A stretch of DNA of 64,000 bases from a virus, in the IMG/VR virus record IMGVR_UViG_3300013005_000031, positions 1-64,000 of that record, one strand, 5' to 3'. The position numbers and the translations under genes are program-made. Positions 1-64,000 of this stretch are shown piece by piece. Below the pieces are notes generated by a model. That model did not search any database. It had not been told where the DNA came from and saw only the letters and a list, made by a program, of their open reading frames with translations. Each line of letters starts with the position of its first letter. Position 1 is the first letter of the stretch.

Positions 1-1
1 A

Positions 2-157
2 GCCGGGATAGAAATTAGAAGATACATGCTCAAGATATGTTTCTCTAAAATGGAACTTACTTATTATGAGACTAAGTTTCAGTTTGTTAGAGGTGTATTA
101 GAGAGTGATGAATTCTTAAATGGTAATATCCTAGGCAGGTTTTACAAATTCAAATAA
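2..157 (+). CDS. C-terminal end of an unknown protein (partial)
   Basis: An open frame runs from the left edge of the window to a TAA at 155-157 and gives the last 51 residues of a protein whose start lies outside. The visible part is mixed in charge, with Arg/Lys and aromatic residues and the ending LGRFYKFK. I do not recognise it. It is read in the same direction as the following genes, and its stop is only 2 bases from the next ATG, so it very probably belongs to the same transcription unit. No membrane segment or catalytic motif is visible in the fragment. Confidence refers to its being coding, not to a function. Confidence 0.6.
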   Translation, partial: AGIEIRRYMLKICFSKMELTYYETKFQFVRGVLESDEFLNGNILGRFYKFK

Positions 158-159
158 TT

Positions 160-555
160 ATGACAGAACAAGAATTAACACAAACCTTGATCCAGTTAGC
201 GGATCTGGGGGTTACTGGAATTAGAATAAATTATGAAGGTGGAGGAGATAGTGGTTGTATAGAAGATATATTTTATACAGACAAAGAAGGTGTTTCACTT
301 GGAGAAGTTCAGAATTTACCTTGGGATTCTAAAAACTTAAAGGCACTAAATAATGAACTTGCAATAAATATAGAAAACTTTACTACAGATACAATTCTTG
401 ATACCATAGAAGATTGGTGGAATAATGAGGGTGGTAGTGGTACATTGTCTATACTAGTTCCTTCAGGAGAATATAATGTAGAAAATAACATCAGAAGAAT
501 TGATTATGATGAGTTTGTACATGTGGGTAATTTATTTAGAAAAACAGAAGACTAA
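160..555 (+). CDS. DUF6878-like small protein
   Basis: The 131-residue acidic protein has an N-terminal helix followed by a beta strand with the signature INYEGGGDSGCIE at about residues 23-35. A Trp-Trp-x-x-Glu-Gly-Gly-Ser-Gly stretch follows near residues 87-94, and the C-terminal part is strand-rich. The G-x-GDSG-x-IE pattern, followed by a 'W-x-N-x-x-G-x-x-G' segment and a 'V...N..R' ending, matches what I remember of DUF6878, a family of unknown function in phages and plasmids. This is a recollection, not a search result. The ATG follows the previous stop by 2 bases, and its own TAA shares one base with the ATG of the next gene (TAATG), which suggests translational coupling. Function is unknown. 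Confidence 0.75.
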   Translation: MTEQELTQTLIQLADLGVTGIRINYEGGGDSGCIEDIFYTDKEGVSLGEVQNLPWDSKNLKALNNELAINIENFTTDTILDTIEDWWNNEGGSGTLSILVPSGEYNVENNIRRIDYDEFVHVGNLFRKTED

Positions 556-896
556 TGTCACATCCTTGGGAACATGCAAAATCCTCTGCTAGAAAATGGG
601 GAGGTAAACCAGAAGAATACATGATATATCATGAATGGTTTGATGAAACAAAAGCTTGGATAGGACATTCTAAACATAGAATGTTCAGACACCACAGTGA
701 AGGTATATTTGAGATGGAGAGCATCTTTGGAGTAAGCTTTGTAAATAGTGATAACAGAGTTGTATACACAAGATATGTTGGTGAGCAACATGTTAAAGAA
801 GATTGCAATGGTTATATTCCAAGTGCTAAAGAGTGGGTTGATAATATAAATACACCTACAGAGTGGATGATTAAAACTTTAAAGATTGAGGACTGA
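555..896 (+). CDS. DUF6915-like protein
   Basis: A 113-residue His- and Trp-rich protein. Its visible order is HPWEHAKSSARKWGGKPEEY, then IHEWFD-type residues (YHEWFDETKAW), then HSKHRMFRHHSEGIFEMESIFG, then EQHVKEDCNGYIPSAKEW. This closely follows the pattern of DUF6915 ('HP..HA..S...GG....Y..iH.wfD.sK....RHR...HH..GI...E..FG...EqHv..D.G.iPs...W'), found in phages and bacteria and of unknown function. The many conserved His and Asp residues would suit a metal-binding site, but that is inference. The start overlaps the upstream stop by one base (TAATG) and the stop overlaps the next start (TGATG). It is part of the same coupled run as its neighbours. Confidence 0.8.
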   Translation: MSHPWEHAKSSARKWGGKPEEYMIYHEWFDETKAWIGHSKHRMFRHHSEGIFEMESIFGVSFVNSDNRVVYTRYVGEQHVKEDCNGYIPSAKEWVDNINTPTEWMIKTLKIED

Positions 897-1066
897 TGGA
901 AGAAGAAAAAGTATTTACCCTTAAAGAATATCTACAAGTTATAGATAATGCATATGCTACAGGTAAAGCAAAAGTATCTGTAGAAGAAAAAGAAGAGATG
1001 ATTAATCATATAAAAACATCTGCAAAAAATTGGGCAAAAATAGTTAGCAATAAAATTGAAGACTGA
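896..1066 (+). CDS. Small 56-residue acidic/lysine-rich protein
   Basis: A short frame starts with ATG at 896, sharing one base with the previous TGA, and ends with TGA at 1064-1066, which in turn shares one base with the next ATG. The protein begins MEEEKVFTLKEYLQVIDNA, is predicted to be almost wholly helical with Lys and Glu alternating, and ends in KIVSNKIED. I recognise no family. The case that it is real rests on its exact fit between two genes with the same TGATG junctions as its neighbours, and on the absence of any other gene in the gap. Its C-terminal KIED repeats the ending of the preceding protein. Confidence 0.75.
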   Translation: MEEEKVFTLKEYLQVIDNAYATGKAKVSVEEKEEMINHIKTSAKNWAKIVSNKIED

Positions 1067-1491
1067 TGATTTTAACAAAAGATGAAGTAAGGAATCTGAT
1101 TGGAATGCTAAGATCTCCAGACAAAGACAATAGACTTGTAGCTTTTAAGATAATAGAAGATATAAATCTTAAAAAATATGTTGGAGAGATAATGGTAATG
1201 TATAAATATGGTGAGTATAACTTGAGTAGTTGGGAACAAGACTGTAAACCTGCACATGAGTTTATAGTAGAGAGAATTGAGAAGTTCAATGGATATTGGG
1301 AAAGTAAACTAATCTCCGGAGAAATACTTGCACTAATGACAGCAAATAAATCTAGTAAACAATCAATAGAATTATTCTTAGAATATTTTATTAGAGACAT
1401 GACTAAGATATTAGATGCTATGGGATATCCCACGGATAAATTTGAGTTAGATATAAAACTAAAACAAGATGGACAAACAACAGAGTCTTAG
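1066..1491 (+). CDS. Helical protein with an S-x-D-x-DN repeat unit, unknown function
   Basis: 141 residues, mostly helical. Residues 14-40 carry MLRSPDKDNRLVAFKIIEDI, a unit with the pattern 'M-L-x-S-x-D-x-D-N-x-x-x-A-x-x-I'. The same pattern recurs in the protein encoded at 3927-5168, so the two may share a HEAT-like helical hairpin. The rest includes a Trp/Tyr-bearing segment (FNGYWESKL) and an aromatic helix near residues 103-117. I cannot assign a function. The start is coupled by a one-base overlap to the upstream stop. The last 23 bases overlap the start of the VWA/metallopeptidase gene, so the two are probably co-translated. Confidence 0.75.
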   Translation: MILTKDEVRNLIGMLRSPDKDNRLVAFKIIEDINLKKYVGEIMVMYKYGEYNLSSWEQDCKPAHEFIVERIEKFNGYWESKLISGEILALMTANKSSKQSIELFLEYFIRDMTKILDAMGYPTDKFELDIKLKQDGQTTES

Positions 1492-2647
1492 TAAAATTAG
1501 TAAAGAGCTGATGTTGAAAGAGCCCTATTATGGGTTCTTTCTTATTATGCTCAACAAAGTATGGAGAAAAGATCTTCCTACTGCAGGTGTTAGTAAGAAT
1601 GGTATCAACTTTCAGTTGGCTATCAATGAAGAATTCTGGACAGGCCTCAGTGAGATGCATCAAATGGGATTACTAAAGCATGAATTACTTCATATAGCTT
1701 TTGGTCATCTGACAAGTTTTAAGTCTTTTAAGAATCATAGACTTGCAAACATAGCAATGGACATGGAAATCAACCAGTATATAGATAAAGACTGGTTGCC
1801 CAAGGGTGGAATAGATATAGATGACTATGAAGATTTAAATCTTGATAGAAAAGCTGGTTGTAGATATTATTATGACAAGCTGAATCAGTTTCAAGAAGAG
1901 AAGGATAAGAATGGTAGTTGTGGTAATGAGGATATGGATAAGTTACTTGACCAAGTAGCTAATGGAGAAGGACCAGACCACAGTACATGGGGAGAGTTTG
2001 AAGATCTTAGTGAAGCTGAGCAAAAATTAATAGAGAAACAATTACAGAAAGTTTTATCTGATGCTAAAGAACAGACTGTTAAGAAGCGCGGAAATATTCC
2101 AGGTGAGATAGAAGGAGTAATTGTTGTTGAAGAAATAGTACCACCTAAGTTTGATTGGCGTGGATATATTAGAAGATTTACTGGAGTTAGTACAAAGGTA
2201 TTTACTAAGAAAATCCGTAGAAAAGAAAACAGAAGGTATGAAGAAAATCCAGGTCTGAAGATTAAAATGAGACAACACATGTTGTTGGCTATTGATACTT
2301 CAGGTTCTGTGAGTAATAATGAGCTACAAGAATTCATGGGTGAGATTCACCATATTTACAAAGCAGGTGTAGATGTAACTATAATGCAGTGTGATACTAG
2401 CATTAGGTCTATTGAAGCCTACAAAGGTAAGAATGAAATAAATGTAGTAGGAAGAGGAGGAACAGAGTTTGATCCTGTCTTGGATTATTATAATGCTAAC
2501 CAAAAGAAATATACTAGCCTGGTGTATTTTACTGACGGTGAGTGTTATACATCTGTAGTACCAAAAGGTAATGTCCTTTGGGTATTGTCAGAAAGATCAA
2601 GTATGAATGATAGTTTACCAGGTAGAGTTATTAAATTAGAATTATAA
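1469..2647 (+). CDS. DUF2201-type protein: metallopeptidase-like domain plus VWA-like domain
   Basis: The 392-residue protein has two parts. The N-terminal domain carries the zinc-site pattern HELLH (H71, E72, H75) followed by AFGH, as in the putative metallopeptidase domain of the DUF2201 family. The C-terminal half has a VWA-like fold with the metal-ion-dependent adhesion motif DTSGS at residues 276-280, a GRGGTEF loop and a later FTDGE segment. The middle (about 150-230) is charged and likely helical. In bacteria, proteins of this type are encoded beside MoxR AAA+ ATPases and work with them in remodelling or metal insertion. Here the very next gene is such an ATPase, 11 bases downstream, which supports a working pair. 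Whether the peptidase site is active cannot be told. The start overlaps the upstream gene by 23 bases. Confidence 0.88.
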   Translation: MDKQQSLSKISKELMLKEPYYGFFLIMLNKVWRKDLPTAGVSKNGINFQLAINEEFWTGLSEMHQMGLLKHELLHIAFGHLTSFKSFKNHRLANIAMDMEINQYIDKDWLPKGGIDIDDYEDLNLDRKAGCRYYYDKLNQFQEEKDKNGSCGNEDMDKLLDQVANGEGPDHSTWGEFEDLSEAEQKLIEKQLQKVLSDAKEQTVKKRGNIPGEIEGVIVVEEIVPPKFDWRGYIRRFTGVSTKVFTKKIRRKENRRYEENPGLKIKMRQHMLLAIDTSGSVSNNELQEFMGEIHHIYKAGVDVTIMQCDTSIRSIEAYKGKNEINVVGRGGTEFDPVLDYYNANQKKYTSLVYFTDGECYTSVVPKGNVLWVLSERSSMNDSLPGRVIKLEL

Positions 2648-2658
2648 AAAGAAAAATT

Positions 2659-3828
2659 ATGAACACAGTACAATTAAACGTAGAAGAGTTAAAAGGATTT
2701 ATCCGTCACATGGTTAAGAATAACCAGCATATTCAAGCTGAAGGCAAAGTGCCTGTTGCAATTAACATAGAAGGTGATGCCGGTCTTGGTAAGACTTCTG
2801 CTATTATGCAGTTGGGTAAAGAACTTGGTATGGATGTAGTAAAATTGAATCTATCTCAGATAGAAGAACTAGGTGACCTTGTTGGTTTTCCTGTGAAAGA
2901 ATTCTTAGTAAGAAATGTAGAAGGTAAAGAAAGATGGATAACTGAAGCTCAGGTTCCAGCAGCTCTTAGTGCTAAGTATACTGTTGTAGATAAGAGAATG
3001 GCTCATGCTGCTCCTGAGTGGATTCAAGGTAAAGGTGAAGGTGGCTTTTTGGTATTAGATGATTATACTCGTGCAGACCACAGATTTATGCAAGCTACTA
3101 TGGAGATCTTAGATAGACAAGAATATGTTTCTTGGAAGTTACCTAAGAACTGGCATGTTATCTTGACTACTAATCCAGACAATGGTGACTATAATGTTAC
3201 TAGCTTAGATGTTGCTCAGAAGACTAGATTTATTTCTGTAGAGATGAAGTATGATTCTGATGTATGGGCTAAGTGGGCAGAGAAAGCAGGGATAGATGGT
3301 AGATGTATTAACTTTATGTTGATGCATCCTGAGCTTGTAACTCAAAGAGTTAATCCAAGATCTATTACTACATTCTTTAATGCTATTAGTTCTATTGCTA
3401 AGTTTGAAGATGATCTGCCTCTAATCCAAATGATTGGTGAGGGTTCTGTAGGAGCAGACTTTAGTTCTATGTTTACTATGTTTATTAACAACAAACTAGA
3501 TAAGTTGATTTCTCCTGAAGATATCTTGACTAAAGATAAGGACTATGTAATGGGAGCTCTGACAAATGCAGTTGGTAAAGGTGATGATTTTAGAGCAGAT
3601 ATCTCTAGTATTATTGCAACACGGGTAATTAACTATTCACTTGTTCAAGCTGATAAAGGTGCAATTGCTCCAACAGTAATTGACAGACTAGCAATTCTAA
3701 CTACTGAATGTGATGCATTTACAAATGACCTTAGATATTATATGGTCAAAGAGATAGTAAATGGAAACAAAGTTAAGTTTGCTAAACTCATGCAGAATAC
3801 GAATGTGGTGAAGATGGCTATCCAGTAA
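2659..3828 (+). CDS. MoxR-type AAA+ ATPase
   Basis: A 389-residue ATPase. The Walker A motif is GDAGLGKTS at residues 39-47, and Walker B is the hydrophobic run FLVLDD ending in D134-D135, followed by YTRAD. The sensor-1 region is VILTTNPDN at about residues 168-176. The order and the 'TTNP' segment match the MoxR branch, although the usual Walker B Glu is replaced by Asp (LDD rather than LDE). The C-terminal 200 residues are helical and probably form the lid and partner contacts. It follows the VWA/metallopeptidase gene directly. The pair would couple ATP hydrolysis to remodelling of an unknown client, perhaps a replisome or host target. A hairpin-containing gap of 98 bases follows, so a transcript end or processing site may lie there. 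Confidence 0.9.
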   Translation: MNTVQLNVEELKGFIRHMVKNNQHIQAEGKVPVAINIEGDAGLGKTSAIMQLGKELGMDVVKLNLSQIEELGDLVGFPVKEFLVRNVEGKERWITEAQVPAALSAKYTVVDKRMAHAAPEWIQGKGEGGFLVLDDYTRADHRFMQATMEILDRQEYVSWKLPKNWHVILTTNPDNGDYNVTSLDVAQKTRFISVEMKYDSDVWAKWAEKAGIDGRCINFMLMHPELVTQRVNPRSITTFFNAISSIAKFEDDLPLIQMIGEGSVGADFSSMFTMFINNKLDKLISPEDILTKDKDYVMGALTNAVGKGDDFRADISSIIATRVINYSLVQADKGAIAPTVIDRLAILTTECDAFTNDLRYYMVKEIVNGNKVKFAKLMQNTNVVKMAIQ

Positions 3829-3926
3829 AAACAATGGTGGGCAGTTCCCCTTTTATCAAACACTTAACTAATTAAAAACTAAGATGGGGGAAGGTAATAC
3901 TTCCCCTAATCTTTATAAATTAAACT
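3829..3926 (+). other. Intergenic gap with competing G/C-rich stems
   Basis: This 98-base AT-rich gap contains three complementary G/C runs: TTCCCC at 3845-3850, GGGGAAG at 3887-3893 and CTTCCCC at 3900-3906. The last two form a 7-bp stem with loop GTAATA, extended by GAT/ATC. The first could pair instead with the middle run. Mutually exclusive pairing of this kind can act as a switch, but no ligand-binding fold is recognisable. There is no long T-run directly after the 3900-3906 arm, so a simple intrinsic terminator is not clear. Confidence 0.5.
3911..3918 (+). promoter_or_regulatory. Candidate promoter or leader element CTTTATAA
   Basis: CTTTATAA lies 8 bases before the ATG at 3927, just after the hairpin. 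Similar A/T cores occur before the gene at 10285 (CTTTTATAA) and, on the minus strand, inside the inverted repeats at 39258-39274 and 46455-46471. It may be a phage promoter core giving a nearly leaderless message, or simply an AT-rich ribosome-binding region. The evidence is sequence recurrence only. Confidence 0.25.
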
Positions 3927-5168
3927 ATGGAAAAATTTGTTCATATTGAATTGACCAATGGGTCAGACCACAGTACTGTACGTGGATTAGATGTAAATAT
4001 TATAGGAGGTTTAGGAGATTCATTTGATACTTTTGTAAATGCAAAAGGATATGTTCCTACTAAAGGAGACACAATATATCTATTACCGGGAGTTAATATT
4101 CCAAGAATGAAACTAAAAGATCTTGCACTAAATCTTGGTATTAGAGTAGTAAGAGATCCGGCTAAAGCTACTGTTATATTTAGTGGTAAAAGTAGTGCAG
4201 GTAAACTTACTACATCTACTTGGTATTATTTTGCAGATGCAAACACTATTCTAGAGAATGTAAAGAAACTTTGTAAGGATCAATATTACATTGATAAGTT
4301 AGAAACAGCAATATCAAGCACGGGTGTTGAGAGAGTTTGTTCAAATTGGTCAGACATGAGAAATACTCTGTGCAATGGAAAAGGGGATATTTATGAAAGT
4401 CAATATTTTTATGGTATTGAACCAGAGTATCAAGAAACATATCATGCTATTCAAGGTAAGCCTATCTATTGTGAGTCAGAGTTACTTACTAATATCAATG
4501 GTGATGATTCTACAGTTATAGACTATGATGTTTACAAACAGTTAAAAAGTATGTTTGAAAGCTCTGATGAGGACAATCATATCCTAGCTATGGAAATTAT
4601 GGCTAACTCTCATTATGAGAAAAGTGTGTTGTACTTACTAATGCTTATAGCTGATTATAGTGGTATAATATCTAATACACATACTAGAAATCATGTGAAC
4701 TTTAAGTCAATGCTTGCTTATTTTAATTGGGTTCCAAGACAAGTATGTCACCAGGATTCTGAAGATATAATCAAGATAATAGATGGAAAAGGTCTATTAA
4801 CTCTAGATATGATTAAAATATTGTATAAAGAATATACTAATGATATCCATAGAAGCATTGCACATGATGGTGTCTTTGAAATTAAAGAAGTTACTATTAA
4901 ACAAGACTATCTTGACAAATTTAATTTAACATCTCTTAACTTAATTAATCCTGAAGAACTTGAGGTCACAGATACAGTAGATGAAATAGTTACTGATGAA
5001 CTCATAGAAGCTGCAATAACTAATATTAAAAGAGCTGAACTTAAGTCAGAGTTAATAGCAATAGAAGAAGAATTAGCTAAGGAAGATTTAGTCCCAGTTA
5101 AGGAAGAAGAAGAATCAAATAACAATCAAATAGAAGAAACAAATGGAAATGACCTTGACTGGTTCTGA
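3927..5168 (+). CDS. Unknown protein with acidic C-terminal tail ending in DWF
   Basis: 413 residues. The N-terminal third is strand-rich and includes the segment YLLPGVNIPRMKLKDLA (about residues 51-67), followed by VIFSGKSSAG. This is a look I associate with a conserved but uncharacterised protein of crAss-like phages. Around residues 208-246 there is the helical unit MFESSDEDNHILAMEIMANS, matching a unit in the gene at 1066-1491. The last ~75 residues are highly acidic and end in GNDLDWF. Acidic tails with a terminal aromatic residue are typical of single-strand DNA-binding proteins that recruit partners, so a replication role is possible but unproven. The gene ends with TGA and overlaps the nuclease gene by 26 bases. 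Confidence 0.75.
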   Translation: MEKFVHIELTNGSDHSTVRGLDVNIIGGLGDSFDTFVNAKGYVPTKGDTIYLLPGVNIPRMKLKDLALNLGIRVVRDPAKATVIFSGKSSAGKLTTSTWYYFADANTILENVKKLCKDQYYIDKLETAISSTGVERVCSNWSDMRNTLCNGKGDIYESQYFYGIEPEYQETYHAIQGKPIYCESELLTNINGDDSTVIDYDVYKQLKSMFESSDEDNHILAMEIMANSHYEKSVLYLLMLIADYSGIISNTHTRNHVNFKSMLAYFNWVPRQVCHQDSEDIIKIIDGKGLLTLDMIKILYKEYTNDIHRSIAHDGVFEIKEVTIKQDYLDKFNLTSLNLINPEELEVTDTVDEIVTDELIEAAITNIKRAELKSELIAIEEELAKEDLVPVKEEEESNNNQIEETNGNDLDWF

Positions 5169-6186
5169 GGAACTAGAAAGATTCTATAAAGAAAAGTTTT
5201 ACTTTAGCTACTCTAGCATTAGTAAACTTCTTTATTCTCCGGTAGCTTTTTATAATCATTATGTGCTCAACAAAAGAGAAGATAGTGTTGGCCCTCACCT
5301 GGTAGCAGGTAGGGTCATACACTGTCTTTTGTTTGAAGAAGATAAGTATGATGATTATTTTACAAGCATGCCGGGAAAACTACCAACAGATAGTCAGAAA
5401 AAGATTATTGATAATATTTTCAGGACACACTTGTCAATAGAAAATAATTCTCTATCTTTGGAAGACTACTCACAGGATATACTTACAGAGCTACTCACAG
5501 CTAATCTTTATCAAAATCTTACTGATGATAAAAAAGATAAATCCATAACAGGAGATTCAAAGAGACTTGAAAAGATACTCACAGAAGAAAACAAACAATA
5601 CTTTAATTTTCTTAAAGAAGCCCGAAACAAAACTGTAGTTGATCAACCCACTCTAGATGGCTGTAGAGCAAGTGTTGAAGTTCTTAAGTCTAATAAAGAC
5701 ATAAGACAATTACTACAATTTGATAGGGCTAAAACAGATGACCACATAGAGGTGTACAGTGAGTTGCCAGTACAAGTTGACGTGGATTATCTACCTTATG
5801 GTTTTAAGGGTATAATAGATAACCTTGTGATAGATAGAGAATCTAAAACAATATTTATTAATGACCTTAAGACTACAGGTAAATCTCTTGTGGATTTTCC
5901 TGAGTCAGTACAGTATTACAAGTATTGGGTTCAGGCTGTGGTATATGAGAAACTTGTATTCCACAAGTTCCTAAAAGATTTACCCGATCTGGCTGAGTGG
6001 CAGTTGTACTTTACATTTATTGTAATAGACAAATACAACCAAGCTTATCCATTTCAAGTCTCAGCTGAGACAATGGCTGTATGGCAGCAGGATTTTGATG
6101 AAGTAACTGATATGGCTAAATATCATTATGAAAGCAAAGACTTTACACTGCCATATGATTTAATTATGGGTAATGTAAAATTGTAA
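5143..6186 (+). CDS. PD-(D/E)XK nuclease, RecB/Cas4-like
   Basis: 347 residues. The N-terminus has YSSISKLLYSPVAFYNHYV, the 'S-x-S-x-L...P..F' start common to RecB- and Cas4-like nucleases, followed by GRVIHCLLFEE, which supplies the early His. The catalytic core is GIIDNLVID with D226, then NDLKTTG with D241 and K243, giving D-x14-D-x-K. A following segment, YYKYWVQAVVYE, provides the conserved helix with Gln and Tyr. These are the marks of a metal-dependent DNase, probably an exonuclease that processes phage or host DNA during replication and recombination. PD-(D/E)XK nucleases are regular members of the crAss-like replication block. ATG at 5143 was used; ATG at 5149 is an alternative. It overlaps the upstream gene by 26 bases. 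Confidence 0.88.
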   Translation: MEMTLTGSEELERFYKEKFYFSYSSISKLLYSPVAFYNHYVLNKREDSVGPHLVAGRVIHCLLFEEDKYDDYFTSMPGKLPTDSQKKIIDNIFRTHLSIENNSLSLEDYSQDILTELLTANLYQNLTDDKKDKSITGDSKRLEKILTEENKQYFNFLKEARNKTVVDQPTLDGCRASVEVLKSNKDIRQLLQFDRAKTDDHIEVYSELPVQVDVDYLPYGFKGIIDNLVIDRESKTIFINDLKTTGKSLVDFPESVQYYKYWVQAVVYEKLVFHKFLKDLPDLAEWQLYFTFIVIDKYNQAYPFQVSAETMAVWQQDFDEVTDMAKYHYESKDFTLPYDLIMGNVKL

Positions 6187-6191
6187 ATTTT

Positions 6192-6785
6192 ATGGCTTTA
6201 AGTTCTATTTATGTAAAATACTTTCAGAAATCCAAGGTGTTTTTATATCCGCTCTTGGAAATTAAAAGAGGTAGTAGTGTAACTCCTAAAGAAACTTATA
6301 TAAGTTGGAATAAACACTATGCCTCTGAGGATATGAAATTAATATGTGTTTATGATAGAAGGAAAGATGATGAATACAAACAATTTGAAAAAAATATTTT
6401 ACTAAAACATAACAGACTTGTTGATTATGTAATTATAGATTCAGAAATTGTTTTTGTATTTGATTTCTCTGATTTAAAAGAAGATTGGGCACATTTTATA
6501 AACGGCAAATACAGCCAATTTAATATGGATTTAAAGCACAAAATTCTTAACTTTTTTGAAAAGTACAGTGGTAACTATGTATATATGCAAAGCTATTTAA
6601 TGCCTGAAAAATATTTTGATAATTATGCAGAACTTTTAAATGTTGATGTAGAAGTAATCAAAAGTGTGGGGGAGCTATGCAATTTTCCAAATATTGAAAA
6701 AGAAACTTTAATATTGGATGTTGTAGATTTGGACAATATTGGTGAAAATTTAATAACTTTGACAAAACCTTCAGAAAATGAGTGA
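6192..6785 (+). CDS. Conserved-looking phage protein of unknown function
   Basis: 197 residues. The N-terminal region reads YFQKSKVFLYPLLEIKRG, then SSVTPKETYISW at about residues 28-39. I recall this combination from uncharacterised proteins in replication blocks of Bacteroidota phages, but I cannot name a family. The middle is a mix of strands (YVIIDSEIVFVFDF) and charged helices, and the C-terminus is acidic. There is no signal peptide, membrane segment or nucleotide-binding motif. It begins 5 bases after the nuclease gene and overlaps the next gene by 8 bases, so it is co-expressed with both. It may act in replication by association, but nothing in the sequence shows this. Confidence 0.7.
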   Translation: MALSSIYVKYFQKSKVFLYPLLEIKRGSSVTPKETYISWNKHYASEDMKLICVYDRRKDDEYKQFEKNILLKHNRLVDYVIIDSEIVFVFDFSDLKEDWAHFINGKYSQFNMDLKHKILNFFEKYSGNYVYMQSYLMPEKYFDNYAELLNVDVEVIKSVGELCNFPNIEKETLILDVVDLDNIGENLITLTKPSENE

Positions 6786-7134
6786 AAAAACAATGATGCT
6801 GGTTAAATCCAGCTGGCAAGAAAGCCAAACTTTTAGAATGATTCCTCTTACAGAATCATGCCCCTATGTAGAATGTATCTTTGATCCAGGTACAAATGTA
6901 TTTGTTATTATCTCTAAAACTACTAAGCAGAGTTTACACATGCTTCCTAAGTTAGATGAGTATGGACAAACAATTACCGGAACAAAAGGTACTAAACAAG
7001 ACAGACATAAGATTGAAGTATTTCAAGAATTTTATGTTGAAGATTTAGAAGCTGTAGAAAATATAATTCATTTCTTTTGTGTCAATGCTGATACATTTGA
7101 TTATGCATCTTTTCTTACTGCTGAGAAAAAGTAA
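6778..7134 (+). CDS. Small conserved-looking protein, unknown function
   Basis: 118 residues. It contains a beta-rich segment, FRMIPLTESCPYVECIFDPG (about residues 19-38), then VFVIISKTTKQSLHMLPKLDEYG and a C-terminal acidic helix with VENIIHFF. The alternating hydrophobic pattern suggests a small alpha/beta fold. I have the impression that similar proteins precede DNA polymerase in other crAss-like phages, but this is unchecked and no function is known. The ATG overlaps the preceding gene by 8 bases. The gene is the last of its cluster: a hairpin with a T-run follows within 12 bases of the stop. Confidence 0.7.
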   Translation: MSEKTMMLVKSSWQESQTFRMIPLTESCPYVECIFDPGTNVFVIISKTTKQSLHMLPKLDEYGQTITGTKGTKQDRHKIEVFQEFYVEDLEAVENIIHFFCVNADTFDYASFLTAEKK

Positions 7135-7145
7135 TTTAGGTCACT

Positions 7146-7174
7146 ATGGGGTGGCTTAGGTTGCCCCATTTTTT
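7146..7174 (+). terminator. Intrinsic terminator before the DNA polymerase gene
   Basis: The hairpin ATGGGGTGGC-TTAG-GTTGCCCCAT (7146-7169, with three G-T wobble pairs) is followed by a run of T to 7174. It ends the cluster 1-7134. Its stem top and loop (GGC-TTAG-G) are shared with the terminator at 10227-10264. The DNA polymerase gene starts 30 bases later. Confidence 0.75.
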
Positions 7175-7203
7175 ATACGGGGAAACAGCTTAACTGAATT
7201 AAT

Positions 7204-9102
7204 ATGAGGCAACACTATGTAATGGACTATGAAACTTTGTGCAATTGTTTCATAGCAGTTTTTGAAGGAGTAAAATCTGAAGAACAAGAAATCTTCACTA
7301 TCCATGAATCTAAGAATGATATTCTAGAACTAATTACATTTCTAGAAAGAAACATTGCTTATGATGAATGGCATGTAAGTTTCAATGGTCTTGGGTTTGA
7401 CAGCCAAATTACCGAGCACATTTTAAGAAATAAAGAACAACTACTTGAGCAACCTGGCGGTACAATTGCCAAGTTTATTTATAACAAAGCTCAAGATGTT
7501 ATCAATAGAAGTAACAATGGTGAGTTTCAGGAGTATTCTCCTAGAGACTTAAGCATCAGACAACTTGATGTATTCAAACTAAACCATTGGGACAACAATG
7601 CTAAGAGATCTAGTCTAAAGTGGATACAGTATACCATGGACTGGCATAACATTATTGATATGCCTATTCATCATACTACTGAAGTTACAGCAGTACAGAT
7701 ACCTGAGATAATCAGGTATTGTATTAATGATGTTCAGTCCACTAAGAAGATTATGCATCTCTGTAAAGATCAGATAGACTTGCGTAGAACTTTGACAGAT
7801 GAGTATGGGATAGATTTATATTCTGCATCTGAGCCAAGGATATCTAAAGAATTATTTTTATTGTTTCTTAGTAAACAGACTAATATCAAGAAGTATGAGC
7901 TCAGAAAAATGAGAACTATCAGACTAAAGATTACTGTTAAAGATATCATACTACCTTATATAGAATTTAAAACAGCTACCTTTCAGAATCTTCTGAAAAA
8001 GTTCCAGGATGTAGTTATATATCCAGGAGAAACAAAAGGTGGGTTTAAATATTCTGTAAGGTATAAAGGTGTACAGACAGATTTTGGTTTGGGTGGTGTC
8101 CATGGTGCGCGCTCTACTAAAGTATATGAGTCTAATGAGGACATGATAATAATGACGTCTGACGTTACTAGTTTCTATCCTAATCTTGCTATTAGAAATA
8201 AGTGGGCACCTGCTCATTTACCAAAAGAAGAATTCTGCAATCTGTATGAGTGGTTCTTTGAGGAGAGGAAGAAGATTCCAAAGAAAGATCCCAAGAACTA
8301 TGTATACAAGATTATCCTGAATTCAACTTATGGGCTCAGCAATGATGAGAATAGTTTCTTGTATGACCCAGAGTTTACTATGAGAATTACTATTAATGGA
8401 CAGCTTAGTCTTACTATGCTGTATGAGATGATCTGTGAGGAAATACCAAATGCTCTGCCACTGATGCAGAACACAGATGGTTTGGAGACTATGATCCCTA
8501 GACAGTATGTAGACAAGTATATGGAGATATGTGAAAGGTGGGAGAAGATTACCAATCTACAATTGGAGCATGATAAATATTCCAAGATTATTCTAGGTGA
8601 TGTAAATAACTACATTGCTATAACAGAAGATGGTAAGTCTAAGTGCAAGGGCCGTTTTGAGTTTGCTAATCTAGCAATGCACAAGAACAAAAGCTTCCTA
8701 GTTATTCCTAAAGCTATCCATGCATATTTTGTGGATGGAATTAAACCCGAGGATTATATTAAATCTAACACAGAGATATTTGATTTTTGTGGGGGTGTAA
8801 AGATAAAGGGTGATTGGAACTTCTATCAACACAAAATTGTTGATGGAGAATATTTAGTTGAAAAACTACAACATACTATCAGGTATTTTATCTCTAATAT
8901 AGGCACCAAGGTTATTAAGAAGAATAACACGGACAATAGAGAGATACAGATAGAAGCAGGTAGATGGTTACAATCTTTGATGATTGACTATGTAGAGAAA
9001 CCATTTACTGACTATGATATTAATTATGATTATTACTTGGACAAGATCAATAAAGAGATAAGAGATCTTGAGCCTATTGTTACACAACTTAGTTTATTTT
9101 AA
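7204..9102 (+). CDS. Family B DNA polymerase with DEDDy proofreading exonuclease and C-terminal clamp-binding peptide
   Basis: 632 residues, short for family B. The exonuclease comes first: Exo I at D8-x-E10, Exo II FNGLGFD (N61, D66) and Exo III YCIND (Y172, D176), an intact DEDDy set. Polymerase motif A is DVTSFYPNLA with D320. Motif B is KIILNSTYG at residues 369-377. Motif C reads QNTDGLE (D425) where YGDTDS is usual, so the first Asp is Asn but the key second Asp is kept. The protein ends exactly in QLSLF, the consensus pentapeptide for binding the bacterial beta sliding clamp, as in E. coli Pol II (also family B). It is the replicative enzyme of the phage; crAss-like phages carry either a family A or a family B polymerase. 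The start follows a terminator, so it may open a new transcript with the two genes after it. Confidence 0.93.
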   Translation: MRQHYVMDYETLCNCFIAVFEGVKSEEQEIFTIHESKNDILELITFLERNIAYDEWHVSFNGLGFDSQITEHILRNKEQLLEQPGGTIAKFIYNKAQDVINRSNNGEFQEYSPRDLSIRQLDVFKLNHWDNNAKRSSLKWIQYTMDWHNIIDMPIHHTTEVTAVQIPEIIRYCINDVQSTKKIMHLCKDQIDLRRTLTDEYGIDLYSASEPRISKELFLLFLSKQTNIKKYELRKMRTIRLKITVKDIILPYIEFKTATFQNLLKKFQDVVIYPGETKGGFKYSVRYKGVQTDFGLGGVHGARSTKVYESNEDMIIMTSDVTSFYPNLAIRNKWAPAHLPKEEFCNLYEWFFEERKKIPKKDPKNYVYKIILNSTYGLSNDENSFLYDPEFTMRITINGQLSLTMLYEMICEEIPNALPLMQNTDGLETMIPRQYVDKYMEICERWEKITNLQLEHDKYSKIILGDVNNYIAITEDGKSKCKGRFEFANLAMHKNKSFLVIPKAIHAYFVDGIKPEDYIKSNTEIFDFCGGVKIKGDWNFYQHKIVDGEYLVEKLQHTIRYFISNIGTKVIKKNNTDNREIQIEAGRWLQSLMIDYVEKPFTDYDINYDYYLDKINKEIRDLEPIVTQLSLF

Positions 9103-9104
9103 TT

Positions 9105-10220
9105 ATGCCAAAGAAAATTGCTGAATGTACAAAGGCGCACTTAGTTAGTGTGCCTTTACCAAATCATGGTGCTACTTACACTGTAATTAGTCACCAATCT
9201 GTTATGGATTATGTATATACTGAGCTTGCTACTGCAGGTTTCAGTGTTGTTCATGAAGAGTATAGATGTACTGCTGATGGACAGATTGCTCACGGGATTT
9301 ATAAGTTGAACTTCAACAATGACCCTGAGTTATCAATGATGTTTGCTTGGACAAACAGTTATAACAAACAAGTAAGATTTAAGTGTGGTGTTGGTGGTTA
9401 TATTAACTTGACCGGAACTACTATGGTCTGTGGAGATATGGGAAGCTGGGCTAGAAAACATACTGGTACTGCTGATGAAGAGACAATTAAAACCATACAA
9501 GAGCAAATAACTAATGCACACATGTATTATAATCAGTTATGTTCTGACAAAGAGTCTATGAAAGGTATCACACTGAACAAGAGAAAGCAAGCTCAGCTAT
9601 TAGGTATCTTGTTTGCAGAGTATCAGATTCTTACTACAGAGCAGGCTAGTATTGTAAGACAACAGATGGACAGACCTAGTCATGTCTATGTAGATAGTAA
9701 CAGCTTGTGGGCATTCTATAACTTTGTCACCATAGCTCTGCAGCATTCACATCCTAAGACTTGGATGGAAGATCAACGTGTCTTACATTATTTTATCTCA
9801 ACTGTTAATAACTTCCAACAGTGCACACCATCTGCACAGATAGTTGCACCTGTTCCTGTAGTTGTTGAAGCTGAGGTGCCTTCAGTTGATCCTAATCAGG
9901 TGGATTTAGAAGATCTTATTGCACAAGTAGAAGCAGAAGAAGCTCAGTCAGAGACAATAGTAACTTATACTGATCCTGTAGGAAATACTTTTGAAGCTAT
10001 AGATTTTCATAATGAGGTGGTTAGTGATACTAACCAATTGGAAGATCCAGAAGATGATGATGAAGATGAAACACCTGCATATATTCCTGATGAAGATCAA
10101 GAATATACAGGAGAGAATGCTTCACACATGAAGGGTTCAGATTTTGATATTGATAAAGATGATTTTATATTCAATATCAATGACACAGAAGAAAATGATG
10201 ATTCATCATTATTTTTTTAA
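9105..10220 (+). CDS. DUF932-like protein with acidic tail ending in SLFF
   Basis: 371 residues. The N-terminal ~240 residues include YTVISHQSVMDYVYTELATAG and later MFAWTNSYNKQVRFKCGVGGY with LTGTTMVCGDMGSW. This resembles the 'NS.n....f....G.....C.NG' core of the DUF932 family found in phages and plasmids; the match is by eye and moderate. Helices follow to about residue 240. The last ~120 residues are acidic and probably disordered, ending in ENDDSSLFF. An acidic tail with a terminal aromatic tip is the layout of single-strand DNA-binding proteins. Together with its place 2 bases behind DNA polymerase, this suggests a DNA-binding replication protein, but no OB fold is recognisable. A strong terminator follows at once. 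Confidence 0.72.
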   Translation: MPKKIAECTKAHLVSVPLPNHGATYTVISHQSVMDYVYTELATAGFSVVHEEYRCTADGQIAHGIYKLNFNNDPELSMMFAWTNSYNKQVRFKCGVGGYINLTGTTMVCGDMGSWARKHTGTADEETIKTIQEQITNAHMYYNQLCSDKESMKGITLNKRKQAQLLGILFAEYQILTTEQASIVRQQMDRPSHVYVDSNSLWAFYNFVTIALQHSHPKTWMEDQRVLHYFISTVNNFQQCTPSAQIVAPVPVVVEAEVPSVDPNQVDLEDLIAQVEAEEAQSETIVTYTDPVGNTFEAIDFHNEVVSDTNQLEDPEDDDEDETPAYIPDEDQEYTGENASHMKGSDFDIDKDDFIFNINDTEENDDSSLFF

Positions 10221-10226
10221 TTTTAA

Positions 10227-10264
10227 ATGGGAGAATGGCTTAGGCTGTTCTCCCATTTTTTTTT
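10227..10264 (+). terminator. Strong intrinsic terminator
   Basis: The 13-bp hairpin ATGGGAGAATGGC-TTAG-GCTGTTCTCCCAT (one G-T and one T-G pair) is followed by nine T residues to 10264. It closes the polymerase/DUF932-like unit 6 bases after the stop. The upper stem and TTAG loop match the hairpin at 7146-7174, which suggests a related origin or selection for the loop. Confidence 0.88.
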
Positions 10265-10265
10265 A

Positions 10266-10274
10266 CTTTTATAA
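10266..10274 (+). promoter_or_regulatory. Candidate promoter or leader element CTTTTATAA
   Basis: CTTTTATAA followed by TATATAACC lies between the terminator and the ATG at 10285. Since the terminator should stop upstream transcripts, a start signal for the small gene is expected here. The core resembles CTTTATAA at 3911-3918. The evidence is position and similarity only. Confidence 0.3.
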
Positions 10275-10284
10275 TATATAACCT

Positions 10285-10482
10285 ATGAAAAAGAAGAAAA
10301 TGAAAATTGAATTCAACGGCCAAGAAGTATACATTAACTTTGTATCAGAAGACAATGCCTATGTTATTGTAAGCAAAGACAAAGAAGGTACACTTGGCAA
10401 GTTTAAACTTAATTCAAATGAAATTAAAGGAGTTGACTTAAACAAACTTAAAAAGTTTAATAAGAAACCTAAAAAAGTTTAA
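10285..10482 (+). CDS. Small basic protein, unknown function
   Basis: 65 residues and very lysine-rich, beginning MKKKKMKIEFNGQEVYINF and ending KKFNKKPKKV. The core has alternating hydrophobic residues suited to a small beta barrel or sheet, so a nucleic-acid-binding role is plausible, but I recognise no family. It is separated from the polymerase unit by a strong terminator and has its own AT-rich leader. The stop codon overlaps the stop of the convergent giant gene by 4 bases, with no hairpin in between, so transcripts of the two blocks may run into one another here. Confidence 0.7.
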   Translation: MKKKKMKIEFNGQEVYINFVSEDNAYVIVSKDKEGTLGKFKLNSNEIKGVDLNKLKKFNKKPKKV

Positions 10483-13400
10483 CCTCCTAATCTACCTGCA
10501 CTAGCCTGTTGATTTTTAAGTGTTGTTTCAACATCACCTGTTCCACCTGTGAATCCTACTACTCCAAACAATCTCTTCCAGAATTTAAGAGCACCTTTTT
10601 GTTTCCACCAATAAGGTCCTTGATCTTTCTCATATCTTTCTGCTTCATCAAAAGTGATAAAGTTTAAGACATCTCCCATTATTTGTGTGTAAAGTACTAC
10701 TGTATTATACCAAGAAGTAGATGTGGATGTTAGCATTTTAACATAATCATCTGCTCCAAGATTAACTCCGTAAATTTTAGGTAGTGGGACAAATGCAGAT
10801 GTTTCAGCTTGAACACCTAGTACTAATAGTAAGAAGTGATTAACTAAGAACCCGTATGTATTAAAGTTATCCTCATTAATAGCACCTGATCTCTCTCTAA
10901 TTTTTTTCCATTTGTCATCATCATCTGGGTCAAAACCTAATAGCATACTTGCAATTAATGCAGTGAAGATAATCAACATACCTTCTGCCATTGTTCTTTT
11001 TAGGTCTGATTTTTCCTGATCTGTCATATAAGCCATCTCAGCACCTTTGGATTTTAACATTCTAACTAGAGTTTGGAATGCACTGATGTAATAACCTTTT
11101 GTGTATTTACCTAATGCCCAGTCATATCTTTCACCACCTTGGCTGAATGATGCTGTTTTAGTATTTATACCCCATCTATTTGTAAGCATAGGAGTAAACC
11201 ATTTTCTCATAAAGAAGAACATTCTATATGCAATGAATTTATTTCCTTCTGGTTGTCCAAATCTATCATATGCTCCAAATAGTCTTCTAGATGTTCCTTG
11301 CAATTTATTTTTAAAAGCTTTAAACTTTTCAGATTTAGCAATTACAATTTCCTGACCATCTTCAAACTGAATTTCAGATTCTACATTGTTTCTTTTTTTC
11401 AGTTCTTCTACTGTAATATTATATTTATCAGCAATTTTCTGAAGTGTTTCACCTTTAGTGTATGTATGGAATACAGATTTAGTATCCCATGCAACATCAA
11501 CTCCAGTCTTAAGTTTCATTAGACCTTCTTTGTCTAATTCAAATGCATCTACATATCTAATAAATACTTGCTTACCATTTACAACTTGATTTACTTTCTG
11601 TCCATGTAAAAATGCACCAAACAATTTTACTGCAACATCCATCTCCCCAAATTTTCTATGGGCATACATCCAAGAACCATTAGCTAGATCTTTTACAATG
11701 CTTTTAGAAACTGAGTTTCCAAATTTATCTTCAGAAGTAAAAGTAGGATCAAATCTTTGTATCATTTGTCCAGATAGTGAACCTGGACCAACTGCAAATG
11801 CATCTTTAGATGCCCAAGTTATCATGGCTTGTGATGACCATGGAATTGCCATAGCATAATCTTTAGAAGTAATAAATTCTCCTCCTATAGATTCAATCAT
11901 AGATTGCATATAACCAGAAAACTGGTTCTTTAAATCTGATGGAATATTTACAGCAAGTGATGCTCTAGTAGATAGACCTTGAATAATGTCTAACCATTTA
12001 GCAAGTCTTGGATTTGATTCTTCAAAAGAAGCTGTTTGTTGCCCACGGTATTCTCTTTCTATTAATGACCTTACTTGTCCAAGTCTATTATTTTCAGCTC
12101 CAGCTTTTGTTGGATTTTGATAAAGATTTCTAACATTAAATATACCTTTTGAATATGCTTCCATATTCTTTGGTTGATTAGCAGGATCTTCTAATGTATC
12201 TACTATACTTTCCACAATTGGTAAACTCTCAAGTAACTTACCTTGTGTTTTAATAGACATACCATATTTAAATAGTCCTGTAATTATATCAGCATCTGTG
12301 TTTTCTAATTCAAGATTGTATATACCTTCTACTGGTACATATGTTATCTCATTTCCTTTTAAATCTGTATTAACTAAGTTGTTTTTAGCATCATAGTTAT
12401 ATCCTCTCTCAAAGTCAGTAATAGATTTTCCTACAAGCTGATTCTTCCAATCAGTAAATGTTTTAAATCTTTCACCAATTTTACCTCTCTGCATAGCTTG
12501 AAAAATATCTCCAGCTTTAAGTGCATGTCTTGGCATATCTAAATATAACTTAGAGTAGTTGCTTTGACCTTTTTGCACACCAAGATGGAACTTTTTCATT
12601 TCCTCTAGTAATTTAAACTCAGCGTTGTTAGATCTTTTTAAATCAAAGAACCTTTGATTCATGTATTTATTATCCTTAGCACTGTTTTTATTTCCCGGAT
12701 TAAATAATCTTGGCAGATAGTTTCCTTTATTATCTATAATAGTACCTATATAATTATCCCAAGACTCTCCAATTGGAATAGTTCTATATTCATTTTTAAC
12801 TCTATATACGGAGTGTCTAGCATTTGGAACTCCATTAAATGTTATTGTCTCACCAGTTTCATTATCTAAAACCTTAGTGCTTAGAATATATTTTTTATCT
12901 GAAGGTACAGTAATTCTATTTGCATAAGATAATTCAAAGATGATTTCTACTTTATCTTTATCCCGTCTCTTTTTAGAAACATGATTATCTTCAAACCAAT
13001 TAGATAAAATTTCATCTTCATCTAATAAATCTTGAAACTCATCACTATTGATATAATCATTTACTTTATCAGAAGTAACTTCAGGCTTATTTAATCTTGA
13101 TAAGTTAAAGTTTAATGCATCCATGTAATAGTCAGTAGGTATTTTTTCTGACAAATCACCTAGTTCTGATAATATACTTTGAAATTCAGCTGCTTCTGAT
13201 ATATTTAAACCAGTTTTAGTTTGCTTTTCTAACAATCTAACCATGGCTTTTTTCTGATCATCAGTTAAATTAACTCCTTTTTTAGCCATTGCTGTAAGGG
13301 AATTTAAATATGATAACTCTTCCTGAGTCAAACCTGTGTTTCTAGCTAAACTTTCTCTAAAATTAATTATGCTTTGTTCAAGGTCTTTAATCTTTTTGAT

Positions 13401-16400
13401 TTTTGCCTCACCTAATTCAGGAGTAATAGGCTGACCTAATTCATCCCTATATGTAAAAACTAAATCATTTATCTCTTGATAAGTTCCAGAGATATCAAAT
13501 GGCAAATTCATTTTAGTCTGTAGCTCTCCTAATCTTGCAACTAAAGCTTTTCTTTTGTCAGCATATGCAGGGGCATACTTCATAGTTATATTCTGCCTTT
13601 GCCACTCCCTAACTTTTTTGTCAAACTCTACTGTGTCTCTTTGTATACCTTCAATAGCTAAACTATTTATAAACTCATTATAAGCTGATTCTAATGATTT
13701 TTCTGATGGAACAAACTCATAGAATTTAGATTTTGCTCTACTTGCTTTAACTAATACTTTTGCTATTGACAAATCAAAGATGCCTTTTTTAGGATCATCC
13801 TGTTTAGCTGTACCATCTTCATAAGTAAGTCTACTTAATTGTTTGAAGTTTCTAAATGCAGCTTGAATAGCATCATAGTTTTCAAATCTTGATAACTCAT
13901 CATCATGTTCACTAAGTAAGCTATTATATTCATCTAATGCATTTTTTCTTTTTGCATAAGCTTCCATGTTTATTCTCTTACTTGTAGCTGCATCATAACC
14001 TTCTACAAGTTCATCATAAACATTATCTGATTCATAGTATTCAGGAACAAACTCTTGCCACATGTAATCTTTTTTGAACTGTCTAAGTTCTTCTCTGGCT
14101 TGAATTATTTTGTCCTGGTCTTTTGAAATTCTAGCTTGTGCTAAATTATATTCTAAAATATCTTCTTCATATCTATATCCATTACCAAACTCATTTAAGA
14201 AAGTTCTTATCTTTCTTTGAATAGGTTTACCAGTTTCTTTATCCCAGTATAGTATGGTATCCTCAAATGTTACCATGTCTTGAATCTGAGTAACATTAAG
14301 TTTATTAAAGTTTACTTGAGGTAATAGTTTCTCTAATGATTTTAAGAAAGAACCTGACTCTTCCATGAAGTCATTAGTAATCTCTGTTCTTTGATTTTGA
14401 ATAAACAATGCTAAAGAACCTACTATAGGATCATTACTAGAAGTATAGCTCTCTAAGAATCTATTAAACCAACTTACATCTCTGGCGTGACCAGTTAGTG
14501 CACCCTGCAGTTTCTCAGGTGTAGATACCATATCTTGATATAGATTCAAAAACCTTGCAAGTACATCCTTTGGAACTCCTCTTTTATATAATTCTTCTAG
14601 ATCATCAGTAACATCTTCTTGAGAGATTACTTTATTGTAGAAGTTGTTAATAGCAGTTTCTCTTTCTGCAAGATTGTTGTAAGCATTTTTAAAAGCTATA
14701 GTTAGATTCTTTTTAAATTCTTCTTGAACAAACTCATTCATTGGTCCTGTAAGTTCTACATAGAATTGAATGTTGTTCTTTTTATAAATTTGAGAAATAA
14801 TTACATCAACTTCATCTAGGTTAGCATTGATTTTATTTAAGACATTATAGAATAGATTGTCTTTATCCATCTTAACCCCAGATTCTCTTAGCACATTGTT
14901 AAACTGATCAATAGTTTCTTTCCAAGCATATGTGTTTTGCTTATAGAAATTAACAAGAGCAAGGGTATTTCTAGCACTAACGTTTTTATCTTTATAGATT
15001 TTACCTAAATCATTAAGCATGTTCTCAGCTATGATGTCAATTTTATCTATACTATTTACTAAGGCTCTAGCTTGTTTATATAATTCTTTTATTTGTTTAT
15101 CTTCAGCATCTATTACTAAAGACATTAACTCTTCAGAAGTATATCTACTTGTATCTGTAATTGTTTGAAAATCACGGAGTAATGATACTGCTTCTGGTAA
15201 TAAATTCTTTGAACCACCTTCTGTCTTTGAACCAAAAATAGTTTCAGAAACCATTTGCTTTATAGCTTTATCAGTTTTAAAGTTCTTAGATCTATTTAAT
15301 ATGGCTTGATTACTAGCATACCATTCATTAATAATTTTTTCTAAAGATTCTTTACTTAGTGATTTAGTTAATTCATTAGCTCTTTCAGTAACAAATTTAC
15401 CGTACTGAAATAAATCATCCTCTGTTACATCATACTCAGACAAATCTATCTCATTCTCTAGTAACATGCTTCCTAGTTCATTCAATGTAGTATCTTCATT
15501 TATTGAACTAATTCCTTGTTTATTACCAAATATTCCTCTGAAGAAGTCTTTGATTGCAGCTAGAATTTTATTTATAACAGACTCAAAACCTTCTGTTTGA
15601 ATTTTCTGAGTTAGTTTATTTACAGAAGACAATTGTAAACCATAAGTAAGTATCTCTGATTTTAGCATGTCCTCATTAGAAACAAGCTCAGGATAGTTTT
15701 TTAAAACATTGTCTCTAATTTGTTGACCCTCTACAGTTTTTATTAATGCATCATATAGATTGTTAAATAACTTTCTATTCTTTGTTCTAATTCCATTAAT
15801 AACCGGGTGAGCAAACTCATGCAGTACAGTATTTATACTTACATTATCACCTACTACATAAACAGTACCTGCATAATAAAAAGCTGGTTCACCATTATAA
15901 GGTGTTGGACTTACTCTAGTTATCTCAGCTGCTTTTTCTGGTGTGATATTCTGAAAACCTATATTTAATCCAAGACTTAATTTTTTAGCAAGTTCTTCTG
16001 CTACACGTTTAGATCTTGCATCCTGTAGTGTTTCAATATTAATGTCTACTAATGGAATACCATAAGCCATAAGACCCGCATCTTCTTGAATATTTTCATT
16101 TGGAATAAATCTATTATAATCCCATATATCTTTTAATCTTCCAAATTCTAATTTAGCATTAAAAGTATTTTGCCAATTTGCAATTTCTAAAACTGTACCT
16201 GAGTCTAATGTAACTTTTCTACCGGCTGTTTTCTCTTCTATATTTTTTTCATAAGTGAAGATATCAATTAATTTAGCTTCAATTTTTCCAGTGTGTGAAT
16301 CTGTTAATGGTAAATAACTACTTACAACATTTCCATTTGAGTCCACTACATCATAACCAATAATTTTATTTGTAGACCCTGTAACCACACCATTTTTAAA

Positions 16401-18374
16401 TACTTTTTTAGAAGTATCCAATTGTAAGTTTTGAATTGTATAACCTTCAGGAGCTATCAACCAGGTATCTGTTTGATACTCTTCATTATATATATTTCTT
16501 ATATACTTATTTTTTGGATATAGTTTATTAAAAATTTCAATGGCTTTACTTCTAGGTATAGGACTTACCCAATCTAAGTCATGCAATTGATTTTCATCAG
16601 GTCTATATACAGCACCTTGCATGGATAAAGTTATACTTCCCGTTAGTATAAAATGTTCAGCCATTTTATCAACAATAGTTTTTGCAAATGGATCAGATTC
16701 CAATGCTTTTTCTATAGATATTTTAGATACTTTTTTACCAACAGATCCTGGTTTATACACAGATTGTGTGATCAATGATTGATTTTGAATCAAAATATTA
16801 TCTGCAATATATCCTATGTTTTTATTTATTCTAGAGATTTTTAAGTTATTTAAAAAATCAAAAAACTGTTTTATTAGATTTTTTATTGACTCAGTAAGTG
16901 ATTTTGGTAATTGTGTATTTGTTTTTTTATGAAGTTCTTGTGATATTAAATCTCCCACAGCTTCTAAAAGTTCATCCTTTGATAAATTCTTAAACATAGA
17001 AGACTTTCTCATACTAGAAGTAATTTCTGTTATGAGTGGGTTATGCTGCATCATAAATGCAATGACTTTACCTGCTTGTTGCGGGTAATCCTGTTGATTA
17101 TTTTTATTTGTATAAATTATTTTATTAAGTATATCTACATGTGCTAAGCTATCTATACCCAATCTATCCTGAATATTTTCTAATACTTCTGTCTTTATAC
17201 CAAACTTAGAAAGATATGAAGCTAATGTTTTATTTAATTCATTATTTAACTCATTATAGATCTTAGGATTATTAAGTAAATCTGTTTTATCTATATTTAT
17301 TTTATTTATAGCAGAGTTTTTAATAATTTCATTTACAACTGAATCTATATCAGCCTCAGTTACTTTTGCACTTTTAATTTTTTTAACTAATCTATAGGCA
17401 TTATAATCATATATACCTATTTGATTAAGTATAGGAAAGATTTTATCATAATTTTTTTGTTCATATAATTTTTTCAATTCAAATATTAAACTCCAATAAT
17501 TAAAAAAGAGGTCATAGTCTACAATTTGTTCAGGAGTTACTTGATCAGCTTTTGTTTTAAATATTTTTTCTACTAATGCCTCATTGCTGAAGTATAAGTT
17601 CTTAATCATATCTTCCCCTCTAAAATTATATGCTTTATCTACATTGAGTTTATAAAGTTTTTTCTTTTCAAGCATTCTACCTATGTCTTCTGGCACAGAA
17701 GCTACAAAATCTATATTAGCAAATAAAATATCTAGCTCATTATATAACTCCTTTATGTTTGGTGAAGACATTAATCTTCCTTTAAAGACATTATTTTTAA
17801 CATCCCATTCTCCAAATATGTAAGTATTCTTAGATTTAAAAACTTGTAGATTATCAAAGACTTGTTGAAACTTTTCTCTATCAACAGCTTTGCCTTCTCT
17901 CTTTCTATCCATGAGATTAACATAGTTTTCATAGATTGTATCAACCTCATCTTTAGTTAAGTTTAAGTATTGACCATTAGAAACAACCTGAAAACCAGTA
18001 TTTTTTAATCTATCAATATTTATTCTCATCATCATTGGTTGAGCTTCAGGATCTCTACCCTTATCAAACTCAACCTGCAATTTTGCAAATAGATCTTTAT
18101 TAGGTACTGCCCAATATGTTCTATATTTTGCATCCCTTCTGTAAGTTGATCTTGACCAGTCTTCATTTTCAACAACATTGATGCTAAATAAAAGCTCACC
18201 ATCTGGTACAACTAAATTAGGATACTTAGCCTTAGCAAACGCAGTATATTTCTCATTTAGTTTATCAAACTCTGCTCTATCTAAAATTCTATTTAAGCCA
18301 TCAAAAGAAAAATCATCAATTATGTTTTTACTTTTTAGCTGATTAATTGTATTTATTTGTACTTGACAAGACAT
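10479..18374 (-). CDS. Giant virion cargo protein (2631 aa) with nucleotidyltransferase-like, HExxH peptidase and LysM parts
   Basis: This multi-domain protein is typical of the giant cargo genes beside the RNA polymerase of crAss-like phages. A possible worn-out zincin lies at about residues 429-450. The signature G579-S580 followed by D599-L-D601 fits the nucleotidyltransferase pattern GS...DxD. HEFAH at 852-856 is a metallopeptidase site. Long helical and probably coiled regions cover about 900-1800. A LysM domain (YTKGETLQKIADKYNITVEE) starts at about 2305. Two hydrophobic helices near 2462-2480 and 2506-2525 could insert in a membrane. The protein is probably packaged in the capsid and ejected, LysM touching peptidoglycan and the hydrophobic end aiding passage; this is inference. 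It is the last gene of the minus-strand block, 2 bases after the RNA polymerase gene, and ends in GRLGG. Confidence 0.85.
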   Translation of the reverse strand: MSCQVQINTINQLKSKNIIDDFSFDGLNRILDRAEFDKLNEKYTAFAKAKYPNLVVPDGELLFSINVVENEDWSRSTYRRDAKYRTYWAVPNKDLFAKLQVEFDKGRDPEAQPMMMRINIDRLKNTGFQVVSNGQYLNLTKDEVDTIYENYVNLMDRKREGKAVDREKFQQVFDNLQVFKSKNTYIFGEWDVKNNVFKGRLMSSPNIKELYNELDILFANIDFVASVPEDIGRMLEKKKLYKLNVDKAYNFRGEDMIKNLYFSNEALVEKIFKTKADQVTPEQIVDYDLFFNYWSLIFELKKLYEQKNYDKIFPILNQIGIYDYNAYRLVKKIKSAKVTEADIDSVVNEIIKNSAINKINIDKTDLLNNPKIYNELNNELNKTLASYLSKFGIKTEVLENIQDRLGIDSLAHVDILNKIIYTNKNNQQDYPQQAGKVIAFMMQHNPLITEITSSMRKSSMFKNLSKDELLEAVGDLISQELHKKTNTQLPKSLTESIKNLIKQFFDFLNNLKISRINKNIGYIADNILIQNQSLITQSVYKPGSVGKKVSKISIEKALESDPFAKTIVDKMAEHFILTGSITLSMQGAVYRPDENQLHDLDWVSPIPRSKAIEIFNKLYPKNKYIRNIYNEEYQTDTWLIAPEGYTIQNLQLDTSKKVFKNGVVTGSTNKIIGYDVVDSNGNVVSSYLPLTDSHTGKIEAKLIDIFTYEKNIEEKTAGRKVTLDSGTVLEIANWQNTFNAKLEFGRLKDIWDYNRFIPNENIQEDAGLMAYGIPLVDINIETLQDARSKRVAEELAKKLSLGLNIGFQNITPEKAAEITRVSPTPYNGEPAFYYAGTVYVVGDNVSINTVLHEFAHPVINGIRTKNRKLFNNLYDALIKTVEGQQIRDNVLKNYPELVSNEDMLKSEILTYGLQLSSVNKLTQKIQTEGFESVINKILAAIKDFFRGIFGNKQGISSINEDTTLNELGSMLLENEIDLSEYDVTEDDLFQYGKFVTERANELTKSLSKESLEKIINEWYASNQAILNRSKNFKTDKAIKQMVSETIFGSKTEGGSKNLLPEAVSLLRDFQTITDTSRYTSEELMSLVIDAEDKQIKELYKQARALVNSIDKIDIIAENMLNDLGKIYKDKNVSARNTLALVNFYKQNTYAWKETIDQFNNVLRESGVKMDKDNLFYNVLNKINANLDEVDVIISQIYKKNNIQFYVELTGPMNEFVQEEFKKNLTIAFKNAYNNLAERETAINNFYNKVISQEDVTDDLEELYKRGVPKDVLARFLNLYQDMVSTPEKLQGALTGHARDVSWFNRFLESYTSSNDPIVGSLALFIQNQRTEITNDFMEESGSFLKSLEKLLPQVNFNKLNVTQIQDMVTFEDTILYWDKETGKPIQRKIRTFLNEFGNGYRYEEDILEYNLAQARISKDQDKIIQAREELRQFKKDYMWQEFVPEYYESDNVYDELVEGYDAATSKRINMEAYAKRKNALDEYNSLLSEHDDELSRFENYDAIQAAFRNFKQLSRLTYEDGTAKQDDPKKGIFDLSIAKVLVKASRAKSKFYEFVPSEKSLESAYNEFINSLAIEGIQRDTVEFDKKVREWQRQNITMKYAPAYADKRKALVARLGELQTKMNLPFDISGTYQEINDLVFTYRDELGQPITPELGEAKIKKIKDLEQSIINFRESLARNTGLTQEELSYLNSLTAMAKKGVNLTDDQKKAMVRLLEKQTKTGLNISEAAEFQSILSELGDLSEKIPTDYYMDALNFNLSRLNKPEVTSDKVNDYINSDEFQDLLDEDEILSNWFEDNHVSKKRRDKDKVEIIFELSYANRITVPSDKKYILSTKVLDNETGETITFNGVPNARHSVYRVKNEYRTIPIGESWDNYIGTIIDNKGNYLPRLFNPGNKNSAKDNKYMNQRFFDLKRSNNAEFKLLEEMKKFHLGVQKGQSNYSKLYLDMPRHALKAGDIFQAMQRGKIGERFKTFTDWKNQLVGKSITDFERGYNYDAKNNLVNTDLKGNEITYVPVEGIYNLELENTDADIITGLFKYGMSIKTQGKLLESLPIVESIVDTLEDPANQPKNMEAYSKGIFNVRNLYQNPTKAGAENNRLGQVRSLIEREYRGQQTASFEESNPRLAKWLDIIQGLSTRASLAVNIPSDLKNQFSGYMQSMIESIGGEFITSKDYAMAIPWSSQAMITWASKDAFAVGPGSLSGQMIQRFDPTFTSEDKFGNSVSKSIVKDLANGSWMYAHRKFGEMDVAVKLFGAFLHGQKVNQVVNGKQVFIRYVDAFELDKEGLMKLKTGVDVAWDTKSVFHTYTKGETLQKIADKYNITVEELKKRNNVESEIQFEDGQEIVIAKSEKFKAFKNKLQGTSRRLFGAYDRFGQPEGNKFIAYRMFFFMRKWFTPMLTNRWGINTKTASFSQGGERYDWALGKYTKGYYISAFQTLVRMLKSKGAEMAYMTDQEKSDLKRTMAEGMLIIFTALIASMLLGFDPDDDDKWKKIRERSGAINEDNFNTYGFLVNHFLLLVLGVQAETSAFVPLPKIYGVNLGADDYVKMLTSTSTSWYNTVVLYTQIMGDVLNFITFDEAERYEKDQGPYWWKQKGALKFWKRLFGVVGFTGGTGDVETTLKNQQASAGRLGG

Positions 18375-18376
18375 TA

Positions 18377-21300
18377 TTATTCACATTTAAATGGATCTTC
18401 TTCTAAACCTAGTTGATCAAGTATTTCTTGATCTGTTAAACCTTCTGCAATCTCTGTTCTTTTTTGCATTTCATTATACATTGCTGAGCCTGGATTTATG
18501 TATCCAAATTCATCAAACAATCTTGTACTTAAATATACAAATAATTCTTGAGGCATCAATGCAGAATCCCCAAATCCTGTGTTTGGAAATGCTATAGGTG
18601 TGAATTTACTTTCACCATCATTAATAGATTTAATGTGTGCAATTTCTTCTTCCCATAATCTTAAAACATCTTTGTAAGCTTCTTTTGGTAAATTTTGAAA
18701 ATTATCCCCAAGTTTAGTTAAAGATGTTGTTATGTTCATTGTCATATTACCAGCATACTTTTCTAGTTCTTGTTGTCCACCAAAATTCTTTTTCTTCTTA
18801 TTGTAAGTTTCATTAACATTGTTTTTGATAAATACAACATTGTCATTTTGATTAACTAGTTTCTCATAGAATTCTTTATTACCTAATTCATCCTGATATT
18901 GGAAAACATTAGTTCTATTAGTTTCTATTAGATCATATGGTGACTTTTCTTCATCTTCCATTTGGTCTGTAACATCTATACCTAGATTTGTATCAAAATC
19001 CATAAGATAGTCTTTGTATCTACCCTTATTAATATTTCTACGAGAATTTACTTGTGTAAACTTTTCAAAGAATTTATCAAGTATAACATCTCCACTTGCA
19101 TTTAATAAATCTATAAATTGATCTGATTCATTTTTCATTACATCTAAAAAGTTTGTAAAATCTACAACATTGGTAAAGCTCAATTTAGTTTTATTAAGAC
19201 CAGTTTGTAAGAAGGCAAAGTTAGACATTAATGCAAACATATCACTGATTCTATCATTCTCATCTTTATCAACTACTTTTAAAACAGATCTGTCAGAAAG
19301 ATTCTTAAGATTACTTGTGTAAACATTAGCTTTAGATGTATTCATATCTTTATCAGCAAGATAGATATTAAATATAGATTTGGTTTTATCTGAGTCTTGT
19401 TTAAGTACATTCAATATCTCATAGCTATTAAGCAATGAATCTTTATGTTCAATTAAGAATTTAACATATCTTGAAGCTAGAGCATTGTCTTTATCAATAA
19501 ACAAATGATAGAAGTTATATACATTGTCCAATGCTTTATTGGTAATGTATCTCTCATAGATAAATCTACCTAATATTCCTCCATCCACATCTGGATTAGC
19601 TTCATAAAGATCTAGTCCTTCTTTTCTAAACCAAGATTTATTAACCATCTCATTGATAGGGTATTCTGATCTTAAGAACTCTCTTTCAGCAACAAATCTC
19701 ATGTATAGCTCAAAGTTTAGTTTACCATTCTCCATGAAGGTTCTTGGATCTAAAGAGTACATGTTTCTATTTTCATAGCTGTTTACTTCTTCTGATCCTC
19801 TTGCCCATGCCTCTGAATCAAATTCTTCTTTGAGTGAAGCCTCATCTATATACAAAAACTTAGTACCATCTTTGTTAGCTTTAACAAATGCCCCTCTACT
19901 TTTTATATCAGAAGCTAGTGCAGTAGGTATTTGCTTTTTGATAGTATAAGACATGTAACTGTCTGTCAGTTTATATTTTCTAATTGCATTCTGAAAAATC
20001 ATGTTAATTAGGTCATTTCTAAACATAGTCATGAATAGATCTATCTTTCCTTCACCTAATAGTTTTCTTGATACTTTTCTAAATACTTGTGAATTCTGAA
20101 TAATATAGTCACTAATTACCTTGTTATATCTAAATTTAAACAAAGGTCTAATTACAGCTAGAGATAAAGGACCATTAAAGAAAGAGCTAATAACAGAGTC
20201 ATTAAGCATTCCTTTTAACAAATCTTTGCTAATTTTAGTTTCATTAGCTAATTCTTCTATAGCAGATTCTGATAATTCTATTTCTGACCCAGTTGTCTTT
20301 GTAGATGTATCAGGATTAGAAGATAGCTTTAATGATGTAAGCCCGGTGATTTGTTCTTCTATCTCTATATAATGTAAGAACATTGCTTTTGCAAGATCAG
20401 CTTCATTAGCAGAAAGTTTACCTTCATTCTTAGAGAAATTTTCAATAAGAGTTAGCATCTCCCGTTCAGTGAAAGATTTATCTTTTCTACCTTCTAAGTA
20501 TTTCTCAGCTAATTCAACACCTTTTTCATATATGTTTTTTGATTTTGCAGAACTTGATAGTTCTCTTGTATTAAAATACTTTTCAATAACTCTACTTGCA
20601 GCTTGTTTAGCTACTATAGCTGGATTATCTGGTTTATTATTTAATACTTCAGCATATGTAGAATTAGCAAGAGTTTTTTGTTTTATGTATTCTCTAACTA
20701 GAGGATTAGATACAAAATATATTGCTTCTTTGACAGGTACACCTGTTTTTAATAAATACATTAATGTTGGTGCAGTCTCATAATTACCTTGAATAAAGAA
20801 AATCCAAGGATCTTTTTCAACATCCACCCAACCATTTATTAATTGCGCTAAAATATCTGCTACCTTATATTCATTTTCCACATCAAACATGTTAGACATT
20901 GAGATAAAGTCCTCACCATCTACATTTAATTTATGATGTCTTAGCCACAAGTGTGCATCTCTCTCCTCTATATTTTTACCAACAATGTGCATGTATTTAT
21001 TAGGCATGTATGCACCCAAGCTATTAAAGATTACATTAAAAGTATTTTCAATAGCACCCAATCCTAATGTTCTCTTACCTACAATGTTAGACTCATGTTT
21101 GTATACATTATACAATGATTCTAAAACTCTAGTAGGGCTAATAATCTTTTTAGTTGCATTATCTGGATCTATATTTGGATCCGTCATTTTATTAGCATAT
21201 GGATTATATTTCATTACATACTGTGATAGTTCAGCAGCAATAGGCTCTAAAATATAATTACTATTAGGAGTGATTAAAGACACATAGTTATCTGGTAATT

Positions 21301-24300
21301 CCAGAATTTCTTTCATGTTATATATAAGATCATTTTCTACACCTGCTTTTTGCTCTTCAAATAACATTTCTATTTCACCGGTAGATAAACCTGCAGCTTT
21401 TAATCTATTGTATTCAGCTTTGAATTCATTATAGCTATTAAACTGTGCTTTTTTTACTGTACCATCAGAATTTAAATTTGTCATGAAGGTTGTAAGTTTA
21501 TCAATATCAAAGTCAGCTCCTGATTTAGCTACAATCTCAGCTGGTGGAATGATAATATTACCTGCTTGTGGAGGAAGGAAATGATATACTTCAGCAAATT
21601 CTGCAGAGTTTAGACCCTGTACTGGAATCCTAACTCCTACTAATGTTATTGCTCTTCTGTTAGCTTCATTATTTGCATTCAACCAAGCTTCATCTTTAAT
21701 TTTTTCATTCAATCTCATGAGTGAATTGTCCATGTCTAGAACACCATCTGATAAATATACTCCAATGGTTTCCCCATTTCCATAATCTAAACTAAAAAGC
21801 TTATAATAGTCTCCCTGTATAGCTATCATTACTTTCATAGCTGCAGTATAACCATTTGCTTTTTTATGAAATGTAGGTAAGAAGTTAGTTCCTACATATT
21901 TTTTAATTACAGCATCTCTCTCTGCTTTAGTTTTAGTAGATAAAGTTTTTGATATATCAGCATATTGATTGAAAAAGCCAGAAGACATTTGTACCAATGC
22001 TTCTCCTTTTACTTTTTGCTTAATAACTTTTTTGTTAATAATTGATAAAAGTAATTTTTCAATTTTAGCAGATTCTGGATGAAAAGATAAATCATTTACA
22101 AGAGAGTTATCACTTTCATATACATCTATAAAATCTATAAGGTCATCACTTAATATATCATCTTTTTCTAGATTAGCTCTAATTACACTTGTAAGTTTTT
22201 CCATACTAGCATTGGCAGTTGGAAGGTATTCTCCATCTACCTCTTCATATCCAAGTTGATTTAATAGTTGTAACTTATGAAGATTAGTTAAAAACTCTAC
22301 ATTTTTTATGTAGTCATTAACTCTTCTTATAACTTCTTTATCTTTAGATATGATTTCACCATTCTCATATAATCCTTCAAGGATCATCTTTCTAATCTGT
22401 GTAGAAAATATAGTTACTTCTTTAAATGAGGAGTTAATCTCTGTCTGATTTTTAAGGAATTCTGCAAAGATGGTGTTCTCTGTAAATTTAACATTTTGAT
22501 TAAAAGATCCATCTTCATTAAAGACTTCATCACCAGTTCCAATGTGTCCAATCTTAGATCCTGTTTCAAATGTAACATAATCTACTTGTTGCTCCATCAT
22601 TTTCATATGTAGGTCATATAATTCAGAACCTTCTTTTGCAACTCCTGGAACTAATGGTGCAAGTGAGAACTTGTGGAATGATGTTACAGGTAAACCGGTT
22701 GATTGTATATTACCAAAGTACTGTAATTTGTAAGGAGGGAAAAACTGTATGGCATCTTCTAGAGTAATGTTTTCTCCTCTTGATACTTTCTTATAAAGAT
22801 CTTCTTGCTCATCTGACCATTTACCTTCTAACCATTTAAGATTTCTATAAGCTTCAAAAGTTATATAACCTTGACCATCAGCTACTTTCATTTGTTTGTA
22901 TTCTTTTAATACTTTTTCTGCAAGAGCTTTAGCTTTAACTGCGTCACCATATCTTTCAGTATATGTTTTAGTTAATTCTTTTAAATACTCTGGATAGTAT
23001 TTAGAATCTTTTTTAAGTTCTTTCATGATGGCAGTTTTCAATGTACCATCATATTGTCTATACTTTATTTTATCTTTTGTTCTTGTATTGTTTAAGTAAT
23101 CAATATATCTTTTTGGAAGCATATTGTTTACAAACTGCATAGCTAAAGCATCAGCTCTAAAACCTAGACCACCAGAACCTAAACCAGCATTTCTTTTATG
23201 AAACTCTTCTTTCTTATGATTGTATTGTGCTAAATCACCATATGCAAGAATAACAGTTTCATATTTATGAATAAAAGAATTATATGTATATGCCTTAGTT
23301 AAAATTTCATTTACATCTTCTCCTTTCTTAGCAAATTCTGCTGCTAAAGATGCATCTACATATTCATTTTCCTCAAGCCTTTCATAGTTTTCTTGAGTCA
23401 TTAGATTAAAATATTTAATTATATCTCTCTCTACTTCATCTCTTAGTGTTACATTATCATTTAATATTTCCATCATGTCAAAGTCTGCCTGTTTATTATC
23501 TACAGCATCTTGAATAATGTCATATAGTTTTTCTTGAGTGTCTTTAGTAAGGATATCATCAAATAAAGTAAATGCCTCTCCAGCAAATACCTTTCTACCT
23601 AATTTATCAGTAACTTCATTATTGTAGCCAGTATATCTTTTAAATTTCTCTATGTCATTTTTAAATCTAAAAATTCTAAGAGACTCTCCAGATAAGTAAC
23701 CCATCATTATTTTAGCTCCTTCCAATTCTCCAACACCCCCTTGAGCAAATGCATTGATGTCAATGTATAAGTTTTTACTTTCTTTTGCTTTTCCAGGATA
23801 TGTAATAATTGAAGTTTTTTTATCAACAGTAAGACCCATTGCCATATTCTTAGAAGCATGTCTCATAAACTCCTCTACACCATTCAACAACATTGTATGG
23901 AACTCTTGTAAGAACTTACCTACTCCATCCATAGAAGCTGTGTTACTTCCTGTGGTATCATCTTGTTCTTTACTGATAAACTGTGTACCTGTAATATTCT
24001 GAAGAAGTAATTTTGCATTCTTTCTCTTTTTGCCATATTGCTCTGGCTTTTTTGGATTTCTCTTCATATAGAATACACTATTAAGCAATTGAGAAAAACC
24101 TACTTGCGTATTATTTTCTTTAGCTAACCAGTGCATTTGTTTAAACAAAGGAGAAGTAGTTAACTCTTGGTAAGTTTCAGCTTTATTAATAGCTGTAATT
24201 ACACGAGTTATTGTGTTATCCACAAAGTGTTCCCATACTCTATTTCTTTCTGCATTAAGTACACTAAAATTAGAAAAGCCATCTGAAAATTCATTTTGAA

Positions 24301-27300
24301 TTTCTGCCAATATTCTTATTCTATTTTGTACATCATAACCCTGTTCTTTGTCCTTACGCAGTTTTATATTTATACCTTCTGCTAAGTACTTTAAAGGATT
24401 TCTTCTAAATTCATCTTTAAGAAATTCATCATTAGATTGATTAACAACCTTCAATGCATCTAGCATTATATCTAATCCAAACTCAGTAGAAAAGTTTAAA
24501 GACTTATTATAGACAATATTATATATTGCAGGACTAGATAAGTCCAGTTCTATACCTAATGCTTTTAAAAATTCAACAGAATCTCTAGCAGTCATTACTG
24601 TTCTTTTACTAAATCTTTCTACAATTTTATTTAACTTTAGTAAATTATTATTTGAACCAACTTCTTTTTCAACGTATTTATTTATACTTGGATCAGCCAT
24701 TATAAAGTTTGTTTCCCATTCACCGGTAACTGCATAAACATCCATACTAGCTTTAGAAAGTTTTGTTTTAAACTTCTTATCACCTTCTTTGTCTATGTTT
24801 AACTGAACGTATCTAATTCTTGGTTTTTTAAGATCTTGCCAAAAATTAGTTTCTACTCTATACTCAATTGGACTTTTATAACCTCCACCTTCAACATCAA
24901 CATGTACTGTTTGAGGTAAGAGCTGCATTAATTGCTGGAACTCTGGAAAGTTTTCTACATTATCAGCCAATCTTTGGTACATCTCATATATATCATATGA
25001 ACCTTCTAAGATCTTAGCAAGTCTCTTCCACATGATATCTACACTTTCTAACTTAGGAATACCAAAGAAATCTTTTTCATACTGAATATTACCTTCCTCA
25101 TCTTTAACAACTTCACCCTTAACATTTTTTTGAACTCTAAAAATTCCTGATAAAAGCATTAAGGTTTCTTCACTAGCCAGTTCTTTAGATGAGAAAGTAT
25201 TACCACTTGCATCTTTAAATTGTTTTGAAGCCTCAATTGATGTTGTGTCTTCTATTTCATTATAAGATTCTTTAAGGGCTGTAAACCTAGATTTCTTTAA
25301 GTGATATGCAACAACACCTGTTTGTTGTTTACCCTCAATAGATAGTTTTATATCACCATAGTTAGTTATGATTTTAGATACAAGATCTATAATATTTTTT
25401 AGTTTAGCTTCTTGTGCCGCTAAATCAATATTTACAGTCTCAGATTCTAAGTTCTTTAAAGCTACTTGCTTATATTCATCAACATAATATTCTTGTAACT
25501 CTAAAAACTTATCATATATATTTTCATATAAAGCAGCTCTATTTTTTAAATTCTTAGTAGTTTTTAAAAATCCAGTTGTGGTATTAGCTTGAACATTAAA
25601 GTTTTGAAATTCAGCAGCAGCTAAAGCATCTATTGTATTTTTAATTGTTAGACTTTCATCTGCAGTAAATGTTACTACATTTTTGTTAGCCTTAATTGCT
25701 TGGATATTTCTATCACCTCTGTTTAGTTTAGTAAATCTAACATTCTGAGTTGATGCATTTAAACTTTGGAATAAACCTTTTTTAATTGCTTGTTCTGGTT
25801 TGTTAGTTCTAAGAACATCAAACATCTCTCTTACTCTAGGAATGTCTCTTGGGCGGGTCATGTCTTTTCTAGTTATCCCACCATAAGCCCATCTTAAGAA
25901 AGAAGCTATGCGTTCAAATAGTTTAGCAAGAAATGTTGGAAGAGATTCTTTAAACTTCTCAGACTTCATATATGATCTAAAGTCTTCTGCTATGTCTTCT
26001 TCTATATCAAATGCATCAGCATCTTTCCACTTATTTACTTTTTGAGCTTCAGCATACAATGCTTCTTTTTCTTCAAGAGTTAAGAACAACTGTGAAAAAG
26101 CATGCCATGCCTCATGGTAAATGTCCACGTTAGTACCACCTTTCCAAAGAGTAATACTTGCATTTTCAAAAGTAGCAACAGCATCTGAGTTAGCTAATTC
26201 AGTAAGCCTCATTAAAAGCTTTATTTGAGTTTCATTATCAATTTTTACTTGTGATAAAAATGAATTATTCCACCAGTCAAGAGCTTTGTCTTTTGTTTTC
26301 TTAGTAGTAAAGAATTTATCTAAAAAAGTATTTAACTCTTGTTTTCTTGATAGATAAGAACTTTTCCCGGGTTTTCTTAAGATATTAGATATAGTATTTT
26401 GAGCTGCAATAATATCTTGTTTTGTTGCTTTTTGCGGTTTAGTCTCTGGGACAACTTCTGTTATAACAATGTCAGCATCCTCAACTTTATTTCTTCTGTT
26501 GATTAAATCTGCAAGAACATCTACATGAGATCTATATTTTTCACCAGATTTCTTATAGTAAATAAATGTTACATCATCTAGCCAACCTTTTTGAATTGAG
26601 TCTAAGATCCATTTTCTTCTTTTTTGCTCTACATTTTTATGCTTCTTACCTGTTAACCAGTCTTCATAATTCTGTACTGCAGTCTCTATATCATCAACAA
26701 CCTTAACACCCTTATTTAAATTATCTTTTTGTGTAGACCATGGGTTACCAAAATGTTCTTGAAAAGGAACCATTGGTGTTAAACCTCTTGCAGGTCTCAT
26801 ACCCCATGTACCTTTTCCATCATTAAAGGCATCTTTGGCTACTTGATAATTATTAAAATTTTTAACTTGTGCCTTTGGTTCTGACGGAGCACTCTTTTTA
26901 GTTTTTTTATTATCTGGATTAACCTCTTTTGGAGGACCAACTTCATATAACTTTTGACCAGGTACTAATATATCAGGAATATTAAATGTCAAATATGCAT
27001 TTAACCCAGAGAAGTATTTAGATGTTTCTTCTGGATACTCAATAAGAACACTGTCTTTAATAAAGTCTAAGTAATCTTCTTGTACTTCTTCTAGTTTACC
27101 CTTTTCATTTATAATATAATCGGTAAATTCTTTACCCATTAGCTTATCAACTAGATTTAAAGATGCACTATATACTTTCTTTGGACCTTTTTGTTTTGCA
27201 TAAATTTCCCAGTTTGTCCGTGCTTCTAATAGATGTTTATATATCAACTCTCTTGTTTCAGGTGTATATAAAACATCTTGTTCTATTGGGTCTTCTCCTT

Positions 27301-28819
27301 TAATTTTTATTTCTAAAATAGCTTGACCATCTTCATCAGTAGTTTCTTTAACAGTTATACCATCTGGATTTGTATCTTCACCTTTAGTTGGTTTGTTATT
27401 AATAAAGTTTTCAAAAAATACTCTTCTTTGAAATGGTGTTAACTCACGACCATTTAATTTAGCTGTAGTAGTTAGTATATCTGCAATATGTCCAGCTAAT
27501 TGATCAGATATATTATCTCTTTGTAAAACCAATGTTTGATCTATTGTTACACCAGGTCTATTACTTGAAAGTTTAATAGAATATCTACCACTCTGCAATA
27601 ATTGCAACTGTATGTCATCTATATTTAAATCTGTTTTACTAATTGGTATTGGCTTAACATCTTCATTTACTAGTCCAAATGACCCACCATTTATTGTAAG
27701 ATACACTGGCTCATCTGATGACTCAACACTTTCTCTTAACTTAAGTAGCTTATTGAATAGAGTAGTTTGTTTTAGTTTTATTTCTAAAGTTTCTACTGCA
27801 ATAAGTTCTGGAGTTATTTTTTTAATAATTCCTGCTTCTTTTCTTTGTTTAAGTGCTGTTTCAGCTGCTTCTTGTGCAGGAACCAAAGAAGTTTTTTTAC
27901 CGTAGGCTCCTTGTAAATATAATTTACCATCCTCTACTACAGGTTTTCTAAGCCATTGATATACTCTTCTTCCACCACCTTGTCTATTGATTGTACCATC
28001 TTCATTAAAGTATACCTCATTACCTTCTGTATCTGAAATAACAGCAACTACACCAGCAACATTTGGATTTTTACTTTGATACTCCATGTCTGATTGTGTA
28101 AACATCTGTGGATCAGCATTTTTAACCTGCATCACTTTAAGTACTAATGAAACAGGATTGTCTTCTCCATATAGTATCTCATCACTATTCTCTGGCGTTT
28201 GTCTTGCCATGTATACTATATCTCTAATTACTTCACCAAACATTTTCTTTTCTGGATCCTTTTCATTTTTTGGTTTATTTGAATTAGGATCCACTCTATA
28301 TGCACCTTGTCCGGTAGTTCCATTTGGATAAACAACTTTTGCACTGTACTCTGCAGCACTCCATCCAGAATGGTTGTAAGGTTTTGTGTCATCTATTTCT
28401 TCTGATGATTCACTTTCTAAAGCTTTATTAACTTCTTTTGTTGCTGCTTTTTTTGTTTTAATAGTTGGTTTAACAAGAACTTCAACCTTTTTAATGTCAG
28501 CAAATTCATTAGCAAGCGTTGGAATATCAATGAATAACTGTGTATTTGTTTTAAGAATATAGTCTCTAGCTTTTGGTCTTGCAGCAACTAACGCAAAGAT
28601 TTGAGGAATAGCTTGAGCAAAATACAGTGCTTTCTCTTTTTTATCTTCTTCTGACTCAAATCCTTCATTAGGCATATTATTTAGTTCTTTATAGAACTGT
28701 TTCATAATTGCTTTTATGTCAATAGGATTTTTATTTTTACCAGATATTCTATCTGCTATTTCACCATATACATAAGCATATACAAATTCTACTGCAGGTC
28801 CATTTAATTCACAAGCCAT
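18377..28819 (-). CDS. Giant virion RNA polymerase (3480 aa) fused to a metallopeptidase-like N-terminal part
   Basis: The catalytic loop GADFDIDK holds D2436, D2438 and D2440. It follows PVQGLNSAEFAEVYHFLP and NIIIPPAEIVAKS, which together read as the beta-prime-like double-psi barrel. Upstream, QKVKGEALVQMSSG (around E2273) reads as the beta-like barrel. DFDID is the metal-binding motif of the crAss-like polymerase studied in phage phi14:2 (gp66), a virion enzyme of 2180 residues that enters the cell and transcribes early genes; it is related to cellular RNA polymerases and eukaryotic RNAi polymerases. This protein is much longer: the N-terminal ~1000 residues add a DUF4326-like segment (FGNPWS at 690-695, with a downstream Y-x-x-WL-x-G and WILDSI) and HEAWH at 902-906, a likely zinc peptidase. 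The ~1000 residues after the catalytic loop are mainly helical. It sits in the middle of the giant-gene run, 1 base after the 2413-residue gene. Confidence 0.92.
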   Translation of the reverse strand: MACELNGPAVEFVYAYVYGEIADRISGKNKNPIDIKAIMKQFYKELNNMPNEGFESEEDKKEKALYFAQAIPQIFALVAARPKARDYILKTNTQLFIDIPTLANEFADIKKVEVLVKPTIKTKKAATKEVNKALESESSEEIDDTKPYNHSGWSAAEYSAKVVYPNGTTGQGAYRVDPNSNKPKNEKDPEKKMFGEVIRDIVYMARQTPENSDEILYGEDNPVSLVLKVMQVKNADPQMFTQSDMEYQSKNPNVAGVVAVISDTEGNEVYFNEDGTINRQGGGRRVYQWLRKPVVEDGKLYLQGAYGKKTSLVPAQEAAETALKQRKEAGIIKKITPELIAVETLEIKLKQTTLFNKLLKLRESVESSDEPVYLTINGGSFGLVNEDVKPIPISKTDLNIDDIQLQLLQSGRYSIKLSSNRPGVTIDQTLVLQRDNISDQLAGHIADILTTTAKLNGRELTPFQRRVFFENFINNKPTKGEDTNPDGITVKETTDEDGQAILEIKIKGEDPIEQDVLYTPETRELIYKHLLEARTNWEIYAKQKGPKKVYSASLNLVDKLMGKEFTDYIINEKGKLEEVQEDYLDFIKDSVLIEYPEETSKYFSGLNAYLTFNIPDILVPGQKLYEVGPPKEVNPDNKKTKKSAPSEPKAQVKNFNNYQVAKDAFNDGKGTWGMRPARGLTPMVPFQEHFGNPWSTQKDNLNKGVKVVDDIETAVQNYEDWLTGKKHKNVEQKRRKWILDSIQKGWLDDVTFIYYKKSGEKYRSHVDVLADLINRRNKVEDADIVITEVVPETKPQKATKQDIIAAQNTISNILRKPGKSSYLSRKQELNTFLDKFFTTKKTKDKALDWWNNSFLSQVKIDNETQIKLLMRLTELANSDAVATFENASITLWKGGTNVDIYHEAWHAFSQLFLTLEEKEALYAEAQKVNKWKDADAFDIEEDIAEDFRSYMKSEKFKESLPTFLAKLFERIASFLRWAYGGITRKDMTRPRDIPRVREMFDVLRTNKPEQAIKKGLFQSLNASTQNVRFTKLNRGDRNIQAIKANKNVVTFTADESLTIKNTIDALAAAEFQNFNVQANTTTGFLKTTKNLKNRAALYENIYDKFLELQEYYVDEYKQVALKNLESETVNIDLAAQEAKLKNIIDLVSKIITNYGDIKLSIEGKQQTGVVAYHLKKSRFTALKESYNEIEDTTSIEASKQFKDASGNTFSSKELASEETLMLLSGIFRVQKNVKGEVVKDEEGNIQYEKDFFGIPKLESVDIMWKRLAKILEGSYDIYEMYQRLADNVENFPEFQQLMQLLPQTVHVDVEGGGYKSPIEYRVETNFWQDLKKPRIRYVQLNIDKEGDKKFKTKLSKASMDVYAVTGEWETNFIMADPSINKYVEKEVGSNNNLLKLNKIVERFSKRTVMTARDSVEFLKALGIELDLSSPAIYNIVYNKSLNFSTEFGLDIMLDALKVVNQSNDEFLKDEFRRNPLKYLAEGINIKLRKDKEQGYDVQNRIRILAEIQNEFSDGFSNFSVLNAERNRVWEHFVDNTITRVITAINKAETYQELTTSPLFKQMHWLAKENNTQVGFSQLLNSVFYMKRNPKKPEQYGKKRKNAKLLLQNITGTQFISKEQDDTTGSNTASMDGVGKFLQEFHTMLLNGVEEFMRHASKNMAMGLTVDKKTSIITYPGKAKESKNLYIDINAFAQGGVGELEGAKIMMGYLSGESLRIFRFKNDIEKFKRYTGYNNEVTDKLGRKVFAGEAFTLFDDILTKDTQEKLYDIIQDAVDNKQADFDMMEILNDNVTLRDEVERDIIKYFNLMTQENYERLEENEYVDASLAAEFAKKGEDVNEILTKAYTYNSFIHKYETVILAYGDLAQYNHKKEEFHKRNAGLGSGGLGFRADALAMQFVNNMLPKRYIDYLNNTRTKDKIKYRQYDGTLKTAIMKELKKDSKYYPEYLKELTKTYTERYGDAVKAKALAEKVLKEYKQMKVADGQGYITFEAYRNLKWLEGKWSDEQEDLYKKVSRGENITLEDAIQFFPPYKLQYFGNIQSTGLPVTSFHKFSLAPLVPGVAKEGSELYDLHMKMMEQQVDYVTFETGSKIGHIGTGDEVFNEDGSFNQNVKFTENTIFAEFLKNQTEINSSFKEVTIFSTQIRKMILEGLYENGEIISKDKEVIRRVNDYIKNVEFLTNLHKLQLLNQLGYEEVDGEYLPTANASMEKLTSVIRANLEKDDILSDDLIDFIDVYESDNSLVNDLSFHPESAKIEKLLLSIINKKVIKQKVKGEALVQMSSGFFNQYADISKTLSTKTKAERDAVIKKYVGTNFLPTFHKKANGYTAAMKVMIAIQGDYYKLFSLDYGNGETIGVYLSDGVLDMDNSLMRLNEKIKDEAWLNANNEANRRAITLVGVRIPVQGLNSAEFAEVYHFLPPQAGNIIIPPAEIVAKSGADFDIDKLTTFMTNLNSDGTVKKAQFNSYNEFKAEYNRLKAAGLSTGEIEMLFEEQKAGVENDLIYNMKEILELPDNYVSLITPNSNYILEPIAAELSQYVMKYNPYANKMTDPNIDPDNATKKIISPTRVLESLYNVYKHESNIVGKRTLGLGAIENTFNVIFNSLGAYMPNKYMHIVGKNIEERDAHLWLRHHKLNVDGEDFISMSNMFDVENEYKVADILAQLINGWVDVEKDPWIFFIQGNYETAPTLMYLLKTGVPVKEAIYFVSNPLVREYIKQKTLANSTYAEVLNNKPDNPAIVAKQAASRVIEKYFNTRELSSSAKSKNIYEKGVELAEKYLEGRKDKSFTEREMLTLIENFSKNEGKLSANEADLAKAMFLHYIEIEEQITGLTSLKLSSNPDTSTKTTGSEIELSESAIEELANETKISKDLLKGMLNDSVISSFFNGPLSLAVIRPLFKFRYNKVISDYIIQNSQVFRKVSRKLLGEGKIDLFMTMFRNDLINMIFQNAIRKYKLTDSYMSYTIKKQIPTALASDIKSRGAFVKANKDGTKFLYIDEASLKEEFDSEAWARGSEEVNSYENRNMYSLDPRTFMENGKLNFELYMRFVAEREFLRSEYPINEMVNKSWFRKEGLDLYEANPDVDGGILGRFIYERYITNKALDNVYNFYHLFIDKDNALASRYVKFLIEHKDSLLNSYEILNVLKQDSDKTKSIFNIYLADKDMNTSKANVYTSNLKNLSDRSVLKVVDKDENDRISDMFALMSNFAFLQTGLNKTKLSFTNVVDFTNFLDVMKNESDQFIDLLNASGDVILDKFFEKFTQVNSRRNINKGRYKDYLMDFDTNLGIDVTDQMEDEEKSPYDLIETNRTNVFQYQDELGNKEFYEKLVNQNDNVVFIKNNVNETYNKKKKNFGGQQELEKYAGNMTMNITTSLTKLGDNFQNLPKEAYKDVLRLWEEEIAHIKSINDGESKFTPIAFPNTGFGDSALMPQELFVYLSTRLFDEFGYINPGSAMYNEMQKRTEIAEGLTDQEILDQLGLEEDPFKCE

Positions 28820-28820
28820 C

Positions 28821-31800
28821 TTAACACTTATTAAAAATATTTTTTACATTTTCCATTCTTTCTTCAGGTGTCAAGTTTTCACTTTCAACCTCAATTTTTT
28901 CTAAAGCATCAGGATCTTTAGATAAATTAGTTATGTTAGCTTCTGTACCTTTCACATTCTCCTTTGTTTGTGGAGTAACTGTCATTTCTTCAACAGGTTT
29001 AGTTTCATCACTTGGTCTCATAAAATTTTCTTTTACTTCTTGTTCAGTAAAGTTATAACTTTTCTTCCTTATAGGACTAAATAGTTGTACGGTTCTTGCT
29101 TCTAAATCTACACTTTGAACAATAAATGTTTGGTTTATTTTTTTAAATGCTCCAACTGGTTCTGAATTAAGTAGTATTTCACCTTCTGCTAGATTTTCTA
29201 ATACTGCATTATTCTCAACATTCTGCAATCTTTCATTGTAAACTTCATCTACAATTTCAGAGTATGGACCTTCTTTTGTTTGTCCAAAAACAAACTTTAG
29301 TACAGCATTAGTAAAAGTCATTTCTAAATCATCTGTTGACTCATCAAAGAAATCTTCTACTTCAGCTCTAATCTCATCTCTTTCACTATCTTCAGTAGGT
29401 TGAGTAGATGTAGAACCTAAGCTTATGCCTTGGATCCTTTGTCTTGCGTCTTGGATGCTCTTCTCAAGATCTTCTCTTGATATTGTTTGTCTAGAAACTC
29501 CCTCTGTTGTTGCTCCGGCAGGCTTCTGAACAGAAGGTACATTTGTGCCCTGCTGTACTTTTGTTCTGGCTTCAAACTCTTTTCTTGAGGTTTTTGTGAT
29601 TTTTCCATTTTTGAAAAATTTAATTGCTGTTAAATTATTAAGTATTTCATTTACTGCTGCTATTGTATTATCTACAGGAACAGTAGATCTTTCTTCGTTG
29701 GCTAATCTATTTTGATATTCTTCTAATTTAATAATTAATTCAACACCCCACTCTTCAATTTCTTTTTGTTTGGTAGGAGTGAGATTATCAATTTTTCCAT
29801 CAAATAAATCTTCAATATCTTTTGTAGTGCCATGCTCAGATAGAATTTTATCTATCTCTTTTGTAACTGACTCTGACTCAGACAGTTGTGCAATTAAATT
29901 AACTTGGTCTTCTCTATCTGTAGGTAGACTAGCAGGAACTTGTTTTTGAAATCTGTTAGGTAGTCTGTTTAATGCAAAGATTAAATCATCAGCATTCCCA
30001 CCTCTTCTTGTACGTTTTTGATTTTTATTAACTAGATCAGTCTTTAAACTGTTTAACCTATTTAATTCAAATGTTTTTTTACGGATCTCACGCTCAATGT
30101 TTTTATTAGCACCTTCTTTCTTTTGTTTTTGTAAATCAGATATCTCTTTATTGATTTTATTAATCTTCTCTTGTGTTTCATCTATCTCCTTATCATTTGT
30201 ATAATAAGATAATGAAACTATAGCACCTGCACTATCTCTATTTATAGTATACTTGATTCCATTAATCTCTGCTGTTCTCTCATTTTTATCTAAGAATCTA
30301 GCATTAATGGTGGTTGAGTTAATTTGGGTAACTTGACCTAATGTTTCTACCTGAGCAATAGGAGATAGTCCAACAGAAACAATATTTACATTACCATCCT
30401 TAATATTTTTACCTGAAACATTTATATCAAGTAGTGATAGTACACCATCTTCTTCTATTTCTACAGAGAAGCCACCATCTAAATTAGTTACAAGTGTACC
30501 AATCTTTCCTTGATACATTACCTTTTGATTTAAAAACTCATTAAGGGTTTGTTTTTTAGGATCACTTACTTGAATTGCATCCTCTGGTACTTGTTCTTCT
30601 TCAGATTCAGCTTCTGGTAAAGCTTCAATAGTTTCTGGACCTGTTCTTTGAAAACCAAATTTCTCCATGGTAGCATCATCAAGTGGTTCTAAAATAATAA
30701 ACATACCATTTTCACTAAGCTTATTATTTTTAGAAAGATCAGCTGTTGGACGCTTAAGTTTTTTAATATAACCATCCATGGTTACTTCCATCTCAATTGG
30801 AAATAAAAGAATTGATGAATCTAGACCACTCATGTTGTATATACTATTGCGGTATACACTTAGCTGAGCTCTAAAGTAAGTCTTTTTATTTCCTTTATTT
30901 TTAACCTTGTTACCTTCTTTATCAGTTAGTTCCTTCCCATCTTTTTTTAATGCATATGGTGCACCTAAATTTCTCCAGGTTTTTTCCTGTGCTGCTTTAA
31001 GATCCACAATAGCAAGATTACCTTCTGCATCTATTAAAAGAAGATCTAGTTCTCCAGTAACACCTCTACCATCTCTTGCGTTTCTATCAAAAACTTTTAC
31101 ATTACCAGAAAATAATTGGAATCCTCCATCTATCATGTTTCTTCTAAACCTAGTGGCTTGACCTGTAACAGGATTAAATAGAAAATCATAAGCTTCTTTA
31201 GACATTATATCAGAGATCTTAGTGTTTACACCTCTTATACTGATTGTTGAATCATATGGTATTTGCATAAAGCCACCTGCAGGATTCAGTGTTAGAAACT
31301 CTCTAACTAATGCATCAATGTTAGTACCGGCAAAACTAGTTTCTTCAAATGCATATTTACTAATTTGTCTTTCTAAGTTTTCTATACTTTGATCAGTCAT
31401 TAGGCTTTCCTTAATACCTGCAATTTTCTTATCAGATTTAAACTGAGGATAGCTTGTTCTAATATTAGTTAAGAATGCATCTATTCTTTCTTCAAGTGAA
31501 CCTATTGGATTATCAAGTACTACTTCTCTAAATAAGTTTTGAATACTGTTATCCTCAAGCTTATTAAATATGAATGGTGGTTTTTCTTCAATTTCTTGTT
31601 CAATTTGTGAAGCAACTTCTGTAGCTCTTTCAGGTCTAGGATCTGTAGGTTTTGCATCTTTAAATCTTCTAGATTCAAACCCTTCCTCATCCACAACAAC
31701 TTCTAGTTCATTCTGTCTATTGAATATTGTTTTTTCCAATCTTTCAATTACTTCTTGAGCTATTGGTTTTAGCTTATATGTTTTCTCTTTGTTTTCTATA

Positions 31801-34800
31801 TAGGAAGCAATGGATTTCATATCTTCCTTGATATTTTTTATATCTTCAGGTGTAAGAGCTATTGTTTTACCTGAATCAGTTGTTAGCTGTTTAGTTTTTA
31901 CAGCTTTTTCATATAATAAATATAGATCTGTTAAATTTTTTAAAGGTGTAGAAGGTTCAATAACCTCATTGCCATAAAGTAAAGTTGGTGGTGTAACACC
32001 TGTTGTAGAATTCTTTATAGCTTGTTCCTTAATCTTATTATTGTAGTTACTAATAATTTCTGAAGCCTCATCTTGATCTTCTTGCCATCTTTGTTTTAAT
32101 GAGTTGTATTTGTCTGGATCATTTTGTTTTATAGAAAGATCTTCTTTTAATCTATCAACTAAGAAAACATCAAAAGCATCTGTTAGCTGATCCCGCAACT
32201 CTTCTGGAAGTTCTTCAAATGAATCATCAACAGAGTATGTCTTAACATCAGTTGGATTACCTCCAGCTTCTAAGAAATCTAATTTAGCTTCTTTTACTAA
32301 CTCTTCAAATTCTGCATTAATTTCTCTTAACTCTTGTTGGTACTTTGTCCATTCTTCTGTTTGTTCAACATCTACAAAATCAGATGGAGTATAGTTATTA
32401 ATAAAATCTTGTTGCTCTTTAATTAAATCAAGTAGTAAAGGTTTTATAGCCAAATAGAATCCTGCATTTTCAACAGCTGTATTGACATCAGTAACTTCTG
32501 CATCTATCTCTAAGATTTTATCACGCAATTCTGCAATGTCAGCATCATTTTTTGGATCATCAAGAATAATATTTGTAGCTTCTATAAGTTGCTCATTGGT
32601 CATCTCTTCTCTAAGGATAAGATCTGATGCAATTCTTTGTATATTATTTAAAGATTCTAACCTTTCTAAAATAGCTTCATACTCTGCCAATCTAGCTTGA
32701 TATACATTTAAATCTTCTCCAGAAGCTTCTGATGCTTCTTTAGCTAACTTTCTTAATTCAGCTTCTGTAGTATCATATTTACTTTTTAATGCTTCATCAA
32801 ACTTTTGTCTTGCCTGATCTATTTTTCTATCTCTGTCTTCTGTAATATCATCTATTATTCCTTTTAACTTTTCAGAATCTGTTTCAGGTTCTCCAGCTGG
32901 TTTTACAGCTTCTAGTTCTGCAGCCTTTTCAAATAATTTATAATAGTCATCATAAAGCAAACTGCCTTTATTTATAATAGAGTTATTTTTTACATCAATA
33001 AAATATTCTGGTTCATACATTGGATCTTCTGTCCACTTAGCAAACTCTTCTAAGTCAACAAAAATTCCTTGATCTGCAAGTTCATTTATTAATGCATTTC
33101 TTTCAATATTTGTAATCTCAGAATTTACAATGTCTTTAATAATATTTTTTCTATTGTAATACAAATTTCTCATCCACTGAAAATTTCTAAGTAGATGATC
33201 ATGAAAATCATTTGGATTAGATAAGATATTAATTAAAGGTACAATTTGGTTTTTCTCATGCTTAAGTATATGTGTATCAAGAAGATCATCAAAAAGACCA
33301 TCCATACCTTTGTCCATAGCATCTATCTGACGTTGTACCTCTACTTTTTCATCATTATCTTTAGATAATCCTAAAAGTAAATTTTTAAATGCGTCTTTGT
33401 ATTCTATAAACTCATTAGATTTACCTTGATCATACTGCTCTATTAACTTATCAAAGGTCTGTAAACTTAATTGTTCTTTTGTAAGACCAGGATTTGCTTT
33501 TAGAATAGCCTCAGATAAAGAAGATAATTTTGTCTTTGTAATAAACGCATTTAAAATTGCATCTTGCTTCTCTTTAAAATTAGAATACAATGCTAATTGC
33601 TCTTTCTTTTTATTTATTTCAGCTGCAGCAGTAGGTACATTAGTTTGTTCTAATGTCTCTATCTCTGTTTTCATCATTTCTATTTCTTTCTGTAGTCTTC
33701 CCGGATCAGTGAGTCCAGCAAATTCAGCAAAGTTAGAGTTCTTGATTGATGAAATAGATGCAAGTTTTTTATAGAGTTTATCTAATCTTCCTGCAGCATC
33801 ATCATAGGCTCCTTGTAAGAAAACAAAATTAAATAGTGATTGCATGTAAGCACTATTATAAATCTTAGCCATCTTATATTTATAACTATCTTTCTCATAG
33901 TCATCTAGATTAGCTAAAAATTTCATCTTTTCTTTTGCCTGATTATATCTGTATGATATCTTCTTAGCACTTTCTATAGATTCATTAAAGTTTTCTATTG
34001 CTTGTGCCCCTTGACCAGGTTGTAAATCCCATGCTTCTTCAATGTCTTGAGGTGTTGCTTGTTTATATTTCTCATAGTGATTTATAAACATATCAAAAGT
34101 TCCTCTTTGCAAAGAACTAATTACAGCAGTTTGAAATGCAGTAAACCTATCATCTTTAATTTCCTTAGTACTTTTCTCATCTGGATTAGAAACAGTATTG
34201 TATAGTAAAGACTGTGTAGCATAGTTTGTCATTCTTGGATCAAAGAATAAATCACTATTCTTCCACATGGTATTCATGTGCTCTACAACAGATTCTGCTT
34301 CAGCCTCTCTTTCTTCTATGTATGTTTTATACTTCTCACTTTTATTAAAGTAATCATTATAGCCCATTGTCATAAAGCTTTTAACTTTACTTGGTGCTTG
34401 AAGAATACTTCCCATTAAGAAACCAGAAAGAAATGTTTCTGCTCCTTGACCACTAAACTGTTTATTTATAGCATCACTTATCAAACCTGTTGCATACATA
34501 AAGTTCTTTGCAGCAGGATTTTTATAAGTGTCTACATAATAGTTTTGTGTAGCTTCTTGTAAAACATCTTGTAATGATTCTTGTACACCTTCTACTACAT
34601 TAGCTTTAAAGTAATTCAAACCTAGTTTACCATATGAAGCTGGTCTACCTAAAGATTTTATTGCATTTACTATACCAATCTTTTCTTTTGAAAATGTTGA
34701 TTTAGCAATATTTTTTCCAGGTTGGAATACCAATTGGTACTCTTTATTTAAATCTCCAAGGACTGTTCCAAATCCAAATTTAGGAGCACCCTTTATAAAA

Positions 34801-36062
34801 CTAGCATTTGTTAGTGATGGGAATACAAGTTTATTACTATAAAATATTAATGCAGTATTGTTTAGCGTATTCCAAAAAGAACCTTTTGCAGCTTCTTTCA
34901 TCATATTCTCTTGCTCATATAATGATGGTGCTCTACCTTCATTCTCAGGATCTTGCATAAAGTTGTTGTACAATTTATCATATGTCTGATACTTTGTAAA
35001 ACCACCTTCTAGCTTTCCTTCTGATAATGCTAAGTTCATTACCATCATGTCATGCCATAAAGCCCCTGCACTTTTAGATGCTCTTGCTAAGTCATTAATA
35101 TTATTTATATTAACGTCCATTAGAGCAGCTTTAGTATTAGCTAATGGATTAGCAAAATCTAAAAAGTTTTTACCAGCAGATTGAAATAGTTCTTTAGCTT
35201 TATATATTTGACTATAGTCTTGCATTGACTGTGCAAGTTTAGTAACTCCTTTAGCTGATTGATACATTGACTTTGGTAAAGAAGCTAGTCTATTAAAGAA
35301 TTTACCAGCACCAAATGCAGCTCCCCCAGCTATATTACCAGGTGTAGCACCTCCAGCCACACCTTCAATGAGTACAGATTCTAGAACACCTTCTAGTAAA
35401 ATACCCATAGAATAAGATGCAGATGTCAACAAGTTAACTGCAAAACCACCCAAGCCACCTTTGCTTGACTGCCCAATTGCATTGTAGTATTCATAGTCTT
35501 TTGCACTTTGTTTATCTGCATAAAATAAACCATCCCCATCTATTACACTTTTGTAAGCATTAATAGGGTCCATAAATCCTTTAGACAACATTGGCCATGC
35601 TGCATGATTCCAAAATCTTGATAAGTCATCACCAAAAGTTGTATTTTGATTAAACCAAGCTTCATTATTAATAAGTGGATTAAATCCTATCTTATTAAAT
35701 GTCTCTTGTCCATAACCTTTATATCTATCTCTAAATGTATTCTTTGGTGAACTATCATATCCATAAGCATAACCATAAGTATTTCTATCTTGATAGTTAT
35801 TGATCTTACTCATGGTCTCATCAAACAATGCCTTACCTGCTGCAGCTGGATCATTCAGCACATTTTGTTTAACCTGTGATGGGTAATAACTAGGAGACAC
35901 ACCAGTTACATTATCCTTAATGGAATATATAGGATTTATTACAGGATTAGGTGCATTAAAATTAAATGCAGTAGGTTCTGGTTGATTTATTTTTGCAGGA
36001 TCTAAAAAATCACTTTTTGCTGCAAGTTCATCCATAGGATTATTTGGTGTATTCTCTGCCAT
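28821..36062 (-). CDS. Giant virion cargo protein (2413 aa) with PD-(D/E)XK-like domain
   Basis: The N-terminus is Asn/Pro-rich and disordered. Around residues 195-255 lies a Gly/Ala-rich hydrophobic stretch (GGFAVNLLTSASYSMGILL, then AGGATPGNIAGGAAFGAG) that could interact with membrane. Residues 600-1600 are dominated by charged helices and coiled coils. At 1670-1689 the signature GELDLLLID...AIVDLK gives D1673, D1687 and K1689, a PD-(D/E)XK nuclease pattern, followed by a Gln-bearing helix (AQLSVYRNSIY). The C-terminal 600 residues are acidic and helical. I infer a co-injected protein that may cut host DNA or simply bind it. Its place directly upstream of the RNA polymerase gene, 4 bases after the previous gene, matches the giant-gene order in crAss-like phages. 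The nuclease activity is unproven. Confidence 0.82.
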   Translation of the reverse strand: MAENTPNNPMDELAAKSDFLDPAKINQPEPTAFNFNAPNPVINPIYSIKDNVTGVSPSYYPSQVKQNVLNDPAAAGKALFDETMSKINNYQDRNTYGYAYGYDSSPKNTFRDRYKGYGQETFNKIGFNPLINNEAWFNQNTTFGDDLSRFWNHAAWPMLSKGFMDPINAYKSVIDGDGLFYADKQSAKDYEYYNAIGQSSKGGLGGFAVNLLTSASYSMGILLEGVLESVLIEGVAGGATPGNIAGGAAFGAGKFFNRLASLPKSMYQSAKGVTKLAQSMQDYSQIYKAKELFQSAGKNFLDFANPLANTKAALMDVNINNINDLARASKSAGALWHDMMVMNLALSEGKLEGGFTKYQTYDKLYNNFMQDPENEGRAPSLYEQENMMKEAAKGSFWNTLNNTALIFYSNKLVFPSLTNASFIKGAPKFGFGTVLGDLNKEYQLVFQPGKNIAKSTFSKEKIGIVNAIKSLGRPASYGKLGLNYFKANVVEGVQESLQDVLQEATQNYYVDTYKNPAAKNFMYATGLISDAINKQFSGQGAETFLSGFLMGSILQAPSKVKSFMTMGYNDYFNKSEKYKTYIEEREAEAESVVEHMNTMWKNSDLFFDPRMTNYATQSLLYNTVSNPDEKSTKEIKDDRFTAFQTAVISSLQRGTFDMFINHYEKYKQATPQDIEEAWDLQPGQGAQAIENFNESIESAKKISYRYNQAKEKMKFLANLDDYEKDSYKYKMAKIYNSAYMQSLFNFVFLQGAYDDAAGRLDKLYKKLASISSIKNSNFAEFAGLTDPGRLQKEIEMMKTEIETLEQTNVPTAAAEINKKKEQLALYSNFKEKQDAILNAFITKTKLSSLSEAILKANPGLTKEQLSLQTFDKLIEQYDQGKSNEFIEYKDAFKNLLLGLSKDNDEKVEVQRQIDAMDKGMDGLFDDLLDTHILKHEKNQIVPLINILSNPNDFHDHLLRNFQWMRNLYYNRKNIIKDIVNSEITNIERNALINELADQGIFVDLEEFAKWTEDPMYEPEYFIDVKNNSIINKGSLLYDDYYKLFEKAAELEAVKPAGEPETDSEKLKGIIDDITEDRDRKIDQARQKFDEALKSKYDTTEAELRKLAKEASEASGEDLNVYQARLAEYEAILERLESLNNIQRIASDLILREEMTNEQLIEATNIILDDPKNDADIAELRDKILEIDAEVTDVNTAVENAGFYLAIKPLLLDLIKEQQDFINNYTPSDFVDVEQTEEWTKYQQELREINAEFEELVKEAKLDFLEAGGNPTDVKTYSVDDSFEELPEELRDQLTDAFDVFLVDRLKEDLSIKQNDPDKYNSLKQRWQEDQDEASEIISNYNNKIKEQAIKNSTTGVTPPTLLYGNEVIEPSTPLKNLTDLYLLYEKAVKTKQLTTDSGKTIALTPEDIKNIKEDMKSIASYIENKEKTYKLKPIAQEVIERLEKTIFNRQNELEVVVDEEGFESRRFKDAKPTDPRPERATEVASQIEQEIEEKPPFIFNKLEDNSIQNLFREVVLDNPIGSLEERIDAFLTNIRTSYPQFKSDKKIAGIKESLMTDQSIENLERQISKYAFEETSFAGTNIDALVREFLTLNPAGGFMQIPYDSTISIRGVNTKISDIMSKEAYDFLFNPVTGQATRFRRNMIDGGFQLFSGNVKVFDRNARDGRGVTGELDLLLIDAEGNLAIVDLKAAQEKTWRNLGAPYALKKDGKELTDKEGNKVKNKGNKKTYFRAQLSVYRNSIYNMSGLDSSILLFPIEMEVTMDGYIKKLKRPTADLSKNNKLSENGMFIILEPLDDATMEKFGFQRTGPETIEALPEAESEEEQVPEDAIQVSDPKKQTLNEFLNQKVMYQGKIGTLVTNLDGGFSVEIEEDGVLSLLDINVSGKNIKDGNVNIVSVGLSPIAQVETLGQVTQINSTTINARFLDKNERTAEINGIKYTINRDSAGAIVSLSYYTNDKEIDETQEKINKINKEISDLQKQKKEGANKNIEREIRKKTFELNRLNSLKTDLVNKNQKRTRRGGNADDLIFALNRLPNRFQKQVPASLPTDREDQVNLIAQLSESESVTKEIDKILSEHGTTKDIEDLFDGKIDNLTPTKQKEIEEWGVELIIKLEEYQNRLANEERSTVPVDNTIAAVNEILNNLTAIKFFKNGKITKTSRKEFEARTKVQQGTNVPSVQKPAGATTEGVSRQTISREDLEKSIQDARQRIQGISLGSTSTQPTEDSERDEIRAEVEDFFDESTDDLEMTFTNAVLKFVFGQTKEGPYSEIVDEVYNERLQNVENNAVLENLAEGEILLNSEPVGAFKKINQTFIVQSVDLEARTVQLFSPIRKKSYNFTEQEVKENFMRPSDETKPVEEMTVTPQTKENVKGTEANITNLSKDPDALEKIEVESENLTPEERMENVKNIFNKC

Positions 36063-36066
36063 AGTA

Positions 36067-39000
36067 CTAGTATTTCCAAAGTGGATCGTTAGGGTTTATA
36101 CCAAAATTCTTAATTGCATTTTCAATAGCTTTTGTATTGTTTGTTTGATAGAAGTATTTAAACATTTGTTGATTATACTCATTTTGTTTTGCAAGTAAGT
36201 TCCAAGCATCACCTTCAATGTCATCTATTTTTTGTCCACTTCTTTTATTCATGTCCATAAATTGCTCATACTCTATTGCATTACCATCTCTGTCCATAAT
36301 TCTAGTAACTATTTTAGCACCATAGTCAACACCCGGAACTCCATTTATTTTTGATAAAGTATACTTACCAGAATTTTGAGGATGAGTATATTTAATATCT
36401 TGGTTACTTAATACAATTTCAGTTGCTGTTGGAGTAGAAGCATTCCAAAGTTTATGCGTCCAATATTGATGTGGTGCAACTACAGTAAGTCCTTTCTGAA
36501 TAATTCTATCTTGTGCTCTTGCCAAATCAGCAGCTTCATAATCCCCCTCTAAAGATTTCATTACTTCTTCTACAACTGTTCTTGGAATATTAAATGTTGT
36601 AGAACCTAGTTTATTATTTTCTCTAGCTACTCTTGAAGTTGATAAAAAGAAATCTGGCATATCAGCTTTCCCCATTTTAGAGTATAATGTGCTTAAGAAA
36701 GATCTTGCTAAGTCATCATTTAATCCATCTCCCTCACCTTCAGCTGGTAGATCATTTGAAAAGGCAAAATTAAAATCAGCTCCTTGTGGTAAATTTAATG
36801 CATCTCTGATAGCTTGAAGTGCTGCTTGATGACCAAAGTCTCCACCAAAATCTGAATCTACTTTAACAGTTTGATTTTGAGAAGCTATTGCTACTTTGTC
36901 TCCACCTCTAGAAATTGTTTGAACAAATGAATGCAATCCTTTTTCTGGATCATTATTAGATGCTAATTCTACATATGACTTATCTAAAATGTCATTAATC
37001 CAAGAAGCTTCTACATTAACTCTATTACCTGTAGCTGCATCATATATTGCTTCAGCTCCATATATACCAGGTATATATTCCCACCAGCTTCTATTTCTAT
37101 TACTTTGAGTATTTTTTACAAATGATACTCCAAGATCTCCATTGATAGCTCTATTTAATTCTTCTGAATTACTTCTAACAGCATCCCAGTCATAGCCACT
37201 TGCAACATATTCATTCATTACTCTATTAACAGCTCTGTCTATTTGCTCATTACTAATATTATAACCGTCTTCTTTTAATTTGTCAGCACTGAACTTTAAG
37301 TTTTCTGTAAATGCTTGTTTTATTTTTTTAGCATTATTAGCTCTTGTAATTTCCATTGCCTCATGGCTTCTTCCTAATGTTTCTAAATCATAGATTGATT
37401 TATCATTTACCATTTGGTCAGCAATTTGATTACCATTATGTCTAGCAGACCATTGTTTCATATACTGATTTAAATGGTATATGTCTCCAAATTTAGTAAC
37501 ATTCTTAACAAATTTATCTTTGTCACCTTTACTATACTCACTATATATTTCATTCCAAATCTGTTTTGCTTTATTTTGATTTGGATATTTTTTACCTTGA
37601 GCAATAATTTTATCAATAGTAGGATCATTAGATCTAAAGTGATTTAAAACCTGACCCAACTGAGCAGATGTTAATTGTGAACCATTATCACCATTAACCA
37701 AATCATTAATATAAGTCATCATGGAATTTATTCCCTGACCAGCTTTTTCATTAATTACTTCATCAAGTACTTGTTGGTTTAGTTTATCAAACTGAATTCC
37801 TTCTGATGTTTGACCAGACTCATCTTTTTTACCATGAAAAATTAAATCAAATCCAGAATTTTGTGGGTTCATCTCAAATGTACCATCTGCTTTATAGTAT
37901 GCTCTTCCTTTAGCAACCATAGCTTCTTGGTATTTAGTCTGGCGTTTTAATCTTTCTGCTTCTTCTTGTTCTTCTAATTTATATCTGTGAGATTTAACTA
38001 ATCTTGCATCAGCAGCAGATTCTCTAAATTTAGCTATAGCAACTGCATCTGGTTTATATTCTATCTCATAATTACTATATGCATATGAACCAGCAGCACT
38101 ATTTATATCTGTTCCTGCAGAATAAGATGCCATAGCAGCATCAACTTTTAATCTAGCTAACTCTATATTATTCATTATATCGTCAGATTGAGCTGGCACT
38201 ACTGCAGAACCAACAGCAGGATTCAATTGACTATTTAATTCAGAGGTGTGTTTTTCTACAGCATCAGACACACCTATCATCTCATTTAATCTTTCAGAAT
38301 AACTTTTTTGCATTGGATTTACATTACCAGTTGCAACTTGTCTTTGTAAATTAGCTTGTAAGTTTTGAGAAGTATTTAAATCATCTTTGGCTTTTGCATC
38401 TTGTTGAGCTGTCATGTTTTTTAACCAATCATATTTACCTTTTAAATATTCTTTTTCAGCTTCAAGTTTATTACCTCCAAATTTTTCTGCATTCTGATTT
38501 GCATAGTCCATTCTTTCAACAAATGCTTTTTCTTTATAGAACTTTTGCATGTCAGGTCTATTTGCATATTGTGCCCAAAAGATTTGTTGAAGTCCAGGCA
38601 TTAGCTGTTCTCCATTTTTCTTTCTTACCATATACATACCATCAGGTGTTTGTGTCACCATACCTATATCATACTTTTTAGCAAAGTCCATATATTCTGT
38701 AATGACATCTACTTTAGGTGTATATTGTGCATCAGCCATACTTAATGTCTCATCAAGAGTTGCATCCTTAAACATCTGTCTTCTATACTCAAGACCTCTA
38801 ACACCTTCATCCCAATACTTTGCAGCTTGTTTTGGATCTGGAGAATTTAATAATGCTTGTGCATTAGAATATGTATTTTTCCAGTTCTTTGTATATGCCA
38901 TATCTTTAATAAGATATTTGTCTTCATAAAATGGTCTGAAGACTTGCATAGCTTGATTAACATTTTGTTCTAAAGAAAGATCTAACCCTGAAACTCTTTT

Positions 39001-39225
39001 AAGATTAAAGTCAATTTGTTTTAATAACTCATCTTTCTTTTTAATATTTTGATCATGCGTAAGGTCTGCACCATATAGTTGACCATATAGATTATTTAAT
39101 GCATTCCAGTTAGTATCATACTGGGTCTGTTTTGTTTGTAACAGATTTGCATAGAAATTTAAATCAGGCTGAAAAGGCTGATAATCTGGTATGTAATCTG
39201 TGACTCCTTGTAAGTACGTTGCCAT
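36067..39225 (-). CDS. Virion cargo protein (1052 aa), helical
   Basis: The protein begins MATYLQGVTDYIPDYQPFQP and then LNFYANLLQTKQTQYDTNWNAL, a start I associate with internal virion proteins of crAss-like phages. Nearly the whole chain is predicted helical and polar, rich in Gln, Asn, Lys and Ala, with heptad-like stretches around 390-450 and 640-720. No enzyme motif, signal peptide or clear membrane segment is seen. It may be a structural filler of the capsid or tail lumen, or a carrier for the polymerase, by analogy with other cargo. The start is preceded by the sequence TTTTACACT and lies 33 bases from an inverted repeat over the stop of the previous gene. Its TAG stop is 4 bases before the next gene. 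Confidence 0.8.
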   Translation of the reverse strand: MATYLQGVTDYIPDYQPFQPDLNFYANLLQTKQTQYDTNWNALNNLYGQLYGADLTHDQNIKKKDELLKQIDFNLKRVSGLDLSLEQNVNQAMQVFRPFYEDKYLIKDMAYTKNWKNTYSNAQALLNSPDPKQAAKYWDEGVRGLEYRRQMFKDATLDETLSMADAQYTPKVDVITEYMDFAKKYDIGMVTQTPDGMYMVRKKNGEQLMPGLQQIFWAQYANRPDMQKFYKEKAFVERMDYANQNAEKFGGNKLEAEKEYLKGKYDWLKNMTAQQDAKAKDDLNTSQNLQANLQRQVATGNVNPMQKSYSERLNEMIGVSDAVEKHTSELNSQLNPAVGSAVVPAQSDDIMNNIELARLKVDAAMASYSAGTDINSAAGSYAYSNYEIEYKPDAVAIAKFRESAADARLVKSHRYKLEEQEEAERLKRQTKYQEAMVAKGRAYYKADGTFEMNPQNSGFDLIFHGKKDESGQTSEGIQFDKLNQQVLDEVINEKAGQGINSMMTYINDLVNGDNGSQLTSAQLGQVLNHFRSNDPTIDKIIAQGKKYPNQNKAKQIWNEIYSEYSKGDKDKFVKNVTKFGDIYHLNQYMKQWSARHNGNQIADQMVNDKSIYDLETLGRSHEAMEITRANNAKKIKQAFTENLKFSADKLKEDGYNISNEQIDRAVNRVMNEYVASGYDWDAVRSNSEELNRAINGDLGVSFVKNTQSNRNRSWWEYIPGIYGAEAIYDAATGNRVNVEASWINDILDKSYVELASNNDPEKGLHSFVQTISRGGDKVAIASQNQTVKVDSDFGGDFGHQAALQAIRDALNLPQGADFNFAFSNDLPAEGEGDGLNDDLARSFLSTLYSKMGKADMPDFFLSTSRVARENNKLGSTTFNIPRTVVEEVMKSLEGDYEAADLARAQDRIIQKGLTVVAPHQYWTHKLWNASTPTATEIVLSNQDIKYTHPQNSGKYTLSKINGVPGVDYGAKIVTRIMDRDGNAIEYEQFMDMNKRSGQKIDDIEGDAWNLLAKQNEYNQQMFKYFYQTNNTKAIENAIKNFGINPNDPLWKY

Positions 39226-39234
39226 AGTGTAAAA
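39226..39234 (-). promoter_or_regulatory. Start-proximal leader TTTTACACT
   Basis: On the minus strand TTTTACACT touches the ATG of the 1052-residue gene. The same eight bases TTTACACT touch the ATG at 42631. No Shine-Dalgarno purine run is present at either start, so this may act as a ribosome-binding or translation-enhancing leader. Two examples only. Confidence 0.3.
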
Positions 39235-39257
39235 CTATTAAAATTTTTTAAGTTTAT

Positions 39258-39274
39258 TAAACATATAAAGTTTA
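39258..39274 (-). repeat. Inverted repeat spanning a stop codon (copy 2, one mismatch)
   Basis: The 17-base element TAAACATATAAAGTTTA has 7-base arms with one mismatch and a 3-base centre. Its right arm contains the TAA of the 1119-residue gene (39272-39274). A near-identical element sits in the same relation to the gene ending at 46469. It could be a promoter, an operator or an RNA-processing hairpin. Confidence 0.6.
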
Positions 39275-42200
39275 GTCCATAAATGGAAACCATGAATTAA
39301 TATAAATATATCCTGGGTTATTTATTGCTCCTCCTTTCTTTTTCTGTCCTTGATACATTCCCATACCAATTTTAGAATTAGCTCCTGTACTTGCAGATGT
39401 AGTAGTTGTAGCTGAAGCTTTAGCACAATCTCTTAATAATGCTTCACTCATGCCAGGATTATTTTTCTTACATTCATCATATGCCTTTTGCCATGAATTA
39501 GTATTAGAACCGGCACTTGGATTAGGAGTTTTTTCAGTTGGATTAAAATCCATTCTACCACCTACTCCTGGAGACACTTTATAATTAGGATACATTTGGT
39601 TTAATGCATCTGTCTGCCATCTATTAGTAATAGCATTAGTATAGTAGTTTCTCAAGTTATTTCTCATTGCTAACTTAGCATTATCAAACTGTTGATTAGC
39701 AACAGTATTCTGATCATATAATCTTTGTGCATTAGCTTGTTTCAACATGCTTTCTTGGTTAGCAATGTCAGTACCTTTTAACTCAAATTGATTTGCTATA
39801 TTAACATTAGCATTGTTATACTTAGAAAGTACATCCGCAGCATTCTTAGCAGCTTGACCTTGTACACTTGCAGACCTTGCAGACAATGCTTGTGGTCCAG
39901 CAAATTGAGCCATACCCTGTGTTTGGATATTAGCTTGTTCTGCATTAGCAGCAAGTTCTCTTGTAGGATCTAAAAATGCTGGTCTTGGTTTTTGTAACTC
40001 ACCTGCAGGAGCCCATGGCATATATTTTTTAACACCCATTAAATCTCCAAAAGCACCAGTAGTTTTGATTGTATCTTGTAACCACCATTCAGCAGGAGGA
40101 CCTGGGACATCTACATCCATATCTTCCTCACAAGGAGGACAAGTACCATCTGCATTTCTAGGTTGAGTTATCTCAGTTTGATTACCTTGCTCATCTACTT
40201 TTATACAAGGACATGGATTTTGTTCAGGTGGATTTTTACAAAGATCTGGATTACATTTATTTGTATTTGGATCTAATCTACCATAGTTTGGTTTAGTAGC
40301 ATCATCACATTGACATTGTACTGCAGGTGGTGGAGTATCAAATTGCATTTCTTCTAACATAGCTGCAGCCACATGCTCCATGGTAGTATTACCGGTGGTT
40401 GATTTAGAAACAGGATAAAAATCATCAATAGGAGATATCATGGCATTACCAGCTAGATGAGGGTAAAGATTTAAACTACTAGTTTCATCAGCAACACCAG
40501 ATTGAAGTTCTCCTAAAAAGTTTCTTAGTTCATATATTTCATCATCATTATAAATTTTACCTTTAACATTATTTGACATTTGAGCATAGCCGTGAAAAGT
40601 AGCTTGTTGCAATGCTCTATCTTTACCATCAACTTCAAAAGGGACATTTAATCCTTTAGCTATATCAGAAACATTTTCTCCACCATATGTATTTTTCATA
40701 TATGTCTGTGCGGCTTGTAAATCTGCTTTAGATTTAATTAGAGTATCTCCAGTTGGATCTCTAGGATCACTTACTCTAGCTCCCTCTGCAATTAAAGAAG
40801 CAACTCCTTTATAATTTTTACCACCAACTGTATAATCTTCCCATGGTGCAAATCCTCTTCCTGTATCTTTATATAATTGCCCATCAATTGATTTTGCTTG
40901 AAACAGTAAGTTTCTTTTTTGATGAGCTAAAAAAGCATCAATAACTTGTTTCTTATCTGGCAATGTATAGCCTCTTTGTGTCCAGTTTCTACTAGCTACA
41001 CTAGGATTTGTTTTACCTCTAAAATGCTTTTCTTCATTTAAAGAATTTATAGTTTCATCAAAAAGTTTTTGTGAAACAGTAGAGTTAGGATCTTTAAGAG
41101 ATTGCTCAAGTAAATAATATTCCGCAGCTGCAGTTTTTGCTATATCTGTACTTCCCCATTGACTCATATCAAGAGTGCCTGTATCAGTAGGAGCAGATCT
41201 TTTATAACCAGTAAAGGTTTTTGACTGACCTGATGCATCAATTACCTTAATCTCATCTGTTGACTTTTGATCTTGTTTTTCTTTATAAGCTTTATTAATT
41301 GCTCTTTCATATTCAGCATCAGTTGCATAATCTGATCTTTTTATTGTCCACCCATTACCAGCTTTTATTAAAGGTTTAGTTCTACCTTGATAATTTTGTG
41401 ACATACCAGTTCCCATAGGCATACCATAGTCTGCTTCTGGGATTTCTTCTTCATATTCTGGTTCATCATAAAATGGCATATCATAACCTCCCATTTGCAT
41501 ACCATACATAGCCATTGGTGGTCCTTGTGGTTCTTCTGCACCACCTTGCATTTGCTGAATAACTTGTTGTATAAGACCAACAGCTTGTTCTTGAGGAACA
41601 CCTAACTGAGTAAAGATCTGTACAATAACTTCTGGAGGAAGTTGATTTTGTAATAAACTCATTACAACCTCTTGAGGTTCTGCACCTTGTTGTAATGCAG
41701 CTCCTATTTCCTGAACAATCTCCATCATCTGATCTCCACCTTGCTCTTCTGCCATCATCTCTGGTGGAACTTGTTCCATACCTTCTTCAGCTCTTCTTAA
41801 TCTTCTGTGAGGATAACCACCATGCATCATCATTCCTTCTGGTGCTGGTTGTTGCATTTGCTCTTCAGGTTGAGCTACAGGTTGTCCTTGATTTAATTCT
41901 TGAGCTTGTTCTGCAGAATATTCATCTTGCATAGTTTCATCAGCATTTTCTTGTTGCTGATACTTTGCTTCTATCTGAGATTTAAGATCTACTATTTCTT
42001 TTTTAGGTGCAATCTGTTCTTCTGTAATTCCTTTAGCTTGCATACAAGGTTTAGCAACTGCAGGTATACCTTGAGGGAAACCTTTCTTTGCTTCTTGTGC
42101 AAGAGCTAGACAGCCTAATTTAATTACAAATTTTTTGATCATTAACTCAGCAGATTCTCTATCTAATTTATCTGAGTCAGGATCTTCTAATATTTTTCTA

Positions 42201-42631
42201 TACTTCTGTATATCATATTGTTTTGCAAGTTGTGCTGGTGTATATGCTTTATTTGTTCCTGCCTTACCAAACATATCTAGTATCTCAGGATCTTTTATCT
42301 TCATACCTCTAGTATCACTAAAGATAAAAGTGTCATCAGGAAGGTTTAATGGTACACCACCTGAATGGTGTCTTGGTCCTTTAATAATTTGATGCTCTGG
42401 CATCCCATCACCATTGATGTCTCCATATACTGTTTCTCCACCTTCTGCTTCTAGATTAGCCTCATCTCTTGGTACAGCTGTAATATATTTACTTTCCCTA
42501 AGCTTAGGCTTTCCTATATAGGCATTATAATCTGCACCACCCATTGCTGGTACATCATTAGCTAATGCTCCTTGAACTTGGTATCCAGTTCTTGCTTTAG
42601 GTACTTTTTTAATTCTTACTTTTCTTAACAT
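39272..42631 (-). CDS. Virion protein (1119 aa) with PKARTG tag, GG motifs and a Cys-rich loop
   Basis: The N-terminus is MLRKVRIKKVPKARTGYQVQ, a basic tag related to those of the next two upstream genes. At about residues 62-110 it has EAEGGETVYGDINGDG, then HHSGGVPLNLPDDTFIFSD, a module I recall from virion proteins of Bacteroidota phages. A Gln/Met-rich part follows, with a UBA-like helical unit (LQQGAEPQEVV...LGVPQEQAV). Two GGY segments occur (HGGYPHRR and MGGYDMPF). Near residues 770-835 a Cys-rich stretch (CQCDD, then CNPDLC, PCPC and CPPC) could bind metal or form disulfides. The C-terminal part is Ala/Gln/Asn-rich and helical, ending KKGGAINNPGYIYIN. It is likely a structural or packaged virion protein; its exact role is unknown. 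The start is 8 bases after the previous gene, with leader TTTACACT. Confidence 0.8.
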   Translation of the reverse strand: MLRKVRIKKVPKARTGYQVQGALANDVPAMGGADYNAYIGKPKLRESKYITAVPRDEANLEAEGGETVYGDINGDGMPEHQIIKGPRHHSGGVPLNLPDDTFIFSDTRGMKIKDPEILDMFGKAGTNKAYTPAQLAKQYDIQKYRKILEDPDSDKLDRESAELMIKKFVIKLGCLALAQEAKKGFPQGIPAVAKPCMQAKGITEEQIAPKKEIVDLKSQIEAKYQQQENADETMQDEYSAEQAQELNQGQPVAQPEEQMQQPAPEGMMMHGGYPHRRLRRAEEGMEQVPPEMMAEEQGGDQMMEIVQEIGAALQQGAEPQEVVMSLLQNQLPPEVIVQIFTQLGVPQEQAVGLIQQVIQQMQGGAEEPQGPPMAMYGMQMGGYDMPFYDEPEYEEEIPEADYGMPMGTGMSQNYQGRTKPLIKAGNGWTIKRSDYATDAEYERAINKAYKEKQDQKSTDEIKVIDASGQSKTFTGYKRSAPTDTGTLDMSQWGSTDIAKTAAAEYYLLEQSLKDPNSTVSQKLFDETINSLNEEKHFRGKTNPSVASRNWTQRGYTLPDKKQVIDAFLAHQKRNLLFQAKSIDGQLYKDTGRGFAPWEDYTVGGKNYKGVASLIAEGARVSDPRDPTGDTLIKSKADLQAAQTYMKNTYGGENVSDIAKGLNVPFEVDGKDRALQQATFHGYAQMSNNVKGKIYNDDEIYELRNFLGELQSGVADETSSLNLYPHLAGNAMISPIDDFYPVSKSTTGNTTMEHVAAAMLEEMQFDTPPPAVQCQCDDATKPNYGRLDPNTNKCNPDLCKNPPEQNPCPCIKVDEQGNQTEITQPRNADGTCPPCEEDMDVDVPGPPAEWWLQDTIKTTGAFGDLMGVKKYMPWAPAGELQKPRPAFLDPTRELAANAEQANIQTQGMAQFAGPQALSARSASVQGQAAKNAADVLSKYNNANVNIANQFELKGTDIANQESMLKQANAQRLYDQNTVANQQFDNAKLAMRNNLRNYYTNAITNRWQTDALNQMYPNYKVSPGVGGRMDFNPTEKTPNPSAGSNTNSWQKAYDECKKNNPGMSEALLRDCAKASATTTTSASTGANSKIGMGMYQGQKKKGGAINNPGYIYINSWFPFMD

Positions 42632-42639
42632 AGTGTAAA
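42632..42639 (-). promoter_or_regulatory. Start-proximal leader TTTACACT
   Basis: This is the whole 8-base gap between the stop of the 1256-residue gene and the ATG of the 1119-residue gene. It is identical to the last eight bases before the ATG at 39225. See that entry for the proposed role. Confidence 0.3.
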
Positions 42640-45600
42640 TTATAAATATTCTATTTCACCACCTCTTGCCAGATAATCTTGGATTTCTTCATCTGTCATG
42701 TATATTTCTTCATCATTATATGGATCTGCAAACCCACCATATTCCATATAACCACCATATTTAGATACTCCTGGATAGTTACCAAATGTAGAAAGGCTGT
42801 TTCTGTCATTGCCTTGTTGAGGTCCAAATGTACCCATATTTTGTGCCATATCTTGTTGTTGTCCTGCATATGGAGCATTAGTAATGGGTACTTGATTAAA
42901 TAAATTAGTTGCTTGATATGTAGTAGCAAGGCTTCTTGGATTATTCTGTAAGTTATTAATCATTCCAGAAGTAAAATTAACACCAGTATTAAAAGCATTA
43001 TTAAAAGCTTCTCCGTCCATTTGAGTTACTTTTCTATATTGAGTTGGATCATAATAGTTTGTATCATTAGGTTTCTCATCAGAGTTAACATAAAATTGTT
43101 CTGGTGATGCTGGTGGTGTAATTGCATCTGGTGCTTTACTTATTGGATTTCCATTTTCATCAAAACCCATTGTTGTACCTTCTGGGGCATCAATATTAAT
43201 ATCAGAAGTATTAAATGAACCAGACATCCAATCAGTATTTTTTGGACCACCAGTATTATATTTAGGTTGTAGGAATGCACCAAAAGGTAAGCTTCTTGAC
43301 AAAAACTGTTGCATACCATAAGAATTAAATCCACGGTCACCTTTACCAGCATCTCTTGCTAACAACATTGGTAGTACTCTATATCTATCTTCTTTTCCAA
43401 ACTGTCTTAAATTCTTTCTGCTATATGGATTATCACGTCTACTAATCTTTGGTTGATCAGTAAGGTAACTTCTAAATATAGGATTTATTGGAATCAATGT
43501 ATTTGCCAAACTAGATCTTCCTCTTACAACTTTAGGATTAAGTTTATATTGCATAATAGGTACACACTGATTATATGTCTTACTCCATATAGTTCCAGGA
43601 GGGCAGTTGTGGAAGGTTTCAACTATATCATCATTATTTGGATTTACTTCAAAAGTGTTTTGATCCAATGCTGGTGACATCTTATCTGCAATGTATTGTC
43701 CACCAGATCCTCCAGGAGGCATTGTTATACCACCACCTGCTTCTGGCAAACTGTATGGTTCATAAAAAGCTGGATCTTCATCACCACCATAGATAAATCT
43801 AGTAAGTGGATTTTCTACATCCATATTTACATAACCACCCATTTCACCAAACTGAGGTTGTTGGATCATTTGATTGTCTTGAGGTTGTTGCTGTTGGTTA
43901 TTACCCATGAAAATATTCATAAGTTGAGGATCACCTGATTTTTGAACAGCAGTATAAAGGTCTTCAGTTACAATTTTGTCTGCTTGAGTTTTTAGTTTAG
44001 TAACAAAATTATTTTTCTTTTCAGAAACTTTACCATTATCCATCCTGTTACCTTTTCCTAATTCTCCACCAGGTGCAAACTTAGACATTACATTTTTAAC
44101 AAACTGTTTTTTCTGAGCTCCTCCTCTTTTAAAATTATCTGGTAATGGTGTTGCCCATCCTTTATCATGGATTGTATCTCCATTTTGAATAAGCATACTA
44201 TCTTTATCAAAACTAGATCTTGTAACTCCAAAATTAGGGTCATTACCAACTCTACCAGCTCCTTGGAAATTTATATTACTTCCAGGTACCAACTGTTCCA
44301 TTCCCCTATCATAAATAAAATCTTTATCTGGTTCTTGTAAAAACTGGTTGTATCCTAAATATCCTAAACCACCAAGAATTCCAGCTGTTTTTAAAAAGCC
44401 TAATCCTGTTTTGTAATTACGATCTTTTAATAAACTATAGTCTGCATACTGAGCACCAAAAGGTTGATCTCCAAAAGTCATTCCACCAGGAGCTTGTGGT
44501 CCTATTTCTCTTTGCCTTCCAAGATATTGTGTTTTAACATTTGAAGCATTAGGATAAAACTTACTTCTTTCAGCAAACCTTGGATATGTAAATGGAAGAG
44601 ACATTGGAGAAAAGACCATTGGTTTTCCTATCATGTTCCAAGCAGTATTCCAACCAGAAACTGGTTCTTTTTTTAAAGGACTTTCAGAAATTATTTGAGG
44701 ATACTTACTTAAATCAAGTCCCGGGAATTTAGAAGTAAAAGGAAATCTATATGGAGAGTTATACCAATTTAACTGGTTACCCATATAATAGTTTTTATCA
44801 ACTATCTCTAAAGGTAACTTTGTTTTTGGGTCTAGTATCTCTTTTGTTTTAGGATCTATAATAATTTCATCCTTTAACTTTATAGAACTTTTACCATAAC
44901 CTTTTAATCTTGTTGGAACTTCTGAAAGAATTTCTACTTTAAATAGTCCATTTTCATCTTTAGTAAATTTAAGTTTACCATTGTTTTGTTTATGGATACT
45001 TAAAAAATCTAACTCAGGAGCAATTGACTCTGGCATTCCCACACCACCAAGAAGAGCACCTAATGATTGTATATCTATTTCTGTAGGTTTCTTCTTTTTA
45101 GAAAGCATATTAAATTCCTCTGTGCTCTTTAATAAAAAGTCTGCAAGTGCTGGATCTAAATTAAAACCTAAACCTGTACTGTATGTATTATCTGCATTTT
45201 TTTGTAATACTGATGGCTCATACTTATCATTTTCTATAAGTGCATTTATATCAGTAATAATTTTTGTAGTGGTAGTAGAAGGTGCTACTTGCTCTCTCCA
45301 TTTCTCTCTCCAGTTTTGTGGTCTTACTGTATTTAAAACGGTTCCTAAGTTTTCTACTCTTGTACCAAAAAACCCTCTATCAGATAATGGATTTCTTTTA
45401 GCAAAGAAGTTTTGATAGTTCTGCCATGTTGATGGAGTAACTGCAGATTCTTGTGGTGTTACAGTTCTCTGAGGTCCTACACTTTCTACAGGAGCTACTG
45501 TAGGTTCTACAGGTTCAACTACAGTTTCTCTTGTTTCAGGTTTTGCTGGAGTTTTAGCTTTTCTTCCACGCTTACCTTTTCCAGGACCTGGACCACCACC

Positions 45601-46410
45601 AGCAAATTTGTTTAAACCACCATACTTATTAGCTGGTAATAAATCTTGTGGTACACTACCTTCATCAGCAACTGGTCTATAGCTACCTAAGTAATAACTA
45701 AGGTCTGGTGTTTGTGGAAAATTTTGTGCACCTGGAGTAAACTTAATTAGTCTACTTAAATCAAATGGTATTTCTTCTTCAGCAGATAGTTTTCCCGGAT
45801 TACTATATTGATCTATAACAGCATCTTGTGGTGAATCAGCATCTGCAAAATAATTTGTATAATCATCTTCATATTCTCCACCATCATCATAATAACCACC
45901 ATATTGAAATGCTCCTTCTTGTGCATATTGTTCTGAGCCAGAATCTAAATGTTGCATACCATCATACCCACTTGGCATATCTGATTCAGCTAATGCTATA
46001 TCTTCATCATCATTAGTATTTGTTGGAGCTGGTTTAGGTGTTGGTTGTGGAGCTGGACCAGCAGCTTGAGGATTGGTTCCTTGTGCAGTATCTTCCTCTT
46101 CCTCTTCTTCTAAATATGCTGGATCTTTATAACCTTTTTGAGCAAGCACAGTCATTACTCTATTGATCATTGCAAATGCCATCTTTTGCTCTATACCATA
46201 TTTGGTAACTAAAGTTTCAAAAATAGTATTTGGATCTGCGCCATCTCTTAAACTTGCATATGTATCATTCATGATAACTTTTAATCTTTCTTGCACTTGC
46301 AATCCTTGACTGGCTTTTGGTAAAGCTTTGTTTAAGAAATTAGCTGTCTTGTTGTAGTACCCTGGTTTTTCACCGGGACCAGCCTTTCTTATTCTAACAG
46401 ATTTTTTCAT
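42640..46410 (-). CDS. Virion protein (1256 aa) with PKASQG tag, UBA-like unit, GG repeats and C-terminal tag
   Basis: The N-terminus MKKSVRIRKAGPGEKPGYY is followed by LPKASQGLQVQ (30-40), which parallels the PKARTGYQVQ of the neighbouring 1119-residue protein. Residues 41-93 form a helical unit (LRDGADPNTIFETL...) like that in the neighbour. A Glu run and a Pro/Thr linker come next. Gly-Gly units recur: KYGGLNKFAGGGPG with a basic KGKRGRK patch, KRGGAQKK...KFAPGGELGKG, MGGYVNMD and KYGGYMEYGGF. A CPPGTIW...QCVP mini-module lies near residues 935-951. The C-terminus EEIYMTDEEIQDYLARGGEI is a variant of the C-terminal tag seen in the two upstream proteins. No enzyme site is visible. I infer a structural or tagged cargo protein. 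Confidence 0.78.
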   Translation of the reverse strand: MKKSVRIRKAGPGEKPGYYNKTANFLNKALPKASQGLQVQERLKVIMNDTYASLRDGADPNTIFETLVTKYGIEQKMAFAMINRVMTVLAQKGYKDPAYLEEEEEEDTAQGTNPQAAGPAPQPTPKPAPTNTNDDEDIALAESDMPSGYDGMQHLDSGSEQYAQEGAFQYGGYYDDGGEYEDDYTNYFADADSPQDAVIDQYSNPGKLSAEEEIPFDLSRLIKFTPGAQNFPQTPDLSYYLGSYRPVADEGSVPQDLLPANKYGGLNKFAGGGPGPGKGKRGRKAKTPAKPETRETVVEPVEPTVAPVESVGPQRTVTPQESAVTPSTWQNYQNFFAKRNPLSDRGFFGTRVENLGTVLNTVRPQNWREKWREQVAPSTTTTKIITDINALIENDKYEPSVLQKNADNTYSTGLGFNLDPALADFLLKSTEEFNMLSKKKKPTEIDIQSLGALLGGVGMPESIAPELDFLSIHKQNNGKLKFTKDENGLFKVEILSEVPTRLKGYGKSSIKLKDEIIIDPKTKEILDPKTKLPLEIVDKNYYMGNQLNWYNSPYRFPFTSKFPGLDLSKYPQIISESPLKKEPVSGWNTAWNMIGKPMVFSPMSLPFTYPRFAERSKFYPNASNVKTQYLGRQREIGPQAPGGMTFGDQPFGAQYADYSLLKDRNYKTGLGFLKTAGILGGLGYLGYNQFLQEPDKDFIYDRGMEQLVPGSNINFQGAGRVGNDPNFGVTRSSFDKDSMLIQNGDTIHDKGWATPLPDNFKRGGAQKKQFVKNVMSKFAPGGELGKGNRMDNGKVSEKKNNFVTKLKTQADKIVTEDLYTAVQKSGDPQLMNIFMGNNQQQQPQDNQMIQQPQFGEMGGYVNMDVENPLTRFIYGGDEDPAFYEPYSLPEAGGGITMPPGGSGGQYIADKMSPALDQNTFEVNPNNDDIVETFHNCPPGTIWSKTYNQCVPIMQYKLNPKVVRGRSSLANTLIPINPIFRSYLTDQPKISRRDNPYSRKNLRQFGKEDRYRVLPMLLARDAGKGDRGFNSYGMQQFLSRSLPFGAFLQPKYNTGGPKNTDWMSGSFNTSDINIDAPEGTTMGFDENGNPISKAPDAITPPASPEQFYVNSDEKPNDTNYYDPTQYRKVTQMDGEAFNNAFNTGVNFTSGMINNLQNNPRSLATTYQATNLFNQVPITNAPYAGQQQDMAQNMGTFGPQQGNDRNSLSTFGNYPGVSKYGGYMEYGGFADPYNDEEIYMTDEEIQDYLARGGEIEYL

Positions 46411-46454
46411 ATAGCATGTTATATATTAAATATACTAAATTTTAATTTATTCAT

Positions 46455-46471
46455 TAAACTTATAAAGTTTA
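46455..46471 (-). repeat. Inverted repeat spanning a stop codon (copy 1, perfect)
   Basis: TAAACTT-ATA-AAGTTTA is a perfect 7-bp inverted repeat with a 3-base centre. It includes the TAA stop of the 1506-residue gene (46469-46471) and lies 45 bases before the ATG of the next gene at 46410. On the minus strand it contains ACTTTATAAGTTTA. Its twin at 39258-39274 occupies the same kind of position. The rest of the 58-base gap is A/T-only or nearly so. Confidence 0.65.
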
Positions 46472-49400
46472 CTCATCTTCTATAATGTATCCACCTTTGA
46501 TATACTTATCTATTTCTTTTTGAGTAAGTTTTGTAGACACATATCCACCTTCTTTATAAGCTTCTATTATACCTTCTCCTTTACTGTAAGATTCTGGTAC
46601 TTCTAATCTTAGCCACTCATTTCCAAATTGATCTGTTTCAGGAACAGCACCAGATTTACCAAATAATTTAATGTAATGTTTTTTATAATCATTATAAATA
46701 CCAGATGCTTTATCATTACCTTGTATTCGTGTAGATAATTCTGCAGTAGGTATATAAAGATATTTCTTCCCTTGATCAGCAGCATATTGTAACATCTCTT
46801 GTATTAATCTTTTTTCAGTAGATTTTTTATTGGTCATTAAAACTCTTTTTTGTTGTAAGTTTCTTTTAATGACATCAGCTGCTTCACCAGCAAATTGTTC
46901 CATATGAGATCCTGGTTTAAATTGAACATTTGGAGAAAAGTAATTACCAGTTGAATGTTGTTCAAATTCTTGCAAGTATCCTTCTAAATCAAATTCTTCA
47001 CTACCATCTTTTCTATATCTTCTTTTCATTTTAGAAAACTGCTCAGCAGCATCTGATTGAATTCCTGATGCATAGAGTGCATCAGGTTGATACGCGTTTT
47101 CATAAACATGAACATGTGCTAATGTATCATTTGCATTACCATGTTCTTTTGATCCATAACCAAATTGATCTACATTACTAAATTGAATAGTTCTTGGATT
47201 TGTAAGTTGAAAATCTGCAAAAGTATCTTTGTTAGCTAAATAAGCTTCTTGTTTTTTATTGATAATAGCTAAATTATTTTCAAAGCTTTGTTCAAGTTCT
47301 TTAAGATATTCTGCATCTACATATTTTGAAACACCAGAATTAGTTGTAATAGTAGATTCTCCTTTTTCAAGAGCAGATTTTACTTTTTCAATTTTTTCAT
47401 TTGAGCTGTAAATTAAATTACGTTTTAAAAGATCTAATCCAGTAGCATATTTATCAATTGCATGTACTACATTAGCATTCATTCTATTATCCCCTTGTTG
47501 GTACTTTGACCATAATTTTCTAAAAGGATCCGGATATATAAAATTTAAACCATAAGTAGAATTAGGAGCTTCCCTGTAATCACCTATTTCTGGATCAAAT
47601 ATATCTTTACCAAATAAACTACCTTCTTCAAAAGCAAAAGGAACTTCTGTTTTATTTAATGCTGGAATAGCTTGTTGTACACTTCCTAATAATTCTTTAG
47701 CATCCATGTGTAAAACATTGGAATCTAATCCTTGCCACAAATCTGGATTATTAAATAATGATTCTATAACTTCATCTCCCCCTGCTGTTTTACGTAAAAT
47801 ACTGAGAGCTTGTTCAAAATTTATTTTACCTGTCTTAGGATTAATAGCTTTGTATAAAGGACTTTGAGGATTAGCTGTTACATTTAAATTTAATCCTGTA
47901 GGGGGAGTAACAGTTTCATAAATAAATGCATCTATATTAGTTGGTTCACCAGTCATAGTTTTATATTCTTCTGGAAACCCCATTGACAGTTGTTGTCCTT
48001 GTGTAGGTTTTCCTAATACTTCTGTGCTTTGAGTATTTGGAAAAACAAGTTGAGGTTCTACAGTTGGTGCTGCTTCTCTAATTATAGGATTAGGTTCAAA
48101 AATTAATGGTAATTCAGGAGCTTTAATAATATTTTCTTTTTCTCTTTCTTTTTCTTTACCAAATCTTTTTTCTTTAACACCTTTACCAAGACTTGCTTTA
48201 GGTAATTCTCCTCCAGACTTCAATCCTTTATTATAATACATTCTATCAACAACTGTAGGATCCATTTTAAATGGCTTTAAGTAGTATCTTGCATCTCTAA
48301 GATTCTTATAACCATGCTTGCCTATCATTAGACCCATTCCAAGAGGAAGTATATTTTCATTTACTTGTTTTTCGTTTCCTGTTTGAAGTCCTTCATAAAT
48401 ATTTTTTCCTGCTTCAATTGCAAAACCAGGATTATCAGGATTTAAGTTAAATGCATCTACTCCAAATTTAGTTAATAGTGCATTACCCGGTGTTGCAAGA
48501 TTCCTTGCTATTTGATACTGTGGTAATTTAGAAACAATAGGTGCTGCTTTAGATAACTTTGGTAAAAGTCTAGCTCCCGACAATGCCTGTAAAGTTTTTG
48601 AATAAGGTGCTGCAGCAAAGAATGCATTTAAAGCAACATCTCCAGTATTAATTTCTGGATTATCGTTTACATAATTTTGATAAGCAGTGCTTCCTGTTTG
48701 AGCAGCCCAGTGAAATGGACTAAATAAATTTATAGCCTGATCAATAGGTTTTTGGAATTCCATAGATTTATTATAAAACAGTTGTCTTCCACCTGGACCA
48801 AATGCTTGTGTCCAAGCATCTGCTTCACTTTCTGTCATTTGATCTGTCATTGTACCAACCACAGGATCTTGCCATTGTCCAGAAGTCCACTTTTCTAAAG
48901 TATTCTTTGGTTGGTTTACAAAACTACCTAATTGATCCAATCCAAAATAAACAGGATTCATATTATTCTGAAATTTATTCTGAAGGAATTTAGCATCTTC
49001 TAGTTCTTTTTTAGCTTTATCTCTATATTCATTTATAGCTTGATTTTTATATGTTTCTCCAAATAAAGTTTGAGCATAAGATGGTTGTGCGCGATACTGT
49101 TGTAAAAAGTTTTGTGCTTCAGGAGAGCCTAGAAAATTTTCAAAGGTTCCATATTGCTCTACTAAATTTGAACCCCTATACTCATCAGTATTCTGAGCAT
49201 TAACTTCTGTAGGTAAAATATTATTTAAAAAAGCATTCTGCAAATAAGTTTTTGCTTCTTGATCTATTGTTTGTTTTTTCTGATTAAGAAATTTATCTGG
49301 ATCTTTATATGATGTTATATCTCTATTACCACTTAATTTTCCAAGTGATATATCTGTTCCCTCAACTTTAAATTTTAATTTATTTACTTTATTATTAAAC

Positions 49401-50989
49401 TCTTCTAGAATTTTAGCTTTTTGTTTTTGGACAGACTCTGGGTCATTAGAAACATCATAGTATGCTTTTATATTAGCTGGGTTTACATCTATCCCCATAT
49501 CTATTTCTGTTAAAGCATTCATCTGTTTAACAGCATCATTATATGCTTCTGCATACTCAGGGGTTACTTTATCTGAGATAGGATTAATTGGATCTAAACT
49601 ACCTGACCAATTTGATCCAGATACTTTATCAAATAATAGATTATTTAATCCTAAGTAATTAGCTTGTGTATTATTTATATTATCTTCCTTTTCTACATTG
49701 TTGAAATAGGAATTAATAGTTGTTTCATAGTTTTTAAGTATGCTTTCTTCTGTATCTTGTTTTTTTCTATTTGGAAATCTAGTAGTAAAGATACTTATGT
49801 CACTATTATTAATAGTTGCTCTACCATAATCATCAGTTTTAAATAAACTTTTGTCTACTGGTTTCCAATCAAAGTTCCAAGTAAATTGATTTTTATAATC
49901 ATTCTTAAAATTAGAATTATCATTAAGAACTGAAAAATTATCATTGTTCCATTGGTTTCTGCTAGTGTATTGAAAGATATTTCCTTTTGTATCTTTTTTA
50001 TACATTACCCCATTGTCATCAGTAAAATATACATCTGCATTTAATTGCTTATCAATAAGCTCACTTACATCTTTAAAGTTTTGATCTACACCTTTTTTAG
50101 TACCCCAACCTTCTTTTTCCAATTCTTTTCTGGCATCTTCTGCAGACATTCCAGATTTTATTTTTTTTAGAAGTTCCTTTGATACATTCTTGTTATAATC
50201 ATTATCAGCCATTGCAATAAAACTTCCAAACTCATTTTGAATTTGTTTAGAATCTAAACCATGATACTTTTTAAATTCATTAGGTCTAACACCTTGATCA
50301 TATATTAGACCTAATATAACAGGTCTTGGATAAAAATTAACTTTCCCATCTGATCCTTTTTCAAAATAATATTCCTCAAACTGATCAATTATTGGTTGAA
50401 TCTGTTGATTAAACACATCTTCAGAATATGAAAAAATTGGTTCAAGTTTTTTATGTTTATTTCCTTTCTTTAATGCATCTTTAGTATATTGCTCCCATTT
50501 TACATTAAAATTTTGTTGGTTTTGCCCAGATTTTTCTTCTTGTTTTAATTGTTCTATTTCTTGTATTTTTTGAAATATAGCTACACGTTCATCAGCATTA
50601 GCCTCATCTACTCTAATTTTTAAAAGACGAACTGTAAACTCATCTATACACTCTCCCTTATATGGCACTTTTCCAGGAGGACAATCTTCAGGCTGTAATG
50701 TTTCATATAACCCATCTTCTGTTTCTAGTTGAGGAGCATATACCTTGTTATATAAACGATCAATGTTTTCATTATATGTTGGTTCTTGTTGATATACAGG
50801 ATCTACATTATATAAGTCAGGTTGATTAACTAATTGGTTATTATTAGTTAAGTTAGCCACTGATGCTGGATTATTGTTTATTGGTCCAACAGGAGAATCC
50901 CAATTAGATATTGGAACTTGAGTTTTTAATTTTCTCTTAGACCCTCCATTTCTTAATTTAGGAACTTTAATAATTTTATACTTTGCCAT
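46469..50989 (-). CDS. Giant virion protein (1506 aa) with QSD-type polyvalent module and C-terminal tag
   Basis: The N-terminus MAKYKIIKVPKLRNGGSKRK is a basic tag of the same kind as in the next two genes. CPPGKVPYKGEC follows near residues 102-113. The first 700 residues are polar and Asn/Lys-rich. A short hydrophobic patch lies near residues 770-850. At 922-933 SGGELPKASLGKG repeats the PKAxxG motif. Residues ~1260-1430 contain HVHVYENAYQ, GIQSDAAEQ and, further on, RLIQEMLQYAADQGKKYLYI followed by PTAELSTRIQG. This order (QSD, then a helix, then P-T-x-E) resembles a module I know from large polyvalent phage proteins, which are injected with DNA; its chemistry is unknown to me. The C-terminus is KLTQKEIDKYIKGGYIIEDE. 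The start overlaps the previous stop by one base (TAATG). Confidence 0.78.
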   Translation of the reverse strand: MAKYKIIKVPKLRNGGSKRKLKTQVPISNWDSPVGPINNNPASVANLTNNNQLVNQPDLYNVDPVYQQEPTYNENIDRLYNKVYAPQLETEDGLYETLQPEDCPPGKVPYKGECIDEFTVRLLKIRVDEANADERVAIFQKIQEIEQLKQEEKSGQNQQNFNVKWEQYTKDALKKGNKHKKLEPIFSYSEDVFNQQIQPIIDQFEEYYFEKGSDGKVNFYPRPVILGLIYDQGVRPNEFKKYHGLDSKQIQNEFGSFIAMADNDYNKNVSKELLKKIKSGMSAEDARKELEKEGWGTKKGVDQNFKDVSELIDKQLNADVYFTDDNGVMYKKDTKGNIFQYTSRNQWNNDNFSVLNDNSNFKNDYKNQFTWNFDWKPVDKSLFKTDDYGRATINNSDISIFTTRFPNRKKQDTEESILKNYETTINSYFNNVEKEDNINNTQANYLGLNNLLFDKVSGSNWSGSLDPINPISDKVTPEYAEAYNDAVKQMNALTEIDMGIDVNPANIKAYYDVSNDPESVQKQKAKILEEFNNKVNKLKFKVEGTDISLGKLSGNRDITSYKDPDKFLNQKKQTIDQEAKTYLQNAFLNNILPTEVNAQNTDEYRGSNLVEQYGTFENFLGSPEAQNFLQQYRAQPSYAQTLFGETYKNQAINEYRDKAKKELEDAKFLQNKFQNNMNPVYFGLDQLGSFVNQPKNTLEKWTSGQWQDPVVGTMTDQMTESEADAWTQAFGPGGRQLFYNKSMEFQKPIDQAINLFSPFHWAAQTGSTAYQNYVNDNPEINTGDVALNAFFAAAPYSKTLQALSGARLLPKLSKAAPIVSKLPQYQIARNLATPGNALLTKFGVDAFNLNPDNPGFAIEAGKNIYEGLQTGNEKQVNENILPLGMGLMIGKHGYKNLRDARYYLKPFKMDPTVVDRMYYNKGLKSGGELPKASLGKGVKEKRFGKEKEREKENIIKAPELPLIFEPNPIIREAAPTVEPQLVFPNTQSTEVLGKPTQGQQLSMGFPEEYKTMTGEPTNIDAFIYETVTPPTGLNLNVTANPQSPLYKAINPKTGKINFEQALSILRKTAGGDEVIESLFNNPDLWQGLDSNVLHMDAKELLGSVQQAIPALNKTEVPFAFEEGSLFGKDIFDPEIGDYREAPNSTYGLNFIYPDPFRKLWSKYQQGDNRMNANVVHAIDKYATGLDLLKRNLIYSSNEKIEKVKSALEKGESTITTNSGVSKYVDAEYLKELEQSFENNLAIINKKQEAYLANKDTFADFQLTNPRTIQFSNVDQFGYGSKEHGNANDTLAHVHVYENAYQPDALYASGIQSDAAEQFSKMKRRYRKDGSEEFDLEGYLQEFEQHSTGNYFSPNVQFKPGSHMEQFAGEAADVIKRNLQQKRVLMTNKKSTEKRLIQEMLQYAADQGKKYLYIPTAELSTRIQGNDKASGIYNDYKKHYIKLFGKSGAVPETDQFGNEWLRLEVPESYSKGEGIIEAYKEGGYVSTKLTQKEIDKYIKGGYIIEDE

Positions 50990-53900
50990 TACTTTACTTC
51001 TTCAAGTTTATAACCTAATCTTTCTAATTCTTCTTTAGAGAGATCATCTAATTCTATTTCATCCCCCACTTCATATTCAAATGCTCCACCGTATTGTTTA
51101 AAGATAATAGGATTTTCTTGTGTTAAAACCATAGGCTTACCAAATGCATCCATAGCATCTACCATCCAAGGACTAAGATTTTTTTCATAACTATATTTGT
51201 CCATATATGCTTTACGATTAAATCCCCAAAGATCACGTGCTACTGTAGAAAATTTATCTTTTGATAATCTTTTCAAAAAGTTCATGTGACCTTGTATATC
51301 ATCATATGGATTAATAGGATTTCTTCTCAAGTGAAAACCAAATGGTAACTCTCCTTCTTTTGTTGTATTAGCATTAACTTGAAATGGAATAGTCTCTTGA
51401 CCATATTGATCAAATAAATAATTTAAATTATCTTTAATAAGCCCTTCAAATTCAGATGGTGAATATGGTGATGCATCAACAAGTTTAAGTTTTCCAGTGG
51501 TAGGGTCATAAAATGTTTTAAATTCATCACTAGTAAGTAAATTATCATTTTTATATCCTTGCATTAGATCTACTAAAGGACCAGATGTTTTACTTTCATC
51601 TGGTATGTTTGCTAATAAACTTTTTATTGAAAGATCTTCCCCTCCTTTTATTTCAGAAAATAACTCATAAGCTTTTAATGGACCATACCAATCTATTGCT
51701 TGTTGTAATCCAGCATCACTTTCAAAGTCATAAAATGTTGGCTCAAAACCTGTTTCATCACCAAAGAAATAATTTCTATTTAAATCTCTCTTACCTTCAC
51801 CATAAAGTTGTCTAATATGTTCAGGAACTGTTTGTCCATGCATCACACCTGTACCAAAATAACTTGCAGGATATTTTTCTGAGCCTTTTATTGCATTTAT
51901 TATATCTGTATCATATCTTCCTGCGCGGTGGCTTTGTGATGCAATATCATAACCTATTTCTTTTGCTAAAAGACTAAAAGGATTATAATTAGATCTTGTA
52001 AATTTCTTTATGTTCTTTTCCCATCCAGTTGGTAGTTTATCAATTAACCCTGGTACTTTTTCAGCTATTTTTATAAGGCCGCTACCAGATTTTGGTGGCC
52101 ATCCACCCTCTTTTCTTGTTAATGTAGGTACAGAAATATCTTCTACTATATATCCACCTTTAACATATTTGTCTATATCTTTTTTAGATAATGTTAATTC
52201 AATTGATCCACCATCTTTAAAAGACATATTATCAAATAAATGCTTACCTCTTTTATCTGTATAGACAGCAGGCTGTTTTAATTTTTGACATCTACATTTT
52301 GGACATGGTCTTTCATAACCTTCTGGACAATCTCCTCTACCTAGAATTGTACCATTAGGATTTACTTGAAGTTCTGGTGGGTTAACTTCAAAATTGTTTT
52401 CTGTAGGTGTGTCTTCCTGTGGAGTATCACCTGTGTATTCTTCATCATAGTCTTGATCATATGCATAATCATTGTATGTTTTTTTTCTTTTAATAGCAGG
52501 TAGATTTAGATCCTTTAATTTATCTATAGCACCTTCAATTGGAACTGTATATCTTACATTACCATATGGTTTAAGTGTTATAGGAATATTATCTCCCATA
52601 GTGTCTTTACCACCATAATCTAATCTAAGTCCTCCGGTAAAAGAAGCTACCCCAGGAAAGTCTTTAAATGGTTTTATTTGAACTGTACCTTCTGGACTTA
52701 GGAAAGATATATCATATCTAGGCTCATCAGTTTTATTAATAACACCTTGAGCAGTTTTTGTTCCTTGCTCTATATCATTTGCATATGCATTTAATATATT
52801 TTGTGTTTGGATGTCATTATATTCAGGCCGTTGTCTAAGTGCAAAATTTAATACATTTAACTTAGGTATAAAAGCCATATCTCCCTGCCTTGTTAAACCT
52901 TTATCAAAATATCTTTGAGGTGATATTTTTGCATTGTTTTTTCTTCTACCAAAAACACCCATCAGACCAAGATCTGCTGTACCATAAAATCCAGGTTCAG
53001 GTGCATACCCAACATTTAAAGATCCGTATCCTGTAAAAGGTCCACTAGAAGAATCTCCAAATGCATTACCAAAAACATCCCAACCTACATTTGCTGTAAG
53101 TGGAATTCCTTTTTTATACAAAGGTTTTGCTCCTGCTAGATTTTTTGCAGCATTATATTGATTTATAATAGTTTGATTTAATTCAGAAACAGGAGTCCCT
53201 GTATAATTTGATACATCTTGTAAATATTGTTGATACTTTGGATTATTTTCACCTCCCAAAGCAGGATCATAGTAACTACTAAACAATCCTTCTTGAGGTA
53301 CAAAATTTAAAGTCCGGTTTGTTAAACTTTGTGCATCAGTATTGTAAGGTCTACCTAAAGTAAAAGATAAAGGATTGGCAGATAGATCTGCTTTTTTAAA
53401 TAGATTAGGTGTAGTATATGTTAAACTATAATTTGGATTTCTATTAAAGTCTGAAGCTTGACCATAAGCAGATCTATAGTCAAATGGTGTAAATGTTAAA
53501 GATCTATCTTTTCCAGTACCTGGTAAACCAAATGAAGCTTTTGGTAAATCTTTTTTCTTTGCTCCACCATTTTTACTATATTGAATAGTATCATCAGTTT
53601 CATTATCATTTTTAGAAATGTTGTTTAACATCCATTTTATATCTTTATCAGAATAAGTTTTTCTAAGTTCATTTAATGGCTTAGAATATAATAACTTTTT
53701 ATCTAACTGTTTAAATTGTCTTCCTGTTATTTTCTTATTAAAAGGATCATAAATATTTTGTTCATCCGCACCAAATTGTATTTCTCTCAATCTTGATCTA
53801 ACTTCACTTCCTTTATTACTTAATAAATAATTATTCCAATCATCAAATTTATTTTGTTCATATATATCTCTTGGTATTTCTTCTTCACCCATGTATTCAT

Positions 53901-56214
53901 CTTCTAACTTACTTTGTGAGTTTTTATACCAAGCCATTTCATCTTTACCATATTGACTATTTTTCCAATTTAATGGAACTCTATATTGCATTGCTAATTG
54001 ATCATTATATGGAATAAGTCTATCTAATTCACCAGCTGGTCTATCAGAAGAATGACTAATCTCATGAACTAACATTTGTTTATTTCCAGGAAAAGATTGA
54101 TGTATTGAAACATTACCTGTATTACTATCAGATATTCCCCATGGGGAAAAGCCATATAAATCCTCAATCAATTTTACATTAGGATTTGTTTTATCAAAAT
54201 CAATATCTAGTGCTGGGATAGTTTGTATATTTTTTTTTCTTAAATCTTTTATTTCTTTAAAAAGTTTTTGAGCATCTGAATCTGTTCTAGTTGATAATTT
54301 TGATGATTTCATAAGCATTTTATCATGCATTGGAGAATCATGCCATTTATTTATCCAGGATAATGCTTTAGAAAAATCTGAACCTAATGGACTAACACTT
54401 ACTTCTGGTTCAATTTGCATGTTTGTTGCAACATCTGGATTTTCTAATAAGTATTGTGGATCAAGAGGTGCAAGTTTTCTATCAACTGGAACACAAGTTT
54501 CTCCATTCCAATAGTGATATGGTGGACATTCCTCTTGTAAATTTTCTCCACCATCAAAAAATTTAGATAATCCTCCATACTTAAATGCTCTACCTTCTGC
54601 TTGTTTTTTCTTTGATTGCTCATACTGTTCAAGCCAAGTATCTAAATTTTTATCATACTCCTCATATTCTTTTTTATACTTCTGTTGATTCATTAAATCT
54701 CTTAAAGAAGCTGCTCCTCTAAATTCCATTTCAGAGCCAGTTGCATTGCCATAGTCTAATTCTCCAGGAACAAAGTTACCTTCTTCATCTTCATAACCTT
54801 CAAAATAATTTTTATCATAGCCTGTAGCTTTCTGTACTATTCTAGGAATTAACCTTGTTTTGTTTCTTTTACCTAGAGCAACATGTCCTTTACTATCTAA
54901 TACACCTTTATCAAATAAAGCAGCAATTTTATTTTGTGGCAACTTAACATCTAGACTTAATCTATCAGCTGTGTATGGATCTAATGTATATTGTGGAGCT
55001 TCAATAGAATCTGGAAGAGAATAGTCATGTACCTGTAATTCTCCTAGATCTTTATTTTCTAATAAAGGAGGATCAATGATTGGTAATTCTATTGGTTCTA
55101 CTTTTATATCCTCATAGATTGGATTTATAGTTTTAACATACTCACATTTTTTTCCAGTAACAGGAACTGTTTCTTCATCTGTCCCAACTAATTTTTTTCC
55201 AGAAGGTGCTTTCTTCGGTACATTATTTATAATAGTTGTTTTTGGTACACAAGGTTTAGGAGGGTTTTGAGATATTACAGGTTTTATAGGCTTTTTGTAT
55301 TTAAATACTCTCCATGGTTGATTTCCTTGATAATGTGTAAATACTTTAACAGGACTAATATTTTGATAAGGATTTCCTGGCAATGCCCATGATCCAAATC
55401 CCTGATTCCTACCTTGAAATTTACTTATTGCTGCAGATGGTATTTTATATTGTGGATTTTTTAAAACATTCATGAATTGATTATATGAATTATATAATGC
55501 TAAACTATCATTATATGCTTGCATACGTTCTTTATGAGAAAGACCATTTTGTGCTTTGATCAACTCTCCACCATCTGCATAATACTTTGCATTAGGATCA
55601 AAGATTTTATTTTTTCTTGATTTAGGTTTAGAGAATAATGGATTTTGTGCAAAGAACTTATTGGTAGCTTCAAGGCTTCTAGAGTATGCTTTTGAGTTTT
55701 TCTTATTAGGAATTTTAGGTCTCTTAGCAGAACCTCCCTTTTTAAAATTATCTGGACTTTCTAAGTCTTTAATATTATGATTATAATAGTTAGATGTTAG
55801 TTCTTCTCCAGGATTTATATTTCTTTTAGCTAACATCAATATATGATCTCCATTATCTACTTCATATATATTTGGACTTTCACTATGATTGTAATAACCT
55901 CCTAGTTCTACAGATGGAAATGGTGCTTGATATTGCTCCCCATTTTTTGTAAAACTTTTTCTAATATGAGAAACACCTATGACATCATCTTTAGCAATTG
56001 GCTCTTGACTAAATATACCTTTACCTTGTATTTTAGATGGGCCAACACTTAATGATTTAAATACAGGAGCATTGACACCATTCTCAGCACTTATTACATT
56101 ATCACTTTTTTTACTACCAGTTGTGTTGTTTGTATAAGCTTTGTTATACTTAGTAGCTGGTTTAGATTTATTTAAATTTCTAATTGCGTCTATTATTACT
56201 TTCTTATTGTACAT
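50989..56214 (-). CDS. Giant virion protein (1741 aa): SET domain, HExxH peptidase site, beta-rich part, internal tag
   Basis: Residues ~52-145 form a SET-type lysine methyltransferase domain: IQGKGIFS (62-69), NHSESPN (109-115) and GEELTSNYY (136-144) are its three landmark segments, with Glu and Ser in place of the usual Cys in NHSC. GG-flanked basic segments and ELIKAQNGL follow. A CPPYHYWNGETCVPV mini-module lies near 562-576. H717-E718 and H721 (HEISH) mark a metallopeptidase-like domain. LPKASFG starts at 890. About 900-1270 is Gly/aromatic beta-rich, possibly barrel-like. CPEGYERPCPKCRC is near 1295. At 1339-1359 lies an internal copy of the C-terminal tag (LSKKDIDKYVKGGYIVED), followed by a separate ~380-residue domain that ends in a variant tag. 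It looks like a fusion of several cargo proteins. Its start overlaps the muzzle gene stop by one base. Confidence 0.83.
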   Translation of the reverse strand: MYNKKVIIDAIRNLNKSKPATKYNKAYTNNTTGSKKSDNVISAENGVNAPVFKSLSVGPSKIQGKGIFSQEPIAKDDVIGVSHIRKSFTKNGEQYQAPFPSVELGGYYNHSESPNIYEVDNGDHILMLAKRNINPGEELTSNYYNHNIKDLESPDNFKKGGSAKRPKIPNKKNSKAYSRSLEATNKFFAQNPLFSKPKSRKNKIFDPNAKYYADGGELIKAQNGLSHKERMQAYNDSLALYNSYNQFMNVLKNPQYKIPSAAISKFQGRNQGFGSWALPGNPYQNISPVKVFTHYQGNQPWRVFKYKKPIKPVISQNPPKPCVPKTTIINNVPKKAPSGKKLVGTDEETVPVTGKKCEYVKTINPIYEDIKVEPIELPIIDPPLLENKDLGELQVHDYSLPDSIEAPQYTLDPYTADRLSLDVKLPQNKIAALFDKGVLDSKGHVALGKRNKTRLIPRIVQKATGYDKNYFEGYEDEEGNFVPGELDYGNATGSEMEFRGAASLRDLMNQQKYKKEYEEYDKNLDTWLEQYEQSKKKQAEGRAFKYGGLSKFFDGGENLQEECPPYHYWNGETCVPVDRKLAPLDPQYLLENPDVATNMQIEPEVSVSPLGSDFSKALSWINKWHDSPMHDKMLMKSSKLSTRTDSDAQKLFKEIKDLRKKNIQTIPALDIDFDKTNPNVKLIEDLYGFSPWGISDSNTGNVSIHQSFPGNKQMLVHEISHSSDRPAGELDRLIPYNDQLAMQYRVPLNWKNSQYGKDEMAWYKNSQSKLEDEYMGEEEIPRDIYEQNKFDDWNNYLLSNKGSEVRSRLREIQFGADEQNIYDPFNKKITGRQFKQLDKKLLYSKPLNELRKTYSDKDIKWMLNNISKNDNETDDTIQYSKNGGAKKKDLPKASFGLPGTGKDRSLTFTPFDYRSAYGQASDFNRNPNYSLTYTTPNLFKKADLSANPLSFTLGRPYNTDAQSLTNRTLNFVPQEGLFSSYYDPALGGENNPKYQQYLQDVSNYTGTPVSELNQTIINQYNAAKNLAGAKPLYKKGIPLTANVGWDVFGNAFGDSSSGPFTGYGSLNVGYAPEPGFYGTADLGLMGVFGRRKNNAKISPQRYFDKGLTRQGDMAFIPKLNVLNFALRQRPEYNDIQTQNILNAYANDIEQGTKTAQGVINKTDEPRYDISFLSPEGTVQIKPFKDFPGVASFTGGLRLDYGGKDTMGDNIPITLKPYGNVRYTVPIEGAIDKLKDLNLPAIKRKKTYNDYAYDQDYDEEYTGDTPQEDTPTENNFEVNPPELQVNPNGTILGRGDCPEGYERPCPKCRCQKLKQPAVYTDKRGKHLFDNMSFKDGGSIELTLSKKDIDKYVKGGYIVEDISVPTLTRKEGGWPPKSGSGLIKIAEKVPGLIDKLPTGWEKNIKKFTRSNYNPFSLLAKEIGYDIASQSHRAGRYDTDIINAIKGSEKYPASYFGTGVMHGQTVPEHIRQLYGEGKRDLNRNYFFGDETGFEPTFYDFESDAGLQQAIDWYGPLKAYELFSEIKGGEDLSIKSLLANIPDESKTSGPLVDLMQGYKNDNLLTSDEFKTFYDPTTGKLKLVDASPYSPSEFEGLIKDNLNYLFDQYGQETIPFQVNANTTKEGELPFGFHLRRNPINPYDDIQGHMNFLKRLSKDKFSTVARDLWGFNRKAYMDKYSYEKNLSPWMVDAMDAFGKPMVLTQENPIIFKQYGGAFEYEVGDEIELDDLSKEELERLGYKLEEVK

Positions 56215-59200
56215 TACCTAAATGAATTTAAAGTTTTGTAATTGCTGAATTTCAATATCATGTTTATGTCATTACATTGATTTCTTTTTAAATTTAAGAA
56301 ATTTAAGTAATGTCTGAATTTTTTTCTTTGTAATTCAGATTTATTATAATCCATGTTATTTGGATTTAATATTCTAGTGTATCCATCTGCTGCTGTTACC
56401 CAAGTATTTTCTGAAGCATAGTTACCTTGAAGTATAGTAGTTCCTGGAATTAAAGGTCCAGTAGGAGGATAGTTAGAATTAATTGGAAACTCATCTCTAT
56501 CTCTTGTTATATCCCAAAACTGATTGAATCTATATTTCTGTTCTTCTTTAGCAAATAGAATATCATAAGATGATAAGTTAGCACCTAACTTAGGATACTG
56601 TAATGATAGTATAACATCATTCTTTGGATATAGATTTAGATTTAAATATCCGGAAACTTGTTCTGTATTATAAACAACAGCAGTATCAAAATTATAATCT
56701 AACACATGATGCTGGTCTATACAACTTCCTGAGTTTCTTCTATAACATTCCAATGCATACTCTACTGATCTTGTAGTCATTACTGCCTGACCTGTTACAA
56801 TTGGGAATTCAATCTCCCAACCAAACTGTTGACCATAGAAGTTACAGAAGTCATCACAGATATAATTATGTTTCCAGAAACCATTTTCCTTAGTACTTAA
56901 AAATATATCTTTTGTTGGTAATAATAAATCTGGATGCCAGTCATGGAAACTGATCCAGAATTTAGATTTAGGATCAAAGCTTAATGTCCAAGATGCATTT
57001 TCAAATAAGAATGGGTCACCTAATAAAAATCTAGAGTTTTGATTATTATCTAAAATAAAAGCATCACCTGTACCATCAGGATTTATTGGAATATATTCTA
57101 CTCTTCCTTTATATAGATCTTTTAATTTATAATCTTTCTTAGCAAAGTATAAAATGTTACTAGAGCTGTCATATGTTGATTGACATCCAATTCCTGCAAC
57201 AGGATTATCCTGCCAAGGATAGCTAGGGAAATCTTCTGTTAATTGATATGGCATATATAAAATAAACCACCACTTTAATCCTGCCTGAGATATTTCTTCT
57301 AGTCCTTGACCAAATGTAAATACTCGTCCTTGGTTTTGAGACATATAGTATATACCCAATGGAGTTGATATAACAGATAGTCTGTTTTGTGATGAACCAT
57401 ATTCATATGCCTTATCTGCATTAGATACAGATTGTTGTGGCTGAGAAAATAATCCACCATCCCCAATAGTAATCTTAGTATTTAAATCTGTCTCAAGTGT
57501 ATCTACACCTTGATACATTAAAGGACTTTCATTTTTAAATGTAATGAATATACCTGATTTGTTAATTGACTTAACTCCAGAGATTTGCCCTTTAAATTCT
57601 TTATAGTTATTTATAAGGTATATTGACCAGCTATCTTTTATTGCTTCATCTTGCTGAGGCAATGAATAAATAATCCTATCCGGTAAGTATGTATAACATA
57701 ACTTAGATACTGCAGGATTATAGTATCTTGATTGTATGCTACCTGCTGAAAAATACTGGTTGTAAAGTTTTGACACACTCAATGAGTAATCATATATGTA
57801 CTCACTAAGTTTACCCATTATTGCTGGGTTCATGTCAAACATAGCAATATAATCTGTGTATCTATATGGATCATAATGCTTACCACCTTCTGCTATACTT
57901 TGTTTTCTAAAATCTACAAGTACATCTGATTCTACAAAGAAATCTCTGATGCCAGAATTTGCTAAATAGAAGTATGCATTTCTTACAGAAAATAAACCTT
58001 CATACTTACCCACACCTTGTGTAGTGTCTGTTGCATAATCATAATATCTATTTGAATTAACATAATAATCCATATTATAAAATGCAGTTGGCACAGGTCC
58101 TGTACCAGGAACAGAAGGTCCACTGATGTTTATTAATTCTGATAGATATCCAACATCATAATTTATACTGTTTACTTTAAATCTTGCATTTGGAATCATA
58201 GAATATAAATAGTAGTTATATTCAAAACCATCTGGCTGATCATATAACCAATTGTAAAAGAACATCATGTTGTTCTTCTCAGTGTATCTATTTATATATG
58301 TATCTCCCCCAAATACAATTGGTGTTCTTTGTATAGTTTTAAACTGATATGTTATTTGGTCTATTGGACATGTCCATGGAATAGGTTGTAAGTTATAATC
58401 AGATAATTTTTGTTCACAAGAAGTTACAGCAATTTGATATTCACTACCTAGTTGACCATATTGATTTCTAACTCTGTATTTTAATGCTCCATAATGACTT
58501 GCAATAGGTAAACTAAAAGATGTATCAAAGTTTTCAAAAGTTGGTAGGGTAGAGTTAATAAATGCTGAATCAGAAGAATTTTGTACAACAGTTCCTAATG
58601 TAACTAATGATTTATCTCTTATACCTGTAGTAATTAAATTAGGGCCAATGCTTACTCCATCAGGATATGCTAAATTGTAATAAGGTCCAGATTTAGTACG
58701 AACAGTTATTATATCTGATCTTTTTAAATTATTAATTACATAACTAAAATACTGACCAAACTGATTTTGATACTTAGGAACATTTTGCAAATTATCTCTA
58801 ACGTAAAAATTATCTTCAATTGAAAATCTTTTTAACTCAGACTGACCAATTTTTATCATGTTACCATAATACCCATGTGCAACAGACTGAAGTGCATATT
58901 GTCTATATGGTGTTATAGCATAAAATATTCTTAGTGTTGCTTCCGCACCTTCTGAAAAATAATATGAAATTTGATTTAATCCTCCAATTGCTCTAGTAAT
59001 TGGATCAAGATAAGCATAGCTTGGCATTTCTACTAAACCTTGTTGAACAATTGGTGTTAATCCTGTAGCTCCACTTGTAGCATTTAGTGTGTTTATAAAT
59101 AAATTTTGAGCTTGAGCATAAGATGTATCAGGGTAACCATTTGGACCAATAGGACCTGGATTAATCATAATTAATGCATCAAGAAAAGCATTACCACTTG

Positions 59201-61697
59201 AATAATAGTTGTCTAAAAAGTTTTGATAGATACTTACAGGAGAAGTTGCTGGTGTTGGTAGTGTAGTTAGTGCTGTAAGTGCTGCAATTTGAGATGCATC
59301 GGTATTTCCAGAAATTAATCTTTGTAAGGTAGCATTTAAATCTGGTTGATTAATTGTTCTCTTACCTAATAAAGATACTAAAGCTTCAGCTACTCCAACT
59401 ACTATCATAGCAGCAACTACAGCATCACTTAACAATTTAAATTGTGGATGGTCACTAGGATTTTGAAAATTTAAATCTGCATAACCATTTAATGTTCCAT
59501 ATAACTTAAACTCAGATGTTGATAGATATGGTGATCTAAACATTGTATCTGGTGAATGAAATGTAAAAATATCTGTAGGTATAGTTTGATTGTAAAGTAC
59601 AGTTACCGGAGGAATAATTTCTTCATTTTTAATATATGGATCATTATATAAAAAATTATGATCTGATGGGTTTAAAGAAGCTCCTATTGGAACAATTGTA
59701 TTAAATGGGTAATTTGCATAGAGCCCGGTTTTATTTTGTGCAAGTGCACTTTTATTTTCATAGCTTCTAAAATTATTAACCATCCCTTTGGCAATAATTG
59801 TTTTATTACCTTCTCTAGATCCTCTTAAAATTTCATAACCAACAATACCTGGAATATCATTACCATCTTGATCCTTTGGCAATATAATATTTTCAAATAC
59901 TACTCCCATAATTCTTATGTAGAATTCATCCCCTGAAGTAGTACTGTTTGGATTTGGTCTAAAGTGCACAGCATCTGTAGATGCATTGTTATTAATAAAA
60001 TTTTCTGGGAATCTATGATGCCTAATATTTTTACCACATAGATCAAAAGCACCTTCAGTTTGTCCAACTTGCACTTGTGCTGCAGGACCAGTCCAACAAT
60101 AATAACTAGAATTCCATATGTCAGGTCTTTTTTCTGGATATGTTTCATCTGATTGCCAATATCCCATTTCTCCAATAGCAAGTAAAGTACCTCCATCTGG
60201 TAATACCCATTGACCATTTACAAGTGTTGCTCCCGGAAGAGTTGCTGGGTATAACAATTGTGTTGCTGTATTATATACTTCAAATACACTGTCATCTGTT
60301 GCTAATGCATTTTGATCATGAGTTACTAAAAAATTATCTGCCTCATTCATTACTATTCCACCAGGTATTTGAAAGTTCCTAGGAGCTCTTCCTGGAATAT
60401 GATAAGAAGCAGATTTATCTCCAGTGTCATATACCCATCTTATGTAAAAGGTATATACTTCATCTCTAAGATAATTTGTTTTATTGCCACCCTTTATATA
60501 ATAATCAGCTGGATATTCAACACTAGCCCATCTTGCTTGAATCATATTTGCAAGTGGTTGATAATTAAAATCAAATCTAGATCTTGGACCAACTCTTAAA
60601 AGATAATTATTTACATCTGTCATTTGATCAGATGTTTCATATACTGGAGTTGTAATAGGTAATTGCTCTAATGGAATTTTTACAAGACTAGGGTTAATTA
60701 AATCTAATTCTATTCTAGAAGTTTTAGTTGAGTAAAATCCAATTTGATAACCTACTGTTTGTTGATTTACAGTAGCAACAAGAACTAAAACAAACTCATC
60801 AAAGTTTTCAGAATCTGCATCTACAGTTAATGTTAATGAACCTTCTATATCTCTAACATTATAAATAAATTGATTATTACTTTGTGAAAAGAAATCTGTA
60901 ACTCTTTGACCTTTTATTGTATATGCTATTAGTGCAAAGTAAGTTCCATTAGATAATGTTCCACCAGATTGTCCCAATGTTAAGTTAAGACATGGTGTTT
61001 CCATCAATCTAGCTAATCTTGTTTTTGGACAATCTAATCTATTAATATTATTACAAAATTCACATGGTGTTGCTGGTGTACATTTTTCTTCCCAATGAAC
61101 TCCTGGCCATAAGAAAGTTGTATCAACTCCATTAGAATAATAATTCATTGTTGCTGATGTGCCACCTAGCCATGAGTAATCTGGAGTTGGCCAAGTTCTA
61201 GGGTCACCAATATTTAAAAATCTATCAGGATTAAATCCATCAGCCCAGTATACTTGCCAAGAACAATCTTCTTTTTCTCTTGATGATCCAGATATAAGAT
61301 ATCTTTTGTCAAAGTTTAAACAAGGGTCCTGAACTATCTCTCTATATTTACATACATCTTCTTCTAATAATCCTATTTCTGATGTAATTCTTTTACCTGT
61401 ATTATCATGTCCTGCAGTAAAAACAACCCACTTGTCAGAATATAAATAAATAGCACCGATGATATATTTTTTAGTTACAGTAAGAGGCATTGATGTTCCT
61501 GTTGCTGAGCACAAGAAATTTGATGTCTCATTTGATAATGTTCCTATGTCACCTTCAATTGTATTGTTTACAGCATTTACTGCATGCGTCCACATACCCT
61601 CTGACACAAATGAAGGGTCAGAGTCTTTATTTAAACCTTTAATAAAAGAGCTTGTGGTGACCTTACCAGTTTCTTGTAAACCTTGTTTCTTTGCCAT
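56214..61697 (-). CDS. Tail muzzle / stabilization protein of crAss-like type (1827 aa)
   Basis: The protein begins MAKKQGLQETGKVTTSSFIK and is strand-rich throughout. Key segments are GMWTHAVNAVNNTIEGDIG (about 41-59), WQVYWADGFNPDRFLNIGDP, ANMIQARWASVEYPADYYIK and LRDEVYTFYIRWVYDTGDKS followed by SYHIPGRAPR. The last two match my memory of the conserved core of the crAss-like 'stabilization' protein, which structural work on phage crAss001 places at the distal end of the tail as the muzzle. A Cys-rich patch (CTPATPCEFC and DCPKTR) lies near residue 205. Later parts are Tyr/Asn/Gly-rich beta repeats. It should close the tail tube and help release cargo and DNA. It is co-transcribed with the neck genes, 2 bases after the 348-residue gene. 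Confidence 0.87.
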   Translation of the reverse strand: MAKKQGLQETGKVTTSSFIKGLNKDSDPSFVSEGMWTHAVNAVNNTIEGDIGTLSNETSNFLCSATGTSMPLTVTKKYIIGAIYLYSDKWVVFTAGHDNTGKRITSEIGLLEEDVCKYREIVQDPCLNFDKRYLISGSSREKEDCSWQVYWADGFNPDRFLNIGDPRTWPTPDYSWLGGTSATMNYYSNGVDTTFLWPGVHWEEKCTPATPCEFCNNINRLDCPKTRLARLMETPCLNLTLGQSGGTLSNGTYFALIAYTIKGQRVTDFFSQSNNQFIYNVRDIEGSLTLTVDADSENFDEFVLVLVATVNQQTVGYQIGFYSTKTSRIELDLINPSLVKIPLEQLPITTPVYETSDQMTDVNNYLLRVGPRSRFDFNYQPLANMIQARWASVEYPADYYIKGGNKTNYLRDEVYTFYIRWVYDTGDKSASYHIPGRAPRNFQIPGGIVMNEADNFLVTHDQNALATDDSVFEVYNTATQLLYPATLPGATLVNGQWVLPDGGTLLAIGEMGYWQSDETYPEKRPDIWNSSYYCWTGPAAQVQVGQTEGAFDLCGKNIRHHRFPENFINNNASTDAVHFRPNPNSTTSGDEFYIRIMGVVFENIILPKDQDGNDIPGIVGYEILRGSREGNKTIIAKGMVNNFRSYENKSALAQNKTGLYANYPFNTIVPIGASLNPSDHNFLYNDPYIKNEEIIPPVTVLYNQTIPTDIFTFHSPDTMFRSPYLSTSEFKLYGTLNGYADLNFQNPSDHPQFKLLSDAVVAAMIVVGVAEALVSLLGKRTINQPDLNATLQRLISGNTDASQIAALTALTTLPTPATSPVSIYQNFLDNYYSSGNAFLDALIMINPGPIGPNGYPDTSYAQAQNLFINTLNATSGATGLTPIVQQGLVEMPSYAYLDPITRAIGGLNQISYYFSEGAEATLRIFYAITPYRQYALQSVAHGYYGNMIKIGQSELKRFSIEDNFYVRDNLQNVPKYQNQFGQYFSYVINNLKRSDIITVRTKSGPYYNLAYPDGVSIGPNLITTGIRDKSLVTLGTVVQNSSDSAFINSTLPTFENFDTSFSLPIASHYGALKYRVRNQYGQLGSEYQIAVTSCEQKLSDYNLQPIPWTCPIDQITYQFKTIQRTPIVFGGDTYINRYTEKNNMMFFYNWLYDQPDGFEYNYYLYSMIPNARFKVNSINYDVGYLSELINISGPSVPGTGPVPTAFYNMDYYVNSNRYYDYATDTTQGVGKYEGLFSVRNAYFYLANSGIRDFFVESDVLVDFRKQSIAEGGKHYDPYRYTDYIAMFDMNPAIMGKLSEYIYDYSLSVSKLYNQYFSAGSIQSRYYNPAVSKLCYTYLPDRIIYSLPQQDEAIKDSWSIYLINNYKEFKGQISGVKSINKSGIFITFKNESPLMYQGVDTLETDLNTKITIGDGGLFSQPQQSVSNADKAYEYGSSQNRLSVISTPLGIYYMSQNQGRVFTFGQGLEEISQAGLKWWFILYMPYQLTEDFPSYPWQDNPVAGIGCQSTYDSSSNILYFAKKDYKLKDLYKGRVEYIPINPDGTGDAFILDNNQNSRFLLGDPFLFENASWTLSFDPKSKFWISFHDWHPDLLLPTKDIFLSTKENGFWKHNYICDDFCNFYGQQFGWEIEFPIVTGQAVMTTRSVEYALECYRRNSGSCIDQHHVLDYNFDTAVVYNTEQVSGYLNLNLYPKNDVILSLQYPKLGANLSSYDILFAKEEQKYRFNQFWDITRDRDEFPINSNYPPTGPLIPGTTILQGNYASENTWVTAADGYTRILNPNNMDYNKSELQRKKFRHYLNFLNLKRNQCNDINMILKFSNYKTLNSFR

Positions 61698-61699
61698 AA

Positions 61700-62746
61700 T
61701 TATACAACTTGAATGCTTCTTGCGTTTCTATAATAAGGATTGTTAGGTGAATAACTTTGGAACATTGTATAATACTTACCATACATAGCTTTTCTGTTTG
61801 TCCACCACATTTTTTCCATCTCTTTAAAGTTTGGTGTGTTAACTAAACTGAGTGCTTGATTTCTTGCAGTCTTAAGTCTTTGTTCTATCAATTGCATTCT
61901 TTGTGCAACATCTTCACCATTTAAATATAAGTTTTCAAAGATCCTTGACTTTAGTGCATACTCATAATATTCATTTAAAAGATCATGATCTGGAACCATT
62001 AAATTCCCTTGGTCATCTTCCATTTGACCTTGATAGTTTAAATAAACTTTTCCTGTTTCAAATGTTGTAAATAAAAATCCTCCTTTAATCCAACCTTGAT
62101 TGTTTGTGTTGTAATAAAGATTTGGGCAGTCACATTCTATTTCTTGACTTGCCTTCATTCTTAATGGAATTAAATCAGTATACACTCTTGTTGTTCCTGT
62201 ATTGTTCATTACTTGAACTAGTTCCCATTTCTCCCCTTTACAGTTCATAAATACTCTTGGAGCAATACAAGTATTACCATAAGGATTTAATGGATCATAA
62301 GCTGTAGGTATTGGGTCTACTATAGGATGATTAAGGTCACATGCTGCAGTTTGATTACATGGATGAGAGTTACATGTTCTACAGTTCACTGTTGGTGGAG
62401 CACATACATCTATAGTAGATGGTACTTCTTGATAAGGTACTTCTACTATTGTTGTTCCACCTGAAGCTGCATCATACCCTAGACGCTCTACATAGTTACC
62501 ACAAATAAATGCAAAATTAAATGTGTAAAAATCATCAGGCAGTTTAACTTTATTGTGACATACATCTAGTATGATTTCTTTTTGCTGATTGATTCTTAAA
62601 CCTAAATCATAGTTTATTTTTTTGGTAAGTTTAATAAGCTGTTGTGGCTCTATTAAATTTTCTAAAGCAAAAGTATTTAAGTCAACTGTTACATCTTCTA
62701 ACAATTGGTCAAATGTTCTGTATCTAAGAGTATAATTAAAATCCAT
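61700..62746 (-). CDS. crAss-like neck/tail structural protein (348 aa)
   Basis: The protein begins MDFNYTLRYRTFDQLLEDVT and has an N-terminal helical bundle, a beta-rich middle with CHNKVKLPDDFYTFNFAFICG, and a Cys-rich insert (VCAPPTVNCRTCNSHPC and AACDLNHP, about 132-160). The C-terminal part has the helical ending MEKMWWTNRKAMYGKYYTM. I associate this layout with the ring or tail-tubular proteins of crAss-like phages, which connect portal and tail. The eight or so Cys residues are unusual for a cytoplasmically assembled protein and may bind zinc. The start overlaps the upstream stop by one base (TAATGG), and it is followed by the muzzle gene after 2 bases. The exact ring number cannot be assigned. 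Confidence 0.78.
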   Translation of the reverse strand: MDFNYTLRYRTFDQLLEDVTVDLNTFALENLIEPQQLIKLTKKINYDLGLRINQQKEIILDVCHNKVKLPDDFYTFNFAFICGNYVERLGYDAASGGTTIVEVPYQEVPSTIDVCAPPTVNCRTCNSHPCNQTAACDLNHPIVDPIPTAYDPLNPYGNTCIAPRVFMNCKGEKWELVQVMNNTGTTRVYTDLIPLRMKASQEIECDCPNLYYNTNNQGWIKGGFLFTTFETGKVYLNYQGQMEDDQGNLMVPDHDLLNEYYEYALKSRIFENLYLNGEDVAQRMQLIEQRLKTARNQALSLVNTPNFKEMEKMWWTNRKAMYGKYYTMFQSYSPNNPYYRNARSIQVV

Positions 62747-63411
62747 TATCTAAGAGTGTTTTGACCATCATCAGCACCATCTGAAGGTACTTGCATAGTC
62801 ATGGTTAATTCTTTAATTACAAATTGCTCTACTTCAGAAAATAAATATTCTGGAATATTCAGTTGTTTATCTTGAGCTATTTCACATTGTTCTTTATCAT
62901 TGCAAGGATCAGTAACTCCGTCAAATACTGCCTCTACTTTAATTGCTTCCCAATCAATATTAGGTGCATATAAGTAACCATTTAAATACCAGAAATACTT
63001 TCTAGTGTTATATTTAAATGTTGTTGTTTTAGTCATAGAAACCCAAGTACCTGGATCTGTTCTAAACATTTCTATACTACCATCTATTGAAGACACTGTA
63101 CGTATAATAGGTCCCATTGCACCATTGAGAATAGTTGGAAGCTTTTCTTTTGATCTTTTAAAGTAACATCCTGAATAAACTCCAAAACAACCAGCCTCTA
63201 CCTTATCTACATCAATAAGCTCTACATAGGGAAGAACTTGAAAGATTGAACTAATCTTCATTAACCTAAACTGGTTGTCTTCTCTCTTCATAAGAGTTTG
63301 ACCATACTTTAGCAATGAGCTATAAATTACCCTATCAGTTAAGAACGGATCTTCCTTAACTGCTTTTAGAGTATTTCTAACTCTTGATATTGCTTCTCCA
63401 ATAGTTGTCAT
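62746..63411 (-). CDS. crAss-like neck/head-completion protein (221 aa)
   Basis: The N-terminus MTTIGEAISRVRNTLKAVKE, followed by DPFLTDRVIYSSLLKYGQTL, has the helical start typical of head-tail connector and tail-tubular adaptors. The middle is beta-rich (YVELIDVDKVEAGCFGVYSG, then a GPIIRTVSSIDGS-type loop), and a C-terminal helix follows ELTMTMQVPSDGADDGQNTLR. The pattern matches what I recall for a conserved structural gene of crAss-like phages, encoded between the 190-residue protein and the 350-residue ring protein. It probably docks under the portal. It overlaps the upstream gene by 4 bases (ATGA) and the downstream one by 1 base. Its four or so Cys residues (CFGVYSGC, CNDKEQC) could form a metal site. 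Confidence 0.78.
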   Translation of the reverse strand: MTTIGEAISRVRNTLKAVKEDPFLTDRVIYSSLLKYGQTLMKREDNQFRLMKISSIFQVLPYVELIDVDKVEAGCFGVYSGCYFKRSKEKLPTILNGAMGPIIRTVSSIDGSIEMFRTDPGTWVSMTKTTTFKYNTRKYFWYLNGYLYAPNIDWEAIKVEAVFDGVTDPCNDKEQCEIAQDKQLNIPEYLFSEVEQFVIKELTMTMQVPSDGADDGQNTLR

Positions 63412-63989
63412 AGTTCAAATTCATTATAGTTTTCTAATTTTTTCTTATCAGCACTAATAAGATAATCTGCATAAAGTTTTCCAGTATATAGCTTATCTAT
63501 TTTAGCTGTGGGTAAAACCTGCAAATAAATATTCCAGTTTTCTGTATATGCTTTTGCTACTGCTCTTTTAAATTCTCTGCATGCAGTAAATCCCCAAAAT
63601 TCTCTATTCTTCATTTTGTGTTTAGGAGCATAGTTTGAAAAAAATATTTTAGCAAGTTTACCATCTGTTTCCCAGTTTTTATTTGTTACCGCAACACCAT
63701 ACTTATTAGACTTAGCAAAATCAATATTATCTTTCTTACTTGTTTGACATGTTCCAATAAATAACCATCCCACCTGCTCTGGTAACAATACTCCATCTCT
63801 TGTATCAATAACTGTCTGATATAAAATTTGATTAAATCTTTTAATGATCTTTCTCAAATCTTTATCATCCATGTTTTTATACTTAGGATGTTTCTTTTTA
63901 AAACTTTCAAAGAACTCTTTGTTCATTGTTGTGTGCACGTCAGGTCTATACCTGGGAGCAGTAAGATCTGGCTTTTTAAATTCCTTCAT
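63408..63989 (-). CDS. Conserved crAss-like structural-block protein (193 aa)
   Basis: The protein opens with basic residues (MKEFKKPDLTAPRYRPDVHT), then FFESFKKKHPKYKNMDDKDL, IDTRDGVLLPEQVGWLFIGT and FSNYAPKHKMKNREFWGFTA followed by CREFKRAVAKAY. This series is familiar to me from the structural gene block of crAss-like phages, and it is one of the stronger reasons for the group assignment. Its biochemical role is unknown to me; it may be a neck or head-completion component. It is the first gene of the minus-strand run visible here. The 11 bases upstream to the window edge (63990-64000) contain in-frame stops but no visible promoter. Its TGA overlaps the next ATG by 2 bases. Confidence 0.78.
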   Translation of the reverse strand: MKEFKKPDLTAPRYRPDVHTTMNKEFFESFKKKHPKYKNMDDKDLRKIIKRFNQILYQTVIDTRDGVLLPEQVGWLFIGTCQTSKKDNIDFAKSNKYGVAVTNKNWETDGKLAKIFFSNYAPKHKMKNREFWGFTACREFKRAVAKAYTENWNIYLQVLPTAKIDKLYTGKLYADYLISADKKKLENYNEFEL

Positions 63990-64000
63990 ACTATACTATT

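Follow-up and report, generated by a model that had tools for sequence, protein, structure and literature searches.

The products of three consecutive giant genes that follow the muzzle gene in a lineage of Crassvirales phages share a conserved peptide of about 25 residues, hereafter the tag, which on a tentative reading is a docking address by which a common phage partner loads each module of these proteins. The stretch of DNA analysed (the window) comprises 64,000 bases of the 84,012-base IMG/VR record IMGVR_UViG_3300013005_000031, and its muzzle gene and its homologue of PhiCrAss001 gp47 identify it, by sequence, as part of a Crassvirales genome.

The post-muzzle gene block and its tags

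Five genes, A (1741 aa), B (1506 aa), C (1256 aa), D (1119 aa) and E (1052 aa), lie between the muzzle gene and the gp47 homologue, all on the minus strand (Table 1). The gp47 homologue, which forms the downstream border of the block, carries no tag. The order muzzle–A–B–C–D–E–RNA-polymerase proteins was also found in the relatives, whose loci were fetched around the muzzle gene, and in some of them A and B are merged, split or shortened. In PhiCrAss001, the same place between the muzzle protein gp44 and the RNA-polymerase protein gp47 is occupied by gp45 (C1) and gp46 (C2), which, unlike the block of the window, are devoid of the tag. Since neither of these two proteins gave a sequence match to the profiles of C, D and E, the placement of the block at gp45/gp46 is based on gene order. 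Only pieces of gp45 were resolved in the PhiCrAss001 structure, and the other cargo has no resolved location there (PMC10172136). In phi4:1, four post-muzzle genes (gp041–gp038) occupying the same place as the block were annotated from virion MS/MS, while the first post-muzzle gene of phi17:2 encodes a tail lysozyme, which is encoded in the post-muzzle region of csAssE-Sib as well. The A–C proteins of this lineage are likely virion cargo or ejection proteins. Among 35 distinct A proteins, Pfam searches detected SET domains in 11 and phage lysozyme in six, along with single cases of tail lysozyme, SLT transglycosylase, amidases, VanY carboxypeptidase and a metallopeptidase family. Such a content would fit proteins that the virion carries and that breach the cell wall when they are ejected.

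Table 1. Positions of the block genes, tags, boxes and other features in the window
Feature	Position	Strand	Remarks
Muzzle gene (PF25731)	56214..61697	-	E=5.8e-30; upstream anchor of the block
Gene A, 1741 aa	50989..56214	-	first after muzzle; mosaic protein with SET domain
SET domain (PF00856), gene A aa 66-143	55786..56019	-	E=1.9e-8
LPKAQ-type box, gene A aa 890-896 (LPKASFG)	53527..53547	-
A/B-type internal tag, gene A aa 1334-1360	52135..52215	-	40.3 bits, 4.8e-12
Exchangeable module, gene A aa 1385-1709	51088..52062	-	between internal tag and LGD end; homologues in relatives
LGD-type end of gene A, aa 1717-1741	50992..51066	-	6.5 bits; weak relative of the tag
Gene B, 1506 aa	46469..50989	-	second after muzzle; A/B-type tag at end
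LPKAQ-type box, gene B aa 929-935 (LPKASLG)	48185..48205	-
A/B-type tag, gene B C-terminus, aa 1481-1506	46472..46549	-	39.7 bits, 7.3e-12
Gene C, 1256 aa	42640..46410	-	third after muzzle; C-type tag at end
LPKAQ-type box near N-terminus of gene C, aa 30-36 (LPKASQG)	46303..46323	-
C-type tag, gene C aa 1233-1256	42643..42714	-	38.9 bits, 1.8e-11; ends ..DEEIYMTDEEIQDYLARGGEIEYL
LPKAQ-type box, N-terminus of 1119-aa gene D, aa 10-16 (VPKARTG)	42584..42604	-
Homologue of PhiCrAss001 gp47 (RNA-polymerase-associated cargo), 2413 aa	28821..36062	-	family profile, E=2.4e-24

The tag scores of Table 1 were obtained with profiles that were built from relatives only, without any window sequence, and run against the window's full set of 540 six-frame ORFs. 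With the A/B- and C-type profiles, the best scores in 20 shuffled window proteomes were 5.4–7.5 bits. The internal tag of gene A reached 8.9e-13 in a whole-record search. The preliminary description of this DNA counted four shared copies, of which those at the ends of the 1506- and 1256-residue proteins and inside the 1741-residue protein were recovered, but the end of the latter could not be retained, as its score with the profile of its own sub-type lies inside the shuffled range (maximum 7.9 bits). This end, LGDEVDEATMxxLxKLGYTFEKI, recurs in relatives, where it closes the same gene, and is only weakly linked to the other tags; its comparison with Pfam DUF7210 (PF23843) gave E=0.11 and 12.6 bits, which does not reach the gathering score of 27 bits.

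Two main forms of the tag were distinguished, A/B (LTxKEIDxYVKGGYIVED) and C (YMTxEEIxxFLAxGGxVEYL), which were linked by profile–profile comparison (hhalign 88%, P=3e-6) and are, judging from these alignments, two related sub-types rather than one tight motif. Among 42 distinct relatives, gene C ends in a C-type tag in 39. Nearly all C-type tags have no more than 0–2 residues between them and the stop codon. The 36 distinct proteins of the 1741-residue type carry internal copies in 29 cases and C-terminal copies in 16. The internal copies are no less conserved than the terminal ones and are thus more than relics of fusion. The Gly-Gly pair that had been noticed shortly before each copy proved to be general: it was present within 25 residues upstream of 116 of 139 tags, a count in which copies from related contigs were entered separately, whereas 20% of random positions in these proteins had such a pair.

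With a 20-tag profile, each of the 13 whole records searched from the lineage gave matches; below E=0.01 these fell without exception in the genes just after the muzzle gene, and nothing convincing was found elsewhere in these 13 relatives. DNA patterns for the tags, which are blind to gene calls, were then run over 2.9 million IMG/VR viral contigs. The C-type pattern detected 34 stretches, every one of them at the end of a C gene. The A/B-type pattern detected 94, and 77 of the 78 loci examined contained a recognisable muzzle, A–E or RNA-polymerase gene, the remaining locus being a short fragment of a contig known to carry the block. In 84,980 prokaryote genomes the A/B pattern had no match, where 0.5–3, depending on composition, would be expected by chance. 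The profile scores against shuffled sequences, together with these block-confined pattern matches, ruled out chance similarity as the source of the tag. The tag is confined to a block of likely virion proteins but not to their C-termini, since many copies are internal, as in the A proteins above.

Beyond this lineage, one weak copy (8e-5) was detected in Leptolyngbya phage Lbo-JY46, whose second post-muzzle gene carries it, and no match was obtained in PhiCrAss001, crAss002, DAC15, phi14:2, phi17:2, csAssE-Sib and Fpv1, so cargo loading must be possible without the tag. The tag is likewise absent from the RNA-polymerase proteins and from the two genes preceding them, gene E included. As the RNA-polymerase proteins are virion cargo in PhiCrAss001, a universal cargo tag was ruled out; the tag is not the sole way into the particle and is unnecessary for some cargo. 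When the consensus tags were compared with annotated phages by tblastn, the A/B type found nothing and the C type only weak, unrelated matches, and neither a PHROGs family below E=0.01 nor a Pfam family at its cut-off matched the tag.

Modules exchanged between tags and LPKAQ boxes

B and D carry a second element, GGxLPKAQxG (the LPKAQ box), at their N-termini; in C it lies within or near the N-terminus, and it recurs at inner joints of A, B and C. Of the ten box matches in the two long records G001 and G003, nine lay in A–D. At several joints the tag is directly followed by a box, for example in GGYIVEDLPKAQLG and GGYIIEDISIPSLPKAQLG. Homology searches among the A and B proteins revealed that they are highly mosaic, with modules in changed places. 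Residues 443–853 of gene A in relative L049 correspond to residues 9–363 of gene B in L136, and both units open with an LPKAQ-type box and close with a tag: the former extends from an LPEAQ box to the terminal tag, the latter from an LPKAQ box to a tag that is followed by another box and module. In L041, gene A is a single gene of 1620 aa, in which the first unit of its L014 counterpart, ending with the tag, is joined to a part of what is a separate gene B in L014. The exchangeable module of the window gene A has a homologue in gene B of L030 (39%), where it is located between two LPKAQ boxes, and further homologues in gene A of L199, L008 and L127.

In 55 proteins, module borders occurred near tags in 36 cases against 18 at random and near boxes in 23 against 8, and none of 1000 random draws reached the tag or the box count. 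Shared tags could themselves attract the ends of homology blocks; when ends at which the matching protein also has the element were left out, the enrichment near tags was 2-fold instead of 2.8-fold, still above all random draws, and that near boxes was about 2.8-fold. These results support the view that the block genes arose through the joining and exchange of units that end in a tag. The earlier suggestion that the 1741-residue gene arose from two joined tagged proteins was right in kind, but the gene is a shuffled mosaic and not the product of one fusion. For annotation, giant mosaic genes of this sort are better split at tags and boxes before homology searches.

Constraint, predicted structure and similar addresses

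At the conserved residues of the tag, codon entropy was mostly near expectation, that is, synonymous codons are as free as in the rest of the block. The similarity of internal and terminal tags was 0.599 within one genome and 0.602 between genomes (p=0.61). Free codon choice and the lack of within-genome homogenisation place the constraint on the protein and ruled out a DNA-level element. The supposition that otherwise dissimilar proteins would share the tag only if it had a job is thus borne out in that the tag is constrained at the protein level in a block of likely virion proteins.

AlphaFold2 predicted no structure for the last 100 residues of gene C (39 sequences) except a helix at positions 84–92, and the last 20 residues were the sole confident part of this tail (pLDDT 84/80). 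The end of gene B gave the same picture, with pLDDT 77/71 after a stretch below 50; both are single-chain models whose overall confidence is low. We therefore read the tag as a predicted short helix on a flexible tail, after a disordered Gly-Gly linker. The hydrophobic moment of the helix did not exceed that of permuted columns, so an amphipathic helix could not be upheld as proof of an encapsulation peptide. A fold search with the C-end model in a viral library gave no match, and the tag profiles found only short, chance-like matches among solved structures.

Short cargo addresses are already known in T4 heads and in microcompartments, and the crassviral tag is not described in the literature searched, which covered open papers only. 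The internal proteins of T4 are directed into the head by a short terminal address, the capsid-targeting sequence (PMC5694885). This sequence is N-terminal, 10–20 residues long and cleaved, whereas the crassviral tag is C-terminal or internal, and the nearer analogue of the T4 sequence here is the N-terminal LPKAQ box. The encapsulation peptides of microcompartments (PduP, CcmN) are short terminal helices on disordered linkers, an arrangement predicted for the ends of C and B too. Unlike them, however, the tag has two sub-types, internal copies and an extended GGxIE end. The likeness is one of layout, with no sequence relation claimed, and the compartment in this case would be the phage virion.

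Possible roles of the tag

The strongest rival of a docking role is polyprotein processing, according to which the tag and the LPKAQ box flank a phage protease site, each mature module starts near LPKAQ and ends in a tag, and fusion or separation of the genes makes no difference to the mature modules. It explains the cassette ends well: joints exist where the box directly follows the tag, B, C and D have box-like starts, B and C have tag ends, and relatives contain both fused and split versions of the genes. Moreover, T4-type heads use short N-terminal propeptides that are cut by the prohead protease (PMC5694885). Nevertheless, no protease was identified here, the PhiCrAss001 structure paper makes no mention of cleavage (PMC10172136), many internal tags have no box after them, and behind nearly all C-type tags nothing is left to cut, which makes processing rather unlikely in our view. 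The same joints could also be fusion or recombination scars, in which case the tags would be functionless points of swapping, kept by descent or as recombination homology. Although module borders near tags and the mosaic A and B genes would be expected from such scars, the variation of synonymous codons means that DNA identity is not kept, homogenisation within genomes is absent, protein conservation is high across diverged phages, and C-type tags close a gene that has no internal tag. Given this conservation, we consider the scar explanation improbable.

The least probable of the alternatives, to which we give very little credence, is a SutA-like tag by which the ejected proteins would dock on the beta protrusion of the host RNAP early in infection. 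The helix–GG–strand layout resembles the RNAP-binding domain of SutA: matches to Pfam SutA-RBD (PF20661) at E<=0.1 were obtained for 24 of the 29 C-type tags, with 8.6e-5 for the window copy over profile positions 11–26, and in a hand alignment the interface residues of SutA, M71, F74, L75, G78, G79, V81 and I84 (PMC9300723), correspond to I, Y, L, G, G, I and L of the window tag. However, all these matches are below the Pfam cut-off (22.3 versus 29.3 bits for the window copy), the tag profile misses SutA in PDB at E<=10, and A/B-type tags fit worse. The profile also finds "SMTLEGIQAFLAQGGTIE" in allophanate hydrolase, so the pattern can arise by convergence. SutA-RBD and DUF7210 both contain a helix–Gly–strand mini-motif like the tag, and their matches are partial in coverage, in a different protein context and below the curated cut-offs.

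The docking reading, which we favour tentatively, is based on the block-only distribution, the protein-level constraint, the position at module ends, the reuse of cassettes and the predicted helix on a disordered tail. The tag would be a short linear docking motif closing many modules of the three consecutive post-muzzle proteins, in which a disordered Gly-Gly linker leads to a [L/M]-[T/S]-x-x-E-[I/L]-x-x-[Y/F] helix and a G-[G/Y]-x-[I/V]-E end. Candidate partners are the portal, one of the neighbouring proteins D and E, and the inner wall of the tail. Each module, whether joined or separate, would be loaded via this partner and later ejected. Cassettes consisting of an LPKAQ box, a module and a tag carry wall hydrolases, SET and other domains between genes. 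A plug-in delivery, in which flanking by an LPKAQ box and an EIxxY tag would be enough for any domain to be recognised, loaded into the particle and injected, is a more doubtful extension of the docking reading. If true, it would give these phages a variable arsenal of wall hydrolases, SET domains and other enzymes, comparable to polymorphic toxins with variable effector ends. A conserved, portable tag in few genes provides a defined peptide for a partner search and bears on how crassviruses choose and load their cargo. Should it also act on foreign modules, it would offer a short address by which selected proteins could be packed into such phages.

Modules of gene A and the ends of genes B and D

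The SET domain of gene A was found in 11 of 35 relatives, where its place within the mosaic protein varies. The gene A module bearing HEISH is shared with the related viral loci L022, L142 and L012. The gene D products of relatives end in 'GGF(I/V)Y....PF', which differs from the tag, the conserved motif at many module ends of genes A–C. Gene B appeared to be split in locus L056 (record G003), possibly by an insertion, an intron or a sequence error.

Coordinates of the features described
Feature	Location	Description
SET domain	window 55786-56019	crassviral post-muzzle protein (gene A)
HEISH, aa 717-721 of gene A	window 54052-54066	zinc-metallopeptidase-like signature
Terminal Cys of virion RNA-polymerase proteins	window 28824-28826, 28811-28813, 18383-18385, 18366-18368	
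58-aa ORF of split gene B	G003 85245-85421 (in L056)	separate ORF bearing the gene B tag
Gene D conserved C-terminal end	window 39275-39320	own type
Lbo-JY46 (Leptolyngbya phage)	L119 26065-28089	muzzle, tag-like end, LPKAQ start in next gene

A tag-like end in phage Lbo-JY46

Phage Lbo-JY46 possesses a muzzle, a tag-like end and, in the next gene, an LPKAQ start. Crassviruses are described from Bacteroidota, whereas the host given in the record of this phage is the cyanobacterial Leptolyngbya.

Terminal cysteines of the virion RNA-polymerase proteins

The RNA-polymerase proteins of the virion have conserved cysteines at their termini. In the gp47-type protein a Cys lies within the last 1–3 residues at all loci examined, and this C-terminal Cys is also present in PhiCrAss001, phi17:2, Lbo-JY46, csAssE-Sib and Fpv1. 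The protein after it starts with MAC or MKITC and, at the loci that include its end, has a Cys among its last few residues, while the third RNA-polymerase protein has one inside its first six residues. These terminal cysteines could pair the consecutive RNA-polymerase protein chains end to end.
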